Source: Bacteroidota bacterium (lineage in GTDB: Bacteria; Bacteroidota; Bacteroidia; Bacteroidales; Prolixibacteraceae). From it: a stretch of 64,000 nucleotides of DNA. The first letter of the stretch is position 1. Each line of letters starts with the position of its first letter. Position numbers and translations under genes: made by a program. The stretch lies in contig JAJRSD010000025.1 of NCBI GenBank assembly GCA_024278975.1, forward strand, positions 1 through 64,000, written 5' to 3'. The notes under the pieces were generated by a model that saw only the letters and a list, made by a program, of their open reading frames with translations, did no database searches and had not been told where the DNA came from. Shown here one piece after another: positions 1 through 64,000 of this stretch.

Positions 1-149
1 TAACCGTTTTGACTTGTTCTTTTGCACGCTAACTTCGTTAAAAAGCCTCACCGTATCTATGCTATGCCTGCGTTTTTTGCCTTGTTATCGCACAAAATAA
101 CTTCGTCAATTCCAGTCATATTATTTCTTCATAATCCCTAAACATTACA

Positions 150-195
150 CCCGCTATTACTTGTAAGGTACGGATTTAAAATCCACGCCAGCGGG
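150..195. repeat. Nested palindromic intergenic sequence
   Basis: CCCGCT at 150-155 pairs with AGCGGG at 190-195, enclosing a second perfect palindrome GGATTTAAAATCC at 172-184. The nested hairpin lies beside a decayed gene and no coding frame crosses it. It resembles the short extragenic palindromes scattered through Bacteroidota genomes. No second copy was found in this window, so repeat status is an inference. Confidence 0.4.
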
Positions 196-247
196 GGGTG
201 GATAATTCCGGTGTTACCCGAAGAGACACCGACAATTGGTATCGTTT

Positions 248-491
248 TTAGCTGAACCGTTCATTATTGGTGTGTAGTACACGATCGTAATCAATTCTGT
301 TAATATAAACAAAACAGTACCCGGGCAACATGGGCATTTCTACTATTTTTTTCGATTCTTCCACTGTCTGAGTCTCTTTTGCATTGAAATAAAACAGGTA
401 ATACCTTGTTCGGTTATGTCTGCTAATACATTTTTTTTGCCCTTGAGCGTGTGTAAATAACGTACCAGACTTTAGATTTTATTGTACTCAT
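248..491 (-). pseudogene. Decayed UpxY/NusG-family transcription antiterminator (N-terminal part)
   Basis: Read leftwards from an ATG at 491, the frames join as MSTIKSKVWYVIYTRSRA, then NVLADITEQGI and MQKRLRQW, then VEMPMLPGYCFVYI. That is the start of a NusG N-terminal domain of the UpxY type used in Bacteroidota to antiterminate polysaccharide operons. Two single-base losses break it: one in the 8-T run at 431-438 and one in the 7-T run at 346-352 (plus strand). The coding ends at a stop at 248, only about 80 residues in, without the KOW domain. It is therefore a truncated, twice-frameshifted remnant, with homopolymer read error a possible cause of the frameshifts but not of the truncation. 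The polysaccharide operon it once served is not visible in this window. Confidence 0.72.
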
Positions 492-1114
492 TGCGTTATG
501 ATTGCAATATCGACTGAAATTTAGATATGCCGAAAGTGAAAAAAATAAAGGAATATTTCCTGAAACACCAAATTCAATTCAGCAATAATCTCTCCGGCTA
601 TATCAACTATCCTTAAACAAAACTAACTCAAAGCACAAAAAAAATGTTCAAAGCTGTACAAGCGATGAACATTTTTAAAACATAAATGAGTATTTTAGGG
701 AATTTTGGCTATAAAAGCCATTGGTTTTGCGTTAAAAAAAACTAAAAATTGAACTAACTTAACTAGGGTTTGTAAGTCTGATCTCATATTTTATTACATT
801 TCTACAGCTTGATTACAAATAAACACTACAAAGATAATTACAATATTTACATTTGCAAACTTTATGTAATTTTTATTTCACATAACAACACTTTTATGTA
901 AGCACTAAGCACAATAAGAATACACAGAAAACCTTACTTGCTATGTACCAGTATATTATATTGTCTTTATTTGTAATATAATTAAGTTTCAAAATATAAT
1001 ATATAAATATTTGAAATGGAAACTTATAATGAGTATTTGATTTGATTGTTGCAATATTGTATTACTCTATTGCTTGCTACTATAAAGCGGTACAATATGA
1101 CTGTATCAGACTTA
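492..1114. other. AT-rich non-coding stretch
   Basis: No open frame with recognisable protein character is seen on either strand. The only structure noted is the hairpin at 641-675 and one TTACAATA motif at 838-845. Confidence 0.5.
641..675 (-). terminator. Terminator-like hairpin
   Basis: AAAATGTTCA (641-650) pairs with TGAACATTTTT (665-675) across a 14-base loop. On the minus strand the stem is followed by a run of eight or more T, the form of an intrinsic terminator. No gene is seen immediately upstream on that strand apart from the XRE gene, which has its own terminator nearer, so the role is uncertain. Confidence 0.4.
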
Positions 1115-1148
1115 TAAGTAAAAAAGACCGCCAAAAAACTGACGGTCC
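1115..1148 (-). terminator. Intrinsic terminator of the XRE regulator gene
   Basis: On the minus strand GGACCG and CGGTCT form a G+C-rich stem with a T-rich loop, followed by six T. It begins about 60 bases after the stop codon of the XRE regulator at 1208 and fits a rho-independent terminator for that gene. Confidence 0.65.
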
Positions 1149-1207
1149 AATTACTTCTGACCTAAATGGTCTTTATGGCATAAGCCATAACATCAATCAT
1201 CTATATT

Positions 1208-1600
1208 TTACTTTCTTCTAAAATCAGTGAATGTTCCGTCGGTGAACAGTAGTACTACTTTATCAATTGGTTTTAATTGATTTGAATTAATAGATTCCAT
1301 AAATGGCAGCTCGTTCTCTTTATTCATAACCGGTTCCACAGCCGCAGAATCTTTGACATTTGACGTTTCAATTATTTTATTGGAAACTTTACTTTCAGTC
1401 ATCTCACCATCACCGGTGAATAACCATCGTGCATTTAAATCGGGGAAACTTAATAAAAGTTTTTCGATGAAAGATGCACCGGGCTTATTCCTGCCATTTA
1501 GAATATGCGATATATTAGACCGTTGTACATCTAACCGGGAAGACAATTCACCAGCAGAAATACTTTTGTAATCCATATATTGCTTTATTCGATCTTTCAT
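1208..1600 (-). CDS. XRE-family helix-turn-helix regulator
   Basis: A 130-residue cytoplasmic DNA-binding protein. Residues 1-60 form a Cro/CI-type helix-turn-helix: the motif SAGELSSRLDVQRSNISHIL, then NGRNKPG, is the standard XRE recognition region, followed by ARWLFTGDGEM, a turn common to Bacteroidota phage-repressor-like regulators. The remaining 65 residues are polar and of low complexity, with no peptidase domain, so it is not a LexA-type self-cleaving repressor. It stands alone, ends at its own hairpin terminator (1115-1148), and its promoter region carries TTTACAATAT at 1685-1694. That suggests autoregulation, which is an inference. Its targets are unknown. Confidence 0.85.
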   Translation of the reverse strand: MKDRIKQYMDYKSISAGELSSRLDVQRSNISHILNGRNKPGASFIEKLLLSFPDLNARWLFTGDGEMTESKVSNKIIETSNVKDSAAVEPVMNKENELPFMESINSNQLKPIDKVVLLFTDGTFTDFRRK

Positions 1601-2468
1601 TTTAATTCGTATTTATTAATTATCAGTATAATAGATATTTCTTTGTGTCGGCTATACAGAATTATTCTACGAATGTAATAAATATTTACAATATAACACA
1701 AATATTTTTCAAGTTATTTTTATATTCAATCACAATTACTATTATAATTCATTGTAAATAACTTTAGTTGAGTTTTGTATATATCTGATATACAGTACAT
1801 AGTGTGTCTTTTTTATATATTTTTCAAACATTTATGAATTAAATTCGTAATTTACTTAAAGTTAATAGTTGTAATACTCGCTTAATTAACTGATTTAGTG
1901 AACTATAAGATTAACTACAATTGGTGTGATATTATATGGATATTTTTTTATATTCAATAATACAATACTACACAATATTAAATTATCAGGTTTTTTGTGT
2001 ATTCCTTATAGGTACATATTCGCATTTTTTATTTTAATTCCGTTTCAAAATGTGTTTACAATACTGATATTTATTTACAATATATGTATGCCTACTGGTA
2101 ATTACTTTTCTTATTTATGATACTATATATTACATTAATATACTATATCTAAATTTTCGACAATGCTCATATTTCAATAGTTTTACAATTGTACATATTT
2201 AAAGTATAAGTATGTTTACAAATATGATGTCTGTAAAATAGTAGTCACTTGTTCATTAAATAATACTCTAATCTAATTTTTATCTTTTTAATGAAGTTTT
2301 ATTCCAATATTTGCTGACAATAAGGTTTAGTGAATAAAATATCATATTCTAGAGAGGTTTAAACAGGAGGTTTATTATTGTAAAACGTTGATATTTAGCT
2401 CTGTTACTTTAATATGTTTTATACTGATTTTTTACTTATAGAGGTTTATTTTTATAATATTGTAATAT
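1601..2468. promoter_or_regulatory. AT-rich intergenic region with recurrent TTTACAAT motifs
   Basis: About 870 bases with no supported gene. TTTACAAT occurs at 1685-1692, 2055-2062, 2074-2081 and 2182-2189, and in reverse at 1751-1758. That is more than expected from base composition by rough estimate. The first copy overlaps the likely promoter of the XRE gene. These are candidate operator sites. An open frame at 1926-2120 encodes a hydrophobic 64-mer with no family character and is judged chance. Confidence 0.35.
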
Positions 2469-3674
2469 ATGAGATCATTTCTGATGATATTTTGGATTTT
2501 TTTCATCCTATTTTATGTTTTAATTACTTTGGGTACACTTCAGGTATTAATACATTTAATTAAAACTAAGTTTAAAATAAGAATTAGTAGAATTTTTATT
2601 TTATTGAGTATTGCATTAATTAGTACCCTGCTCCTATTATATATTTGGCCAGGCGATATTCGGAATACAAAAAACTATTCTCTTTACTATATATTTAATG
2701 GTATTCTTTTACTCGACTTTATTTTTAAAACTCCTCTCTCCTTATTTTTCGTAATCGGGAGATTACTTTTTAAAAATAAAAAGCGTCGAATAGTATATTG
2801 GATTGGATTGATTATTTCCATGTCATTAAGTCTTGTGTTGTTTTATGGAATTGTATTCGGCAGAAATAGTTTGTCGATACAAAAAGTTGAACTTGAATTC
2901 TCGACTTTGCCAAAAGAGTTTGACAATTACAAAATAGTTCACATTTCCGATATTCACCTTGGTAGTTTTCTACACTCTAAAAAGTTAATGAAAAATGTTC
3001 AATCTCAAATTCAGAATATAAAACCAGATTTGATTCTATTTACCGGCGATTTAGTAAATAACTTCTCGTACGAACTTGATGGCTGGGACACTATTTTCAA
3101 TAAAATAAATAGTACAGAACATAGTTTTTCCATTTTAGGAAATCATGACTATGGTAATTATAGTAACTGGAAGAGTGAATCAGACAAAATTGAGAATTTT
3201 AATATCCTTACCAGAGCCCACTCTAGTATGGGTTTTGAACTGTTAAGAAACGAGAACTCTGTAATTTCAGTAGGAACGGATTCGATATATATTATAGGTG
3301 TTGAAAATTGGGGACACCCGCCTTTTCCACAATATGCAAATCTGAAACAAGCTCTGGCTGGAGTTCCCAGCAATGCATTTAAAATTTTATTAACGCACGA
3401 TCCGGCTCATTGGGAAGCTCAGATTGATGGTAAAAAAGATATTCAGCTCACACTCTCAGGTCATTCTCACGGACTGCAGCTTGGGTTTGTTAAAGCGGGA
3501 ATTCCGTTCAGTCTTTCGTATTTAACGCGTAAAAATTGGGGTGGTTTATATAAATCAAATAATAATTATTTATACGTAAACACCGGATTGGGTACTGTTG
3601 GAATTCCTTTTAGAATTGATATGCCGGCCGAAATAACAGTTATCTCGTTAAGGAGTTCCTCTAAAGCGAATTGA
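2469..3674 (+). CDS. Membrane-anchored metallophosphoesterase
   Basis: A 401-residue protein with four hydrophobic segments in the first 140 residues, then a calcineurin-like phosphoesterase domain of the YkuE type. The metal-binding motifs appear in order: HISDIHLGSF (about residue 158), FTGDLVNN (195), LGNHDYGNY (223), LLTHDPAHW (308) and LSGHSHGLQLG (332). These supply the dinuclear metal ligands D-x-H, G-D, G-N-H-D, H and G-H-x-H. Relatives cleave phosphate esters, often of lipid precursors such as UDP-diacylglucosamine, but the substrate cannot be told from sequence. The gene stands alone after a long AT-rich region, and its 3' end overlaps the convergent gene at 3661 by 14 bases. Confidence 0.88.
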   Translation: MRSFLMIFWIFFILFYVLITLGTLQVLIHLIKTKFKIRISRIFILLSIALISTLLLLYIWPGDIRNTKNYSLYYIFNGILLLDFIFKTPLSLFFVIGRLLFKNKKRRIVYWIGLIISMSLSLVLFYGIVFGRNSLSIQKVELEFSTLPKEFDNYKIVHISDIHLGSFLHSKKLMKNVQSQIQNIKPDLILFTGDLVNNFSYELDGWDTIFNKINSTEHSFSILGNHDYGNYSNWKSESDKIENFNILTRAHSSMGFELLRNENSVISVGTDSIYIIGVENWGHPPFPQYANLKQALAGVPSNAFKILLTHDPAHWEAQIDGKKDIQLTLSGHSHGLQLGFVKAGIPFSLSYLTRKNWGGLYKSNNNYLYVNTGLGTVGIPFRIDMPAEITVISLRSSSKAN

Positions 3675-6486
3675 AGTCTATGGAGATTAGAAAGTCGAAA
3701 TAGATATTTTCAACTTCGGGTAGATATGATGTGCGAAAACCAATTCCAACCGGTGCATAAAATCGTAGAAAATTCACGTCTCCTATCAGTTCAATTCCGT
3801 ATGATGATATTTTAGAAGTATAAGTTCCGGAAGGCTTTCCATTTTCGTAGTAGTTTCCCTCTAGTTTTGCATAATCGGCAAATAAAGAAGCAGTTACACG
3901 TTTTAAATAGACCAGTCCCCCGACACTCCATTCGGGATAAAACAGTGGTAATTTATAATCGAAAGCAAGGCTGAACATTTCGTTTGAATTAATTTTTCCC
4001 CAACCACGCGGATAACGGATTGCATCGGAAAAACTGTACGAACTACTACTGTTTTTATATTGATAACCAGCATAAAGGCGAATACCATGATTTGCCATCG
4101 CACCTGGAATAAACAGATAAGACTGCCCCAAAAACATACTGCCCAACTCAATATTTCCAATTGGCGAGTGGTAGTATCTTGCATCGGTAGTAAAACCAAA
4201 ATTCGGGTAAACATCTTGTGCACTTTGTCGTAAAAATTGCTGATAGTACAATCTATAATTCAATGCTTGCGAACTGCCTGCCACAAATTGTTCTGGAGTG
4301 GAATCATCGTGAGCATAAAAAGTATATCCGTATTTTATTTCAGGTTGAAACGAACGATAAAATTTGCCTCTCGACAAATTTAGCGGAACCCGAACATCAA
4401 TGTCAATATTTGTCTCTTTCCACGTAAAACGTACTAGAGCAGTGTCTTGCTCTTCAATTAATTGATAATTTGAAGCCCGTTTTCCTGAATTAATTTCAAT
4501 ATCGAAAATTGGATACCATCCCTTAAAAGTGTACTTTCCATAAATTTTACCGGTTTTTTCGGTTACGTCCCATTCATACCCTAAAATTGTTTCGGCTGTT
4601 CCCAATTTATTTTGCGACATAAAACTTATTCCCGGTGAAATATCGTAAGTATTTACATTGACTGATGCAGGTGCCCAGCTATGAAAATTGAGAAGATGCC
4701 CAGCTTTGATATATTTTTTTGAAGCGAATTTAGTCGTATCAATCATCGATAAATCGAGTATTCCCATTTCTTGTTCAGCAATATTATCGGCAAGTTTATA
4801 ACTGCTTTTGTCTATCTCATCAATGCTGTTCAATTCGTTTATTGGAATTTCGAGTAAACGAAATCCGTTGGATGTATAATCGCTAAATACAAGTTTTTTA
4901 CCGTTGTTTGAAATATCAGGATATTCAGCTCCAAATCGTGGTTTGTAAATCTGATTAATTGAATTATCGACGAGATTCATTTTATAAAGCGCATTTTTTC
5001 CGGTGTAGCTACTAACAAAATAGAGTGTTTCGTTTTTAACTTTTAACTGTTTTATTTCACCTAAATTTATATTGGTTAGAACTTTCATTTCGCCGGAAAC
5101 GAGGTTAAATTTCACCAATTTTTTGCTATTATTAAAAAGAACGACAGTAATAATTTCATCTTTATTAATCCAGTTTGGAGAGAAAAAATAGTTGTTATTT
5201 TTTGTTTGGATTCGGTGTACAAGTTTACCATTTTTAATATTATAAACCGACAAATAATTGTTGCTTGAAAAATCTGTTTCAACCACAATTATTTCCTCTA
5301 AATTTGGTGAAATTGCAGGTGTAAAAGCTTTAAATTCGGGCGATATTTTTATTTTTCGGGAAGTACTAATATTATACAACCAAATTAACGATTTGCCACT
5401 GTGCTCCCAGCGAAGGTCGGGTATTTGCTCTGCATAAACAACCCGGTCGCTCCGAAAATTCACCGATTCACTAAAAATTCTTCCCGGTTTAAAAAGGGTT
5501 CTCTCTTTTCCTTTTTTATCGATTAAAACAAACGATGGAATTTCTCTTAAAGAGGTTTTATACGAAACAATTATTGAGTCGTTTAACCAGTGGTTGTATT
5601 TGTAATTCGCGAAGGTTTTATTCTCTTTAGAAATAGTTTTAGAATTGTTTGAGATATATTTTTTGTCCGATTCTATCCAAATATTTTTCAAGCTATCGAA
5701 TACCGAATTGTAGAGTTGAACTTTATTAAAACCGGTTTGTATTTTTAGCGATTTATTAAATGGGTTTAACGAAAAAGGCTTCTTTCCCACCCTGAGCAAA
5801 ACAGAGTCCCACACTCCCACTCCATATTTATCGCGTGTTGCTGCTACCAAATAATATCCCAATTTATAGTGGTCGGGCACAAAATCTTTAATGGAGCCGT
5901 TATATGCTTTGTCGTATTTATAAGCTCCTTTTTCAACTACCTGCGCTCTGTGTTCCATTAAAAATGATGGAAATCGTCCGCGCCCGTAATCACTCAACGC
6001 CGTTTCGGTAACAACTGCATCGCCCTCGATAAACCACCAGGGTAAATAAGCTCCAAAAACCAGAGCAGTCCCCTGTTCTCCAAGCAATATTTTTATAATT
6101 TTTGGTATCTCGGAGTTTATTTTATCAATTTGCACAACATGCCTAAACTCGTGCAAAGCCAACTGTTCCAACCACTCTTGCGGATAAATTCCCTGATGTG
6201 GAGTTGTATAAAACTCCGAACGTTTTGGAGCGTACGCAACTAATCCGTTTGATTGTACAGTTTGAGTATGAATAATTATCGATATTTTTTCAGGCTTGTA
6301 ATGGATTGAATTGCTTTTATAGGCGTAAACTTTTTCCATAATACCCGCCAGTTTCTGAGCTTGCAATTCGTAATAATCAGGATAAATAAGTTGGAAATTT
6401 GGTGAATTAATTTGTCGCCATTTTATTGAAGCAGGATCTTGCCCGGTTTGGAAATACTGAGCTTTTAAGTTTGAAATTCCTATCAA
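3661..6486 (-). CDS. Secreted HExxH/TolB-propeller protein with outer-membrane C-terminal region
   Basis: The 941 residues open from a TTG codon. The first 250 residues carry LALHEFRHVVQ, an HExxH zinc-protease motif, with a downstream WWFIEGDAVVTE that supplies the Glu ligand typical of gluzincins. Residues about 300-620 are repeated beta strands of TolB/WD40-propeller type. The last 300 residues alternate polar and hydrophobic strands and end in a surface-antigen-like barrel. The TTG start leaves no signal peptide. An ATG at 6515 begins MRKLLLFFF but meets a stop because the A-run at 6488-6497 is 10 bases. With 11 it would read through LLIGISNLKAQ into this frame, a perfect export signal. 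The true gene is therefore probably 3661-6515 with a one-base slip or sequencing error. Function is unknown beyond likely envelope location. Confidence 0.78.
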   Translation of the reverse strand: MIGISNLKAQYFQTGQDPASIKWRQINSPNFQLIYPDYYELQAQKLAGIMEKVYAYKSNSIHYKPEKISIIIHTQTVQSNGLVAYAPKRSEFYTTPHQGIYPQEWLEQLALHEFRHVVQIDKINSEIPKIIKILLGEQGTALVFGAYLPWWFIEGDAVVTETALSDYGRGRFPSFLMEHRAQVVEKGAYKYDKAYNGSIKDFVPDHYKLGYYLVAATRDKYGVGVWDSVLLRVGKKPFSLNPFNKSLKIQTGFNKVQLYNSVFDSLKNIWIESDKKYISNNSKTISKENKTFANYKYNHWLNDSIIVSYKTSLREIPSFVLIDKKGKERTLFKPGRIFSESVNFRSDRVVYAEQIPDLRWEHSGKSLIWLYNISTSRKIKISPEFKAFTPAISPNLEEIIVVETDFSSNNYLSVYNIKNGKLVHRIQTKNNNYFFSPNWINKDEIITVVLFNNSKKLVKFNLVSGEMKVLTNINLGEIKQLKVKNETLYFVSSYTGKNALYKMNLVDNSINQIYKPRFGAEYPDISNNGKKLVFSDYTSNGFRLLEIPINELNSIDEIDKSSYKLADNIAEQEMGILDLSMIDTTKFASKKYIKAGHLLNFHSWAPASVNVNTYDISPGISFMSQNKLGTAETILGYEWDVTEKTGKIYGKYTFKGWYPIFDIEINSGKRASNYQLIEEQDTALVRFTWKETNIDIDVRVPLNLSRGKFYRSFQPEIKYGYTFYAHDDSTPEQFVAGSSQALNYRLYYQQFLRQSAQDVYPNFGFTTDARYYHSPIGNIELGSMFLGQSYLFIPGAMANHGIRLYAGYQYKNSSSSYSFSDAIRYPRGWGKINSNEMFSLAFDYKLPLFYPEWSVGGLVYLKRVTASLFADYAKLEGNYYENGKPSGTYTSKISSYGIELIGDVNFLRFYAPVGIGFRTSYLPEVENIYFDFLISIDFNSL

Positions 6487-6564
6487 TAAAAAAAAAATAA
6501 AAGCAGCTTCCTCATTCCTGAATATTTAAGCTACCAAAATAAGCAAAGTAGTTTGTTTTAAAAG

Positions 6565-6596
6565 AAAAAGGTTCAAAAATATTTTTGAACCTTTTT
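6565..6596. terminator. Bidirectional intrinsic terminator
   Basis: A perfect inverted repeat: AAAAAGGTTCAAAAAT at 6565-6580 against ATTTTTGAACCTTTTT at 6581-6596. Each strand has a T-run on its 3' side. It lies 28 bases after the stop of the minus-strand membrane protein gene (6624-7328) and ahead of the next minus-strand gene, so it separates the two transcripts. Confidence 0.7.
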
Positions 6597-6623
6597 ATTC
6601 CGTTATAAATATTTTCAAGAATA

Positions 6624-7328
6624 TTACTCTTCGTTCACACCTAAAATAGGAATCGGATTTTCTTTATCTTTTACGTTTATTATAGATTGATAGAATGTTG
6701 CAAAAGCAGCATGTATCCATATTATTGAAACAATTGCACCAACAATAAAAACCAACACTCCACCAATAAATATAAATGCAGATAATATTGCCATAAAAAA
6801 AACTTCCCATCCATGGCCTCTTGTCATTTGCCAGCTTTTTTCAACAGCTTTCATGGGGTCGAGGTTTTTATCCATTACTAAAAACGGCACTAAAACTAAC
6901 CGGCAGGCAATAATAATTCCGGGTATAATTAGCATAACCATACCAATAATTACCAGTGCAGTTACAATTAAATTTGCAAGAATTATATTGAGATACTTGG
7001 TTTTAAATCCTTCAAAAAGAATCTTTAAATCAAACTCTTCGTCGCGCATTGCTTTTAGAAATAGATAATTTTCGCCATATTTTATAACCGGCAAAAACAA
7101 AAACGAGTACGCTAAACCAAATATAATTATAGGAAATAATAGTAACCACGAGATATTATAGTCTCCATCGAACTTAATATTTGCCCCCGCAGAAGGACCA
7201 TTTAACAGGCCAACAATAATTACCGTTACCAATAAAAATAAAAATGCTTTTCCAAACATTTTACGCCATGCGTAACCAAAACTTCCACCAATTGACGGAA
7301 CCAGATTAAAATACTTTTCGTTTTCCAT
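6624..7328 (-). CDS. Multi-pass membrane protein of unknown function
   Basis: The start is placed at the ATG at 7328 (MENEKYFNLVPSIGGSFGYAW), giving 234 residues. The frame stays open further upstream, but that part runs into the divergent promoter and reads as unrelated polar residues. Five to six hydrophobic helices follow (near residues 27-45, 63-85, 112-150 and 170-215), with the conserved-looking LVPFLVMDKNLDPMKAVEKS and WQMTRGHGWEVF between them. That layout is typical of the YciC/DUF975-like family of small integral membrane proteins with no assigned reaction. It is divergent from the LuxR-type gene at 7500 and closed by the terminator at 6565-6596. Confidence 0.72.
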   Translation of the reverse strand: MENEKYFNLVPSIGGSFGYAWRKMFGKAFLFLLVTVIIVGLLNGPSAGANIKFDGDYNISWLLLFPIIIFGLAYSFLFLPVIKYGENYLFLKAMRDEEFDLKILFEGFKTKYLNIILANLIVTALVIIGMVMLIIPGIIIACRLVLVPFLVMDKNLDPMKAVEKSWQMTRGHGWEVFFMAILSAFIFIGGVLVFIVGAIVSIIWIHAAFATFYQSIINVKDKENPIPILGVNEE

Positions 7329-7400
7329 TTTACTAAATTTAATTTTCTGTTTTATAAATATTGATGAGTCAAAAATAGATCTATTTAAAAATATATCCTT

Positions 7401-7441
7401 CCTACTTTGGTAGGATTTTTTATATTCACTACTTTGGTAGT
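7401..7441. promoter_or_regulatory. Twin palindromic operator candidate
   Basis: Two copies of the palindrome CTACTTTGGTAG sit as CCTACTTTGGTAGG (7401-7414) and ACTACTTTGGTAGT (7428-7441), with centres 27 bases apart. They lie in the shared upstream region of the membrane protein gene (start 7328) and the LuxR-type regulator (start 7500). They are plausible binding sites for that regulator, controlling both genes. The sites are seen; the binding is inferred. Confidence 0.5.
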
Positions 7442-7499
7442 TGGTAGTAATGAAGCGGAGTTTGCAATATTGTGCAGCACTACTAAAGTTAAATACTTT

Positions 7500-8471
7500 A
7501 TGCAAATAGAATACATTTTTTATATCGCAACTTTTATTATTTCGGCAGGATTTGCTGTTATTGGAATTATGAGTTCTTACCAACTTTATCAAACACACCA
7601 AAAGACTATATTTCAAATTTTACTATATCAGCAAATATTTATTTTTTCGTTTTTTATTTATGGAATTTGGGGAAATATGGCAATTAGGGAAATAATTAGC
7701 GATTTTAGTTTAAGTACCGAATTGGCTAATAAACTTGCTATTTTTATACCCGTTATCGGAATTCCGTTTATGGTTGTTAGCTGGTTTATGTTGCTCCGGT
7801 TTGGATTTATTTTGAATGGATATAAAACTTCAAAAGGCTTTGCAATTAGTTATTTTCCAATATTTGTTAGTATCGTTTTTACTTTAGCATTGTTACTTCA
7901 GAAAGGTATTTTTCAAATTCCGGTAAATCCAGATATTTTTATCATTCGTGTAATTGTTGTCCTGAATTTTGCAGTACACTTTATATTTACAACATCGTTT
8001 TTTAAACCAAAAAGAAATGCTCCGTTAATTAAAGAAACCGGGCTTAACAAACAGTTGGTATTATTATATTTTGTAGGTGTAATACTATATTCGGGGGCAT
8101 TAAGTTTTTATGATTTATGGGGATTTATTTCAACCTGTATTTCCATTGTTTTACTGTTTGGAGTTAGCATTTTCATTCCGGTGGTTCTTAAAATAAATTT
8201 GTATTTGCAACCAAAACAATCTGCAAATCCCAATCTTAATTTCAACGAATTTTGTAAAATGTACGAAATCTCGAAACGAGAGGCAGAAATAGTTTTGGAA
8301 ATCTGTTCAGGACTTTCGAACAAAGCAATTTCGGAGAAACTGTTTATTACAATTCAAACCGTAAAAGATCACAACCACCGTATATTCACAAAAACCAACG
8401 TAAAAAGTCGCGTTCAGCTTTCTAATTTGGTACGAGAAAAAACTGGTACTACGAGTAAAGGGGACTCCTAA
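7500..8471 (+). CDS. Membrane-bound LuxR-type helix-turn-helix regulator
   Basis: The start is taken at the ATG at 7500 (MQIEYIFYIATF), giving 323 residues. An upstream open stretch from 7407 crosses the palindromes and is unlikely to be coding. Residues 5-235 contain six to seven hydrophobic helices. The C-terminal 65 residues form a LuxR/GerE helix-turn-helix: SKREAEIVLEICSGLSNKAI followed by SEKLFITIQTVKDHNHRIF. This pairing of an integral-membrane sensor with a LuxR output is a common Bacteroidota one-component design in which the membrane part senses an unknown cue. The twin palindromes just upstream suggest autocontrol and control of the divergent membrane protein gene. Confidence 0.8.
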   Translation: MQIEYIFYIATFIISAGFAVIGIMSSYQLYQTHQKTIFQILLYQQIFIFSFFIYGIWGNMAIREIISDFSLSTELANKLAIFIPVIGIPFMVVSWFMLLRFGFILNGYKTSKGFAISYFPIFVSIVFTLALLLQKGIFQIPVNPDIFIIRVIVVLNFAVHFIFTTSFFKPKRNAPLIKETGLNKQLVLLYFVGVILYSGALSFYDLWGFISTCISIVLLFGVSIFIPVVLKINLYLQPKQSANPNLNFNEFCKMYEISKREAEIVLEICSGLSNKAISEKLFITIQTVKDHNHRIFTKTNVKSRVQLSNLVREKTGTTSKGDS

Positions 8472-8492
8472 AGTAAATTAATTGCAAGATTA

Positions 8493-11400
8493 TTAATCTT
8501 TCATTTTTTGTTCAAACTTCAAAATTACATCGAACCCTGATGTTTTAGAGCTGCCGCTTTGCAGCCTGAGGAAAAGTAAACGGTTAAGTTCGTATTCGAG
8601 AGTAATTGTTTCGGGTGTTATTTCGTCTCCGTCGGTTTCGCCAAAACCACGTTGGTATGTAACAAACAGGTCGTTACCAATATATTTTCCCACGACAAAA
8701 GCAGCACTTTGCCAATTTTCGGTGGCGGTTACTTCAATCATGTCTAAATTAAATCGCGAGCCGAGTGTTTTACTGAGTTGTGCCGACACAACCGAAGCAA
8801 CCATACTAGATCCCATAGAATTTACTAAGCCGTTTGCATTGCTGTATCCCGTTTCATCAGAGGTTCTGCCAAAAATAAGGATTGATGCTGCTTCCGATTC
8901 TGTTACAGTTTTTTCGTCTAATAAGAAATCAATAGTAGGGTCAGAGAGAAGACCTGTTACTATTAATTCAAGCTCACGTTTCTCTTTTTTGCTGTCTCTG
9001 AAAGTGTATGTTGCATTAAAGTTTAGCATTGGGTCAATATTCTCGCCTCCCTGGAAAATAATTTCTCCCTTATTAATCTGAAGTTTCCTACCATACAAGA
9101 TATAATGCCCCCTGTTAATTTCGATGTTACCAAAAATCTCTAAAAATGGTCCTCGTTTAACCACATCAACTTCTCCTCGTAACTCAAGGTTCATATCGTC
9201 GCTGCGTAGCCAGGTATTTCGTGGAATATCAAGTTTAATACGACCGGTCAACTCTTTAAAGAAGAGAGATTCGTTTTTTTCTTCCTGAAGTTTATTATCT
9301 ACAACTTCCATAGTTCCAATTACCGAATCGGTACTACTCGCAAGGGCTTGCAACAAAAGAGGTTTATTCATGTCATCCGAATCATCTTTTCCTTTTGAAA
9401 GTATTGCCGGAATATTAAAATCGGACTGTATAACTTTAATTACACCACCAAATTCAGGATTATTTTCACCCTTTCTCACAAAAGTATTGGCATCTATTTG
9501 TATCTCGTAATTACGGTTTTGGGCTATAAAAAAACTCGAAGCATCGGCAACTAACGAAGAGCTTTTTATATCTCCTTTTATCATTGTCGAGTCGAATTCT
9601 ATTTCTCCGGTTATCGTTAGAAAACCCTTGTCTTGTTTCACTATAAATGTGTCGAGGTTTATTTTTTTACCATCAAATTGAGCTAAAAAATTAATGTCGT
9701 TGTATTTTAACCCAAACTCAGAATCAGAAAAATATCCTTCAGAAAAACTTAAAAAACCAAAAAGCTGAGGATTTTTAAAACTCCCGTTGGCTTTTAAATC
9801 CATATTAATAACTCCTGCCAGTTCAATTGTTGACGATTCGCTTATAACTTGCTGGTTAAGTTTTAACGAATCAACTTTAACTTCAGCATCAAACAGTTCA
9901 GGTGGTTTATAAACAAAACCGGTTGTATCGAAATGTGCTTCAAGTTCGGCTTTAAAACTCCCATCAATTCTACTTGCCGAATCTATCAGAGAGAATACTA
10001 TTTCACTTTTTTGATCAATATAATTCAATTGGCTCGAGAATTTTTCGATTGATAATGAGCCAAAACCGGGATTTTCAATATCTATTGTTCCTTCAACAGT
10101 TAGATTATGAGCTGAACCGGTTACGCTAAAATTTGAAAAAAGCTCACCACTTATCGAATCTTCTAATTCAATAAAACTATTAAACGGTTTTAAATCTAAA
10201 TGTTCGATTGATAACTGAATGTTTTCCGACTGTTTAAAAGATAAATCACCCTGCATTTTCAGATTGAATTCAGGCTGGTTATAATCTTTCACCCACAAAT
10301 TATTGATATTTACAGAGTTTTTATGAATTTGCACCGATTGTAAAGTATCGGCAAGGTAGTAGTGAGAAAAGAATGATTTTGCGTTAAACATTGGCAGTTC
10401 GATAAGCAATGTATCGCCCAACCAGATTTTAGTTTTTATATTGGCCTCCAGAGTATCGTTCCACAAGGCATTAATATCGGCAATAATTGTATTATCAAAA
10501 AAATCAAGTTCGGCATTTATTGTGTCCCAAACAATCGGTTCTGTTACTAGTGTATTCGCCTTTAACTTTGCTTTCACTCTCAACGAGTCTTTCTTTAAAC
10601 TAACAGAATATGTGGTTACCAATTTATCCGATTTCAGAGAATATCCCTCGGCATTATTGATTAATGCATCTCCCGAAACTACTAAATTGTTAGTTGCACC
10701 TTGAATATTTGCATCGGTAGTTAACGATGTAAAGTTTACAGGCAACGAGATAAATTTACTTAAAAACGATAACGAATCTGCATCAACATGAATATCTGAA
10801 GAGAGGTATTTTGATGTTAAATCAAATTCACCTAAAGCAGAAGCAGCACCTCCCGGCATCAGCATTTTTAACGAATCGATAAAAATTTCCTGTTTGTTCA
10901 TCCTTACTTTTATCTCTGCCGAATTAACAGGTATTTTATATACGGTACTGTTTTCGAGCAAAATTATTGCTTCAATGTTTCGAGTAGAATTTGTAAACCC
11001 CTCTCCTTTTGCCTCAATCTGCCCATTTAATACTGTACTGTTAATTTCAGGGAAGAATGAAGTTAAATTCAGGTCGTTTGTATTTATAGAAATATCGTAA
11101 ACCGGCACTGACGTGATATTGGCAATTTTACCATTAATAAAAGCCCCTCCGCTTTCTGTTTGCAACTCAATTTCGGTTTCAATATTATTATTTGTATAAA
11201 TCCCGTTTACCAGTAATTTACTGAACAACCGCCCGTTATAAACAGAGTTTTGGAGGTTGGCGTTTACATTAATTGGCAACTTATAATTTAAGAGATTAGA
11301 ACTGGATAAATTAATTTTACCATTTATTATACTTTCCGTTTTTTTCATTTCAACCCATTTTTCGGGGGCAATATTTTTTAATGTAACGGTTGCAAAATAT

Positions 11401-12353
11401 GGCACTTTCGCATTTTTATCTTCCATTGCTTTTTTTAATGAATGAAATTTGGCATCAACCAAAACAGACTGTTCTCCATTTTGCAACTCGATTTGAGCAA
11501 TGGTAGTATCATTTTTTATTTGAATTTGTGTTTTAATTTCGGGAGAACATACAAGTTTTAATGAAGGTAAGAAAATGGATAACTCCTGTTTATCAATCGG
11601 ATTTACCTCTATTTCAGCATCAAGATTATTAAGTCCGTGAAAATTTGCATCAATAAAAATATTTGAACCTGAAGTTCGCAGAACAAGATTTTCGACACCC
11701 AACATCTTATTTTCCATAGTAAACAGTGTGCGAAATTCTTTTATGTTCAACGTTGGCTTTTCGGTTTTAAAAATAAGTCGTCGCAGGTTAACCACAATAT
11801 TTTCGGTACTATAAACTCCGTCAACCTCAATATTTAAACCTGTTACCGAGGTTGGTATTAAATCGATAAAAGATGATACAGCAATATTTCCGTTTTTAAT
11901 AGCAACATAATTTGCATGAACAGCAAACTTAAAAGGCTTTCTATTTTTCAGTGTATCTTTTTCTTTATTTCTGAAAAGTTCAATAAAATTCCATGTACTA
12001 TCAGTATTTTGCCAAATATTGAATGAAGGATTTTTTAACAATACCGAATCTGCTACAATACGCCTGTCTCGAAGTTCTAAAATATTATAATCAAGTTTCA
12101 ACGACGAGAATGAGATAAGTGCTTTGTTGTTGTTAGCAACCGAAACACCTACGAGTTCCAGATTACTGTAAAAATTCCCATCAATTTGGTCTATTTCAAT
12201 TTGTATGTTCCATTGTGAGGTGGCAAATTCGGTAAACTTATTTTTTACAATATTTCGGAACATTGCAGTTTGAGTGAATAATAAAGATAGTATTACCAGC
12301 AGAAAAACTCCTGCTGTTAAAATCAATAAATATTTTAATACTTTTTTTATCAT
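8493..12353 (-). CDS. tamB: TamB-like translocation and assembly module protein
   Basis: A 1286-residue protein with one N-terminal membrane helix (residues 7-27) followed by over a thousand residues of short alternating beta strands, the elongated AsmA/TamB beta-taco fold. It ends in the DUF490 domain: NFNATYTFRDSKKEKREL, DPTIDFLLDEKTVTESEA, ILIFGRTSDE, and a C-terminal QSGSSKTSGFDVILKFEQ. TamB bridges the inner membrane to its outer-membrane partner and is implicated in outer-membrane protein insertion and phospholipid transport. The gene begins 5 bases after the stop of the BamA/TamA-like gene upstream, so the two form an operon and presumably a complex. Size and order match the usual Bacteroidota arrangement. 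Confidence 0.9.
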   Translation of the reverse strand: MIKKVLKYLLILTAGVFLLVILSLLFTQTAMFRNIVKNKFTEFATSQWNIQIEIDQIDGNFYSNLELVGVSVANNNKALISFSSLKLDYNILELRDRRIVADSVLLKNPSFNIWQNTDSTWNFIELFRNKEKDTLKNRKPFKFAVHANYVAIKNGNIAVSSFIDLIPTSVTGLNIEVDGVYSTENIVVNLRRLIFKTEKPTLNIKEFRTLFTMENKMLGVENLVLRTSGSNIFIDANFHGLNNLDAEIEVNPIDKQELSIFLPSLKLVCSPEIKTQIQIKNDTTIAQIELQNGEQSVLVDAKFHSLKKAMEDKNAKVPYFATVTLKNIAPEKWVEMKKTESIINGKINLSSSNLLNYKLPINVNANLQNSVYNGRLFSKLLVNGIYTNNNIETEIELQTESGGAFINGKIANITSVPVYDISINTNDLNLTSFFPEINSTVLNGQIEAKGEGFTNSTRNIEAIILLENSTVYKIPVNSAEIKVRMNKQEIFIDSLKMLMPGGAASALGEFDLTSKYLSSDIHVDADSLSFLSKFISLPVNFTSLTTDANIQGATNNLVVSGDALINNAEGYSLKSDKLVTTYSVSLKKDSLRVKAKLKANTLVTEPIVWDTINAELDFFDNTIIADINALWNDTLEANIKTKIWLGDTLLIELPMFNAKSFFSHYYLADTLQSVQIHKNSVNINNLWVKDYNQPEFNLKMQGDLSFKQSENIQLSIEHLDLKPFNSFIELEDSISGELFSNFSVTGSAHNLTVEGTIDIENPGFGSLSIEKFSSQLNYIDQKSEIVFSLIDSASRIDGSFKAELEAHFDTTGFVYKPPELFDAEVKVDSLKLNQQVISESSTIELAGVINMDLKANGSFKNPQLFGFLSFSEGYFSDSEFGLKYNDINFLAQFDGKKINLDTFIVKQDKGFLTITGEIEFDSTMIKGDIKSSSLVADASSFFIAQNRNYEIQIDANTFVRKGENNPEFGGVIKVIQSDFNIPAILSKGKDDSDDMNKPLLLQALASSTDSVIGTMEVVDNKLQEEKNESLFFKELTGRIKLDIPRNTWLRSDDMNLELRGEVDVVKRGPFLEIFGNIEINRGHYILYGRKLQINKGEIIFQGGENIDPMLNFNATYTFRDSKKEKRELELIVTGLLSDPTIDFLLDEKTVTESEAASILIFGRTSDETGYSNANGLVNSMGSSMVASVVSAQLSKTLGSRFNLDMIEVTATENWQSAAFVVGKYIGNDLFVTYQRGFGETDGDEITPETITLEYELNRLLFLRLQSGSSKTSGFDVILKFEQKMKD

Positions 12354-12358
12354 TTCAT

Positions 12359-14185
12359 TTAAAAACTATGTCCGATACTAAAATGAATTTGCCACTTTGT
12401 TTCGTCATCAAAAATAGGGCGGGCAAAATCGATTCCAATCGGGCCAATTGGCGTTTTATACCTAATACCTGTCCCTGCCGCATACCGTATCTCTTTCAGA
12501 TTGTACGAAAAAGAATCGCTCCAAACATTTCCAAAATCGCAAAACATTGCCAAAATTAATTTATTGCTAACCGAGAATCTAAATTCTGCACTCCCTTCCA
12601 AAAGGCTCTTCCCTCCAATTGGCCGGCCTGATTCATCTTTCGGTCCAAGTTCGCTTCTTGCCCAGCCTCGTACGGAATTACTACCTCCTGCAAAAAATCT
12701 CTCATCGGTCGGAATAAAAGCATTTCCGTCAGTGCGTTGAAGTATACCAATTTTTGCTTTCAGTGCCAAAATTGTCCCTCTGCGTAGTCCGATATAAGCT
12801 TTATATTCGTTAAGAATTCGATAAAAAGGCAGCTCTCTTTCAATAAAAAGTCCGTTTGTTTTAACATTCAATAAAATAGTATAACCTTGAACAGGATCGA
12901 GCAACGGCTCTGCCATGTTAAAAATACCCCCCAGTACAATACCTCCTTTTTTATAGTACGACTCTCCATCAAAAACTGTATCAACAGAAGCGTTATTTAA
13001 TGTATCCAAATATACGTCTTCAAACTCGTAGCCGAACGAAGTGTTTAACTGTTTCGAAAAATTTTGCAACATAGAAATATTAAAACCGTATTTTCTTACC
13101 AAGTATCCGGGTTCATTCTCACTACGCACATACGGATAAAGTGAAAGGGTATTAACTGGCCAGAAAACTGATGGTTGCGAAAACCTAAGATAAAAATTAT
13201 ATGGCTCGAGGCCAGAGTGTTTTCCATACAAATTCAATCGCCCTGTTTTTGTTAAAAATCCCAAAAGCTGTAGTTCGGCAAAAGCCCTAAATTTATCTTC
13301 GCGACCATAACCGGCACCAAAACGGGTAGTCCATCGTGGTGCTTCTTTAATTTGAATATAAATGGGAAGAGTATCAAGTGTATTATTGTTTAATTGTGCT
13401 TTTACAGAGGCAACCCTATACATTCCCTGATTATATATATGTTGCTGAGTCCGATCCAGTTTTTTATTCGACCATATATCGCCGGGTTTATAAGCGAGTT
13501 GCTTTAGAATAATTTTTGCAGGTACTTTCTCGTTGCCTGCAACAGAAGTTTCGCCAAAATGCACCAGCCGCCCTTTATCTATAAACCATTTTATTTGGGC
13601 TGTATTTAGTAATGTATCAACAGATAAATCGTAATTAATAAGTGCAAACGGATAACCAATATTATTAAATTGATCGGCAATTAACGATTGGTCATTAAAA
13701 AATGCCTCGTCGCTAAAAGTTTTCGAAATAGTGAGCTGCGATTGAAGAATTACATTTCTTTTTTCTCTCGGCGGAAGAGTCACCTCAATAGTTCTAACAG
13801 AATCAACCAAATAACTCACTTCCGAGACTTCAACCGGTTCGCCTTCGTTAATAAACAATGTAATTTTAATTTTCTGTTTTTTATTAACAGTTAATTTGGG
13901 ATTCTCAAACGAAATATTGAGATACCCGTTTTTTTGATATTGTTGTTTAATCCTTCTAATATCATCGTTATAAAGTTTTTTTGTGTAAAGTACTGCATCC
14001 TTTTTAAGAATCTTCCTTTTAAACCAAGATGTAGATTCTAAAGTCATACTCTCCTTTACCATAGAATTAAACACTGCACTTTCGCCTTTCAGTTTAATTC
14101 GTTTTATTTGCAGGTTTTCCTGTGCAAAACCGATGAGGGTGATAAATGAAAAAAATATGTAAAGAAATATCTTCAATATTTGCAT
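12359..14185 (-). CDS. tamA: BamA/TamA-family outer-membrane assembly protein
   Basis: A 608-residue protein with a signal peptide (IFLYIFFSFITLIGFAQ). The N-terminal half holds POTRA domains, visible in GESAVFNSMVKESMTLES, RIKQQYQKNGYLNISFENP, DQFNNIGYPFALINYDLS and TSVAGNEKVPAKIILKQLAY. The C-terminal half is a 16-strand Omp85 barrel containing FFAGGSNSVRGWARSELGP, which has the VRGW form of the family lid-lock motif. It ends in Phe (HFSIGHSF), the expected barrel recognition signal. It pairs with the TamB-like gene directly downstream. TamA, rather than the essential BamA, is chosen because of that pairing; the symbol is by analogy. Confidence 0.85.
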   Translation of the reverse strand: MQILKIFLYIFFSFITLIGFAQENLQIKRIKLKGESAVFNSMVKESMTLESTSWFKRKILKKDAVLYTKKLYNDDIRRIKQQYQKNGYLNISFENPKLTVNKKQKIKITLFINEGEPVEVSEVSYLVDSVRTIEVTLPPREKRNVILQSQLTISKTFSDEAFFNDQSLIADQFNNIGYPFALINYDLSVDTLLNTAQIKWFIDKGRLVHFGETSVAGNEKVPAKIILKQLAYKPGDIWSNKKLDRTQQHIYNQGMYRVASVKAQLNNNTLDTLPIYIQIKEAPRWTTRFGAGYGREDKFRAFAELQLLGFLTKTGRLNLYGKHSGLEPYNFYLRFSQPSVFWPVNTLSLYPYVRSENEPGYLVRKYGFNISMLQNFSKQLNTSFGYEFEDVYLDTLNNASVDTVFDGESYYKKGGIVLGGIFNMAEPLLDPVQGYTILLNVKTNGLFIERELPFYRILNEYKAYIGLRRGTILALKAKIGILQRTDGNAFIPTDERFFAGGSNSVRGWARSELGPKDESGRPIGGKSLLEGSAEFRFSVSNKLILAMFCDFGNVWSDSFSYNLKEIRYAAGTGIRYKTPIGPIGIDFARPIFDDETKWQIHFSIGHSF

Positions 14186-14244
14186 TATTTATGAAATTCA
14201 AAGATAAAAAAATAGGGTACAGAAAAATAAATTATATTTGAATA

Positions 14245-15777
14245 ATGAAAAGAACACAGCAAATTATATTTACCAAAAGCATAACAACACAAAAAATAGT
14301 TTATCTTTTAGTTGTGTTATTTCCTTTGCTCGTTAGCGGGCAATCAGATAATTATTGGTCCCGAAATTTCAACGAAGAATCGTCGCTTTTATCGGGAGCC
14401 GTTGTTGGCGGTGGTGCCGGAGCTTCTGCTATATTTTACAATCCTGCAAGTATAGCAGAAATTACAGAGTCTAAATTATCTTTAAACGCCAGTTTATTTT
14501 CGTACGAAATATTAAATGCAAAAAATGCCTGGGGTGATGGTATCGATTTCTACGACTATAGAGGCTATGTTATTCCACGTTTTTTTTCGTACATGATAAA
14601 GTTAAAAAATATGCCTGGATGGAGCATTGAAATTGCTTTTTTAAACAATGCTAATTTCTTAACTGAAAGCGCTAATTATATCGACAAAAATATTGACATA
14701 CTTACGCACCTGCCAGGTACTGAGAGATATACTGCTTTCGTAAAATACTCGAATAAATTGCGTGATGATTGGTTTGGTTTAGGTGCCTCGCGTATGTTAG
14801 GCGATAAGTTATCTATAGGTTCCAGCTTTTTTGTATCAGCAAAAAGTTACGACTACTCTTATTTTATGGATATTGATGCTGCTATAAATCCGCAGGATAA
14901 CAATCTTCTACCGGAAGTATCATATTTTTCGGCAAGTTACACAGAACAAGAGTACCTCAAGTTTAACGATTACCGTGTGCTTTGGAAACTTGGATTTTTG
15001 TACAAAGAAGACCAATTTAGTATTGGACTAAATTTTACAACCCCATCTTTAGGCAATATTTATTCTGACGGTAAAAGACTTCTCAGAAAAAGAAGCCAGA
15101 GTAATATTTCTGATCCGGAAACTGGCGATGAAATTCCCAACTATTTAATTTCGGATTATAAAGAGAAAAAAGAAGTTCATGTAAATTCGAAAAGTCCAAT
15201 GTCTGTTGCAGTAGGTATTACATGGCATAACCCAGGCAATAATAAGACGCTATATGGCACAATCGAATATTTTGCAAAAATAGATCCGTACAGAATGGTT
15301 GAAACCAATGAGAGTGAAAGTTTGGCTGTGGGGACTATTTTTGAAGACATAGACAATCAAGAGTGGCTAACATTTACAAATGGAGCAAAACCAGTATTTA
15401 ATGCAGGTATTGGCTACCGGTGGGTAATCAGCAAAACACTGATGATTCTCTCGGGGTTTAGAACCGATTTTAGCTACACAAAGAATTTTGATTTTAATCC
15501 TTATGCCCAAAGTAAAACAATAAAAAGTTTCGTATTAGATAAATACCATATTACCAGCGGTTTGACAATTCGGTTTTTAGGACACGATTTTTTAACCGGA
15601 GTTCAATATACTATTGGGCACGAAAAAGGACAGAAACAGTTTGTAAACCTTTCGGATCCGGTTGAATTTAATTACACCGAAATGAAAGCTCTGCAAGGAA
15701 CCCGAACTAATTCGATGAAAACAACTTTAAATGCGGTAAGTCTCTATTTTGGTGCAACGTTTAATTTTGGAGAGTAA
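14245..15777 (+). CDS. OmpP1/FadL-like outer-membrane protein
   Basis: A 510-residue protein starting with a signal peptide (VYLLVVLFPLLVSGQ). Just after it come GAVVGGGAGASAIFYNPASI and AEI; the G-A-S-A-x-x-Y-N-P-A signature is the hallmark of the FadL/OmpP1 N-terminal hatch. The rest is strand-rich and suits a 14-strand barrel, finishing LNAVSLYFGATFNFGE. FadL relatives let hydrophobic molecules cross the outer membrane. It is divergent from tamA and lies upstream of the operon that begins with a lipid-binding SCP2-like protein. A hydrophobic-substrate link is possible but unproven, since 136 bases separate them. Confidence 0.75.
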   Translation: MKRTQQIIFTKSITTQKIVYLLVVLFPLLVSGQSDNYWSRNFNEESSLLSGAVVGGGAGASAIFYNPASIAEITESKLSLNASLFSYEILNAKNAWGDGIDFYDYRGYVIPRFFSYMIKLKNMPGWSIEIAFLNNANFLTESANYIDKNIDILTHLPGTERYTAFVKYSNKLRDDWFGLGASRMLGDKLSIGSSFFVSAKSYDYSYFMDIDAAINPQDNNLLPEVSYFSASYTEQEYLKFNDYRVLWKLGFLYKEDQFSIGLNFTTPSLGNIYSDGKRLLRKRSQSNISDPETGDEIPNYLISDYKEKKEVHVNSKSPMSVAVGITWHNPGNNKTLYGTIEYFAKIDPYRMVETNESESLAVGTIFEDIDNQEWLTFTNGAKPVFNAGIGYRWVISKTLMILSGFRTDFSYTKNFDFNPYAQSKTIKSFVLDKYHITSGLTIRFLGHDFLTGVQYTIGHEKGQKQFVNLSDPVEFNYTEMKALQGTRTNSMKTTLNAVSLYFGATFNFGE

Positions 15778-15913
15778 ACAGTATCTTCACAATTACCTTC
15801 ATTTTTTATTCAATTATTTCACAGCTTTTCTTGTATTAATATTTCTTGATATTTATCAAGAGAGCCAGGCAGTTAACTTGCTACTTTTACATAATTAAAA
15901 TATTCTAAGAAAT

Positions 15914-16672
15914 ATGTCGTATCAATTAATAAAAGCTGGAATAAACCTATACGCAATTTTTAAAAACCTTGAAGATTTGATTGCACTGGACGAGGAGAGT
16001 CGCAATTTGATAAAAGGTAAAAAAATATCAATTCAATTTTTAGTGAAAAACGGACCAAAAGCCTGGTTGCAGTTCGAAAATGAAACATGTAAAGTTGGAC
16101 AGGGAATAATGCACAACCCAAGTGTAAAACTTTGGTTTAAGTCGCCCGAACATTTAAACAAAATGTTTGATGGTGAGGCAAATCCAATTCCGCTAAAAGG
16201 CTTTACAAAATTGGGATTCTTGCAAAAAGAGTTTGTAAAAATTACCGAGAAACTTGAGTATTATTTAAAGCCGGAGAAACTTGAAAATCCTTCAAAAGAA
16301 TACATTGAAATAAACACCCGGTTTACATTAACTGTTGCCGCTTTTGCATTACCCGAAATTGTAAAATATAACAGGGAAGCAAAACTATCGGCCAGTCATA
16401 TTCCCGATGGGAAGATTCAATTATGGGTTTTGCCAAACGACCCGGCTGTATTTTTAACTGTAAAAAATGGCGAGATTTCAGCTCAAAAAGGAACCACCGA
16501 AAAACCGGATGCAATTATGGAGATGAAAGATTACCAAACAGCAAATAACTTTCTGAACGGAAAATCAAATCCGTTTCTCGCAATTGCCATTGGAGATGTT
16601 ATTATCAGAGGTCAAACAAATATGCTTGATAGTCTCAGTTTGATTCTCGATAAAGTTCAAAATTACGTTTAG
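15914..16672 (+). CDS. Tandem SCP2-like (sterol carrier protein) domain protein
   Basis: A 252-residue cytoplasmic protein without signal peptide or membrane helix. Two similar halves can be seen: residues 35-115 (IQFLVKNGPKAWLQFENE to LKGFTKLGF) and 170-250 (IQLWVLPNDPAVFLTVKNGE to VIIRGQTNMLD). Each follows the SCP2 pattern of a beta sheet closed by a helix-rich segment that scores a hydrophobic ligand. SCP2 domains bind fatty-acyl or sterol-like lipids. First gene of a five-gene operon, 18 bases ahead of the aminotransferase; a distant paralogue closes the same operon at 19820. The family assignment comes from pattern recognition, not a search, and the ligand is unknown. Confidence 0.62.
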   Translation: MSYQLIKAGINLYAIFKNLEDLIALDEESRNLIKGKKISIQFLVKNGPKAWLQFENETCKVGQGIMHNPSVKLWFKSPEHLNKMFDGEANPIPLKGFTKLGFLQKEFVKITEKLEYYLKPEKLENPSKEYIEINTRFTLTVAAFALPEIVKYNREAKLSASHIPDGKIQLWVLPNDPAVFLTVKNGEISAQKGTTEKPDAIMEMKDYQTANNFLNGKSNPFLAIAIGDVIIRGQTNMLDSLSLILDKVQNYV

Positions 16673-16690
16673 CAATAATTTCAACAAATA

Positions 16691-17923
16691 ATGAAAACAT
16701 ATACTTACAAAAAATCGCAAGAACTTTTTAAAAAAGCTGCCGAGGTAATTCCATGCGGAATATATGGACATTTCAGTCCGGCTCCGCTGATACCAGTAAC
16801 AGATTACCCTTTTTATATCGACAAAGCCAAGGGCTCACGATTTTGGGATGTTGATGGTAACGAGTTTATAGATTATATGTGTGCCTATGGTCCAATGGTT
16901 CTCGGCTATAACAATCCGCTAATTGATGCGGCTGCCGAAGAGCAACGTAAAAAAGTAAATTGTGGAACGGCTCCAGCCAGAGTTATGGTCGATTTGGCAC
17001 AGGAGATGGTTAATACTGTTGATATTGCAGATTGGGCATTCTTTGCAAAAAATGGTGCCGACATGACAACCTTTTCGCTAATGGTGGCACGTGCACATAC
17101 CGGGCGTAATAAAATTATTCGTTTAAAAGGTGGATACCACGGAACTGCCCCCTGGATGCAATCGCCCGACCACCACGGAATTACATTCAACGATAATAAA
17201 GATATTGTTATGGGCGAATGGAATAACTACGAAGCGCTTGAAAAATACATTCACGAACATAAAGGAGAAGTTGCAGGTATAATTTCAACTCCGTACCACC
17301 ACCCCACTTTTGCCGACAACGAACTTCCGGCAAAAGGATATTGGAAAAAGGTAGAAGCACTTTGTAAAAACGAAGGCGTTGTTTTAATTATAGATGCAGT
17401 GCGAACCGGATTCAGATTAGATTATGGAGGTTCGAATGAATATTTTGATTTTAAACCAGACCTGATTGCATTTTGTAAAGCCATTGCAAACGGATATCCA
17501 ATTTCGTCGCTTGTGGGAACAAACGAAATGATGAACGCTGCAAGTAATGTTTTTCATACCGGAAGTTATTGGTACTCTGCCGAACCCATGGCAGCAGCAC
17601 TTGCCACAATTCGCGAATTAAAACGTGTTAACGCGGTAGAGAAAATGTTTGAAACAGGTACAAAGCTCGGAAATGGATTAATTGAGCTGGCAAAAGACCA
17701 CGGTTATAACATGAAAATGTCTGGTCATCCGGCAATGCCATATTTCAGAATAACAGACGACCCAAGTTTAATGTTACACCAAAAATGGTGTGGCGAATGT
17801 ACAAAACGAGGTGCATATTTTACGTCGCACCACAACTGGTTTATGTCGGCAGCACACACCGATGAAGATATTGCAGAAACATTAAAAATTGCTGATGAAG
17901 GTTTTAAAGCAATCAAAGAATAA
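16691..17923 (+). CDS. Class III PLP-dependent aminotransferase (GSA-aminomutase-like)
   Basis: A 410-residue enzyme of fold type I. VDGNEFIDYMCAYGPMVLGY near residue 54 is the usual N-terminal signature, GGYHGTAPW near 143 is the phosphate and cofactor loop, and AFCKAIANGYPIS holds the likely Schiff-base Lys263. It most resembles glutamate-1-semialdehyde aminomutases and sugar or amino-ketone aminotransferases. One oddity is that the usual D-E-V before the T-G-F-R is D-A-V here (residues 235-237), so the family Glu is lost. It stands between the SCP2-like gene and the split transketolase with gaps of 18 and 10 bases, so it probably aminates a keto product or precursor of that transketolase. 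It is unlikely to serve haem synthesis in this setting. Confidence 0.82.
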   Translation: MKTYTYKKSQELFKKAAEVIPCGIYGHFSPAPLIPVTDYPFYIDKAKGSRFWDVDGNEFIDYMCAYGPMVLGYNNPLIDAAAEEQRKKVNCGTAPARVMVDLAQEMVNTVDIADWAFFAKNGADMTTFSLMVARAHTGRNKIIRLKGGYHGTAPWMQSPDHHGITFNDNKDIVMGEWNNYEALEKYIHEHKGEVAGIISTPYHHPTFADNELPAKGYWKKVEALCKNEGVVLIIDAVRTGFRLDYGGSNEYFDFKPDLIAFCKAIANGYPISSLVGTNEMMNAASNVFHTGSYWYSAEPMAAALATIRELKRVNAVEKMFETGTKLGNGLIELAKDHGYNMKMSGHPAMPYFRITDDPSLMLHQKWCGECTKRGAYFTSHHNWFMSAAHTDEDIAETLKIADEGFKAIKE

Positions 17924-17933
17924 ACAAGACAAA

Positions 17934-18779
17934 ATGATTACAAACGAAGAGCATAAAAATCTTTTACAGACCGCACGCACAATCAGGCATGCGATAATTG
18001 ATACTACAATGAAAGCAGGCGGCGCCCACATTGGCGGAGGAATGAGTGCGCTGGATATTATGGTTACACTATATTTTAAATATTTGAATATCGACCCGGC
18101 AAATCCTGACAACCCCGATCGCGATAGATTTGTTTTAAGCAAAGGCCACAGTGCAATTGGTTATATTCCCGTTTTAGCTGAACGTGGTTTTTTTGATAAA
18201 AAATTATTAGACACATTTAATAAATTCAAATCGCCGTTCGGCATGCACCCCGACAGTTTAAAAATTGCAGGTTGCGATGCCTCAACCGGTTCGCTGGGGC
18301 ACGGTTTACCAATGAGTGTAGGAATGGCAATGGGTGCTAAAATTCAAAATAAAAAATTCTATACTTATTGTATTGTTGGCGACGGCGAACTGAATGAAGG
18401 CTCGAACTGGGAAGCTGCAATGACAGCAGCACACCATAAAGTTGACAACCTGTTACTTTTTGTTGATAGGAATATGCACATGATTGACGGGCCCGTTGAA
18501 GAGGTAATGAGCATTGAACCTCTGACAGATAAATGGAGAGCTTTTGGTTGGGAGGTTTTGGAAATTGATGGTCATGATTTAAATGAAATTGCAAAAGCAA
18601 TTGATACAGCACACGCAACAAAAGGAAAACCTGTAGTAGTAATTGCCAAAACTGTAAAAGGTAAAGGTGTCGATTTTATGGAAGACCAAACCAAATGGCA
18701 TTACGGAGCCATAGATTCTGAAATGGGTGAACAGGCACATACTTCGATTGATAAAATGTATAGCGAATTAGGAATTTAA
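17934..18779 (+). CDS. Transketolase, N-terminal (thiamine-diphosphate) subunit
   Basis: 281 residues from the ATG at 17934 (MITNEEHKNLLQTARTIRHA); the longer open frame would overlap the preceding gene. It holds the pyrophosphate-binding half of a split transketolase: GGAHIGGGMSALDIMVTLYF, LSKGHSAIGY, the TPP motif VGDGELNEGSNWEA with its closing NMHMIDGP, and WHYGAIDSE at the end. The C-terminal half is the next gene, 15 bases on. Split transketolases of this kind often act in specialised carbohydrate routes rather than the pentose phosphate pathway. With the aminotransferase beside it, the enzyme likely transfers a two-carbon ketol unit in a dedicated pathway. Confidence 0.9.
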   Translation: MITNEEHKNLLQTARTIRHAIIDTTMKAGGAHIGGGMSALDIMVTLYFKYLNIDPANPDNPDRDRFVLSKGHSAIGYIPVLAERGFFDKKLLDTFNKFKSPFGMHPDSLKIAGCDASTGSLGHGLPMSVGMAMGAKIQNKKFYTYCIVGDGELNEGSNWEAAMTAAHHKVDNLLLFVDRNMHMIDGPVEEVMSIEPLTDKWRAFGWEVLEIDGHDLNEIAKAIDTAHATKGKPVVVIAKTVKGKGVDFMEDQTKWHYGAIDSEMGEQAHTSIDKMYSELGI

Positions 18780-18794
18780 GAAATCAAGGAAACA

Positions 18795-19814
18795 ATGAGT
18801 AAAGAAGTTACCGGAACAACGTGGAATGTTTATGATGCCAATAAACTTACCCAGTCAGAAATATACGGACAAGTACTATGCGAATTGGGCGAAAAATACC
18901 CGGAAATTGTAGGACTAACTGCCGACCTTGCAAAATCAACTAAAATAGGGCTGTTTCAGGAGATGTTTCCTGAGCGGTTTATAAATGTTGGAATTGCTGA
19001 ACAGAATCTTTTTGGAATTGCTGCCGGAATGGCAAAAACAGGACTGCTGCCGGTTGTTTCTACAATGGCAGCTTTTGCATCGATGCGGGCAGCCGAGCAG
19101 GTTCGCACCGATATCTGTTATCAAAACCTGAATGTGAAAATTATTGCAACACACGGTGGCGTTTCATTTGCTTCGGCAGGAACAACGCACCATGCAACAG
19201 AAGATGTGGCAATTATGCGGTCGTTTGCAAACATGACAGTTATTGTACCAGCCGATGGAATTGAAACTGCAAATGCAGTAAAAGCTGCTATTACTTATCC
19301 CGGGCCGGTTTATATCCGTATAGGACGTGGATTTGAACCTACTTTTTACAAAGATGCAAACTACGGTTTTGAAATTGGAAAAGCTGTTGAAGTTCGGGAA
19401 GGTACTGATATAACCATTATCGGAATGGGAATTACAGTTTTACAAGCTGCCGAAGCTGCCGGTTTTCTTGCAGAAAACGATGATTTAAGTGTGAGAGTTT
19501 TAAATCTTCATACAATAAAACCCATCGATAAAGAGGCAATTTTAAAGGCAGTAACAGAAACCCGACGAATTGTTACAGTTGAAGAGCACAACGTAATTGG
19601 CGGTTTGGGAACGGCTGTTGCCGATGTTATTGCCGAAAGCGGAAAAGGTTGTGCATTTACTAAAGTTGGCTTGCAGGATGAATTTGCTGAAATTGGCTAC
19701 CCTGAAGATTTATACTCGCACTATAAATTAGATGCCGACGGAATTATTGAGAAAGTACGCGAAATTATGGGTAAAGATTTTGAAGAAGACGATAACTGGG
19801 ACGATGAAGTTTAA
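18795..19814 (+). CDS. Transketolase, C-terminal subunit
   Basis: 339 residues carrying the pyrimidine-binding and C-terminal domains of transketolase. FINVGIAEQNLFGIAAGMAK includes the catalytic Glu of the pyrimidine domain, STMAAFASMRAAEQVRTDI and GGVSFASAGTTHHATEDVAI are family blocks, and the regulatory domain shows NLHTIKPIDKEAI and VEEHNVIGGLGTAVA. It completes the N-terminal subunit encoded just upstream and together they equal one full transketolase chain. The tail is acidic (EEDDNWDDEV). Only 5 bases separate it from the second SCP2-like gene, so translation is probably coupled. Confidence 0.9.
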   Translation: MSKEVTGTTWNVYDANKLTQSEIYGQVLCELGEKYPEIVGLTADLAKSTKIGLFQEMFPERFINVGIAEQNLFGIAAGMAKTGLLPVVSTMAAFASMRAAEQVRTDICYQNLNVKIIATHGGVSFASAGTTHHATEDVAIMRSFANMTVIVPADGIETANAVKAAITYPGPVYIRIGRGFEPTFYKDANYGFEIGKAVEVREGTDITIIGMGITVLQAAEAAGFLAENDDLSVRVLNLHTIKPIDKEAILKAVTETRRIVTVEEHNVIGGLGTAVADVIAESGKGCAFTKVGLQDEFAEIGYPEDLYSHYKLDADGIIEKVREIMGKDFEEDDNWDDEV

Positions 19815-19819
19815 AAACC

Positions 19820-20596
19820 ATGATAAGTAAAAAAGATTTATTAGTTGCTGAACTTTATATAAAAGCGGTTTTCCCGGTATTGAAAGTTCTTTTAAAAGAC
19901 GACCCAAAAACAGCCGCGAAATTTAAAAATGTAAATGCAAATGTTGTTTTCAGAGCAAAACACGATTCGGGGTTTATTGGTGCAAACCTTATTTTTAACG
20001 ATGGCGAGCTGATAGTAGAACCGGAACCAGTTGAAAATGGCGATGTTATTTTCACTTTTGGAACAGTAGCAAAAATGAACACTTTTTTAAAAGGAGGAGT
20101 TGCCCTGCCCTCAATAAAAGGATTTACAAACTTTAAATTATTAGTCAGTTTTGTTTCAACACTGTTAATGTTGAAACTGATGATGCCAGATGTTCGCCCC
20201 AAAGATGAACATAAAAAATATCTGAAAGTAAAATTAGCTCTTTACATGGTTACCACGGCTTTAAGCAAGTTAAATAAAAGTGGACATGTAGAAATGAATG
20301 CATGGACCAGCCGGCAACCCGACCGTGTTTACCAATTATCTGTTGAGGGAACTGACATTGCAGCTTACCTTCGCGTTAAAGCTGGAAAAACAAAGGCAGG
20401 CAGAGGAATGTATAAACGAAAGCGACCTTTTGTACAGATGAAATTCAGTAGTATCGACGGTGCGTTGAAAGTATTACTAAAAGATGTTGAATTTGTTGAG
20501 GCTGTTGACAAAAAATATGTGGCAATTGAAGGCTCTCCTGAATATGCTGCTAACATTAACGATTTTATGATGACTATTCAGAGTTTAATCTCCTGA
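19820..20596 (+). CDS. Second tandem SCP2-like domain protein
   Basis: 258 residues laid out like the first gene of the operon: a beta-rich N-terminal half (NANVVFRAKHDSGFIGANLI), a central helix with the shared I-K-G-F-T step (PSIKGFTNFKLLVSFVSTLL), and a second half (QLSVEGTDIAAYLRVKAGKT to AIEGSPEYAANINDF). Overall identity to the first is low but the architecture is the same, so they look like old paralogues. The central segment is hydrophobic enough to touch a membrane. Having two presumed lipid-binding proteins bracket the enzymes suggests that the substrate or product is lipid-bound, which is an inference. Confidence 0.6.
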   Translation: MISKKDLLVAELYIKAVFPVLKVLLKDDPKTAAKFKNVNANVVFRAKHDSGFIGANLIFNDGELIVEPEPVENGDVIFTFGTVAKMNTFLKGGVALPSIKGFTNFKLLVSFVSTLLMLKLMMPDVRPKDEHKKYLKVKLALYMVTTALSKLNKSGHVEMNAWTSRQPDRVYQLSVEGTDIAAYLRVKAGKTKAGRGMYKRKRPFVQMKFSSIDGALKVLLKDVEFVEAVDKKYVAIEGSPEYAANINDFMMTIQSLIS

Positions 20597-20696
20597 TTGA
20601 AATTTATACAAATTTTTTAAAACTGATCTCCCAATAAAAGATATTGATTTGTTATTTAAACTATTTATCTTTATAGCAACCAATTTCTTATGGAAA

Positions 20697-21263
20697 ATGA
20701 ACGAATATTTAAAACAGCTATTCAAATTACTGGCACCTTTTACCGAAGAAGAATTAGAAATTGCACAACCTTTTTTCAGGTACGAAATCATTCGAAAAAA
20801 TGAATTCTTTAGTAAAGCCGGACGAATTTCTGATAGAATTGGATTCGTAAATAGTGGATTGCTTCGCTCTTTTTATACTATTAAAGGAAAAGAAACGACT
20901 ACATATTTTCAAATGCATGGTACAATTGCAACTGCATTGGCAAGTTTTCTGCAAATGAAACCGGCAATAGAAAATATTCAGGCATTAGAAATTTCGGAAC
21001 TTATCGTTATCAACCGTAAAGACCTGTTTTCTCTTTATAACGAAAATTGGAAATGGCAACAGGTTGGCAGAATTTTAACCGAACAATATTATGTAAAAAT
21101 GGAAGAGCGAACAATTGCGTTGCAAAGTCAATCTGCATTAGAACGTTATGAAAATTTTTTACATGATTTTCCCGAATTAATACAAATGGTTCCTCTTTAC
21201 TACATTGCATCGTTTCTGGGAATGACACCCGAAACATTGAGCAGAACCAGAAAGATGAAATAG
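20697..21263 (+). CDS. Crp/Fnr-family regulator
   Basis: 188 residues from the ATG at 20697 (MNEYLKQLFKLL). The first 120 residues are a cyclic-nucleotide-binding-like beta roll (FFSKAGRISDRIGFVNSGLL, TTYFQMHG). The end is a helix-turn-helix, IASFLGMTPETLSRTRK. This short form, without a clear nucleotide-binding RGE-x4-R motif, is very common in Bacteroidota and its ligand is generally unknown. It follows the transketolase operon by about 100 bases, with a possible promoter (TTG at 20644, TATCTTTA at 20666-20673). Whether it controls the operon upstream or the carboxypeptidase downstream is open. Confidence 0.8.
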   Translation: MNEYLKQLFKLLAPFTEEELEIAQPFFRYEIIRKNEFFSKAGRISDRIGFVNSGLLRSFYTIKGKETTTYFQMHGTIATALASFLQMKPAIENIQALEISELIVINRKDLFSLYNENWKWQQVGRILTEQYYVKMEERTIALQSQSALERYENFLHDFPELIQMVPLYYIASFLGMTPETLSRTRKMK

Positions 21264-21288
21264 TAATTATTAATATAAACTAATAAAA

Positions 21289-22440
21289 ATGAGAACCATA
21301 ATTGTTTTAACCGCACTATTAATCTTTTTCCAGTCAGCCAATTCTCAAATAAAAATTGATGCGGGCGACCCACCAAATAACAGTGACATTCCTGATTTTT
21401 TTAAATCGAAACTATCCGATATTGATACAGAAATTAAAGATCTTAAAATCGGCAAAGCAAAAATAGTTGCTATTTCTCCGGGCGGTTTACCTGTTTATGC
21501 TGTTTATTATGGCGAAAAGGAAGATTTCAGATCGCAGGCAAATTACAATTCGGCAGTTGCAGCACGCAATCCCGGATACTATGCAAATAAAGACAGTACA
21601 ACAAAACCTGTAGTTTTCTTTGTTGGTCCGGTACACGGGCAAGAGATGGAAAATATTGTTGGGTTGGTAAACCTGATTCATGTTGCCGAAACCGGTAAAG
21701 ATTATCGTGGAAAAGACTGGTCGGCTCTAAAAAGTAAAATTGAAAAATGCCGTGTTATTATAATTCCAAGTGGAAATCCTGATGGAAGAAAAAGGTGTCC
21801 GTATGATAGCTTTGTTGGGTTACCCACAACAATTATGACAAAATACGGACAGGGAACACGAGTCGATGGAACTTCGTGGGGCTGGCCTGGCGCTAAATCT
21901 GTGCACCCCATGAAAGGCGATGTGGGAATTCTCGGAGCATATTTTAACGACGATGGAATTAACCCAATGCAAGACGAATACTTTAAACCGTTGGCAAAAG
22001 AGACGGCTGCAATTCTGGAAATCGCACGAACAGAAGCACCCGACATTACAGTTTCGCTGCATTCGCACGAGAATAAGCCCATTATTTTACAACCGGCTTA
22101 TGTTGCAATGTTTATGAAAAAGCGGGTACACAACCTTGCTTTAAGTCTTAATCAAAGGTATTTAGACGAAGGTATTGCAGCTCACAATCCGTCAGATTGG
22201 TTTTGGTCGCCCGAAGCCGATGATATTGAATTTCCACCAAAAACAACTTTTAATCTAATTGGTGCGCTGCACCATATTTCCGGCACCATGTCATTTACAT
22301 TCGAATGTAGCCACGGATCTATTCCTGAAAATAACTCTGAACCAATTGTTACTTACAACGATATTTTGGATATTCAACTGATTTTATACGACGAAATGTT
22401 TGATTACATTATAGAAAACAGGCTTATCTGGAAAAACTAA
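21289..22440 (+). CDS. Secreted M14-family zinc carboxypeptidase
   Basis: 383 residues with a signal peptide (LTALLIFFQSANSQ). The M14 signature elements are present in order: zinc ligands in GPVHGQEMENIV (H-x-x-E) near residue 116, the substrate motif PSGNPDGR near 160, the second zinc His in TVSLHSHENKP near 257, and a C-terminal TFECSHGS that can provide the catalytic Glu. It therefore should trim C-terminal residues from peptides, or act on peptidoglycan stems, in the periplasm. It is 25 bases after the Crp-family gene and on the same strand. Confidence 0.82.
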   Translation: MRTIIVLTALLIFFQSANSQIKIDAGDPPNNSDIPDFFKSKLSDIDTEIKDLKIGKAKIVAISPGGLPVYAVYYGEKEDFRSQANYNSAVAARNPGYYANKDSTTKPVVFFVGPVHGQEMENIVGLVNLIHVAETGKDYRGKDWSALKSKIEKCRVIIIPSGNPDGRKRCPYDSFVGLPTTIMTKYGQGTRVDGTSWGWPGAKSVHPMKGDVGILGAYFNDDGINPMQDEYFKPLAKETAAILEIARTEAPDITVSLHSHENKPIILQPAYVAMFMKKRVHNLALSLNQRYLDEGIAAHNPSDWFWSPEADDIEFPPKTTFNLIGALHHISGTMSFTFECSHGSIPENNSEPIVTYNDILDIQLILYDEMFDYIIENRLIWKN

Positions 22441-22783
22441 AAAAGAGAATCTGCCGACAAGGAAAACTGTTGCTTGTTAAAGAAATTCACGTCCCTTAAA
22501 AGGGCTCATTTCATAAAGTTGTGGACTCACCATAAATTTCAGCTAATCTGTATAAGAAATTAATCCTTGTTTTAATGGATATTGGTTTCTGAGAAGGTGA
22601 TAAAAAACGAAGAGTTGGTTAATTTGTTTTAAATGATGTCTTAATCCTTGTTTTGCTGGATGTTGGTTTACGGCTCTATACCTGAGTTTATTCCGAAAGG
22701 TAAAAATAAAAAAATACCACAAAGAAATAAAGAAACACGAAATGCTCAATAACAGCGTTTTACGCTTAGTGTATTTTCTGAAA
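22441..22783. other. Non-coding trailer side of the CRISPR locus
   Basis: No gene is seen here. The stretch contains two degenerate CRISPR repeats (22557-22674), a short CCCTTAAAAGGG palindrome near 22493 and an AGCG/CGCT hairpin near 22754. Confidence 0.5.
22557..22674 (-). repeat. Two relic CRISPR repeats
   Basis: At 22557-22593 and 22638-22674 are diverged versions of the array repeat. Both keep TTAATCCTTGTTTT and a T-G-G-A-T core but differ over the last ten bases. A 44-base spacer-like gap lies between them. Degeneration is expected at the oldest, leader-distal end, so these mark the former end of a longer array. They are now cut off from the intact array by about 420 bases. Confidence 0.75.
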
Positions 22784-22864
22784 AGTCATCAGATGAATCA
22801 TTTAGCAGAAAGCACAGGAGATTCAAATCTGACAATCAGTTGGTTACAAATTCATCAGATGACT
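22784..22864. repeat. 81-bp palindrome-ended dispersed element, copy 1
   Basis: Begins AGTCATCAGATGAAT and ends ATTCATCAGATGACT, which form imperfect terminal inverted repeats. Each end also holds the palindrome TCATCAGATGA. The interior reads TTAGCAGAAAGCACAGG and CAATCAGTTGGTTAC. Nearly identical copies of the same length lie at 22913-22993 and 44483-44563. No protein is encoded. It looks like a small non-autonomous repeat of REP or MITE type. Confidence 0.75.
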
Positions 22865-22912
22865 AAAAATCTGTTTATTTACTTTTCGGAGTGGACACAA
22901 ATATGTCTGAAA

Positions 22913-22993
22913 AGTCATCAGATGAATCATTTAGCAGAAAGCACAGGAAATTCAAACCTGGCAATCAGTTGGTTACAAATTCATCAGATGACT
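22913..22993. repeat. 81-bp palindrome-ended dispersed element, copy 2
   Basis: Same ends and length as copy 1, with a handful of interior changes (for example AAATTCAAACCTGGC in place of AGATTCAAATCTGAC). About 45 bases after copy 1 are also repeated after copy 2 (TTTACTTTTCGGAGTGGACA), so this is a tandem duplication with a 129-base period. Confidence 0.75.
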
Positions 22994-23040
22994 AAAAATC
23001 CATTTATTTACTTTTCGGAGTGGACACATACTCTGTACTA

Positions 23041-23075
23041 ATTACTCATTACTCATTACTCATTACTCATTACTC
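23041..23075. repeat. ATTACTC tandem heptamer repeat
   Basis: Five perfect tandem copies of ATTACTC, just before the last CRISPR repeat. A looser version of the same heptamer occurs at 58233-58297 beside the ECF sigma gene. Confidence 0.8.
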
Positions 23076-23093
23076 CGTACTTCTTCTCTTTCT

Positions 23094-24337
23094 GTCTTAA
23101 TCCTTGTTTTATTGGATGTTGGTCTTTCTCAAAAGTGGTTAAGGGCGCAAAAGTACGTGCCCGTTTAAAGTCTTAATCCTTGTTTTATTGGATGTTGGTC
23201 TTTCTCTTCAGGACAAAAAGCAGGCAATGTTGCAAACATTGAATGTCTTAATCCTTGTTTTATTGGATGTTGGTCTTTCTCGATTAAATGAGTTTTACCC
23301 CGTTGAATATAGCGGGAATGTCTTAATCCTTGTTTTATTGGATGTTGGTCTTTCTCTCCACGCAGTCGCAAAAGAGAATGAACAATTTTCATTGTTCGGT
23401 CTTAATCCTTGTTTTATTGGATGTTGGTCTTTCTCTTTGATAAAGGTGCTATTTGTTATGGAACAGAAAGTCTTAATCCTTGTTTTATTGGATGTTGGTC
23501 TTTCTCACAAATGCCGATAAGCCCGGCAAAATTAAAGGGTTTACTGTCTTAATCCTTGTTTTATTGGATGTTGGTCTTTCTCTTGCTCGTAAACAACTTG
23601 AAAAGGACGGGGTTACAGGTCTTAATCCTTGTTTTATTGGATGTTGGTCTTTCTCTTGGAGTAATTGTCGTAGCATGTATAGTCTTTTTAGCTATTTGTC
23701 TTAATCCTTGTTTTATTGGATGTTGGTCTTTCTCACCGCATGGTTAATTGGGATGGTTTCGCCGTTGCTCAGGAGTCTTAATCCTTGTTTTATTGGATGT
23801 TGGTCTTTCTCGATTTTACCGTTGTAGATATTACGACGGATGAGGGCGTCTTAATCCTTGTTTTATTGGATGTTGGTCTTTCTCACATTACCAAGTTATC
23901 AGGTGAAGACCTGAAAGCCTACGTCTTAATCCTTGTTTTATTGGATGTTGGTCTTTCTCCCAGCCATCGTGGTTGGCGTTAACGCCTTAACTGGCAGTCT
24001 TAATCCTTGTTTTATTGGATGTTGGTCTTTCTCATACCCAATTTAGTTCAAGGTTATCGGAGTTTTATCCGTCTTAATCCTTGTTTTATTGGATGTTGGT
24101 CTTTCTCTGCTAGCGACAAAAAAAAGGGAATGTTGCAGACACTCGCAGTCTTAATCCTTGTTTTATTGGATGTTGGTCTTTCTCTTAATAGTGTGAATTA
24201 TATAAGTAAGGAAGATGCAGGAATGCAGTCTTAATCCTTGTTTTATTGGATGTTGGTCTTTCTCTGTTTTGGGTTTAGCAATTGCCCTTTTTGTTCATCA
24301 GTCTTAATCCTTGTTTTATTGGATGTTGGTCTTTCTC
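23094..24337 (-). CRISPR. CRISPR array, 17 repeats and 16 spacers, transcribed leftwards
   Basis: Seventeen identical 37-base repeats start at 23094, 23170, 23245, 23320, 23399, 23470, 23546, 23619, 23698, 23775, 23848, 23923, 23997, 24071, 24148, 24228 and 24301. Spacers are 34-43 bases. On the plus strand a repeat begins GTCTTAATCC and ends GGTCTTTCTC. The crRNA strand is judged to be minus, because the repeat then ends in ATTAAGAC, matching the usual 8-base 5' handle position (ATTGAAAC-like). The degenerate repeats at the low-coordinate end support this, placing the leader at 24338-24478. The effector genes to the right are type III-A. Two spacers (23207-23244 and 24108-24147) are related to each other. 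Confidence 0.97.
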
Positions 24338-24478
24338 CCTACTATTTGTATTTTATTTATATTCAACTGTTTGTATCCTAAATTCTTTAAAATTGTGCTG
24401 TTTACTACTGTTTTTATTGCCATTTTTTGAGCCTGCAAAATTACCATATTTTTTATTTAAATATAATTATTTTTATCA
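24338..24478 (-). promoter_or_regulatory. Probable CRISPR leader
   Basis: About 140 bases, strongly AT-rich with T-runs, between the last intact repeat and the 3' end of cas2. It is the array flank opposite the relic repeats. It should hold the promoter for leftward crRNA transcription and the site where new spacers would be added. No exact Bacteroidota promoter box was recognised. Confidence 0.6.
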
Positions 24479-24949
24479 TTAAAAAAACAAAGTGTTTCTG
24501 TTTTTTGCAATTATATCAAAATCAATGTTTTGCCCCAATATTTTCATGGCACGCAGTTGGTCGGTCGATACCGGTACAAAAAAAATACTGTCGTTGTTTT
24601 CGTAGGTCTCCTGTACCTCTTTTAGGTCGCTAACAATTTGGTTATAAACATCGCGGGGGCTCTCGGCAAAAAATATCGATTTTTGTACCCGCTGGCACCC
24701 TTTTTTTATGAGGTATTTTGCAATAAGTGTTCTTATCTTATTGTTTTCAATATCGTACATAATAAAGTAGAGCATATCTCCGGCATTTAGTTTTGGTTTT
24801 GTTGTAATTTCTAAAATTATTTTTATTCTTTGGTCGAGGCTTTCCATGTTGTCGGGCGGGGTAATAATGTTTCCTGTTTTTCCTTCGAGCCCTGCACGGT
24901 GAATAAGCTTTATTTTTTCAACAAAAGTAAGATTTCTCTTTTTTTTCAT
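24479..24949 (-). CDS. cas2: Cas2 with N-terminal extension
   Basis: 156 residues from the ATG at 24949, which overlaps the stop of the preceding gene as ATGA. The Cas2 fold starts near residue 60 (MLYFIMYDIENNKIRTLIAK) with the conserved early Asp, followed by the strand KKGCQRVQKSIFFAE and the helix SPRDVYNQIVSDLKEV, and SIFFVPVSTDQLRAMKILG. Cas2 dimers hold Cas1 dimers together during spacer integration. The first 60 residues (RNLTFVEKIKLIHRAGLEG and on) are basic and extra to the usual 90-100 residue Cas2; their role is unknown. The gene lies against the leader, and no cas1 is found in the window. Confidence 0.82.
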   Translation of the reverse strand: MKKKRNLTFVEKIKLIHRAGLEGKTGNIITPPDNMESLDQRIKIILEITTKPKLNAGDMLYFIMYDIENNKIRTLIAKYLIKKGCQRVQKSIFFAESPRDVYNQIVSDLKEVQETYENNDSIFFVPVSTDQLRAMKILGQNIDFDIIAKNRNTLFF

Positions 24950-25518
24950 TCGTAAAGTGTATTGGTTAAAATATCGTGGCAGGTATCGGCAAGTTGGTTG
25001 TTCGATCCGTTTTTTGTTGTCTTTACAATGGTAAATCCTTTTTTTCCATAAAACAGATTTATTTCGGCCCAAATGTTTTTTACCGAAAATTTAAACTGCT
25101 TTCCGTAGCTGATGTTTTTTACTATTTCGGTTTTTATTCCGTATTCGTCCATGCTGGTTATAATTGTTTCAATAATCTGTTCCAGCTCTTCGGGTACATA
25201 CACTTTTTTTTCCCTTATCTTTTTAAGTTTAGGATTTAGTTTTTCTCTTATCTCTTTTAAAATATCGGTGGGGAGGTCTTGTTTGTCGAAATCTAAATTA
25301 TTCTTTTCGGTAGTAGTTATCGTATTTTTTAATGCTTCATCGCTTTTTTTTATGTCGAATTTTATTTCGGCTACTACCTCTTCGTTTTCAAAGTCGATTA
25401 GTTTATTCATGTCAACAGCAGTTGCATTTGGGTTAAAGTATGCGTTGGGGTCGTAACTAACAAAACATGCTCTGCTAACATCCGAGGTCGATTTATCGAT
25501 AACCTGTGTAAAATTATA
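24946..25518 (-). pseudogene. 5'-truncated CRISPR-associated primase-polymerase remnant
   Basis: The obvious start is an ATG at 25410 (MNKLIDFENEE), but the frame stays open upstream to a stop at 25519-25521. The extra residues read VIDKSTSDVSRACFVSYDP followed by NAYFNPNATAVD. D-x-S-R-x-x-F-x-S-Y-D-P-x-x-Y-x-N-P is characteristic of the end of the archaeo-eukaryotic primase domain in BT4734/VirE-N-type primase-polymerases. Such enzymes occur with cas1/cas2 in type III loci as CAPP. The catalytic part is missing, so only about 190 C-terminal residues remain, including ISYGKQFKFSVKNIWAEINL, a domain I cannot name. It is coupled to cas2 by a 4-base overlap, which supports a shared adaptation operon now eroded. 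A short functional protein from 25410 cannot be excluded. Confidence 0.6.
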
Positions 25519-25639
25519 TTATGTACTGATATTCAAAATGTTAAACGCCGATATGGCAACTATTGTAAGTTTCCCGATATTTTTTTGTCAGTTTTATACG
25601 TAAAAAGCAACAGACTTTTGTGTGAAAACAGAAAAATGT

Positions 25640-25653
25640 TACTAAATTTAGTA
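25640..25653. promoter_or_regulatory. Palindromic site upstream of cas6
   Basis: TACTAAATTTAGTA is a perfect 14-base palindrome 57 bases before the cas6 start and in the region shared with the divergent cas2 operon. It is followed by TAGCTAAAATAGCAGCTAAA, which repeats the A-G-C-T-A-A-A theme. A candidate operator for the effector operon; no known regulator is assigned. Confidence 0.35.
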
Positions 25654-25710
25654 GCTAAAATAGCAGCTAAAAACTAAAAAAAGGCAAACCACAACGAAAA
25701 GGCAAACACA

Positions 25711-26394
25711 TTGAAAAAAATAAAATTTCTCGATATCTCTTTCGAAAACGAAATCAATCCCTGGGAGGTGGAAGCTTTTCGGGGAGCCGTTGTTGCCACT
25801 GCCGGAAGAGACCATATACTTTTCCATAACCATAAAAAAGAGGGTTTTCGATATTCGTACCCTTTAATTCAGTACAAACGAATTGGCAAAAAACCACATA
25901 TTATTTGTATTGACGAGGGAGTTGACGAAGTTCACTATTTTTTCGAAAACAAACAGGAGGGTTTAATGTTGGGCAACCGGCACTACAACCTCGTGGTGGA
26001 GAACATAAACCTGAACAAGTTTAATCTACAGGTTTGGGATCGCTCTTTTAACTATGTAATTTACGACTGGTTTCCGCTAAATCAGAAAAACTTTAATGAG
26101 TTTAAAACCATTGTTTCCGAAATACAACAGTTCGAGTTTTTAGAAAAAATTTTAATCGGGAATATTTTGTCGTTTGCAAAGGGCATTGGCTGGAATATCG
26201 ACAAACAGATAGAGCTAAAAATAACCGAAATATTACGAACCAATATCATTAGTCTGAAAGGTACAAAGCGCGGAGCTTACACGCTGAATTTTAAATGCAA
26301 CGTTTTTCTGCCCAACTACATTGGTTTAGGCAAAAATGCAAGTTTGGGGTTTGGCTGGGTTCGCGAAAACAGGAGAAATAAGAGTGAGATGTAG
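25711..26394 (+). CDS. cas6: Cas6 crRNA-processing endonuclease
   Basis: 227 residues starting at TTG (MKKIKFLDISFENE); no ATG fits better. The protein is a two-RAMP-fold type with a C-terminal glycine-rich loop, YIGLGKNASLGFGWV, which matches the Cas6 G-x-G-x-x-x-x-x-G-x-G signature. It cuts the repeat in the array transcript to leave the 8-base 5' handle. A candidate catalytic His lies near residue 31 (GRDHILFHNH), but this is uncertain. First gene of the effector operon, 15 bases ahead of the original ATG of cas10. Confidence 0.85.
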   Translation: MKKIKFLDISFENEINPWEVEAFRGAVVATAGRDHILFHNHKKEGFRYSYPLIQYKRIGKKPHIICIDEGVDEVHYFFENKQEGLMLGNRHYNLVVENINLNKFNLQVWDRSFNYVIYDWFPLNQKNFNEFKTIVSEIQQFEFLEKILIGNILSFAKGIGWNIDKQIELKITEILRTNIISLKGTKRGAYTLNFKCNVFLPNYIGLGKNASLGFGWVRENRRNKSEM

Positions 26395-26448
26395 TTAAAA
26401 AAATAAACAATGAAAAATATACGACAACAAATTTATTAAGGTGCTTTA

Positions 26449-29028
26449 TTGCACGATATCGGAAAATTTTATCAACGTGCCGACAAGAAATTTTATGATA
26501 AGAAAAACGAATTGTCAGAATATTCAAAAAATATTCCTGAAGATATTTGTCCGATTAACGAACATGGTCGTTTTGGCTATCAGCATGTAATTTGGACAAA
26601 TGAGTTTTTTGAAAAGTTTAATGATAAATTACAACAAATACCAGGTGTGCAAGAAAATCGTTATGATAAATCGGATACAGATAATATTGTAACCTTTGCC
26701 TGCAATCATCATAAGCCGCAAACACTATTGCAATCGTTTATTACCATTGGCGACTGGTGGAGTGCAGGTATCGACAGGCGAAATGCAAATAAGGTTAATG
26801 AAAAAGATTATGCAGGAAAGAGTATTAATTGGGATAAAAACAGGTATAAAACAATTCCCTTATTCTCTGTTTTCAACACCGTAAATCCATATAATAACGA
26901 GGATAGAACATTTTCATCGGCAGCCTTTAAATTGAAACGTTTAAGTGTTGAAAGAGATGATATTTTTACCTCTCAGGTAAATAAGGTAGAAGATGGAATA
27001 TCCGAAAACGAGTACAAAAGGCTTTGGGATAATTTTGCTGAAGAATTTGAGATGCTACCAACAGACAGTTTCGATGGATTTACCGAAAGTTTATTGTATC
27101 TGTTAAAAAAATATACGTGGTGTATCCCATCAAATACTATGGATATGGCAAATGTAAGTTTATTTGAACATTTAAAAACTACAGCAGCTTTTGCCGATAG
27201 TATTTATACTTTCTATTCTGATGGAAATGCAGATAAATTTACGTTTAATAAAGTAAACAACAGGCTAACGGTAAACGACGGAGTTCATCCGGTTTTATTG
27301 GTTGGTGGCGATATTTCCGGCATTCAAAAATTCATTTATAATATTGCAAGCCAAAAGGCAGCCGTTAGCCTGAAAGGCCGTTCGTTTTACCTGCAATTAT
27401 TAATCGACTCTATAATTCAAAAGGTTATTACCCACGCTGATATAAAAGCCACAATTGGCCATGTAGTTTATTCTTCGGGCGGTAAATTTTATATGATTTT
27501 GCCTAATACTCAAAAAGTAAAAATAGCACTCAACAATATTAAAACAGAAATTGAAAAAGAACTTTGGGCTGAACATAAAGGGAAATTGGCAATAAACCTT
27601 TCGTATATCGGCTTTGCTTTTGTTAATAATGCCGATAATAAAATTTCTATCGAAGGCAAAACAAAAAATACAGATTTGGGAAATTTGTGGCGTTCGCTTG
27701 CCGAAAAACTAAATGCTCAGAAAAACCAGAAGTTCAAATCGTTATTAACGAGTAGTTTTTTTGAGCAAAATATAGTTGATGATAAAATAAAAATGTGTGC
27801 TGTTACCGGAGAAGAGTTAAAAAAAGGTGAATGGCAAAAACTAAAAGGAACCGATGAATACGTATCAAAAGCTGTTGCTCAACAAACAGAGATAGGAATT
27901 GCCCTGAAAGATGCAGATTACCTTATGACATACAGAAACCCAAAAGATGAGAGTAAATATTTAAGCAATCGCTCGCAAGCTCAGATAAAAGTTGTTGGAG
28001 TTGATAATTATATGTTCGATAAAATTGAATTAACCAAAGACGATGCTGATTTCAGACAAATTACATCGGCTGATGTAAGCCGAATAGTTTTGTTTAATAA
28101 CACAAACCCTTTAGCGGCAAAACTTAAAGGGAATGCCGTAAGTTACGGTTATCAGTTTTATGGCGGAAACAAACAAGCTGAATATTTAGGAAAAAACAGA
28201 ACTTTTGAAGAATTAACAGAAACAGAACGGGGCAATAAAGATTCCGAAACCTATCTTGGTGTGTTAAGAATGGATATTGACAATCTGGGAAATATCTTTA
28301 TAAAAGGGTTAAACGAAAAAGATAAAAGTTTTGCAGCTTATGCAACCATGTCGTTTCAGTTAGACCTGTTTTTTTCGGGATATTTGAATACGATTCGCAA
28401 TAATTACAAAGATTATGTAAATATCCTTTATTCAGGCGGCGATGACATATTTGCTGTTGGGCGGTGGGATAAGATTATAGAGTTTGCCGAAGATATCAGA
28501 ACAGAGTTTGCTGAATTTATTGGTCGTAACGACATTACAATTTCTGCTGGTATTGCAATTGTTCGAAATAAATACCCCATCGCAAAAGCTGCCGAAATGG
28601 CCGGCGAAGCCGAAGAATCCTCAAAACATTATAATAATGATGAGAAAAATGCCATTACTTTTTTAGGAGAAACAATATCATGGAAAAACGAATACGATGA
28701 AGTGAAAGAGTATAAAGATGAATTCGTTAGACTGATAGAGGAAGGATTGTCAAAAGGCTTATTACATAAAATAATGGAGTTTGCTGCTATTAAAAAAGCT
28801 AATGATGATTTTGAAAAGAGTAACGAAAAAGAAAAAATAGATTTGAGTTATAAATGGAACACGGCCTATTATCTGAAACGTTTTTCTGATAGAAATAAGA
28901 TGAATAATGAGATACAGTATTTCATTTCTAAGTTGCAAAAGGATTTGTTTGTTAACAATAGAGCTTACGATAAAATAGCCCTGGCAGCACGTTGGGCAGA
29001 ACTGCAAATACGTGAAATAGATAATTAA
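26449..29028 (+). CDS. cas10: Cas10/Csm1 with intact HD and GGDD, broken at codon 10
   Basis: The 859-residue frame opens at TTG 26449 (as M-HDIGKFYQRA). In the same frame an ATG at 26410 gives MKNIRQQIY, then TAA at 26437, then GALLHDIGKF, the canonical Cas10 N-terminus. The TAA therefore sits where a Leu codon (TTA) belongs. Domains from TTG: HD nuclease (H2-D3, with CNHHKP and GDWWSAGIDRR), first palm (LVGGDISGIQKFIYNIASQK), central region with CAVTGEELKKG, and second palm with YSGGDDIFAVGRWD, where GGDD at 663-666 makes cyclic oligoadenylate. It should act as the large subunit of the Csm complex, cutting DNA and signalling to the CARF nuclease at 40749. Translation may restart at TTG. Confidence 0.93.
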   Translation: MHDIGKFYQRADKKFYDKKNELSEYSKNIPEDICPINEHGRFGYQHVIWTNEFFEKFNDKLQQIPGVQENRYDKSDTDNIVTFACNHHKPQTLLQSFITIGDWWSAGIDRRNANKVNEKDYAGKSINWDKNRYKTIPLFSVFNTVNPYNNEDRTFSSAAFKLKRLSVERDDIFTSQVNKVEDGISENEYKRLWDNFAEEFEMLPTDSFDGFTESLLYLLKKYTWCIPSNTMDMANVSLFEHLKTTAAFADSIYTFYSDGNADKFTFNKVNNRLTVNDGVHPVLLVGGDISGIQKFIYNIASQKAAVSLKGRSFYLQLLIDSIIQKVITHADIKATIGHVVYSSGGKFYMILPNTQKVKIALNNIKTEIEKELWAEHKGKLAINLSYIGFAFVNNADNKISIEGKTKNTDLGNLWRSLAEKLNAQKNQKFKSLLTSSFFEQNIVDDKIKMCAVTGEELKKGEWQKLKGTDEYVSKAVAQQTEIGIALKDADYLMTYRNPKDESKYLSNRSQAQIKVVGVDNYMFDKIELTKDDADFRQITSADVSRIVLFNNTNPLAAKLKGNAVSYGYQFYGGNKQAEYLGKNRTFEELTETERGNKDSETYLGVLRMDIDNLGNIFIKGLNEKDKSFAAYATMSFQLDLFFSGYLNTIRNNYKDYVNILYSGGDDIFAVGRWDKIIEFAEDIRTEFAEFIGRNDITISAGIAIVRNKYPIAKAAEMAGEAEESSKHYNNDEKNAITFLGETISWKNEYDEVKEYKDEFVRLIEEGLSKGLLHKIMEFAAIKKANDDFEKSNEKEKIDLSYKWNTAYYLKRFSDRNKMNNEIQYFISKLQKDLFVNNRAYDKIALAARWAELQIREIDN

Positions 29029-29029
29029 T

Positions 29030-30049
29030 ATGGAATTGCAAGATATTAAATACAACGAATTCTTAACGGATATAAAACAGCGAATAATAGATGCTCAGTA
29101 TTCAGCCATGAAGTCTGTTAATAAAGAACAGATACAGCTTTATTGGAATATTGGAAAATCTATTGTTGTAAAACAAAGAGAGCTTGGTTGGGGAAAGTCA
29201 ATAGTTGAAGAATTATCTAAGGATTTACAAAGAGAATTTCCGAAACAAAAAGGTTGGTCTGCCAGAAATTTGTGGTTAATGAGACAATTCTATGAAACTT
29301 ATGCTGATAATAAATTTCTGCAACCATTGATTGCAGAAATTAGTTGGACTCATAATCAGTTAATTATGAGTAAATGCAAAGATGAATTAGAACGCGAGTT
29401 CTACATCCGAATGACCAAAAAATATGGTTGGACTAAAAACGTGCTTATTCATCAAATCGAGGGTAACTCTTATGCTCTGTATTTAACCAACCAAACTAAC
29501 TTTGAACAAACCCTTCCCAAAAAATATAAAGACCAAGCTATATTAGCGGTTAAAGATGAGTTTAGTTTCGATTTTTTAGGACTTGCAGATAAACATAGTG
29601 AACGAGAATTGGAACAAGCTCTGGTGAACAATATCAGACAATTTTTAATAGAAATGGGAGGTGAATTTAGTTTTATTGGTAACCAGTTTAAAATTGAAGA
29701 AAACGGCGATGAATATTTTATTGATTTGATCCTATTTCATCGAAAACTAAAATCATTGATTGCCATAGAACTTAAAGTTGGTGAGTTTATTCCCGAGTAT
29801 GCAGGAAAAATGCAGTTCTATTTGAATTTATTAAACGACAAAGTAAAATTGCCCGAAGAAAACCCAAGCATTGGTATAATAATTTGCAAATCGAAAAAAC
29901 GAACAAGAGTAGAATATGCACTCAAAAACGCGAAGCAACCTATTGGTGTTTCGTCGTATAACATTACAAACAAATTACCAAAACAATTTGAAGGCTTGCT
30001 TCCTTCTCCAGAGAAAATTGAAGAGAACTTAAAATTATTAGATAAATAA
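29030..30049 (+). CDS. DUF1016 (YhcG-type) PD-(D/E)xK nuclease inside the csm operon
   Basis: 339 residues. The N-terminal 170 residues match the YhcG helical domain (IQLYWNIGKSIVVKQRELGW, WSARNLWLMRQFYETY, ISWTHNQLIM). The C-terminal half is a restriction-endonuclease fold with FIDLILFHRKLKSLIAIELK, where D and E-x-K are the metal-binding residues, followed by YAGKMQFYLNLL. The start lies 1 base after the cas10 stop, so translation is probably coupled. DUF1016 genes are usual in restriction-modification and other defence islands but not known to me as a core part of type III-A operons. Whether it serves the Csm complex or is a passenger is open. A second, more distant member lies at 33959. 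Confidence 0.85.
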   Translation: MELQDIKYNEFLTDIKQRIIDAQYSAMKSVNKEQIQLYWNIGKSIVVKQRELGWGKSIVEELSKDLQREFPKQKGWSARNLWLMRQFYETYADNKFLQPLIAEISWTHNQLIMSKCKDELEREFYIRMTKKYGWTKNVLIHQIEGNSYALYLTNQTNFEQTLPKKYKDQAILAVKDEFSFDFLGLADKHSERELEQALVNNIRQFLIEMGGEFSFIGNQFKIEENGDEYFIDLILFHRKLKSLIAIELKVGEFIPEYAGKMQFYLNLLNDKVKLPEENPSIGIIICKSKKRTRVEYALKNAKQPIGVSSYNITNKLPKQFEGLLPSPEKIEENLKLLDK

Positions 30050-30080
30050 ACAGTAAAATAATTAATTAAAAAAAAAGAAC

Positions 30081-30497
30081 ATGTATCCACACGTAAAACT
30101 AAAAGAAAAATGGATTCAAGACCAAATTACCAGCGAAGCTGTTGAATGGTCTAAGTCCTTTGGTGAATTTTTGCAACAGGACGATAGTAGAAATAGAGGA
30201 ACTAAACCTCTTACAACATCACAGATTAGAAAATTCTTTGGAGAGCTAAAACGAATTCAGGCAGATCCTGAAAAGTACAAAGAAGAAATACCTATGCTTA
30301 AAGCAAAATTGGCGTATGCTGTCGGTAGAGATAAAAATAACAGAGGGCAATCATCATCAAAAATTGATAAATTATATGAAGAATTAGAAACTGGCTTAGA
30401 TGCAATTAGACCAGAGCATTTAAAAGAAGATGTGATAAGATTTGTAAAATTAATAGAATCAATAGTGGCATTTCACAAGTTCTACGGAGGAAAATAA
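30081..30497 (+). CDS. csm2: Csm2, small subunit of the type III-A complex
   Basis: 138 residues, mostly helical and charged, with PLTTSQIRKFFGELKRIQAD, the Csm2 signature, then PMLKAKLAYAVGRDKNN, and an end LIESIVAFHKFYGGK. Csm2 subunits stack along the crRNA-target duplex on the inner face of the Csm filament. Size and position, just before csm3, are standard once the nuclease insertion is set aside. Confidence 0.9.
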   Translation: MYPHVKLKEKWIQDQITSEAVEWSKSFGEFLQQDDSRNRGTKPLTTSQIRKFFGELKRIQADPEKYKEEIPMLKAKLAYAVGRDKNNRGQSSSKIDKLYEELETGLDAIRPEHLKEDVIRFVKLIESIVAFHKFYGGK

Positions 30498-30516
30498 CAT
30501 AAAAAACAAAAATATC

Positions 30517-31158
30517 ATGAGTAATAAGTTAATAAAAAAGATAAGAATAAGTGCTGAATTAGAAATTTTAACGGGTCTGCATATTGGAGATAGTTCTGAT
30601 AATGTTGAGATTGGAGGAGTAGATAATCCTGTTGTTAGAAGCACAATGGACAATGTTCCTTATATTCCCGGAAGTTCAATAAAAGGAAAAATCAGAAGTT
30701 TATTAGAACAAATTGCTGGCTCTGCAGAAGTAGGCGGTAATGATGAAATAAACAATTTATTTGGTTTTGCTAAAGAGAATAAATCATCAAAAATAATTGT
30801 TCGTGATGCTTATCTTAGTGATGATAGTAAGCAACAATTGGAATCTTCCGAATTTACCGATATGCCTTTTACTGAAATTAAACACGAAAATGTAATAGAG
30901 AGAATTACTGGAAAAGCCAAACACCCTCGTCAATCAGAGCGTGTGCCAGCTGGTGCTAAATTTAATGTTGAATTTGTAATTAATGTCTGGGAATCCGACA
31001 ATGGTGGAAAAGAGTTAATTTCCCTGTTTGAAAAAGGAATCGCAGCCCTAGAAAACGATTATCTTGGAGGTAGTGGTTCGCGCGGATATGGTCAGGTAAA
31101 ATTCGGCGAGTTAAAACAAGAAGTAATAGATTTTAAGGATTATCTTAAAACTGAATAA
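30517..31158 (+). CDS. csm3: Csm3, backbone RAMP and target-RNA nuclease
   Basis: 213 residues of Cas7-type RAMP. ILTGLHIGDSSDNVEIGGVD at the N-terminus aligns with the family block that bears the catalytic Asp; here it is Asp36. YIPGSSIKGKIRSLLE follows, and the glycine-rich end GGSGSRGYGQVKFG is the RAMP loop. Several Csm3 copies coat the crRNA and cut bound target RNA every six bases. With Asp36 present the RNA-cleavage activity should be intact. Two bases separate it from csm4. Confidence 0.93.
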   Translation: MSNKLIKKIRISAELEILTGLHIGDSSDNVEIGGVDNPVVRSTMDNVPYIPGSSIKGKIRSLLEQIAGSAEVGGNDEINNLFGFAKENKSSKIIVRDAYLSDDSKQQLESSEFTDMPFTEIKHENVIERITGKAKHPRQSERVPAGAKFNVEFVINVWESDNGGKELISLFEKGIAALENDYLGGSGSRGYGQVKFGELKQEVIDFKDYLKTE

Positions 31159-31160
31159 TT

Positions 31161-32168
31161 ATGACGAAGTTTAAAATATATAAACTCCGTTTTACCACAC
31201 CTTTACATATTGGCGATGAACGTGCCGATTATGGAACAAGTTTGCAGACCATACATTCCGACACACTATATGCTGCAATAACTTCTGTTTTGGCTAAAAT
31301 AAGCTATCCTATTCCTGATGATGGAGATTTTGGATTTTCAATAAGTTCACTGTTTCCTTATTATGAGAAAGATAAGAAGCCTGTTTATTTTCTGCCAAAA
31401 TTAAAATCGCAGACAATCCCCTCAAAAGACTTGCAGACTGTAGCCAAAAAGATAAAAAAGATTGAATGGTTAGATGTAGGGTTTTTCAATAAGCAGATAA
31501 ACGGAGAAGAGTTGTTTACTGATGGCTTTGACACCAATTTATTAGAAAACGGGAAATACCTCACAAAACAACCTATCGACAAAGAGTTTATTTCGAAAGA
31601 AGTAAACCCAAGGGTAAAAGTGTCACGGAATTTTAGTGAAGATGCCGAACCATTTTATATGGAACGCCTTTACTTTAAATATAAGTCGGGAATGTATTTT
31701 ATTGCTGTTGGCAATGACGAAAAATTAAAAATTATAGACACTGCCCTTAAAGTACTAAAAGATGAAGGCATTGGAACTGACAGAACTATTGGAAACGGAT
31801 TTTTTGAAGTCGATTCGGATTATATTGAATTAAATTTACCGAAGAGCAATAAGGTTTCTAACCTATCACTGTTTTTACCCGAAACCCAGAAACAAATAGA
31901 TGAACTTTTAAAAGGAGATAATATTGCTTACGACTTTCAAAAACGAGGAGGATGGATTACCGATTCGGGTTTAAATACTTTTAGAAAAAATACCGTTCAG
32001 ATGTTTTCTGAGTCATCTGTGTTTTTGCAAAATAAAAATGTAGAAAAGGAGTTCGTTTTAGGCAAAATTGTTGATTTAAAGCCAAAACTGAATTATGAGC
32101 ATTTAGGTATTGAAGCTCACCCAATTTGGCGAAGTGGTAAAGCTATTTTTATTCCGGTTAAAATTTAA
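31161..32168 (+). CDS. csm4: Csm4, 5'-handle-binding RAMP
   Basis: 335 residues of Cas5-type RAMP: KLRFTTPLHIGDERADYG, then IHSDTLYAAITSVLAKI (the S-D-T-L step typical of Csm4), EPFYMERLYFKYKSGMYFI and GIGTDRTIGNGFFEVDSDY with the glycine loop. Csm4 caps the complex, grips the crRNA 5' handle and contacts Cas10. The length and order are standard. Confidence 0.92.
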   Translation: MTKFKIYKLRFTTPLHIGDERADYGTSLQTIHSDTLYAAITSVLAKISYPIPDDGDFGFSISSLFPYYEKDKKPVYFLPKLKSQTIPSKDLQTVAKKIKKIEWLDVGFFNKQINGEELFTDGFDTNLLENGKYLTKQPIDKEFISKEVNPRVKVSRNFSEDAEPFYMERLYFKYKSGMYFIAVGNDEKLKIIDTALKVLKDEGIGTDRTIGNGFFEVDSDYIELNLPKSNKVSNLSLFLPETQKQIDELLKGDNIAYDFQKRGGWITDSGLNTFRKNTVQMFSESSVFLQNKNVEKEFVLGKIVDLKPKLNYEHLGIEAHPIWRSGKAIFIPVKI

Positions 32169-32173
32169 TTATT

Positions 32174-33829
32174 ATGAATGACCTGTTAAATAAGAAATAC
32201 AATCTCGAACTTGAAGTGCTTACTCCTCTTCATGTTGGAGCAGGACAAGAAAAGGATTGGATGAAAGGTGCCGATTACATTGAAGATGGCAATAAAATTT
32301 ATATTTTAAATCATAAAAAAATTGCCAAAGAAATATCGGCTAATGAGTTATCTAATTTTTTAGTAGAAAAAAATGATGAAGGCTTAAAAAATAAAATTTC
32401 CAGATCGTTAGAAGAAGTGTCGTATAAAGTATTTGAAAAAACCGCATCGACTGATAACGATATTAAAACTTTTATAAAAAACGGACTTACCAATAAACCT
32501 ATTGTTCCCGGGAGTTCCATTAAAGGAGCTATTCGGTCTATATTATTAAATTATTTCATCGATAATCCAAATAATATTGACCGAAGAGATAAAAGGTTTG
32601 AGGAAAAAGTATTTGGTTCGCCCAATAACGGCGATGAATTTATGCGATTTATCAAGATTGCTGATGCTCAATTTGATAAAACAGAATTGGTTAATACTAA
32701 AATATTTAATCTTTATAAAGATGATAATAACTTTAACGGAGGTTGGAAAAAATCAGGGAAACAAACGAATGCAAATTTTGATGCAACAGGATTCAATACT
32801 ATTTACGAAGTAATAAAACCCTCGGAAACGGGTGAATTGTCTATTGCTCTGTCTGATAAAGCATTTGATAATTTTTATAAAACTAGTAAACCTGAGAAAA
32901 AGAATGAAATACTTCATTCAGAGCCATCAAAAAAACTATTTGCAATTATCAACGAACACACAAAAAAATATATAAATAAACAGATAGCCTTTTTTGAAAA
33001 ATATGCTAATAACGAAACTGATAAAATTATAGATTCATTAAATGCGGTTTTATCTCAAATACAAAAAAACAATACTTCTTGCGTATTAAAAATGTCAGCC
33101 GGTAGTGGTTTTCACTCTATTACAGGTGATTGGCAATTCGATGATTTTTCGATTGATCAAGTAATTGATAAAACCAATAGAAAGGGTGATGTCATTGGGC
33201 ATATTTCCAAATTTAAAGGAGATATATCTGCCAAATCCCGAAAAATAGCAATTGATGGTGATGCTTTTTATTTAATGGGTTTCGTAAAATTAACTATCCT
33301 TTCAGAAGAATTAAAGGCACAACGAGAATCGGAAAGAGAGGCTAAGATAGAAGCTGAGCGTAAGATTAAAGCAGAAGAGTTGGCAAAAGAGAAAGCTGAG
33401 CAAGAGAGAATAAAAGCGGAACAAAGAGCTAAAGAAGAAGCTATACGCAGAGATGAGGAAGAAAGAATTGCAAACGAAAAAGCTGAACAGGAAGAAAAGG
33501 AAAGATTGCAGAAGGAACGTGAAGATAAATTAAAACAAGCACAGGAAGCTAATGCTGCTAAAAAAGAAGAATTAAAAAGCACAGGCTTACTAACTCTTGC
33601 TAATATAGATGAGTTCACTAAAGGAAAAAATATAATTAAGGATTATAAAAAGTTAAAAAAATCCATCGATTTATCACAGTTTGAATATATTAAAGATTTT
33701 ATCAAACGAAGTATTAATAAGGATAATAAGAAATGGAAGAGCGTGAAACGAGACAATTGGAAGGACGTTAAATCATGGGTAGGCCAAGAAACCGCCCAGC
33801 AATGGTACAATGAACTAAGCAACAAATAA
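32174..33829 (+). CDS. csm5: Csm5 with coiled-coil and extra C-terminal domain
   Basis: 551 residues, against about 350-400 for most Csm5. Residues 1-375 are the RAMP part: LEVLTPLHVGAGQEKDWMKG, then VPGSSIKGAIRSILLNYF and the end KSRKIAIDGDAFYLMGFVKL. Residues about 376-470 are almost entirely Glu, Lys, Arg and Ala (AQRESEREAKIEAERKIKAE and onward), a long charged coiled coil. Residues about 475-551 form a compact basic domain (ANIDEFTKGKNIIKDYKKLK, WKDVKSWVGQETAQQWYNEL) that I do not recognise. Csm5 sits at the crRNA 3' end and recruits trimming nucleases in characterised systems; the extension may be a docking arm. It starts 5 bases after csm4. Confidence 0.9.
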   Translation: MNDLLNKKYNLELEVLTPLHVGAGQEKDWMKGADYIEDGNKIYILNHKKIAKEISANELSNFLVEKNDEGLKNKISRSLEEVSYKVFEKTASTDNDIKTFIKNGLTNKPIVPGSSIKGAIRSILLNYFIDNPNNIDRRDKRFEEKVFGSPNNGDEFMRFIKIADAQFDKTELVNTKIFNLYKDDNNFNGGWKKSGKQTNANFDATGFNTIYEVIKPSETGELSIALSDKAFDNFYKTSKPEKKNEILHSEPSKKLFAIINEHTKKYINKQIAFFEKYANNETDKIIDSLNAVLSQIQKNNTSCVLKMSAGSGFHSITGDWQFDDFSIDQVIDKTNRKGDVIGHISKFKGDISAKSRKIAIDGDAFYLMGFVKLTILSEELKAQRESEREAKIEAERKIKAEELAKEKAEQERIKAEQRAKEEAIRRDEEERIANEKAEQEEKERLQKEREDKLKQAQEANAAKKEELKSTGLLTLANIDEFTKGKNIIKDYKKLKKSIDLSQFEYIKDFIKRSINKDNKKWKSVKRDNWKDVKSWVGQETAQQWYNELSNK

Positions 33830-33830
33830 A

Positions 33831-33956
33831 ATAAACCGCTACATCCAGCAATGGGCAGAAGGTTTAAAAAAAAGTATCATCAGGGAATATATATTATTTA
33901 AAGAGCTAGAAATGAGTGTTATTATGCAAGTAAAATTTAGAAAAGTTAAAATATAA
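33831..33956 (+). pseudogene. Remnant related to the small protein gene at 35106
   Basis: Immediately after csm5 the DNA reads INRYIQQWAEGLKKSIIRE and ends after 41 codons at 33956. The first seven residues match MNRYIQQ of the 153-residue protein at 35106, and the flanking bases also match (AACCGCTACAT). The start codon is ATA and the rest is unlike. It looks like the stub of a second copy lost by deletion or recombination. An internal ATG at 33912 could start a 14-residue peptide, but nothing supports it. Confidence 0.5.
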
Positions 33957-33958
33957 AG

Positions 33959-35101
33959 ATGTCCAACCTGAAATCCATATCACCATTATATTCAACAATC
34001 CGTGAAATAATCAATGAGGCAAGGGCTTCGGTAAGCCGAACGGTTAACTTTGTTGTTGTTCTACAAAACTGGGAGATAGGCAGAGCCATAGTCGAGGAAG
34101 AGCAAAAAGGAGAAGCAAAAGCCGCTTATGGAAAATATTTGATCAAAGAATTATCGCTAAAGCTGATCGATGAATTTGGGAAAGGGTACAGCCAACAACA
34201 TTTAAAATTTTGTAGGCAGTTTTATAATCTTTACCCAATTGGTCACGCACTGCGTAGCCAATTGCAACCGGAAGAAAATAAACCTGATGGAAAAAGCTAC
34301 GCACTGCGTAGCCAATCAGGGGATTTTAGCTCTGAGGAATTATTATCGAAAAGCCACCCTTTATTTCAAATGCTAAGCCCAAAACTTACATGGACTCATT
34401 ATAGGGTTTTGTTAAGGGTTGAAGATGCTGATATCAGGGATTTTTATATCAAAGAGTCCATAATCAATAATTGGAGTTATAGGGCACTCGACCGTCAAAT
34501 TAAATCTTTGTATTACGAACGATTATTGTCTTCAAAGGAAAAACAGCCGGTTGTTGCCGAAATGATAGAAAACACAAAGAAACTACAAGCTGAAGATGTG
34601 CTAAAAGACCCTGTAGTCCTTGAATTTCTACAACTAAAAGAAAACAGGCACTATCTTGAGTCGGAACTCGAACAGGCATTGATAGATAAAATGAACGATT
34701 TTTTATTGGAACTTGGAAAAGGTTTTGCCTTTGTGGCACGACAAAAACGCATTTCGTCCGAAACAAAGGACTTCTATATTGATTTGGTATTTTACAATTA
34801 TCTGCTTAAATGCTTTGTACTTATTGATTTAAAAACGGAAGAGTTGAACCATCAAGATATAGGGCAAATGGATATGTACGTGCGCTTATACGAAGATAAA
34901 TATAAACCAAAAGGAGATAACCCCACCATTGGCTTGATACTTTGCACTTATGCCGATAAAACCATTGTGAAATACTCGGTTTTGAATGAAAGCAAACAAC
35001 TTTTTGCATCAAAATATAAACTTTACTTACCTAGTGAAAAAGAATTACGCGAGGAATTGGAAAGAGAAAGAAATCAAATAGAATTTAATATTAACAAATA
35101 A
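33959..35101 (+). CDS. Second DUF1016 (YhcG-type) nuclease
   Basis: 380 residues. YhcG N-terminal domain (VVVLQNWEIGRAIVEEEQKG, GYSQQHLKFCRQFYNLYP, LSPKLTWTHYRVLLRVED) and a C-terminal PD-(D/E)xK domain (FYIDLVFYNYLLKCFVLIDL then KTE; IGQMDMYVRLYED). The E-x-K step reads D-L-K here: Asp replaces Glu, a known tolerated variant. About 30 residues (near 95-120) are extra to the family, made of two near-identical pieces, H-ALRSQ and Y-ALRSQ, each encoded by a palindromic repeat (see 34245-34316). It follows csm5 by 129 bases that contain a gene remnant, and is followed by the small protein at 35106. Confidence 0.82.
   Translation: MSNLKSISPLYSTIREIINEARASVSRTVNFVVVLQNWEIGRAIVEEEQKGEAKAAYGKYLIKELSLKLIDEFGKGYSQQHLKFCRQFYNLYPIGHALRSQLQPEENKPDGKSYALRSQSGDFSSEELLSKSHPLFQMLSPKLTWTHYRVLLRVEDADIRDFYIKESIINNWSYRALDRQIKSLYYERLLSSKEKQPVVAEMIENTKKLQAEDVLKDPVVLEFLQLKENRHYLESELEQALIDKMNDFLLELGKGFAFVARQKRISSETKDFYIDLVFYNYLLKCFVLIDLKTEELNHQDIGQMDMYVRLYEDKYKPKGDNPTIGLILCTYADKTIVKYSVLNESKQLFASKYKLYLPSEKELREELERERNQIEFNINK
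34245..34316 (+). repeat. In-frame palindromic insertions within the DUF1016 gene
   Basis: ACGCACTGCGTAGCCAAT occurs at 34245-34262 and again at 34299-34316, exactly 54 bases (18 codons) apart, so both read in the same frame. Its core TACGCACTGCGTA is a 13-base palindrome in the second copy. The surrounding protein block is absent from the sister nuclease at 29030. It looks like a small palindromic element that entered coding DNA and duplicated without breaking the frame. Confidence 0.7.
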
Positions 35102-35105
35102 TATA

Positions 35106-35567
35106 ATGAACCGCTACATTCAACAACTAATAGAAGATTTCGACCGGGCAGGGAAAAAACCTGTGCCCGAAATTAATTTTGGCGAGAGCTACGAGGAGTT
35201 CGAAAAGCAAATGCATGAAATTGAGGAAGGCAAGCTTATACCGGCAAAAGAAAAAATAGGTGTAAGTTATGAGGAGCTGCCGCCGGCAGAAAAGATGACT
35301 GACGAACAAACTCAAAATCTTCTGGAAGCCATGCTAAATGCTTTGTCGGCACGAGGTACGGATATAACTTTTCCGGGCGATGGTATTCCTGTAAAACTGG
35401 CTTATACAGAATTGCGCAATCATTTTAAGGAGGGTTTTCACTCGATACCCGGTTGGGTTATTGATTTCTGTAGCGGTTGGTGCCCCGACTGTGCTTTTGT
35501 TGATTATTGTAGTACAAAAGATGATATTTGGACAAAAGATGAATTAGAAAAAGAGAAAGCTAAATAG
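35106..35567 (+). CDS. Small protein of unknown function with C-terminal cysteines
   Basis: 153 residues, acidic, soluble. It starts MNRYIQQLIEDFDRAGKKP and has a helical middle (MTDEQTQNLLEAMLNALSAR) and an end with four Cys: FCSGWCPDCAFVDYC, spaced C-x3-C-x2-C-x5-C, which could hold zinc or an iron-sulfur cluster. I know similar short Bacteroidota proteins of the MNKYIQQLLEDI type, none with an assigned function. It begins 4 bases after the second DUF1016 gene, so the two are likely co-transcribed; a stub of a similar gene lies just before that nuclease. Confidence 0.6.
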   Translation: MNRYIQQLIEDFDRAGKKPVPEINFGESYEEFEKQMHEIEEGKLIPAKEKIGVSYEELPPAEKMTDEQTQNLLEAMLNALSARGTDITFPGDGIPVKLAYTELRNHFKEGFHSIPGWVIDFCSGWCPDCAFVDYCSTKDDIWTKDELEKEKAK

Positions 35568-35849
35568 ACAAAATTATTCTTTGTACAATGCAAAAAACAA
35601 TATATGAGTGAGCTCCGAAAAGTCCAAAAAATGAAATATAGTAACCCGATTAATTTGTAATCTACAAAAAAATCAGACTTAATAAATTTCTATGTTTTAC
35701 GAAACTATACATCGGATAACTTTTCGGATATTACAGTTTATTAAACTAATTTACGCGAATGAAACGAGCATGGCAAGCTTTGGCACACAGGTGGATGATT
35801 ATATGCGAGATACATATGTTGCCATTAAAAAACAAATAATTATAAACAT
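35568..35849. other. Intergenic region before sbcD with a small overlapping ORF
   Basis: About 280 bases. Most is without features. From 35770 a 27-codon frame (MASFGTQVDDYMRDTYVAIK and on) runs to a TGA that overlaps the sbcD ATG as ATGA. It may be a leader peptide, or the last piece of a deleted gene; neither is supported beyond the overlap. Confidence 0.4.
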
Positions 35850-37052
35850 ATGAAAATACTTCACACTTCCGACTGGCATTTAGGACATCGCTTACACGAG
35901 CAATCGCAACAATACGAGCAAAAGGAATTTCTGGAATGGTTAATTCAGTTTGTTAGTACAGTCGAAATTGATGTGCTGCTTGTTGCCGGCGATATTTTTG
36001 ATACCGGGTATCCCTCGTCGCAAAGTATGGAGTTGTTTTATCGTTTTCTTGCCCAATTGTATCGCAACACACAATGCAAACAGGTAGTTATGACCGCCGG
36101 AAACCACGATGCTCCGGGAACAATAAACGCCCCGGGAAGTTTTGTCCGGAATTTCGATATAAGCCTTATCGGAAAAGCAACAGAAAATATTGAAGACGAA
36201 ATTCTCACCTTTGATATTGAAGGAGAAAAATTGATTGTTGCTGCCGTACCATTTTTACGCGATCGTGATATACGAAAAGCTATTGCCGGAGAAAATGTGC
36301 ATGAAATTGAAAATCGCTATAAAAAGGCTTTAACCAGTCATTATGCAGAAATTGCAACCCGAATTGACAAAAACAACCCTGCTTTTACAGTTGCAATGGG
36401 GCATCTTTTTGCTGTCGGCGGGCAACCAACCGAAAGCGAAAACAGGATTTACGTGGGCGGACTCGGCGATATTGCCGCTTCCGATTTTCCACTGGTTTTC
36501 GATTATGTTGCCTTGGGGCACTTGCATCGCCCACAAAAAGTTGATAAAAAAGAACATATTCGCTATTCAGGATCTCCCTATCCGTTAAGCTTTAGCGAAG
36601 CCGGACAGGTAAAAAAGGTAGTACTGATAGAGACCAATAACAGTGCGCTAAATTTGATAACCGAGATTGAAGTTCCCGCATTCAGGCAGCTTTATACAAT
36701 TAACGGAACAATGGAGCATTGCCGAGAACGATTAAACGAAATCTCGCAACACGACAACGAGACAGAACCGTGGGTTGAAGTTATATTAAACGATAACCAA
36801 CTCTCAACAAGTGCATATTCCGAGATTAATGAGATTATAAAAGAGTTGAACTTGAAAGTTTTGAAAGTTAGAAATTTAAGAAAAACCGGACAAAAAGGAA
36901 TCGAGCAATTGGAGGCCGAAGACAGACAACTTAACGAACTAAAACCCGACGATGTGTTTAAAAATAAGTGTGAACAGGAGGAGTTCAATCTCGCAGAAAA
37001 CAGTGAGATATTAGACGCTTTTTACGAAATATTATCTGAAATAAATGGATAA
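35850..37052 (+). CDS. sbcD: SbcD, nuclease subunit of the SbcCD (Mre11-Rad50) complex
   Basis: 400 residues with the Mre11 phosphoesterase motifs in order: TSDWHLGHRL (residue 6), LLVAGDIFDTG (46), MTAGNHDAPG (83), VAMGHLFAVGG (186) and YVALGHLHRPQ (220). With SbcC it opens hairpins and trims blocked double-strand DNA ends. The pair starts a four-gene run sbcD-sbcC-CARF nuclease-small Csx protein, with gaps of 12, 21 and 10 bases. That placement inside a CRISPR island is unusual for a housekeeping repair complex. Confidence 0.93.
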   Translation: MKILHTSDWHLGHRLHEQSQQYEQKEFLEWLIQFVSTVEIDVLLVAGDIFDTGYPSSQSMELFYRFLAQLYRNTQCKQVVMTAGNHDAPGTINAPGSFVRNFDISLIGKATENIEDEILTFDIEGEKLIVAAVPFLRDRDIRKAIAGENVHEIENRYKKALTSHYAEIATRIDKNNPAFTVAMGHLFAVGGQPTESENRIYVGGLGDIAASDFPLVFDYVALGHLHRPQKVDKKEHIRYSGSPYPLSFSEAGQVKKVVLIETNNSALNLITEIEVPAFRQLYTINGTMEHCRERLNEISQHDNETEPWVEVILNDNQLSTSAYSEINEIIKELNLKVLKVRNLRKTGQKGIEQLEAEDRQLNELKPDDVFKNKCEQEEFNLAENSEILDAFYEILSEING

Positions 37053-37064
37053 CCAATCCGCCTT

Positions 37065-40000
37065 ATGAAAATAGTAAAACTTGAATTACAAAATATCAAC
37101 TCAATAAAAACATCGACTCCGGTTACTATCGATTTTAACGACGAGATATTCCAGACAACCGGATTGTTTGCCATTACCGGGACTACAGGCTCTGGGAAAA
37201 CTACCCTGCTCGATGCCATAACTATTGCACTCTATCGCGAAGTACCACGATTTAATGCGTCGCATATTAAGCTAGGGCTAAGCGATGTGGTAAGCGAAGG
37301 GGCAGGCGAGGCAATGGCACGGGTAACATTCTCGAATAACGGGAAAATGTTTGAAGCATTTTGGAGCATTCGAACGAAATCTAAAAGTGGAAAGCTGCTC
37401 GGGAAACCACAGGAAACTGTTAGGTTGAAAGATTTGAATGAAAACAAAATAATTGCCGAAAAACTAACTGAATTCAATAAAAAAATAGAGGAAGTTACTC
37501 AACTGAATTACGACCAGTTTTTACGTTCGATGATGCTTGCTCAAGGCGAGTTTGCATCGTTTTTAAAAGCCAATAAAAAAAGTAAAGTTGAGTTGCTCGA
37601 CCAAATTATCGGAAACGATATATACAAACAAATTGGCTATTCGGTAGCCGAAAGAGTAAGTGCAGAAAAGAATAAACTTCAGGAAATAGAGCAGAAAATA
37701 AATACTGAAGATTTGTTAACGCAAGAGAAAAGGAGAGAGTTAGAGGAAGAAAAAAAGGGGGTTTTAAAAAATATTGAAACCATAAAAAAGGAGGCAGATG
37801 AATTCAACCGGATAATTGACTGGTATAAAAAAACTAGAGAGATTGAGAATCAGAAACAGTCGATAGAAAAAGATACGGATGAACTAAATAGAAACAGGCA
37901 AGAACAGAAAGGGGTATTAGAGGCTTTACTATTACATACCGAAGCTAAACCTTTCGAAAATTTACTTCGCGATCTGAATTCTAAAACAGGAGAATTTGCA
38001 GCAAAAGAAAAAGCGTTGAAATTGTTAGTGCCCGAAATAGAAAAGGTAAGAAAAGAATGGCAAAAGGCTCAAACCGAACTTGGTAAAAAGGAGAATTCTT
38101 TTAAGCAGGAAAAACAAAACAAAGATATATGGTCGCCAAAACTCGATACTGTTACCCGGCTCGACCAAAACATAATAAACCGTGCTGAAGTATTAACAAA
38201 TATTAAAACGCAAATAAAAAAGATTTATGAGGATATAAAGAGTCTGGAAACTGAACGGAAACAAAACGAAGAGAAAAAGACAAAAAATATTGCCGACTTA
38301 GCAGATGTTGAAAATTACCTGAATGAAAACCGCCCGGTTGCCGAGATTAGAGTTAATCTAAATACGTGGTCGGTTAGTTTAAATAGCCGTAAAATAAAAT
38401 ATGGTGCAAAACAAATTGCTGAGAAAGAGATTAAGAAATATAATTCCGAAATAGCGAGACTTGATAAAAGCATTGAAGAAAACAGGCAAAAGTTAATAGA
38501 AAAAGAGGGGCAGTTAGCAAGTATAAATAAAGTTATAATCGAGTTAAAAGAACAGCAAACTAAACTCGATGTGGCTCAATTAAATATTAGGCAAACTGCT
38601 TTAATTGCAAATAAAGAGTTACTAAAAGAGGGGGTAAGAATATCGACCGATTGGTTTGAAAAAAAACAGAGCGTAAAATATTCGGAGGAATTGATTAAAA
38701 TCTTTAAAGAAGAATTATCGAAAAAATCAGTTGAGTTAAAAGGGCTGGAAGGGAAAATATCTGCATCCGAAAAATTATTAAGCGAGATAGAACGAACTCT
38801 GGAGCTTGAAAAAAAAGTAAAAAGTCTGGAAGTAGAACGACAAAAGTTGCAGCAGAACGATGCCTGTCCGTTGTGTGGTTCAAAACACCATCCTTTCGTA
38901 ATAGAATATAACGAATTCGATTTCTCGGAAACAGAGAAACGGTACTACGAGCAAAATCGGAAGGTTGAAAAATTAAATAAAGAAATAGAGAACAATACAA
39001 GAGAGCAGTTGTTGGCGAATACAAAAATGGAAACCGAAAGCGATAAGATTAAAAGCCTTTCTGTTGAGATTAATAAGTTAAACGAAAATTTTGATAGATT
39101 AAAACTCGATATTTCAATTTTGGATAATACCGCAATAAATAGTGCATTTAATAAAACAGAACAGCAGTTGATTGAAGTTCAGGAAAATATCAGACAGGCC
39201 AATTTGCTTCAACAACAAATTGATGAAAATACTGAAAAAAGCTCCGGCGAATTGAGTTTATGTGGTAAACTGAGAGAAAAATTATCGGTTCAAAAATCAC
39301 AAAAAACAGGATTTGAAACAAACAGAATTGATAAGCAAAGGGTAATTGCAGATATCGAAAAGGAGTTGAACAATTTGGAAGAACGGATAGAAACCCAATT
39401 TACACCCTTCGGATTGCAACTACCTGAACCGGAATTAACTAATGGTTTCATCGAAGAGTTGACAAAGAATATTGAAGATTATTCGAAGAGAGAAGAACAG
39501 AAAAAAAATCTAAAAAGTGAGCTAAACGTTCTCTCTGTTAAAATTGAAGAGAATGAATCGCGAATACAGAATGATACTAAAACTAAAGGGGAGAAAGAGC
39601 TAACTTCAAAAAGTATTTCGGAAGAGTTAACCCGTACGAAAGAAGAGAGAAATACATTGCTTCCGTTGGAAATAAGTGTTGAAGCAAAGAGAGGGGAACT
39701 AAATAAAAAAATCGATAATGCGGAGAAAGAGGTGTACGATTGGAGGGAGAGAGTAAATAAATTGGAAGTATTATTAGCCGGGAAAAAATCGGAGCAAGAG
39801 GGCTTTAAAATTAGTTTAGTTTCATTAGCCAAAGCGATTGAAAAATTCAGTAGCAATTTGAATACTCAGCTGAAAGAAAGCCGTTTCTCGGATAGGAAAG
39901 AGCTTGAGCAGTCACTTTTAGATTATGAAACTGAAATGTCGTATAAAAAAATTAAAAAGTTATTAGATGATACACAAATTGCTATTCACACCAGAGAGAA

Positions 40001-40727
40001 ACAAATAAAAGTATATGAGGCAGAGCAGGCAAAACAACGTAACTTTGAAATTGATGAGGAGCAGGCACACGACTCTTTTTCTAAATTAGAGAAAGAAAAA
40101 TCGGGACAACAGGAGCGGATTGGCGAAATTAATAACATATTTGAGCGTGACTCTGAATTGAGATTACGAAACGAAAATGTGATAAAAGAGATCGACATTC
40201 AAAAATTGGTATTGAAAAAATGGAACACTTTATTCGCGTTGCTTGGAGGCACAAAAGATGCTTTTAATATTTATGTACAGCGCCTTACTTTAAAAAGTTT
40301 GATTAGCCATGCAAATCTTCATCTCGAAAAACTGAACAACCGATATTCATTGCAAATTACCGATGAATTAACCGATAACCGGGAATTAAATATCGAACTA
40401 ACAGATCATTATCAAACCGACATGGTGCGACCGGTTGAAACTTGCAGTGGTGGTGAATCGTTTTTATTGAGTTTGTCGTTGGCTCTTGGGTTGTCAGATA
40501 TGGCAAGTCGTAACGTAAAAGTAGAATCATTGTTTATTGATGAAGGTTTTGGTACACTCGACGACGATTTATTGGAAACCGTTATCTCAACTCTGGAAAG
40601 TCTCCGTAGCGATGGTAAAATTATCGGGGTAATTTCGCATGTCGAAAAACTGAAAGAGCGTATTACAACGCAAATACAGGTAATTAAAAAAGGAAACGGT
40701 GTGAGTGAAGTGAAAATAACAGCATAA
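37065..40727 (+). CDS. sbcC: SbcC, Rad50-like ATPase subunit
   Basis: 1220 residues of SMC/Rad50 architecture. Walker A GTTGSGKT is at residues 39-46 and the Q-loop region is near FLRSMMLAQGEFASFLKANK. Two long coiled coils flank a zinc hook with CPLC at 601-604 (DACPLCGSKHHPF). The C-terminal lobe holds the ABC signature TCSGGESFLLSLSLALGLSD and Walker B VESLFIDEGFGTLDDDLLE. All parts needed for ATP binding and dimerisation are seen. It uses ATP to hold DNA ends for SbcD. Co-transcription with sbcD upstream and the CARF nuclease downstream is likely from the spacing. Confidence 0.93.
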   Translation: MKIVKLELQNINSIKTSTPVTIDFNDEIFQTTGLFAITGTTGSGKTTLLDAITIALYREVPRFNASHIKLGLSDVVSEGAGEAMARVTFSNNGKMFEAFWSIRTKSKSGKLLGKPQETVRLKDLNENKIIAEKLTEFNKKIEEVTQLNYDQFLRSMMLAQGEFASFLKANKKSKVELLDQIIGNDIYKQIGYSVAERVSAEKNKLQEIEQKINTEDLLTQEKRRELEEEKKGVLKNIETIKKEADEFNRIIDWYKKTREIENQKQSIEKDTDELNRNRQEQKGVLEALLLHTEAKPFENLLRDLNSKTGEFAAKEKALKLLVPEIEKVRKEWQKAQTELGKKENSFKQEKQNKDIWSPKLDTVTRLDQNIINRAEVLTNIKTQIKKIYEDIKSLETERKQNEEKKTKNIADLADVENYLNENRPVAEIRVNLNTWSVSLNSRKIKYGAKQIAEKEIKKYNSEIARLDKSIEENRQKLIEKEGQLASINKVIIELKEQQTKLDVAQLNIRQTALIANKELLKEGVRISTDWFEKKQSVKYSEELIKIFKEELSKKSVELKGLEGKISASEKLLSEIERTLELEKKVKSLEVERQKLQQNDACPLCGSKHHPFVIEYNEFDFSETEKRYYEQNRKVEKLNKEIENNTREQLLANTKMETESDKIKSLSVEINKLNENFDRLKLDISILDNTAINSAFNKTEQQLIEVQENIRQANLLQQQIDENTEKSSGELSLCGKLREKLSVQKSQKTGFETNRIDKQRVIADIEKELNNLEERIETQFTPFGLQLPEPELTNGFIEELTKNIEDYSKREEQKKNLKSELNVLSVKIEENESRIQNDTKTKGEKELTSKSISEELTRTKEERNTLLPLEISVEAKRGELNKKIDNAEKEVYDWRERVNKLEVLLAGKKSEQEGFKISLVSLAKAIEKFSSNLNTQLKESRFSDRKELEQSLLDYETEMSYKKIKKLLDDTQIAIHTREKQIKVYEAEQAKQRNFEIDEEQAHDSFSKLEKEKSGQQERIGEINNIFERDSELRLRNENVIKEIDIQKLVLKKWNTLFALLGGTKDAFNIYVQRLTLKSLISHANLHLEKLNNRYSLQITDELTDNRELNIELTDHYQTDMVRPVETCSGGESFLLSLSLALGLSDMASRNVKVESLFIDEGFGTLDDDLLETVISTLESLRSDGKIIGVISHVEKLKERITTQIQVIKKGNGVSEVKITA

Positions 40728-40748
40728 ACTTATAAAACATAAAAAATT

Positions 40749-41894
40749 ATGGCACGTAAAGTATTAGTTAGCTTAGTCAGCGATCAAACAATCCCTAATG
40801 TTGAGTTGATAAAAGAGTTTGAAAGTGAAATAGAGTCCTATGTGTTTATCACAACTGAATATATGGAGTCAGAAAAAAAAGATAGAACAAATTGTATTAT
40901 AACAGCTGCTCATCTAAAAGGGGTTGATGAAAAAAGGATAGTGGTAATAGAAGATTCCATAACAGATATTGAGGGTAAGCTGACAAGTAATATGCCCTCC
41001 GAAAAGCAATATATTGTTAATTTGACCGGTGGTACCAAAATAATGTCCATAGCAGTTTTTAATTTCTTTCAGAAGAAAAATGCTAAAATATACTATAAAC
41101 CAATTCGAACGAATAAAATTTTGTCAGTCGAAGACGATTCAATATTCAGAAAAATCACAACCAAAATTCATGTGAAAGATTATTTGCTAAGTTATGGCGT
41201 TAAGTCAAAGAGTGCTAAATCATTTGAAATAAGGGAAATAACCCAAAAAATATTTGACGATTTTGTTAGTGGAAATATTGATTATAAAGTTATTGAAAAT
41301 CTTAGGGTTAGTTATCGATCGAAGAGAAACAAATATTCTATTTCTACCATCGAAAATGATGAACGTGAGGGATACCAAATAAGTAGTCTGGGAGCTTTTA
41401 TGGTAAATTTGGGTTTCGTAGGAAAAGAGAAGAGTGACGCTGTTATCACAAAACATGAAATTGCATACCTAACCGGAGGGTGGTACGAAGAGTTGTGCTA
41501 TTTCTATTTTAAGGAACAACTATCGCTTGGTGATGACGACATTCAACTTGGGGTTAAACTCGAAAAAAGCGATTATGTGCTGGATAATGATTTAGATGTG
41601 GTTTTTATATTCAACAATAATATTTATGTGGTTGAATGTAAAACCGCAATGTCTAAAAATGGAAAAGTTTCAACAGCCTTATTTAATGAAACCATTTATA
41701 AATCATCTGCTTTAAGGGCAAAGTTTGGTCTTACAGTAAATAACATGTTACTTACTTTAAGTAGTATGGCTCATAAAAACATTGACTATGCAGAACGAGC
41801 AAAAGTTATGAATATAGAATTATTTGGCAGAAAATACTTTAATGGGAAAATTGATTTAGGTGAATTAGTTGAAAGAATAAAAAATACGTATTAA
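40749..41894 (+). CDS. can2: Card1/Can2-type CARF-domain nuclease
   Basis: 381 residues. The N-terminal 140 residues are a CARF domain (KVLVSLVSDQTIPNVELIKE; the loop YIVNLTGGTKIMSIAVFNFF is the usual DUF1887/Card1 ligand step). The C-terminal part is a PD-(D/E)xK nuclease: GGWYEELCYFYFKEQL, then LDNDLDVVFIFNNNIYVVEC, with Asp283, Glu296 and Lys298 as likely metal and catalytic residues. Card1 and Can2 are switched on by cyclic tetra-adenylate from Cas10 and cut single-stranded nucleic acid or nick DNA, giving dormancy or abortive defence. The Cas10 here keeps GGDD, so the signal can be made. It is the only CARF effector seen, and no Csm6 is present. Confidence 0.87.
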   Translation: MARKVLVSLVSDQTIPNVELIKEFESEIESYVFITTEYMESEKKDRTNCIITAAHLKGVDEKRIVVIEDSITDIEGKLTSNMPSEKQYIVNLTGGTKIMSIAVFNFFQKKNAKIYYKPIRTNKILSVEDDSIFRKITTKIHVKDYLLSYGVKSKSAKSFEIREITQKIFDDFVSGNIDYKVIENLRVSYRSKRNKYSISTIENDEREGYQISSLGAFMVNLGFVGKEKSDAVITKHEIAYLTGGWYEELCYFYFKEQLSLGDDDIQLGVKLEKSDYVLDNDLDVVFIFNNNIYVVECKTAMSKNGKVSTALFNETIYKSSALRAKFGLTVNNMLLTLSSMAHKNIDYAERAKVMNIELFGRKYFNGKIDLGELVERIKNTY

Positions 41895-41904
41895 GTTTCA
41901 TACC

Positions 41905-42273
41905 ATGCTAATAAATCTTTCAAATCATCCATCAAAACAGTGGAGTAAGTTACAAACTGATGAGGCTGTAAATGAATATGGTAAAATTTTGGATTTGCCT
42001 TTCCCGGCTATTAATCCCAGTGCAAAACCGGAAGAGATAAAAGAGCTTGCCAAGTATTATTTCAATAAATGTTTAGATATATTGAAAAAATCAAGAGAAA
42101 ATAATAATGTGGTTCATATAATGGGTGAACTAACGTTTTGTTTTGCATTAGTTAATCTATTACAAGCTCAGGATATTTCCTGTATCTCTTCAACATCAGC
42201 ACGAAATGTGGTACAAAATGGTTCAAAAAAAATTGTAGAATTTAACTTTGTGCAGTTTCGAGAGTACCTCTAA
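41905..42273 (+). CDS. Small type III accessory protein, possible ring nuclease
   Basis: 122 residues: NLSNHPSKQWSKLQTDEAV at the start, then LDLPFPAINPSAKPEEIKEL and VVHIMGELTFCFALVNLLQA, ending VEFNFVQFREYL. I associate this pattern (NHPS-x-W-S at the start and the H-x-M-G-E-x-T-F step) with small proteins found beside CARF effectors in type III loci; I cannot name the family with certainty. The alternating strands and helices suit a Rossmann-like, CARF-related fold, so a cyclic-oligoadenylate-degrading role is plausible. It lies 10 bases after the CARF nuclease, so the activator and a candidate off-switch would be made together. Confidence 0.5.
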   Translation: MLINLSNHPSKQWSKLQTDEAVNEYGKILDLPFPAINPSAKPEEIKELAKYYFNKCLDILKKSRENNNVVHIMGELTFCFALVNLLQAQDISCISSTSARNVVQNGSKKIVEFNFVQFREYL

Positions 42274-42334
42274 CAACCAGTTATATGAGACTAAAAGAAA
42301 TATTTATGAATTGTTAAATTGTTATCCTTGCGGT

Positions 42335-43585
42335 TTACTCCTCATTTTTAATTTCTATAAACCAACTTATTGCGGCAATACCTGCCGGAACAACCGACGA
42401 TTGATGCGTGCCCCCTGGAATTGAAAGCATTTTAATTTTATCTACACCAACACCTTCGTTAAGGAAATTCTGAAAAATACGACTTGTAACTTGTGGTGGA
42501 ACAAATGTGTCTTTTGTACCATGTACCAACAGAGTTGGTGTTTTTATTTTCCATGCTGTTACACTATTTTTAATCAGCATATTTTTAATAGATGAATACT
42601 TATCGGCTGTATTGTAGTTACTTATATAATCGGCAGTAAACAATCGCGATATTTTTGTATCTAACAAATCATTTATCTCTGTTCCCGATTTTGTGCCATC
42701 GTATAATGTTAAGACTTTTGAATCGTAAGGTGTCATAAAAACTTCATCTAATGGAGTTGTAATTCCACCCAGATTATGATAACTATTAAAAATATATCCT
42801 AAAAAATATGGCATCGGATACTCTTCCTGAGCCAGTACATATTCGTTAATATAATTCAAATCGTATGGCCCGGCAGAACAAACACTTGCTCTTAAATTAA
42901 ATACGTCAGAATATTTTTCTTCAATGGCTTTTTGTAGTTGCATTGTTGACCAGCCACCTTGCGAATATCCTGTAATGTAATAGTCGTTATTCAACTCCAA
43001 TCCTATTTCATCTCTCAAATAATTTGCCACCATCTCTTTAACTGCACGTTGCATGTCGAGAATAGATTGCACCGTTGATTCTCCATCTAAATACGGGTGA
43101 AACATATTTTCAGAAGTTCCAAACCCCAGATAATCAGGAATAGTTACTACAAAACCTGTTGATGCCATAAACTCTAAAAGCAGAAATAATTCGTTATCAG
43201 GATTAACAGTCGGAGCTTTACTGTGTTCAGTATTTGTTCCATTTTGATAACTCAATATCGGAAATTCGCCTGCCGCTGTTGGTACACAAACTAACCCCGA
43301 AGCAATTACATCATCATCATTAAAAGAGGTTATATAACTTATTTTATAAACTGTAACACCATGTTCAATTTCCGAAACAATAGGTGCAAATCCGGGGTAG
43401 TCATCTACCAATGGAGTTAGTATCGACTCTATTAGTGCCGGTAAATATGTTGCAACTTTTTCGTAACTAACAAGATATTGATCTGTCGGTTGTTTATCTT
43501 CATCGTTATTAAAAAGGTCGCACGACGAAAAGATTGAAACAACAAATATAATGAGTAGAAATTTTTGAATAATATTAGTTTTCAT
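42335..43585 (-). CDS. Alpha/beta-hydrolase lipoprotein
   Basis: 416 residues with a lipoprotein signal (LLIIFVVSIFSSC). The hydrolase part shows the nucleophile elbow ITGYSQGGWSTMQLQ (G-Y-S-Q-G), TPTLLVHGTKDTFVPPQVTS with the acid residue, and IPGGTHQSSVV with the catalytic His. A covering segment EFPILSYQNGTNTEHSKAP resembles secretory lipases and acyl-peptide-hydrolase-like enzymes. It should hydrolyse an ester or amide at the cell envelope; the substrate is unknown. Alone, and convergent with the CRISPR accessory operon. Confidence 0.78.
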   Translation of the reverse strand: MKTNIIQKFLLIIFVVSIFSSCDLFNNDEDKQPTDQYLVSYEKVATYLPALIESILTPLVDDYPGFAPIVSEIEHGVTVYKISYITSFNDDDVIASGLVCVPTAAGEFPILSYQNGTNTEHSKAPTVNPDNELFLLLEFMASTGFVVTIPDYLGFGTSENMFHPYLDGESTVQSILDMQRAVKEMVANYLRDEIGLELNNDYYITGYSQGGWSTMQLQKAIEEKYSDVFNLRASVCSAGPYDLNYINEYVLAQEEYPMPYFLGYIFNSYHNLGGITTPLDEVFMTPYDSKVLTLYDGTKSGTEINDLLDTKISRLFTADYISNYNTADKYSSIKNMLIKNSVTAWKIKTPTLLVHGTKDTFVPPQVTSRIFQNFLNEGVGVDKIKMLSIPGGTHQSSVVPAGIAAISWFIEIKNEE

Positions 43586-43757
43586 AGCACTTTAATATTA
43601 GTTTTCAGACTTCAAAATTAGTCAAAAAAGATGACTTGGTTAATTATTTGGTTCGTTTTTATTGGAATAGATTTTCTTGAAACAACTAAATTGTTAATTT
43701 TAGTGCTTTGTATAAACCATGTAAACTATTTTTATATTGAACGAATAAAATAGAATT

Positions 43758-44462
43758 ATGAAACGAATATTTCCGATACTTATCTTTTTGATTTCCGGTT
43801 TAATTATAAATGCACAACCCATAAAAATAATGCTTATAACTGGTGGTCACGATTTTGATGAGGCTGAGTTTTTTGAAATGTTTGATGATATGGAAGGTGT
43901 TGAATATGAGCATTTCGAACAACCAAAAGCCAATAAAAAACTGGCAAAAGATTTGGCGGCAGATTTTGATGTGCTGGTATTTTACGACATGTGGAAAACC
44001 ATTTCAGATATGGAAAAAGATGCTTATCTGAAATTAACGGAACAGGGAAAACCATTTTTATTTTTGCACCACTCAATTGCTTCGTATCAAAATTGGCCCG
44101 AGTTTGAAAAAATCATTGGAGGCAAGTATTTCGAGAAAGGCGAAAATGTACCTGAAGAGTTGCTCTCTACTTACGATCATGATGTTTGGGTTTACAGTAA
44201 AGTTGAAACATACACTCCTGTTACAAAAGGTTTTCGCGAATTGCGTTTTTTCGATGAAGTTTATGGAAATGTTCGGGTTTCGGACAGCGTAATTCCGCTA
44301 CTAAAAACACGCTATCCAAAAAGTATGGAAGTGGTTGCATGGGAGAACAGTTATAAAGCATCAAAAATTATTTATATTCAGTCGGGGCACGATAAACGAA
44401 CATTTGTGGAAGCAGATTACCGGAAGTTATTATTGCAGGCAATTCAATATTTATCAGAATAA
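43758..44462 (+). CDS. ThuA-domain protein, secreted
   Basis: 234 residues with a signal peptide (IFPILIFLISGLIINA). The rest is a ThuA-like class I glutamine-amidotransferase fold: MLITGGHDFDEAEFFEMFDD, DFDVLVFYDMWKTI, KPFLFLHHSIASYQNWPEF and IIYIQSGHDKRTF near the end. ThuA domains occur with sugar utilisation and some act on sugars, but the reaction is not settled. An 81-bp palindrome-ended repeat follows the gene at 44483. Confidence 0.82.
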   Translation: MKRIFPILIFLISGLIINAQPIKIMLITGGHDFDEAEFFEMFDDMEGVEYEHFEQPKANKKLAKDLAADFDVLVFYDMWKTISDMEKDAYLKLTEQGKPFLFLHHSIASYQNWPEFEKIIGGKYFEKGENVPEELLSTYDHDVWVYSKVETYTPVTKGFRELRFFDEVYGNVRVSDSVIPLLKTRYPKSMEVVAWENSYKASKIIYIQSGHDKRTFVEADYRKLLLQAIQYLSE

Positions 44463-44482
44463 ATAATGAGATCGCTATGAAT

Positions 44483-44563
44483 AGTCATCAGATGAATGGG
44501 TTAGCAAAAAGCATAGATAATTCAAACCTGGCAATCAGTTGGTTACATATTCATCAGATGACT
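44483..44563. repeat. 81-bp palindrome-ended dispersed element, copy 3
   Basis: The same length and ends as the two copies at 22784 and 22913 (AGTCATCAGATGAAT to ATTCATCAGATGACT), with the interior match CAAACCTGGCAATCAGTTGG. The downstream flank TTTACTTTTTGGAG also resembles TTTACTTTTCGGAG after the other copies, so the unit may extend about 30 bases further. It lies between the ThuA gene and the MFS gene. Confidence 0.75.
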
Positions 44564-44624
44564 ATATTTATATTTTTTACTTTTTGGAGATAACTCAATA
44601 AAATCTAATTAATAAAATTTTATT

Positions 44625-45944
44625 ATGGAAAATGTAAATCAAAAAAGACTGTTTATTGCCAGTTGTCTGGCACTGTTAGTAACTGCAATGACTTTTGCTA
44701 TCAGGGCGAAAATCGAAGGTGTATTTACATCTGATTATGGTTTAACAAAAGAGGAAATTGGCTACGCTTTCGGTCCCGCATTTTGGGGATTTGCAGTTGC
44801 AATGTTTGCCGGTGGCTTTATTATCGACTTAGTAAAAACCAAAACAATTATATGGATGGCATTTGGGATGCACTTAATTGGGATTGTTCTTTTGCTTTTA
44901 GCCAAAGACATGACATCGTTATTTATTGCAAATGTATTTATCGGATTCGGAAATGGTAGTGTTGAGGCAGCGTGCAATCCACTAATAACAACACTTTTCC
45001 CAAACAAAAAAACAAAAATGCTAAATAGGTTTCATGTTTGGTTTCCGGGCGGAATTGTAATTGGCGGAGTATTAGCGTGGTTGGTTATGGACACACTAAA
45101 CCTGCGTTGGGAAATATTGGTAAGCCTGCTGTTTATTCCTCTGGCAATTTACGGGTTTCTGTTTTTAGGACAGAAAATTCCTGAAACAGAACGTGTTTCG
45201 AGTGGCGTAAGTTATAAAGAGATGATGCGGAATATTGGCGCTCCTTACACAATAATTGCAACCGTAATTTTAATGATATTAGTTGCTTCTGTTCCGTCTT
45301 TTAGCATTAGTTTCGATAGTGTGTTACCATTTGTTATTGTGGGAGTAATTGTAATTCTGGTTATAATCGAAGGAAAAGCAATCAATAAAATTAGCCTGTT
45401 ATTTCCTCTCCTGTTATTTGCCATGTTGTTAACCGCCTCAACCGAGTTAGGGACAACACAATGGATTAACGCACTTCTGGAAACCAATGGAATTAACCCG
45501 ATGATTATTTTGGTTGTTGTAACCGGTATTATGGCTGTTGGAAGATTTTTTGCGGGTGGTTTAATACATCGGTTAAATCCTATCGGAGTGCTGCTTGGCT
45601 CTTCAGTAATTGCGGTTGCCGGGTTGTTATTGTTAAGTATTTCGAGCGGGGCTGCAATGACTTTGGTTTCGGCAGCAGTTTTTGCAGTTGGAGTCTGTTA
45701 TTTCTGGCCAACAATGATTGGTGTTGCTTCGGAATATGTGCCTAAAAGTGGTGCGTTGGGAATGTCTATTTTGGGTGGAGCAGGTTTTGTTGCCACGTCG
45801 ATGGTGTTACCAATTATGGGCAAATCTATAGAAACTGCCGGTCCGCAAATTACCCTGCGAAATATGTCGGTTTTACCAATAATTCTGATTGTAGTTTTTG
45901 TTGCATTAACAATTATTATTAAGAATAGAAAAGTAAATGCTTAA
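44625..45944 (+). CDS. Major facilitator superfamily transporter
   Basis: 439 residues with twelve hydrophobic helices. The sequence between helices 2 and 3 (GGFIIDLVKTKTIIWMAF) is the position of MFS motif A in reduced form. The central loop is replaced by a helix-flanked VSSGVSYKEMMRNIGAPYTI. FGNGSVEAACNPLITTLFPN near residue 105 resembles Bacteroidota sugar-type MFS carriers. It probably takes up a small solute across the inner membrane; the proximity to the ThuA protein hints at a sugar but no more. Confidence 0.82.
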   Translation: MENVNQKRLFIASCLALLVTAMTFAIRAKIEGVFTSDYGLTKEEIGYAFGPAFWGFAVAMFAGGFIIDLVKTKTIIWMAFGMHLIGIVLLLLAKDMTSLFIANVFIGFGNGSVEAACNPLITTLFPNKKTKMLNRFHVWFPGGIVIGGVLAWLVMDTLNLRWEILVSLLFIPLAIYGFLFLGQKIPETERVSSGVSYKEMMRNIGAPYTIIATVILMILVASVPSFSISFDSVLPFVIVGVIVILVIIEGKAINKISLLFPLLLFAMLLTASTELGTTQWINALLETNGINPMIILVVVTGIMAVGRFFAGGLIHRLNPIGVLLGSSVIAVAGLLLLSISSGAAMTLVSAAVFAVGVCYFWPTMIGVASEYVPKSGALGMSILGGAGFVATSMVLPIMGKSIETAGPQITLRNMSVLPIILIVVFVALTIIIKNRKVNA

Positions 45945-46006
45945 TTGGGGGAGAAATTATAATCTGTATAATTCAAAAATATTAGAAGATACCGGTTTAA
46001 ATCGGT

Positions 46007-47479
46007 TTAATTTCCCAGCGAAAACCACTTTTTCATAAGTTCTTCGTCGCCTTTTTGATTTTTATGCCAATATTCATTTGTGTGATTATTATAGATATAA
46101 TCAACTTTATAAGTTTCAATATTTTCGATAATATCGTTCAACGCTGTTATCATTAAATCAACTTCGCTATTTGGCATGGTTGGGTGCAACGACCAGCGTA
46201 CCCAGCCCGGTTTATCAGAAAGGTCGCCATGATTGATTTTATCGGTAATTTCCTGCGACTGTTCGTACGACACTTCCAAAAGAAAATGTCCATAAGTTCC
46301 GGCACAGGCACAGCCACCGCGGGTTTGAATTCCATATTTGTCATTCAGAAGCTGAACAAGAAGATTGAAATGAATATCGTCTACATAAAACGAGATAACA
46401 CCCAAACGATCGCGTACATTATCGGCAAGAATATTTAATTTTTTAATCTTATCAAATCCTATAAAAGCTAATTTTAAAAGTTCTTTTTCACGCTTTTCAA
46501 TATTCTCAACTCCCATTTGATTTTTTAAGTCAATACACAAAGCTGTTCTTATCGATTGCAAAAAACCCGGAGTTCCGCCATCTTCGCGTGCTTCAATATC
46601 ATCAATGTATTTGTATTTTCCCCAACGATTTGTCCAGTCAACTGTTCCACCGCCCGGTGTGTCGGGCACTTCGTTTTTATACATCGACGAATTGAAAATC
46701 AGAACACCTGAAGAACCCGGTCCACCAAGAAATTTGTGAGGAGAAAACATTACTGCATCTAACTTTTCCATTGGGTCGGCAGGGTGCATGTCTATTTTTT
46801 CGTATGGTGCCGAGGCAGCGTAGTCAATAAAACAAACTCCACCATTCTCGTGCATAATTTTTGCCAATTCGTAGAATGGAGTTCTAACACCGGTAACATT
46901 AGAACATGCCGAAAAAGACCCAATTTTAAATGGTCGATTTTTGTATTTGTCAAGTGCTTTTCTCAGATTACCGGGGTCAACCAACAAATTATCTCCAGGT
47001 TCAACAACAACAACATCGGCATTGGTTTCGTACCACGACGTTTGGTTCGAGTGATGTTCCATGTGCGTAATAAATACCACGGGACGTTCGCGATCAATAA
47101 TACAGCTTTTACCCGATATCTTTCCGCAATATTTTAGCCCTAGTATTCGCTGAAATTTATTAATAATGTCGGTCATTCCCGAGCCGGATGTAATAATTAC
47201 ATCGTTAGAATCTGCATTAACATGCTGTTTTATAAGCTCGTGTGATTTATGATAAGCGTGCGTCATCCGAATTCCTGTTTCGCTGGTTTCGGTATGAGTG
47301 TTGCCAACAAATGGTCCTATTTCGTTTGAAATTTTTTCCTCGATTGGTTTATATAATCTGCCACTGGCAATCCAGTCGCCATAAATAATCTTCTTTTTTC
47401 CATATGGAGATTCAAACTCCTGATTGGTGCCAACAATATTCTTGCGAAATTTTTCAAAGTATTTTTCCAGACTGCTCAT
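46007..47479 (-). CDS. Class V aminotransferase-fold protein (cysteine-desulfurase-like)
   Basis: 490 residues, PLP fold type I. The cofactor Lys is in MFSPHKFLGGPGSSGVLIF, preceded by CFIDYAASAPYEKIDMHPAD and ITSGSGMTDIINKFQ. RGGCACAGTYGHFLL near residue 390 provides a Cys loop at the position used by cysteine desulfurases for persulfide. It is longer than SufS/IscS (about 400) and lacks neighbours of Fe-S assembly, so it may be a desulfurase-like or selenocysteine-lyase-like enzyme with another substrate. It stands alone, convergent with the MFS gene and divergent from htpG. Confidence 0.78.
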   Translation of the reverse strand: MSSLEKYFEKFRKNIVGTNQEFESPYGKKKIIYGDWIASGRLYKPIEEKISNEIGPFVGNTHTETSETGIRMTHAYHKSHELIKQHVNADSNDVIITSGSGMTDIINKFQRILGLKYCGKISGKSCIIDRERPVVFITHMEHHSNQTSWYETNADVVVVEPGDNLLVDPGNLRKALDKYKNRPFKIGSFSACSNVTGVRTPFYELAKIMHENGGVCFIDYAASAPYEKIDMHPADPMEKLDAVMFSPHKFLGGPGSSGVLIFNSSMYKNEVPDTPGGGTVDWTNRWGKYKYIDDIEAREDGGTPGFLQSIRTALCIDLKNQMGVENIEKREKELLKLAFIGFDKIKKLNILADNVRDRLGVISFYVDDIHFNLLVQLLNDKYGIQTRGGCACAGTYGHFLLEVSYEQSQEITDKINHGDLSDKPGWVRWSLHPTMPNSEVDLMITALNDIIENIETYKVDYIYNNHTNEYWHKNQKGDEELMKKWFSLGN

Positions 47480-47667
47480 AAAACGTTTATTAATTCTTGC
47501 TGCAAATTAAGCGACTTTAGATGAATAAAAAATGGGAGAAAATCATTTCTTCTTCAATTTTAACAATAATTGGTTTTTTAAATGACAAATAGTCATAAAA
47601 ACTGAATGGCATGTTGTTTGAAAACAGCCACTCGTAAATTGAAAAATAAATTTAAAACATATTGAAT

Positions 47668-49728
47668 ATGCAAAAAGGTAAAATTGGTGTAACCACGGAA
47701 AACTTATTCCCAATTATTAAAAAGTTTCTTTATTCTGATCACGATATATTTTTACGTGAGATAATTTCCAATGCAGTTGACGCTACTCAAAAGTTAAAAA
47801 CGTTAGCTTCAAAAGGTGAATACTCGGGTGATTTGGAAGATGCAAAAGTAAAAGTTAGTTTAGATACTAAGGCAAAAACAATTACCATTTCTGATAACGG
47901 AATTGGGATGACTGCCGATGAGGTTGAAAAATATATTAACCAGATTGCTTTTTCGGGAGCAAACGATTTTCTCGATAAATATAAAGATGATGCCAATGCA
48001 ATTATCGGACATTTCGGACTTGGTTTTTACAGTTCGTTTATGGTGTCGGAAAAAGTTGAGGTTATTACTAAATCGTATAAAGAGGGTGCAAAAGCCGTAA
48101 AGTGGAGTTGCAAAGGCGATCCTGAATTTACACTCGACGAGGTTGAAAAAGAGGGTGTTGGAACTGATATTGTAATGTATATCAGCGAAGAAGAGAAAGG
48201 TTTTTTGGAGGACTCTAAAGTTTCTGAAATACTAAATAAATACTGTAAGTTTTTGCCAATCCCGGTAATTTACGGAACTAAAAAAGAGTGGAAAGATGGT
48301 GCTGAAGTTGAAACAAAAGAGGAAAATCAGATTAACGATATTGCTCCGGCCTGGACAAAAATGCCAGCCGATTTGAAAGATGAAGACTATAATAACTTCT
48401 ACCACCAATTGTACCCAATGGCAGAGGAGCCACTGTTTCATATTCATTTGAATGTTGATTATCCGTTTAATCTCACAGGGATTCTTTATTTCCCCAAAAT
48501 CAAAAATAATTTTGAGGTTCAGAAAAACAAAATTCAACTTTACAGTAACCAGGTTTTTGTAACCGATTCGGTTGAAGGAATTGTACCGGAGTTTTTAACT
48601 ATGTTGCACGGTGTTCTCGATTCTCCTGATATTCCGTTAAATGTTTCGCGTTCGTATTTGCAAAGCGACTCGAATGTAAAGAAAATTAGTAGTCATATTA
48701 ATAAAAAAGTGGCTGACCGTTTACACCAGATTTTTAAAGACAACCGAAAAGATTTTGAAGGTAAATGGGACGACCTTAAAATTTTTATTGAATACGGAAT
48801 GTTGACTGAGGAAAAATTTAACGAACGTGCAATGAATTTTTTCTTGTTGAAAAACACCGAGGGTAACTACTTTACATGGGAAGAGTATGAAAAACTTGTA
48901 AAAGAAAATCAGACTGATAAAGATAAAAACACCATCTATTTATATACAACAAACCTCGAGGAGCAATATACTTTTGTTGAAGAGGCGAAGAATAAAGGAT
49001 ACGACATTTTGGTTCTCGACGATGTTCTTGCGCCACATCTTATTAATAAATTTGAGCAAAAATACACCGATAAACGTTTTGTTCGTGTAGATTCTGACGT
49101 GGTTGAAAACCTGATAAAAAAAGAAGACTCGCCAAAAGAGGCTTTAACTTTTGAAGAAAAACAAGAACTTTCTCCTGTATTCCAGGCGGTTTGCCCCGCA
49201 GATAAAGAGTTTAGTTTTATCGTTGATTTTCAGGATTTGGGCGAAACAAGTTTGCCAATGGTAATTACACGCAGCGAATTTATGCGCCGTATGAAAGATA
49301 TGAGCGAAACGCAAGGTGGTGGCGGAATAAATATATACGGAGACATGCCGGAGAGTTTAAATCTTGTGGTTAATACAACGCATCCGTTAGTAAAAAAAGT
49401 TGTTGCTGCAAAAGATAAAAAACTCACCACTCAAATTGAAAAATGGGATGCTGAGTTGCTTGCTAAAAAAGGTGAAATTGCCGAAGTAGAAAAAGCAAAA
49501 GAGGGTAAAAAAGAGGAAGAAATTCCACAAGCCGATAAAGAGAAATTGGATACTTTAAACAGCGAATTGTCGAAAATTGAAGAGACAAAACGCAATAAAC
49601 TTTCCGATTTTGGCAAGAAAAATAAACTTGCAAAACAGATGGTTGATTTGGCACTTCTGGCAAACGGAATGCTAAAAGGTGCCGACCTCGACAAATTCGT
49701 AAAACGAAGTGTTGAGTTGATTAAATAA
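47668..49728 (+). CDS. htpG: HtpG, Hsp90-family chaperone
   Basis: 686 residues from the ATG at 47668 (MQKGKIGVTTENLFP); two further codons upstream from TTG are unlikely. The GHKL ATPase motifs are present: LREIISNAVDATQKLKTL, ISDNGIGMTADEV and GHFGLGFYSSFMVSEKVEVI. The middle domain shows NVSRSYLQSDSNVKKIS. The C-terminal region has the Bacteroidota-type charged insert (EVEKAKEGKKEEEIPQADKE) before the dimerisation end. It refolds or matures client proteins. A strong hairpin terminator follows at 49750. Confidence 0.97.
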   Translation: MQKGKIGVTTENLFPIIKKFLYSDHDIFLREIISNAVDATQKLKTLASKGEYSGDLEDAKVKVSLDTKAKTITISDNGIGMTADEVEKYINQIAFSGANDFLDKYKDDANAIIGHFGLGFYSSFMVSEKVEVITKSYKEGAKAVKWSCKGDPEFTLDEVEKEGVGTDIVMYISEEEKGFLEDSKVSEILNKYCKFLPIPVIYGTKKEWKDGAEVETKEENQINDIAPAWTKMPADLKDEDYNNFYHQLYPMAEEPLFHIHLNVDYPFNLTGILYFPKIKNNFEVQKNKIQLYSNQVFVTDSVEGIVPEFLTMLHGVLDSPDIPLNVSRSYLQSDSNVKKISSHINKKVADRLHQIFKDNRKDFEGKWDDLKIFIEYGMLTEEKFNERAMNFFLLKNTEGNYFTWEEYEKLVKENQTDKDKNTIYLYTTNLEEQYTFVEEAKNKGYDILVLDDVLAPHLINKFEQKYTDKRFVRVDSDVVENLIKKEDSPKEALTFEEKQELSPVFQAVCPADKEFSFIVDFQDLGETSLPMVITRSEFMRRMKDMSETQGGGGINIYGDMPESLNLVVNTTHPLVKKVVAAKDKKLTTQIEKWDAELLAKKGEIAEVEKAKEGKKEEEIPQADKEKLDTLNSELSKIEETKRNKLSDFGKKNKLAKQMVDLALLANGMLKGADLDKFVKRSVELIK

Positions 49729-49749
49729 CTGAAAGAGACACTTTATATA

Positions 49750-49786
49750 AAAACGCCGCCTGTTTAAAACAGACGGCGTTTTTTAG
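49750..49786 (+). terminator. Intrinsic terminator after htpG
   Basis: AAACGCCG and CTGTTT pair with AAACAG and CGGCGTTT around a short TAA loop, with one internal mismatch, and six T follow the stem. It begins 21 bases after the htpG stop codon. Confidence 0.85.
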
Positions 49787-49852
49787 TTTTGTTACGTGTT
49801 GTAATATGAAGTTAATATGGTATTAACCATTATTTTATAATTCAAATTAATA

Positions 49853-50641
49853 TTACAATTGCACCTGAAACCAAAGTTTTATAGGTTCCATTCCTGATGG
49901 AATGCCGCCGCCGGGACGCGAACCACCGCCTGGTTTTCCACCGCCCATTCCACCACGACCGCCGCCACCGCCACCATGGCCACCTCCGCCGCCACGCATT
50001 CCACCACTTGAACGACTTCCTTGTATTCCGCTTGTGGATATCGCACCGCTTTCAATTCCCATAGAGAAAAGGTTTTGTCCTGCTTCTATAGGTATCTCTT
50101 TAAGTGGAATTTTTATCTCAAGCACCAATTCGTTTGTCTCATTCGGACCGAGGTCAACACTAATTGGGTCTCTTAAAAGATTGCGATAAAATATAAATTC
50201 ATTACCATTTTTATCCCATGTAACCTTGGTAAATGTGGTATTTATTACAGCTGGCAAATCTTGCGATTTTGCAGAGGGATTCATCCCCATTTGACTCATC
50301 ATGGAAGCCATATCTATTTTTTGTTTTTTAGCCCGTTCAATCTTCAGCATGTACTGCTTTTTCTTTTTCCCTGAAGGGTCGAAATAGATTATTAAACCTC
50401 CGCGCATAATTTTAATATAACTCTGGCGGTCGTGAAAAACTGCCCGGATATACATGTTGGTATCGTTATTGGCAATCTCGAAACCTATGTTTGTTTTTTT
50501 GTCGTAATTGGAAATCAAGGGATTTGAGAATTCGTCTTTTTCTGGTGCAACGTATGTTTTACTTTCGTATATGGGAAGTTTACTACACGACGAAAAAAGG
50601 ACAATCGTAGAAATTATTAGTATGAATAAAGTAGTTTTCAT
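49853..50641 (-). CDS. Lipoprotein with a glycine-rich tail
   Basis: 262 residues with a lipoprotein signal (ILIISTIVLFSSC). The middle is beta-rich (NMYIRAVFHDRQSYIKIM, LVLEIKIPLKEIPIEAGQNL) and resembles a small carbohydrate-binding or DOMON-like sandwich, but I cannot assign it. Residues about 210-250 are nearly all Gly with Met, Arg, His and Pro (GGMRGGGGGHGGGGGGRGGM). It follows the DUF4249 lipoprotein and the TonB-dependent receptor on the same strand, and the receptor carries a similar glycine-rich stretch. The three probably belong together at the outer membrane. Confidence 0.68.
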   Translation of the reverse strand: MKTTLFILIISTIVLFSSCSKLPIYESKTYVAPEKDEFSNPLISNYDKKTNIGFEIANNDTNMYIRAVFHDRQSYIKIMRGGLIIYFDPSGKKKKQYMLKIERAKKQKIDMASMMSQMGMNPSAKSQDLPAVINTTFTKVTWDKNGNEFIFYRNLLRDPISVDLGPNETNELVLEIKIPLKEIPIEAGQNLFSMGIESGAISTSGIQGSRSSGGMRGGGGGHGGGGGGRGGMGGGKPGGGSRPGGGIPSGMEPIKLWFQVQL

Positions 50642-50694
50642 TGATGTTAATTATTATCCGTTTTAAGCATTATATCTATTAGTTATTGCATATT

Positions 50695-51588
50695 TTACCA
50701 CCCATTTGTAGGAGTTAATGTTCCTTGTTTAACAACACTAAAATAAACATTTTTAGAGTTGAAAGCACTAAAAATGCCAAGTCCGTTTGTAATGTTGGTT
50801 GGTGGCTCGTTTAAGTCTCTCGAATCTTGTTCTAAGTTATCATATAAATCGGCATACTCCTGGTTTATACGGTAAACTTTAACAATATATTTTCCCCAAT
50901 ATTGCATCTCCATAAAATTAATTTCGTGTGAGCTTTCGCGGGTTGGCAATGTAATTCTTTGAAATGAACCTCTGCCAACATGCCCGAACTTACCACCTAA
51001 ATCGGGGAATATAGATTCCTGATTGTCTTCGGCATTTTCAATAACTACAAAATGAAGTTCGCCGGTTGGGTTATCCCAAATAACTTCTAACTGCATCTCT
51101 CTTTGTAAAGCCATAAGTGTTCTCATGGCTCCCATATCCGGGCGTCCCGTGTATGGATCAACACTAATCTCGGGTAATTCAATATTGTAATCCGACATTA
51201 AAACTCCTTCCGGCGATTCGGGAATAGAAGTAACACCAGAGGCTGTTTTATCTCCAACAATGGCTTCTATCGAAAATTTGTCACCGGTTACAACAAGCAA
51301 GTCGTCTCCCGGATAATGGTAAGTTCCTGAATCGCTACTCGATATTAGCGTGTATGCAACATTATTTTTATAAAGTGTAATTATTGCATCATTAATGGGC
51401 TCGCCAACCGAATCGGGCACCGATAACGGAACTGCATTTCTAATTCTCACATCAGAAACCGGTTCGTTTGCATACAAATATGCCTGCAAAACAAAACGTT
51501 CATCGGGCGTATAAATAGCCTCATCTTCGCAGGATATAAAACTCCCAAGTATTAAAGTGAATAATACTATTAAAATATATTTTTTCAT
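50695..51588 (-). CDS. DUF4249-family lipoprotein
   Basis: 297 residues from the ATG at 51588 (MKKYILIVLFTLILGSFISC), which gives a proper lipobox; the longer open frame would run into the receptor gene. VLQAYLYANEPVSDVRIRNA and the following VGEPINDAIITLYKNNVAYT are typical of DUF4249. The family sits beside TonB-dependent receptors in Bacteroidota and is thought to be a surface partner of the receptor. It is 56 bases downstream of the receptor gene. Confidence 0.78.
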   Translation of the reverse strand: MKKYILIVLFTLILGSFISCEDEAIYTPDERFVLQAYLYANEPVSDVRIRNAVPLSVPDSVGEPINDAIITLYKNNVAYTLISSSDSGTYHYPGDDLLVVTGDKFSIEAIVGDKTASGVTSIPESPEGVLMSDYNIELPEISVDPYTGRPDMGAMRTLMALQREMQLEVIWDNPTGELHFVVIENAEDNQESIFPDLGGKFGHVGRGSFQRITLPTRESSHEINFMEMQYWGKYIVKVYRINQEYADLYDNLEQDSRDLNEPPTNITNGLGIFSAFNSKNVYFSVVKQGTLTPTNGW

Positions 51589-51644
51589 GGTTATATGTTT
51601 TTTTGTCTTGATACTCATATCTAAAAATCTATTAATCTTTCCTG

Positions 51645-54113
51645 TTAAAAAGAGAAATTTAACGATATATTTGGTGTTGCCCCCAGATAAGTTACATCGT
51701 TTATAACCATCGGAAGTTCTTGTAAATCGAATTCGCGATACCATATATTTGTGCGATTATAGAGATTGAAGATAGAGAATCCGGCATCCATATCCACATT
51801 TCCAAGCTGGAAGAGAAAATGTGCTGCAATATCCATTCGATGATATGCCGGCAAACGTTCGGCATTTTTAGGTCCAACGCTAATATACGAAAACTGTCGC
51901 CCATCCAGTAAATCAATCTGATATTGCGATTCGGGCGCAGTGTAAGGTTTTCCGGAACCATAAACCCAGGTTGATGAGAATCTCCATTTTGGATGTGGTT
52001 CCCAATTGGCAACCGCCTTAAACTCGTGAGTTTGATCGTGTAGTGCCGGAAATGGATTTCCTTCGTTTAACCCTTCAAATTTATGTTCTACTTGTGCCAG
52101 TGTGTATGTTAACCAGCCGGTAAATTCGCCCTGTTTTTTCTGAAGCAGAAATTCAATTCCTTTTGCAGTTCCTTCTCCCGAAAAGAAAAGCTGGTCGAGT
52201 TCAATATCATTTCGGCGGTAACGAAGCGAGAATTCTGATAACCCGTCCAGAGTTTTATAGTATGTTTCCACATCAAAAAGAAACATATCGTTTTCAATAC
52301 TTCCACCTAAAATATAGTGCCACGACGATTGAACATCAACTAAATCGTCGTCAGCAATTAGCCAGAAATCGCGCGAACCCTGTGTTACATTTTCATTTAT
52401 AACACGGTTTACAAACTGATTGTATTTTCCGGTTGCTCCTTTAAACGATAAATGGTCGGTGGCAGAATACTTAAACGAAAAACGGGGTTCGATATAAGTT
52501 TGCCCCGTTACATCGTAATAATTTGCCCTAATACCTGCATTGATTTCTAAATTTGGAAAAACTTTCCAATTGTCTTGTGCGTATAGTGTTGTTAAGATTC
52601 CGGTTTCGTCGCGGTTTAAAATCGATAAAGTATCGTCTCTGATAAAGTCGTAAGCAACATTTGTATGCGAAAAGTTTAAGCCAAAGCCAACCCGGTGTTC
52701 ATTTGAAACCTGCCACTCATTATCTAAACGGAATGAAATCTCGTTAACATCATTCTCTTCAAAATTACCCATTGTACGGTTGTTCATCAAAGTGTCGGTG
52801 TTCAAATTGTAAGTTTCATTTATAATGTTCTGGTAATAATTACTGAAATAATGCGAATAAGCACCCATTACATTTGAGTAGAATTTTGGATTCCACTGTC
52901 TCGACCATTTTAAACTCACCCCTTGATTTCCCCAATCGGTATTTTCATCGCGGGTATTCGAAATTGTTCTGGATGGAAAGTTCTCATTCGGACTATTAAT
53001 TGTACGTATGTTTTCAGAATCTTCAAAAAGATTATCTTTTCCGCTGTAGAAACTTATGGCGAGGTTGTCTTTCTCGGTGGGGCGATAAGATATTTTACCA
53101 TTCAGATCGTAGAAATAAAATGTGGGGCGTGTTGTTGTAACTTCGGGCTGCTCAAAACTTCCGAATCCTCCACGTCCTCCTCCCCCACCAGGACCTCCAC
53201 CCATGGTTGGAGCAGCTGGCTGCTGTGTTGTTTGCTCCACATCGTTTTGCGCGAGCATATCATATATTTTGTTGTATAATCCACTTTCAAGAACATCGGT
53301 GTACGAACGCCGGCCTGCCAGTAAAATAGACCCTTTTCCGCCAAGCGGAACTTCAATAGTTGTGTGTGCATCTAAAAGATTAACACCACCACTCATGTGA
53401 AATTTATTGGGGTCGCCGGTTTTTCCGGTAAGGTCAACTACACTCGAAATTCTTCCTCCGTATTTTGCGGGATAACCACCTTTATACATTTTTATATCTT
53501 TTATTGCATCGGCATTAAAAGCACTGAAAAACCCAAAAAAGTGGTCAACATTATAAACAGTCATTCCATCTAAAAGAACCAGATTCTGGTCGGGCGTGCC
53601 TCCTCTAACGTACAACCCCGACGAACTTTCGTTGGTTCCACTAATGCCGGGAAGTAGTTGTAACGAACGAAAAATATCAACCTGTCCGAAACTTGGTAAT
53701 GTTTTTAAATCCATTGGCGAAACACGTACGGAACTAACACCTTCGGTGACTTTCATCATTTTATACGATTTTGCTGTAACAAAAACCTCCTCGATTTCTA
53801 TGTTCGAAGGCTGCATCTTTATTTCGAGTCTGCCCTCAAAATAGTCGAGGTTTACATCAATCTCCAGTGGGTGGCAGCCCACGTAAAAAACATTCAATGT
53901 AAATTTTTTCCCGGGTAGGTTTAATAGTGTAAAAAAACCATCAACATTACTTGTGGTTCCAATGGAGGTTCCTTTTACAATAATATTTGCCGAAGGTAAC
54001 GTTTCCCCACTCTCCGCATTCTTTACAACACCCGTTAATAACAGATTCTGGGCAAAACTATTTATCGTGGAAAATAAAATTAGCATTGTCAGAATAATCA
54101 GAATTTTATTCAT
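51645..54113 (-). CDS. TonB-dependent receptor with carboxypeptidase-regulatory-like domain
   Basis: 822 residues: signal peptide (ILTMLILFSTINSFAQ), a carboxypeptidase-D regulatory-like domain at 25-110 (GVVKNAESGETLPSANIIVK), a plug at about 120-230 (YVRGGTPDQNLVLLDGMTVY, DIKMYKGGYPAKYGGRISSV) and a 22-strand barrel ending in Phe (ISLNFSF). Residues near 300-320 hold an odd low-complexity piece, TMGGGPGGGGGRGGFGSFEQ, probably in an extracellular loop. It imports an unknown ligand using the TonB system. The DUF4249 and glycine-rich lipoproteins follow. Confidence 0.88.
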   Translation of the reverse strand: MNKILIILTMLILFSTINSFAQNLLLTGVVKNAESGETLPSANIIVKGTSIGTTSNVDGFFTLLNLPGKKFTLNVFYVGCHPLEIDVNLDYFEGRLEIKMQPSNIEIEEVFVTAKSYKMMKVTEGVSSVRVSPMDLKTLPSFGQVDIFRSLQLLPGISGTNESSSGLYVRGGTPDQNLVLLDGMTVYNVDHFFGFFSAFNADAIKDIKMYKGGYPAKYGGRISSVVDLTGKTGDPNKFHMSGGVNLLDAHTTIEVPLGGKGSILLAGRRSYTDVLESGLYNKIYDMLAQNDVEQTTQQPAAPTMGGGPGGGGGRGGFGSFEQPEVTTTRPTFYFYDLNGKISYRPTEKDNLAISFYSGKDNLFEDSENIRTINSPNENFPSRTISNTRDENTDWGNQGVSLKWSRQWNPKFYSNVMGAYSHYFSNYYQNIINETYNLNTDTLMNNRTMGNFEENDVNEISFRLDNEWQVSNEHRVGFGLNFSHTNVAYDFIRDDTLSILNRDETGILTTLYAQDNWKVFPNLEINAGIRANYYDVTGQTYIEPRFSFKYSATDHLSFKGATGKYNQFVNRVINENVTQGSRDFWLIADDDLVDVQSSWHYILGGSIENDMFLFDVETYYKTLDGLSEFSLRYRRNDIELDQLFFSGEGTAKGIEFLLQKKQGEFTGWLTYTLAQVEHKFEGLNEGNPFPALHDQTHEFKAVANWEPHPKWRFSSTWVYGSGKPYTAPESQYQIDLLDGRQFSYISVGPKNAERLPAYHRMDIAAHFLFQLGNVDMDAGFSIFNLYNRTNIWYREFDLQELPMVINDVTYLGATPNISLNFSF

Positions 54114-54641
54114 AAAATTTGTTTTCGTTTTGTTGACTTTGATTTTTATATAGATTACTACAGGTGAATAAAGTTTAACCCTACCGGAAGGAGTTAAAAG
54201 TTTTGAGTTAAAAGTTTAAAGTTGTGGACTTCAGGTTACAGGTTACAAGTTTCAGGTTGTTCACCCGTTGACTTTCAGTTCACCGGGTGAATTTTCCAAA
54301 TATCTTTTTTACACAGACTGTAAAGATTGGTGAGTTCTAATTGCTATTATTGTTTTTCTCTTACATACAAAAGAATCCTGAAAGGATTTAACAATAATAG
54401 CCACGAGTATAACTCGTGGACAATAAGGTATTTACAAAAAGAACCCCGAAGTGGGTTCAACTCTTGATTCGCATAATATTTTAATGGCTAAAGCCACTGT
54501 GTAAAATCAAATGCATAAAACTAATAATTGCTTGCGGTTGGTGGTGGGGACGGGGGTATCACAACAATATTATTCAACTGGAGATCTGTCAGTTGATGGA
54601 CAACGGGTGAAAAGCTCAAAGCTCGTGGCTTTTTAACTCTC
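54114..54641. other. Intergenic region rich in simple and hairpin repeats
   Basis: No gene is seen over about 530 bases. It starts with loose repeats (GTTAAAAG near 54194, GGTTACA near 54236) and a TTCACCCG/CGGGTGAA inverted repeat near 54259-54293. It then holds the hairpin cluster at 54374-54496 and a CAACTG/CAGTTG hairpin near 54576-54596. Confidence 0.5.
54374..54496. repeat. Cluster of four short hairpins (extragenic repeat unit)
   Basis: Four perfect or near-perfect hairpins follow one another: AATCCTGAAAGGATT (54374-54388), CCACGAGTATAACTCGTGG (54401-54419), GAACCCCGAAGTGGGTTC (54441-54458) and TGGCTAAAGCCA (54485-54496). Such mixtures recur between genes in many Bacteroidota genomes. 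Function unknown; no other copy in this window. Confidence 0.65.
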
Positions 54642-57299
54642 TTAAAACCTAAAATTCACAAAGAAATTTAAAGTGAGATCTTGTGCTTTTACAAGGGTAG
54701 TTTCGTTAACCGGGTTGTTCTGAAAATCGAAATTGCGCACATAAATATCGAGATAGTTTTCGGTATTCAAAGCATTTAATATGGATACTCCGGGTTTAAT
54801 GTTTACATTTTTTATGTTGAAATTGTAATTCATCGAAAAATCTATTCTGAAATAGTCAGGCAATCTATTATAAATTCGTGTGGTGTTAAAATCATCATCT
54901 TTTTCGGAGAACTCAATATACGGATGTCCGGTGGTGTAAATTGTTAATGTCGAAAAATTCCATTTTTTATAGTTGTAAATATTAGTCCATTTAACCTCGT
55001 GAGTTTGGTCGTAAGTAGCCGGAGTATTTTCACCATTGTTTATTTCGGCAAAGCTTCTGGTAGCTTTACTTATTGAATATGCAAGCCAGCTTGTGAAATT
55101 TGTATTTTCATATTTTGCCATAAAATCAATTCCATACGCTTTTCCGTTTCCCGTGATAAACTGGCTCAGTATTGGTTTTTGCGGATTGCCGGGAGGTTCT
55201 CCAGGTTGATGTTCAGGATTCTGAATAAACAGATATTCCTGTAATCCGTCAACTGTTTTGTAATATGTTTCAACATCGAAAAACCAATTTTTTGTTTCGT
55301 AACTAACACCGCCAATAAAATGGTTCGACGAAACAACCGAGTGATTTTTGTTGTCGGCAAGTACCCAGAAATCACGATTGTAACCATAATTCTGTTCAGT
55401 AGCTGCTTTGTTTAAATACTGAAAATATTTTCCTGTTGCCATTTTAAAAATCACTCCATTTTCAATTTTGTAACTGGCAGATAATCTTGGTTCAAAATAT
55501 ATTTTTCCTGTTCCGTCGTAATAGTTCAATCTGAGTCCGGGTTTAACATTAAAATTACTTTTTAAACTTATTTTATCCTGAAAAAACAGAGAGTACAAAA
55601 AAGCCGAACTTTCTAAATTATTGTAAATCACATCTCTGGTGGCATCTTTGTAAAATGTAAACTGATTGTATTTTGCCGATATTCCAAATTCTAATTCATT
55701 CTTAGAATTGAGAAAATACCGGTTTTTAAAATCCACAAAGTAATCAGTGAGATTATTCTCTTCGTTTGTTATTCTATCATCTGCACCAGCTTGCAAACTA
55801 TTTGGCTGAAAATCTCCGGAAAATTTAGTGTTGTTATAATATTCGTTAAAATAGCCGGAATGCCCAACTTGCAAATTGGTGAAATATTTGATGCCTCGCT
55901 GCTTTTTCCACGACAGACCAAATCCATAATTACTCCATTTATTAATGTCTTCTGTATTAATTTTAAATTGGTTTTTTTCGAAAATACTCGAACTGTTTAA
56001 ATAATCTTTCGCACCGTATGAACTAAAAGAAATATTTTCTTTTTGATTGGGTGAGTATGTTAGTTTAAGGTTGAAATCACTAAAATAAAACTCAGGTTCT
56101 AGTACATTGTCTGCTCGCTTAAAGCGACGGGATTGACCAATTTTGTCAGCTAGTAATGCATCTGCCAACCACGTAGAATATATATCGGTGTACGCACGCC
56201 GTCCTGCTGCCACCAAAGTAAGTTTTTTCGAAATAGGAATTTCGGCGGTAATATTTGCACTCATCATATTTATACCTCCATAAACCTCTGTTTTATTCTG
56301 GTTGCCGGTTTTTCCGGTAATATCCACAATTCCAGAAACCCGCTCGCCATAGCGAGAATCGAAACCTCCACGATAAACCTGTATGTTTTTTATAACGTTG
56401 GGATTTAACGCCGAAAACACACCGAAAAAATGGTCAAGGTTATAAAGTGTAAACCCATCGAATAGTACCAGATTTTGGTCGGCAGAACCACCTCTGATAT
56501 TTAACTGCGACGAGTTTTCTATGGAACTAATTCCGGGTAGCAATTGCAACGCTCTAAAAACATCGGTTTCGCCATAATTTGGTAAATCAGAAAAACGAGA
56601 CGGATTAAATGTGAAGTGCCCGGCTTCGTTACTAATATCAATAATATCCAGCTTTTCACCTTTTATTTCTACCGTGTTTAAAGTTTCAGTTTTTTTTGTT
56701 AATCCCAATTCTAAAAAATGAATTTGGTTGCCGGTATTTATTATGGTGTCGAGCGTATAATATCCCAAATATTTTATTTGAAAAAACGAGGTGGCAGAAT
56801 CGGTGAGTTGGGTGCTAAAAGTTCCGTCAACAGTTGTGGAAAGAGAAATGTTTTTATCCCAGACAAATATCGTTGCGTATGGTAATCTTTCGCCTGTTTC
56901 GTTATCGAAAACTATTCCAGAAAATGTTACATTTCGTTTTGTTTCTGATATTGATTTGGGCTCTGTTTTATAAACCAGATATGTGTTGTGCTTAAACTCT
57001 ACCGAATATTTTGTCTCTTCCAAAATAGATTGGATTATCTCTTTGGCTGAGCCCGGTAAAATATTTTTAGTAATCGTAATATCCCCCAATTGCCCGGCAT
57101 CGAATGCAACTTTAACATCCATTTTACTTGCCACTTCAAGCAATGCTTGCGAAATGGGTGTGTCAGAAAATTTAAATTGAAAATCCTGGGAAAATACGGT
57201 AACCGGAAAATGAAATATAATTGCAAGCAGAAAATAAAGCAGATATACCTTATTCCTGTTTTTTGAAAATTCTGACTTGCTGGTTATTATCAACTTCAT
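54642..57299 (-). CDS. FecA-type TonB-dependent receptor with STN domain
   Basis: 885 residues. After a signal peptide (YLLYFLLAIIFHFPVTVFSQ) comes a secretin/TonB short N-terminal (STN) domain at about 40-110 (FKFSDTPISQALLEVASKMD, VEFKHNTYLVYKTE), a carboxypeptidase-regulatory-like domain (VFDNETGERLPYATIFVWDK), the plug (NIRGGSADQNLVLFDGFTLY) and a barrel ending NFFVNFRF. STN domains pass the ligand signal to a FecR-type anti-sigma factor, and that gene lies directly upstream with a 50-base overlap. So this is a signalling receptor that turns on its own sigma factor when it binds its ligand. The plug is close to that of the receptor at 51645. Confidence 0.9.
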   Translation of the reverse strand: MKLIITSKSEFSKNRNKVYLLYFLLAIIFHFPVTVFSQDFQFKFSDTPISQALLEVASKMDVKVAFDAGQLGDITITKNILPGSAKEIIQSILEETKYSVEFKHNTYLVYKTEPKSISETKRNVTFSGIVFDNETGERLPYATIFVWDKNISLSTTVDGTFSTQLTDSATSFFQIKYLGYYTLDTIINTGNQIHFLELGLTKKTETLNTVEIKGEKLDIIDISNEAGHFTFNPSRFSDLPNYGETDVFRALQLLPGISSIENSSQLNIRGGSADQNLVLFDGFTLYNLDHFFGVFSALNPNVIKNIQVYRGGFDSRYGERVSGIVDITGKTGNQNKTEVYGGINMMSANITAEIPISKKLTLVAAGRRAYTDIYSTWLADALLADKIGQSRRFKRADNVLEPEFYFSDFNLKLTYSPNQKENISFSSYGAKDYLNSSSIFEKNQFKINTEDINKWSNYGFGLSWKKQRGIKYFTNLQVGHSGYFNEYYNNTKFSGDFQPNSLQAGADDRITNEENNLTDYFVDFKNRYFLNSKNELEFGISAKYNQFTFYKDATRDVIYNNLESSAFLYSLFFQDKISLKSNFNVKPGLRLNYYDGTGKIYFEPRLSASYKIENGVIFKMATGKYFQYLNKAATEQNYGYNRDFWVLADNKNHSVVSSNHFIGGVSYETKNWFFDVETYYKTVDGLQEYLFIQNPEHQPGEPPGNPQKPILSQFITGNGKAYGIDFMAKYENTNFTSWLAYSISKATRSFAEINNGENTPATYDQTHEVKWTNIYNYKKWNFSTLTIYTTGHPYIEFSEKDDDFNTTRIYNRLPDYFRIDFSMNYNFNIKNVNIKPGVSILNALNTENYLDIYVRNFDFQNNPVNETTLVKAQDLTLNFFVNFRF

Positions 57300-58131
57300 A
57301 GTTCAATCCCATGGGAATGCAAACAATATCTAATGTTTCGCTTAATTTCTTGTTCGAAAAACTTACTGTTATTAAACGCTTTTCCAACTTTTCATATTCG
57401 ATAGAAACATTAAATTGCCTTTCGATTTCGGCAAAAATAGAAATAAGTGGTACATCTTCAAAATAGAAAACTCCCTGTTTCCACGAAGTTGTTTGTTCTA
57501 TGTTGTTTTTACTTGTTTTTATTAATCCATTTGGTGTTAATTGTGCAATATCGCCAGGCAATATAATTTGTTGTTCGTTGTTTGCTGTAACCCTTACTTT
57601 ACCCGATATGCAGCTTACCCAGAATGTATTGTTTCTTGAGAAAACATTTAGTTGAGTACCCAAAATTTCGACTTTCCCCAGTTTTGTTTTTATTATGAAT
57701 TCATCACCTTTTTTAACATTAAAATAGGCTTCGCCATTTAGTGTAAGTAACCGTTTTTTTGCAAAATGCCTACTGTTCCATATTATTTTAGAGTCTGCAT
57801 TTAAAGTTACCTCTGTTCCATCGGGAAGGGTAACTTTGGTCTGTTCAGCAAATTGTGTTTTTACTGTTTTGTTTGATAAATATGAATTGACTGAATAGAT
57901 TGATAAAAGAAGAATAACGACTGCCGCCGCTGCTTGTACAAATCTTTTTAACTTAAAAGTTTTGGTACGAGATGATTGCTCTATTTTATTCAATAACGAA
58001 TCTAAAACTTCATCCTCCGGCTTTCCGGCTGGAGGAATCAAATCACTTGCAAATCTCAAAATTTTCTCCTCCGAACTCATTTTTTTGAATTCGTTTGGAG
58101 TGATGTTGATATTTTTAGAATCGTCTTTCAT
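57250..58131 (-). CDS. FecR-family anti-sigma factor
   Basis: 293 residues from the ATG at 58131 (MKDDSKNINITPNEFKKMSS). A cytoplasmic N-terminus is followed by one membrane helix (VQAAAAVVILLLSIYSV near residue 85-100), the periplasmic FecR domain (VTLPDGTEVTLNADSKIIWN, GEAYFNVKKGDEFIIKTKLG, EILGTQLNVFS) and a C-terminal DUF4974 domain (YFEDVPLISIFAEIERQFNV). It holds the ECF sigma factor encoded upstream until the STN domain of the receptor downstream signals. The 3' end overlaps the receptor gene by 50 bases. Confidence 0.9.
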   Translation of the reverse strand: MKDDSKNINITPNEFKKMSSEEKILRFASDLIPPAGKPEDEVLDSLLNKIEQSSRTKTFKLKRFVQAAAAVVILLLSIYSVNSYLSNKTVKTQFAEQTKVTLPDGTEVTLNADSKIIWNSRHFAKKRLLTLNGEAYFNVKKGDEFIIKTKLGKVEILGTQLNVFSRNNTFWVSCISGKVRVTANNEQQIILPGDIAQLTPNGLIKTSKNNIEQTTSWKQGVFYFEDVPLISIFAEIERQFNVSIEYEKLEKRLITVSFSNKKLSETLDIVCIPMGLNYEVDNNQQVRIFKKQE

Positions 58132-58232
58132 TTTTGTTTTGCCAACTAAAGTTTTATTTAAGGTCATCTTAGCCTGTCAGAATATGGATTCAGCATCTCT
58201 GTTTCAACCATAAAATGTTTTTCTTCTTTTCT

Positions 58233-58297
58233 TATTACTTTTTACTCATTACTCTCATTACTCAATACTTTTTACTCATTACTCATATTTTATACTC
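58233..58297. repeat. Loose ACTCATT/ATTACTC repeats
   Basis: The heptamer ATTACTC and the octamer-like TTTTTACTC recur in this 65-base stretch, which includes the last codons of the ECF sigma gene. The perfect tandem version lies at 23041-23075. Confidence 0.6.
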
Positions 58298-58813
58298 AAT
58301 AGTTTTCTTCAATTCATCCAAAGCATTTTTCATCCGCTTTTCAATAGCCTTTTGGCTTAATCCTAAATTCTGAGCAATTTGTTTGTATGTTAATCCGTCA
58401 ATCCGGTTCATCATAAAAACCACTCTGTTTTTCTCCTTTAAATTACCGATAGCATTTTGCAGTTTATCATTAAACTCTTTAAGTTCCAATTCAAATTCGG
58501 GCGAAACAGAAGTCCTGTTTTGCTGATAATTTCTGGCAAATTCAAAAACTACCTGCTGATGTTCAAATCTATTCTTACATAAATTCCCGGCAATTGTGTA
58601 TAACAACGACTTTACCGTTTGTTGTTTAATCTCGTTTCTCTTTTCCCAAATTTTAATGAACGTATCTTGTGCAATATCTTCAGCCAAATTAATATCACCG
58701 GTTTTGTAATAAATAAAGTTTTTTATATGCGAGTATGATTGATTAAACAGATCAATATAATCGGCTCTTGAAAAACCGGATGCTAAATTTATTTTAAGAA
58801 AATCTTTTTTCAA
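58283..58813 (-). CDS. ECF-type RNA polymerase sigma factor
   Basis: 176 residues. Region 2 is seen in YKTGDINLAEDIAQDTFIKI followed by WEKRNEI, and region 4 in LKEKNRVVFMMNRIDGLTYK then QIAQNLGLSQKAIEKRMKNA. This is the FecI-like Bacteroidetes family. It directs transcription of its target receptor operon once released by the FecR protein encoded downstream. First gene of the sigma-FecR-receptor signalling unit; about 150 bases separate it from the anti-sigma gene. Confidence 0.92.
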   Translation of the reverse strand: MKKDFLKINLASGFSRADYIDLFNQSYSHIKNFIYYKTGDINLAEDIAQDTFIKIWEKRNEIKQQTVKSLLYTIAGNLCKNRFEHQQVVFEFARNYQQNRTSVSPEFELELKEFNDKLQNAIGNLKEKNRVVFMMNRIDGLTYKQIAQNLGLSQKAIEKRMKNALDELKKTIEYKI

Positions 58814-58968
58814 CTATTTCTTTCTGATGTTAATACAGGTCAAATATAAAAAACCCTACATTTTGCAAAGTTAGGGCAATTACATAAAATATATTGGGTG
58901 CTATAATTCTAATTATTATAAAAAAATGAATGTGCTCAGAAAAATAATAGTTTTAACGGGAATCTATA

Positions 58969-59487
58969 CTACGGTATAAGTACCGGTTTTAAATCGTGCA
59001 TTTTTGTGGCAAAAAATAAAGTTGTATATGGTGGAATACCATCTGTACCTTGACCGTAAGCAAATTCAGATGGAATTATCATATCAATCTCTGCGCCTTT
59101 ATTTAATAGAGCAATTCCATCTTCAAATCCCGGAATAAGTGGATTCTCTGGATCTCTGAACACAAATTCCCAAATTCCATCAGGAAAATGGTCGTGCGAC
59201 GTATCGAATACCGAACCATCTAAAAAGTAGCCAGTGTACTCCATATAACAGGTGTCGCCCTCAGCAGGAAACAAACCTTCGCCTTCTTTCTGGACTATAT
59301 AATAAATTCCAAGTTCGGTTGTGTCAACGTTATATCCCTCTTGTTCAAGTTTTAATAAAACCTGATTAATCTCAGATGCTTCCATTTCGGGAGTGCGCTC
59401 CGCAGGAGTCTCTCCCGAATCTAAACACGATGTAATAGTAAAAATAAATGCAAATAGAATTGCAACTGTTTTAATTGTTTTAAACAT
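58969..59487 (-). CDS. FKBP-type peptidyl-prolyl isomerase lipoprotein
   Basis: 172 residues from the ATG at 59487 (MFKTIKTVAILFAFIF), with lipobox FTITSC. The FKBP fold at residues 60-170 shows CYMEYTGYFLDGSVFDTS, FVFRDPENPLIPGFEDGIAL and IPSEFAYGQGTDGIPPYTTL. The start further upstream at 59583 would push the signal peptide inward and is rejected. It should catalyse proline isomerisation at the inner or outer membrane. Single gene, divergent from the barrel protein at 59653. Confidence 0.85.
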   Translation of the reverse strand: MFKTIKTVAILFAFIFTITSCLDSGETPAERTPEMEASEINQVLLKLEQEGYNVDTTELGIYYIVQKEGEGLFPAEGDTCYMEYTGYFLDGSVFDTSHDHFPDGIWEFVFRDPENPLIPGFEDGIALLNKGAEIDMIIPSEFAYGQGTDGIPPYTTLFFATKMHDLKPVLIP

Positions 59488-59652
59488 GGCTAAATATTTT
59501 AAAAATCGCTGCGAATATACAACTTTTGTATTAACCACAGTTGGTATGATAATTATTTTTAGTGATTGTCTGTTATCCGACATTTGTAAACCTCTTTTCA
59601 GTCTAATATTGCACTAAATATATTAATGCTGATAGATCTTCAAAAAAGTTAA

Positions 59653-60612
59653 ATGGTAATAAAATACAAATATTCAATTCTAATTGTGTTTTGGGTTTTA
59701 AGTTTGAAATCGGAGGCACAAACGTGCTGTTCCGGTGGCACTCCACTTACCGGGAATCTTGGAATTCAGGGAATTGAAGCTAAAAGCTTCTATTTTCAGT
59801 TGGGGTACGACAATAATTTTCTTAACAACTTGTACAGCGGCTCTCAAAAATTGGACGATAATTCGCGCGAGCGATTAACACAAACAATTTTGTTACAGGC
59901 GATATATTCCTTTTCAGAAAAAATTTCTATGAATGGTTTATTCTCTTATGTAAATCAAAAACGAACTGTTTTTTCGCAAATAGGTTTAACAAATATTACA
60001 CAAGCAAGCGGATTGGGCGATGTGGTTTTAATGTTGCAATATACACCGGTTTCAAACATGAAAAGAAGCCTGACAATTGCAGCAGGGCCGAAATTACCGG
60101 TTGGAAAATTTGATGCTGTTGACCCCGAATATGGTTTGGTACTTTCGCCAGATATGCAGCCCGGAAGTGGTTCGCTGGATGGAATTATAGGTATTGCACT
60201 TCAGGAATTTCATCTGTTTAATTCTCCGGGATTAGCTTTTAACAGTTCAGCAGGATATAGAATAACCACTTCTGCGCAACGTTTCGAGGGCGATTTCGAT
60301 TATCGTTTTGGCAACGAAACAATTCTTTCCATGGGTTTACAAAAAAACTTTTTGGTTAAAACTGTGGGATTAACACCATCGTTGTTTATTAATTTCAGAA
60401 ACAGACTTCAGGATAACATAGATGATTTACAGGTTGCCGGAACGGGAGGTAGCTGGGTGAATATCAGTCCGGGATTAAGTATTGAACCGAGTAATTACTG
60501 GGCAATTAATATAAGTGGCGAACTGCCGGTTTATCAGAATTTACAAGGTACACAACTAACAACAACCTACCGGATTAATGTTGGTATTACAATTAAACTT
60601 TTCAATAATTAA
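59653..60612 (+). CDS. Outer-membrane beta-barrel protein of unknown substrate
   Basis: 319 residues with a signal peptide (ILIVFWVLSLKSEA). CCSGGTPLTGNLGIQGIEAK follows. The rest has regular amphipathic strands (SFYFQLGYDNNFLNNLYSG, GDVVLMLQYTPV, SLTIAAGPKLPVG) ending YRINVGITIKLFNN. It resembles the transporter-like barrels of the phenol-degradation MetA type, but no function is known. It is 12 bases ahead of the scrambled DUF3179 gene, so both were probably transcribed together. Confidence 0.65.
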   Translation: MVIKYKYSILIVFWVLSLKSEAQTCCSGGTPLTGNLGIQGIEAKSFYFQLGYDNNFLNNLYSGSQKLDDNSRERLTQTILLQAIYSFSEKISMNGLFSYVNQKRTVFSQIGLTNITQASGLGDVVLMLQYTPVSNMKRSLTIAAGPKLPVGKFDAVDPEYGLVLSPDMQPGSGSLDGIIGIALQEFHLFNSPGLAFNSSAGYRITTSAQRFEGDFDYRFGNETILSMGLQKNFLVKTVGLTPSLFINFRNRLQDNIDDLQVAGTGGSWVNISPGLSIEPSNYWAINISGELPVYQNLQGTQLTTTYRINVGITIKLFNN

Positions 60613-60624
60613 AATTAAATAGTC

Positions 60625-61060
60625 ATGAAACGAGTAGTATTATTAGTATTTGCAGCAACTCTGTTGTTAAGCTGCAGCAAAGAGACCGGGGATGAAATTG
60701 TTGATGTTGAAGATTTATCGCCACCCAAAACAGATAAACCTTTAACTTCGGAAGTAGTTGTTTTTACAGATGTTTTTGAAGGGAAGAAGATTGTACTTGC
60801 CGGAAATGCAAAAGATCTGTTTATCGTCTCTTTCGAGCGTGAATTGGATACTATATCCCGGTTCTAAAGTTATGAATTATAACACCGGTTATAACCGTAA
60901 CTACGGTAATTATCCTTATGGAGATTATAAGGAAAATTCAGCTTTAATATTTCCTGTTAAATATTTAGATACCCGTTTACATGCTAAAGAGCGTGTGCAC
61001 GCAGTTATTATAAACGAAAATGCAAGAGTTTACAGGTTCGAACAATTTACCGGAAATTAA
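60625..61060 (+). pseudogene. Scrambled, frameshifted DUF3179 lipoprotein gene
   Basis: Frame one (60625-60867, 80 codons) starts with a lipoprotein signal (VLLVFAATLLLSC) and continues TDVFEGKKIVLAGNAKDLFI. Frame two then takes over near 60850: LYPGSKVMNYNTGYNRNYGN, YPYGDYKENSALIFPVKYLD and RLHAKERVHAVIINE, to a stop at 61058-61060. Both parts are unmistakable DUF3179 blocks. In the family as I know it, the N-T-G-Y-N-R and R-L-H-x-K-E-R-V blocks come before the F-x-G-x-x-x-V-x-G block, so the order here is reversed and large parts are missing. It is a rearranged remnant rather than a simple frameshift. A short lipoprotein could still be made. Confidence 0.6.
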
Positions 61061-61064
61061 AATA

Positions 61065-61469
61065 ATGGGTGTTAGTTTAATTAGGTGTTTAAAAGGTTGG
61101 GGAGCAGGAGTTTTTATATTGGGTTTTCCGGTTATATTTTTTAACGATGATTTTTATTGGGGGGATGAAATATGGAAAACATTCGTGTTTGTTTTTTTTG
61201 TTTTTTTTCCTGCTCTCCTTCTTTTTGAATTTGTATTTACACGGTTGCTATTGTTCTCAAAATTAAAACAATTTGTGGTGCTGGTATTTGTTTTAATAAT
61301 GTCAGAAATTGTTTTTTTTCGTTTACCATTGACTTTAACTCAGGTTAAATTTTCAGGCGATTTTATTTCATTCATGCCTCTGTTTTTATCAATAATAATT
61401 GCGGCAATTATTGTCTTGCAAATTTTATTTCCCAAAAAGAGTTTGATAATTGTACAGAGAGAAATTTAA
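61065..61469 (+). CDS. Small integral membrane protein, unknown
   Basis: 134 residues from the ATG at 61065 (MGVSLIRCLKGWGAGVFILG); the earlier ATG at 61020 lies within the DUF3179 remnant. Four hydrophobic helices are predicted by eye, near residues 14-28, 45-65, 72-92 and 105-122. No family is recognised. It is 4 bases after the remnant and could once have been part of the same operon as the barrel protein. Confidence 0.6.
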   Translation: MGVSLIRCLKGWGAGVFILGFPVIFFNDDFYWGDEIWKTFVFVFFVFFPALLLFEFVFTRLLLFSKLKQFVVLVFVLIMSEIVFFRLPLTLTQVKFSGDFISFMPLFLSIIIAAIIVLQILFPKKSLIIVQREI

Positions 61470-61588
61470 GAAAAACTTAGTAGTCTAAATTATTTGTGTC
61501 TGATTTCGGTGGTGCCTATGTTCTATACACCAAACCATTGAATTTATAACCTGCAACCAATTCTATTAACGTCTAATTCTTCATCAAA

Positions 61589-62266
61589 TCAAAGTCTGCT
61601 TTTAATCAAAATCCTTCTCCTGTCGTATTCAATTTTACCCTGTTTTACCAGTTTGTTTAAAATGGTAGTGGCTGTTTGTCGTGTGGTAGCAGCTAAACTT
61701 GCTATTTCCTGATGTTTTAATCTGAGTGAAATTTCAACTCCTGCCTCTATCTTTTTCCCGTGGTCTTCGGCCAATTCATTTAAAAGATATTTAATGCGCT
61801 CTTCGGCAGATTTAAACCACATTCTTTCCAGCCGCGTTCGTATCTTTTTTAACCGAAAACCAATTAGTTTTGTGATCTCCAAATTCAAAAGTGGGTTGCT
61901 TTTTAATATGCGTTCAAACTCCGTAACACTAACCTGACAAACAACTGAATCTTCTGTTACCATTGCAAAATTCTCGCGGTGGTTTTCGCCTGCCAACGCC
62001 AACTCCCCAAAAATTTCACCTGCCTTTAAAATTCCATGTATCAATTCTCTTCCTTCCTCAGAATAGGAAATAATCTTCACTTTTCCCTCTTTTAAAAAAT
62101 ATATTCTCGACGAAATATCGTGAGGCAGATAAACCGACTCATTACGCTTAATCTCTTTCATAACCGAACATTCACTAAGTTCTAACTTCTCAGCTTTTGT
62201 CATCGATTCCAGAAAATTAAAATTTTCAAAAAACCAAAGTTTCGATTTCCCATTTGTATTTTCCAT
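61589..62266 (-). CDS. Crp/Fnr-family regulator
   Basis: 225 residues. The cyclic-nucleotide-binding-like roll is at 25-130 (YLPHDISSRIYFLKEGKVKI, LKAGEIFGELALAGENHREN; the G-E-x-x-L-A step is clear). A dimer helix follows, then a helix-turn-helix, LKHQEIASLAATTRQTATTI, whose recognition helix has the T-R-x-T pattern of the Crp family. There is no cysteine cluster for an iron-sulfur centre, so it is not Fnr-like in sensing. It is divergent from the DUF255 gene at 62380, which it may control. Confidence 0.85.
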   Translation of the reverse strand: MENTNGKSKLWFFENFNFLESMTKAEKLELSECSVMKEIKRNESVYLPHDISSRIYFLKEGKVKIISYSEEGRELIHGILKAGEIFGELALAGENHRENFAMVTEDSVVCQVSVTEFERILKSNPLLNLEITKLIGFRLKKIRTRLERMWFKSAEERIKYLLNELAEDHGKKIEAGVEISLRLKHQEIASLAATTRQTATTILNKLVKQGKIEYDRRRILIKSRL

Positions 62267-62379
62267 CTCTGTTAATTGTTTCTATAATATTGACGGAGTT
62301 TCAATTGAATCCTGACAAAAACAGAGAAGTGATATTTTGTATTTAAAACTTAAATTAAATTACGTTGTTCCTTTTATTA

Positions 62380-64000
62380 ATGAGAAAACAAATTTTTATA
62401 CTGCTACTATTTGCATCGACAAGTTGTAACAGTCAAAATTCAAAAAAAATGAAACACAATTATACAAATGATTTGATTAATTCTACCTCGCCATATTTGT
62501 TGCAACATGCACACAATCCGGTTAACTGGCAACCGTGGAGCGACGAAATAACTGAACGTGCAGAACGAGAAAACAAACTTATTTTGGTGAGTATTGGTTA
62601 CGCTGCCTGCCACTGGTGCCACGTAATGGAACACGAAAGTTTCGAAGATTTGGAAGTGGCGAATTTGATGAACGAGAATTTTATTTGTGTAAAAGTTGAC
62701 CGCGAGGAGCGACCTGATGTCGATCATTATTTTATGACTGCTGTGCAATTGATGCAGCAGCGCGGTGGCTGGCCGTTAAATGTAATTACATTACCCGATG
62801 GACGGCCAATTTGGGGCGGCACATATTTCCCGAAGGAGAGTTGGATGAAAAATATTTTGTCGGTTGCCAATTTTTATAAACAGAATAAAAACAAGGCGGA
62901 GCAGTACGCAACTGATTTACATAAAGGGATTCAACAGATTTCTCTAACGGCTGAAATCGACGAAGTTGTTCCTGCAAATTCAAAACTTTTAGAGCAGGGA
63001 GTCGAGAGGTGGAAAGGTAGATTTGATATGAAAGAAGGCGGTAATACTGGTGCGCCTAAATTCCCGATGCCGGTAAATTTGGAGTTTTTGCTCTATTATG
63101 GTTTTATGAAAAAAGATAATATATCGTTGGAGTATATAAAAACTACGTTGGAGAAAATGGCTCGTGGTGGAATTTACGACCAGATTGGCGGTGGTTTTGC
63201 CCGATATTCTGTCGATGGAAAATGGAAAGTCCCACACTTCGAGAAAATGCTTTACGACAACGGGCAGTTGTTAAGTATCTATTCCAAAGGATTTCAGCAG
63301 TATAAAAACGAAGAGTTTAAAACTGTAATTTACGAAACCGTAGATTTTATTGAACGCGAATTAATGGATAAATCGGGAGCTTTTTATTCGTCGCTCGATG
63401 CAGATAGCGAAGGCGAAGAAGGGAGATTTTATGTTTGGAATAAACCGGAATTAGAAGAGATTTTAAAGGATGATTTTGAACTGTTTTCAAAATATTACAA
63501 TATAAATAAGAAAGGTTTTTGGGAACATGGTAACTATATTTTACTGCGAGATGAGTCGGATAAAAAGTTCGCAAGGGAAAATAAATTAACTGCAGAACAA
63601 CTTCATAAAAATGTATTAAACTGGAAAAGTATTTTATTGAATGAGCGTTCAAAAAGAGTTCGCCCGGGATTAGACGATAAAACTCTGACTTCGTGGAATG
63701 CTTTGGTAATTCAAGGTTTAACAGATGCTTATAAAGCTTTTGGCGATAAACGGTTTCTCGATATGGCAAAAAAGAATGCAACTTTTCTAAAGGAAAATGT
63801 GATGCAACCGAACGGTAAACTTTTTCATAACTGGAAAAATAAAACAGCCTCGGTTGATGGATTTATGGAAGATTATTCGCTTTTAATTCAGGCAACTATT
63901 TCTCTGTTCGAAGTAACTGGTGATAAGGAGTGGCTCGATATTGCCAATAAACTTTGCGATTATACTTTTTCTCACTTTTACGATGAAAAAAGCGGACTGT
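62380..64000 (+). CDS. DUF255/YyaL-type thioredoxin-domain protein (3' end outside window)
   Basis: The frame opens at ATG 62380 and stays open to the window edge, giving about 540 of an expected 680-700 residues. A lipoprotein-like signal ([13 protein letters not shown]) comes first. The thioredoxin-like domain follows, with [19 protein letters not shown], then [18 protein letters not shown] (the C-x-x-C pair) and [40 protein letters not shown] and [20 protein letters not shown] begin the alpha/alpha toroid, and [20 protein letters not shown] is also typical. The family (human SPATA20, bacterial YyaL) has a proposed redox or glycan-binding role, not established. Confidence 0.88.

Follow-up and report, generated by a model that had tools for sequence, protein, structure and literature searches.

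How does a type III CRISPR-Cas locus come to carry cas2 beside a fragment of a primase-polymerase, with cas1 missing, and can the array next to it still grow? The question is raised by the locus summarized in Table 1, where positions refer to the window, i.e., the whole stretch of 64,000 nucleotides analysed here. The explanation that we favor, and hold to be quite probable, is that of a type III-A locus in which a single deletion, probably recent, interrupted the CAPP_B operon (cas1, CAPP, cas2) and left a frozen and decaying system. The main reading of the original prediction, an eroded adaptation module, is real and supported, although the in-frame stop in cas10 had been overlooked. This would be the decay of a system whose kind is known, and the novelty is modest, consisting of the intact loci that explain the truncation, the cas10 stop and the likely identity of the tail domain.

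Table 1. Features of the locus, with positions in the window.
Feature	Position	Strand	Basis
CRISPR array (37-nt repeats, 17 and all identical; 16 spacers, each 34-43 bases long), leader side facing cas2	23094-24337	-	strand inferred from repeat end and cas2 position
AT-rich stretch, presumed leader	24338-24478	-	position only, between array and cas2
cas2, N-terminal extension as in CAPP_B-linked Cas2 proteins	24479-24949	-	PF09827, 3e-14; 27 CAPP_B-linked Cas2 relatives
C-terminal remnant of CAPP_B (pseudogene)	24946-25518	-	NF040562 positions 152-335, E 2.5e-58; first start codon ATG 25410
Tail domain, helix, four strands and helix, likely TBP/RnlA-N-like	24952-25194	-	AlphaFold2 model, Foldseek, Pfam on 30 tails
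Junction, 192 bases in place of the CAPP front and cas1 of intact relatives	25519-25710	.	no cas1/CAPP similarity (best E 0.28)
cas6, TTG start versus ATG in four relatives	25711-26394	+	Cas6b domains; starts compared
cas10/csm1, in-frame TAA 26437-26439 (codon 10), HD and GGDD motifs downstream	26410-29028	+	TIGR02578, 2.3e-173
csm2	30081-30497	+	family matches
csm3	30517-31158	+	family matches
csm4	31161-32168	+	family matches
csm5	32174-33829	+	family matches
Card1-type CARF nuclease	40749-41894	+	PF23400, 1.5e-32; PF09002, 3e-16; CARF_PDDEXK models

A truncated CAPP_B beside cas2

The minus-strand frame at 24946-25518 is stop-free over 190 codons and contains DKSTSDVSRACFVSYDP, AYFNPNA and ISYGKQFKF, and its earliest ATG, GTG or TTG is the ATG at 25410, which would give a protein of 154 residues. 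Profile searches of the extended frame place it clearly among the CAPP proteins: NF040562 (PrimPol_Db, CRISPR-associated primase-polymerase type B) matches it with E 2.5e-58 and 197.9 bits at profile positions 152-335 of 335, and the 154-residue part alone with E 6.6e-36 at positions 198-335. The score (198.6 bits in the genome search) lies just under the curated family cut-off of 200. A BT4734-like primase signature had been read upstream of 25410, and we recover it as the last 22 positions of PF08800 (BT4734-like_N, 113-134 of 134; 22.0 bits, the cut-off being 22.4), a domain that is covered nearly whole by the intact relative L005 (9.5e-16, profile 2-134).

For comparison we used 30 other CAPP_B proteins, 29 of them nearly whole and one a fragment. 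The catalytic DxD (D86 and D88 of DbCAPP) and the SPxxxG(L/I/V)K motif are each present in 30/30 of these and missing from the remnant, whose frame begins past the DxD, and the second motif likewise precedes the break. A third conserved motif, D....D..R..F, is kept as DKSTSDVSRACF and is found in all 29 relatives covering that region, and the whole C-terminal tail is kept as well (151.1 bits against a profile of 30 tails, one of which is the remnant itself). The loss of the catalytic half, as originally predicted, is in this way confirmed at the level of profile and motifs. DbCAPP with D86 and D88 both changed is inactive, according to passages of the study describing it (Zabrady et al., 2021, PMC8211822); a primase-polymerase without the DxD would be unable to make DNA, and activity of the remnant is expected to be absent.

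The window copy and CAPP_B of the DbCAPP type (NF040562), as described in those passages, have the third motif, the full tail and the cas2 neighbor in common, and the type III-A locus seen here lies in the same bacterial order that holds the relatives found. It differs in that the front half with DxD and SPxxxGLK is gone, that cas1 is missing and that its score falls just short of the family cut-off. The retention of cas2, also part of the prediction, is plain, and its ATG overlaps the stop of the remnant by 4 bases; it is the sole cas2 match in the host assembly. We rejected a frameshift with the CAPP front half still present, as 25519-25710 is unlike cas1 or CAPP fronts, and a relocation of the front half within the genome, as NF040562 matches one place only.

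Loss of cas1 and the intact order in relatives

The absence of cas1 noted for the window extends to the whole host assembly, a draft of 4.65 Mb in 115 contigs and 99.62% complete, in which no match to PF01867 was found at E 0.001 (four candidates scored); of 14 control genomes, nine gave cas1 matches. Of the two genes that go with CAPP_B in its operon, cas2 adjoins the remnant and cas1 is absent from the assembly. For 27 of the 30 other CAPP_B proteins both genes were detected in the same locus, and the remaining three loci sit near contig ends: in L047, where no cas2 was seen, the CAPP frame stops 74 bases short of the contig end; in L055 the CAPP gene runs off the contig; and in L051, where no cas1 was seen, the CAPP frame starts 526 bases from the contig end, with cas2 about 3 kb downstream.

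Comparison with intact loci brought out four genomes with the divergent order of the window, namely G296 (L105), G284 (L107), G191 (L108) and G053 (L038), in which cas2, CAPP and cas1 point leftward and cas6 rightward, and which differ from the window in keeping cas1 and a whole CAPP. The G296 locus resembles the window further, its contig also carrying an array, cas10 and csm genes. From the residue that matches the start of the remnant to the start of cas6, these loci measure 1525, about 1640, about 1640 and 3041 bases, respectively, and the window 192. Since the intact divergent loci hold at least 1.3 kb more up to cas6, the joint loss of cas1 and the CAPP front would be explained by a single deletion of about 1.3 kb or more; it would have run from within CAPP, whose N-terminal half is lost, through the whole of cas1 and the gap before the divergent cas6. 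Nucleotide similarity of the window to four relatives stops at or before 25520. The junction itself is not repeated in the genome (next best match E 0.064), on which ground we rejected a repeated insertion element at this site. A Bacteroidetes-type promoter pattern was found 11 times in the window, a number equalled in 14 of 100 shuffles, and not in the junction.

In many other loci the effector genes, a RecD-like helicase, cas1, CAPP and cas2 all lie on one strand. As many relatives thus have their adaptation genes co-stranded with csm or cmr, a false join of contigs or strain variants, with loss of the piece carrying cas1, could also have created the inverted order of the window, and the 115-contig state of the draft and the position of the cas10 stop, 0.9 kb from the junction, would suit such an assembly or binning artefact. 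We nevertheless consider it unlikely, as the same divergent order is intact in four other genomes and as an assembly of this completeness holds no cas1 and no second NF040562 match. A deletion in the genome itself thus remains our preferred reading. Another type III locus of the same family, in G500 (L073), is like the window in that cas10 and csm genes are present and the assembly gave no match to cas1, and differs in that no CAPP or cas2 piece lies beside it in the stretch read.

Age and rarity of the truncation

With the fragment L055 dropped, 29 relatives gave 24 columns conserved in 90% or more of them, and the remnant keeps all 24; leave-one-out on the relatives gave 21 to 24 columns kept of 24 or 25. 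When the identity of the remnant to the 27 relatives having a Cas2 was set against Cas2 identity, as calibrated on 351 intact-locus pairs, the mean residual was -0.005 with a scatter of 0.048. From these sequence comparisons the remnant looks free of excess decay, and the cut therefore looks recent, or else the tail is still under selection. Identity across the remnant is 54% even for the nearest relative, so that no date can be put on the event.

NF040562 was matched in 20 of 61 relatives (E 0.001), in 21 of 393 genomes of the order (1e-25) and in 10 of 140 genomes of the family (1e-22), three sets that overlap, and at the last two thresholds weak tail-only copies could escape. At these thresholds the three sets yielded no second tail-only CAPP. 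A short protein conserved alone in relatives, one of the two findings named in advance as refuting the prediction, was thus not seen, and we rejected that candidate. Two copies consist of the front only (G358 and G456), each at the end of its contig. With the tail as the sole query (E 0.001, 393 genomes of the order) we obtained 22 places: 20 at CAPP loci with frames of 334-368 residues, the window, and the C-terminus of one helicase.

The array and the effector genes

No copy of the array repeat was found outside this array, and at the far end of the array two degenerate repeats are found. Comparison of the array with phage records gave no target match, and neither did a search of viral contigs with three spacer-derived patterns (parts of 4 of the 16 spacers). 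Two spacers far apart in the array, 23207-23244 and 24108-24147, have 23 of 27 bases in common, perhaps reflecting related invaders. A 123-base tandem repeat at 22777-23028 (also at 44478-44589), situated where the degenerate CRISPR repeats give way to the perfect ones, belongs to a dispersed family with at least 40 places in the genome, the window included, that have parts of the stretch 22777-23028 in common.

The identity of all 17 repeats, as in a lately active array, counts against our explanation, and so do the remnant frame and cas2, both open and undecayed, which makes selection on both possible. The array could still be growing through a Cas1 from a plasmid, a phage or a contig outside the assembly: some CRISPR-Cas loci without acquisition genes cooperate with another type, according to one report (PMC8092290), and four of the five relatives checked have two cas1 matches each. 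Given an assembly without cas1 and with a single cas2, and a repeat found nowhere else, we regard such outside help as very unlikely. Of the two fates originally proposed for the array, inability to grow and service by a distant cas1, the first probably holds, and for the second no distant cas1 was found in this assembly.

The remainder of the locus identifies it as type III-A, with cas10/csm1, csm2-csm5, the array and a cas6 with Cas6b domains. The frames of csm2-csm5 and of the Card1-type nuclease are open and their family matches good. In cas10, which starts with the ATG at 26410, the frame is open for 862 codons after the stop and there contains the HD and GGDD motifs, and three relatives (G484, G016 and G443) are unbroken at the codon-10 site. 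A TTG at 26449, just before the HD motif, could serve as a restart of translation. Two genes for YhcG/DUF1016 PDDEXK nucleases lie between cas10 and csm2 (29030-30049) and after csm5 (33959-35101), and SbcD- and SbcC-like genes (35850-40727) are located downstream of the csm genes and ahead of the gene for the Card1 nuclease. A 153-residue protein of no known function, encoded at 35106-35567, has a 58% identical relative in the type III locus of G287 (L102, 10673-11212).

If the operon was cut as we suggest, new spacers could not be integrated, the integrase Cas1 being gone, and with the DxD gone no DNA would be synthesized by the primase-polymerase. Because Cas1 and the DxD are both absent, Cas2 and the CAPP tail would probably be leftovers, and the memory stored in the 16 spacers would be frozen, though perhaps still usable by Csm and Card1. 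Such use by the effectors is doubtful, because the stop at codon 10 of cas10 demands a restart of translation.

The tail domain

The retained C-terminal part had been put forward as a candidate for an unnamed adaptation domain; we find instead that intact CAPP_B proteins ordinarily end in this tail, the fold of which is likely TBP/RnlA-N-like. In the AlphaFold2 model, residues 111-190 of the remnant are confident (block means 83-92) and form a helix, four strands and a helix, and residues 1-82, the leftover catalytic part, lie nearly all below 50 and are predicted to be almost wholly disordered. Searching the PDB with this model, Foldseek placed RnlA chains at ranks 1-4 and 6 (E 5.7e-3 to 3.9e-2), and with a model of the intact L005 at ranks 1-5 (E 4.5e-3 to 1.8e-2), modest E-values for models whose alignments contain four sequences. 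The tail profile did not find RnlA among PDB sequences, and sequence searches of the PDB gave nothing relevant. When the 30 tails were scanned singly against Pfam, TBP-TOTE was matched by 17/30 (best 1.2e-4), RnlA_toxin_N by 12/30 (best 5.8e-4), p55_CTD by 5/30 and bPH_4 by 3/30, all at E up to 1 and among related sequences, so that the matches are not independent. PF22721 (TBP-TOTE) is described as a TATA-binding-like domain, and the N-terminal domain of RnlA is one that we take to be TBP-like.

The CAPP_B tail is thus similar to the RnlA N-terminal domain (PF19417; PDB 4i8o) and to TBP-TOTE in predicted fold and, weakly, in profile, and on these two grounds we think it likely that it has a TBP-like fold. 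The tail of the window differs from RnlA in matching PF19417 at 0.0014, short of the cut-off, in having no PF22721 match listed and in lacking an RnlA context. Of 101 stretches that fitted a pattern in a search for viral relatives of the tail, none was confirmed, and in the open-licence library searched we found no paper on TOTE with TATA-binding, primase or conflict, or on a TBP-like domain in CRISPR primase-polymerases.

The helicase found in the tail-only search, which had also come up when NF040562 was run against the 61 relatives, is RecD-like (L033, 3-1805; G053:C289); its C-terminus resembles the CAPP_B tail (E 3.4e-5) and matches TBP-TOTE (3.9e-5). It is a single case, and the rest of its contig is without match to the cas references used. 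In the passages of the DbCAPP study cited above (PMC8211822), the smaller C-terminus of DbCAPP is said to be diverse, and two-hybrid tests are reported in which Cas1 bound DbCAPP as well as a RecD-like helicase. Because of these two-hybrid results we guess that the tail module could dock Cas1 or hold DNA. That it is a TBP-like module common to CAPP_B and, in at least one genome, a RecD-like helicase, possibly a Cas1-docking or DNA-holding part, and that it here stands alone with Cas2 in a role free of Cas1, is as a whole highly improbable in our estimate.

We are as doubtful that the tail protein and Cas2 have been retained for a joint role that does not involve Cas1, such as DNA binding or regulation by the two together. 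Such a pair would account for the 190-codon open frame, the overlap with cas2 and the full set of conserved columns, and the tail is predicted to fold alone; it sits poorly with the disorder predicted for nearly all of the leftover catalytic part, with the lack of a start codon ahead of 25410 and with the lack of a second tail-only CAPP in the genomes searched.

Conclusion

The fold suggested for the tail makes a test possible, namely of whether the tail binds Cas1 or DNA. The locus itself would be a CAPP adaptation operon half deleted by nature, and would indicate that a single event can cost a type III system the making of memory and leave its array and effector genes in place.
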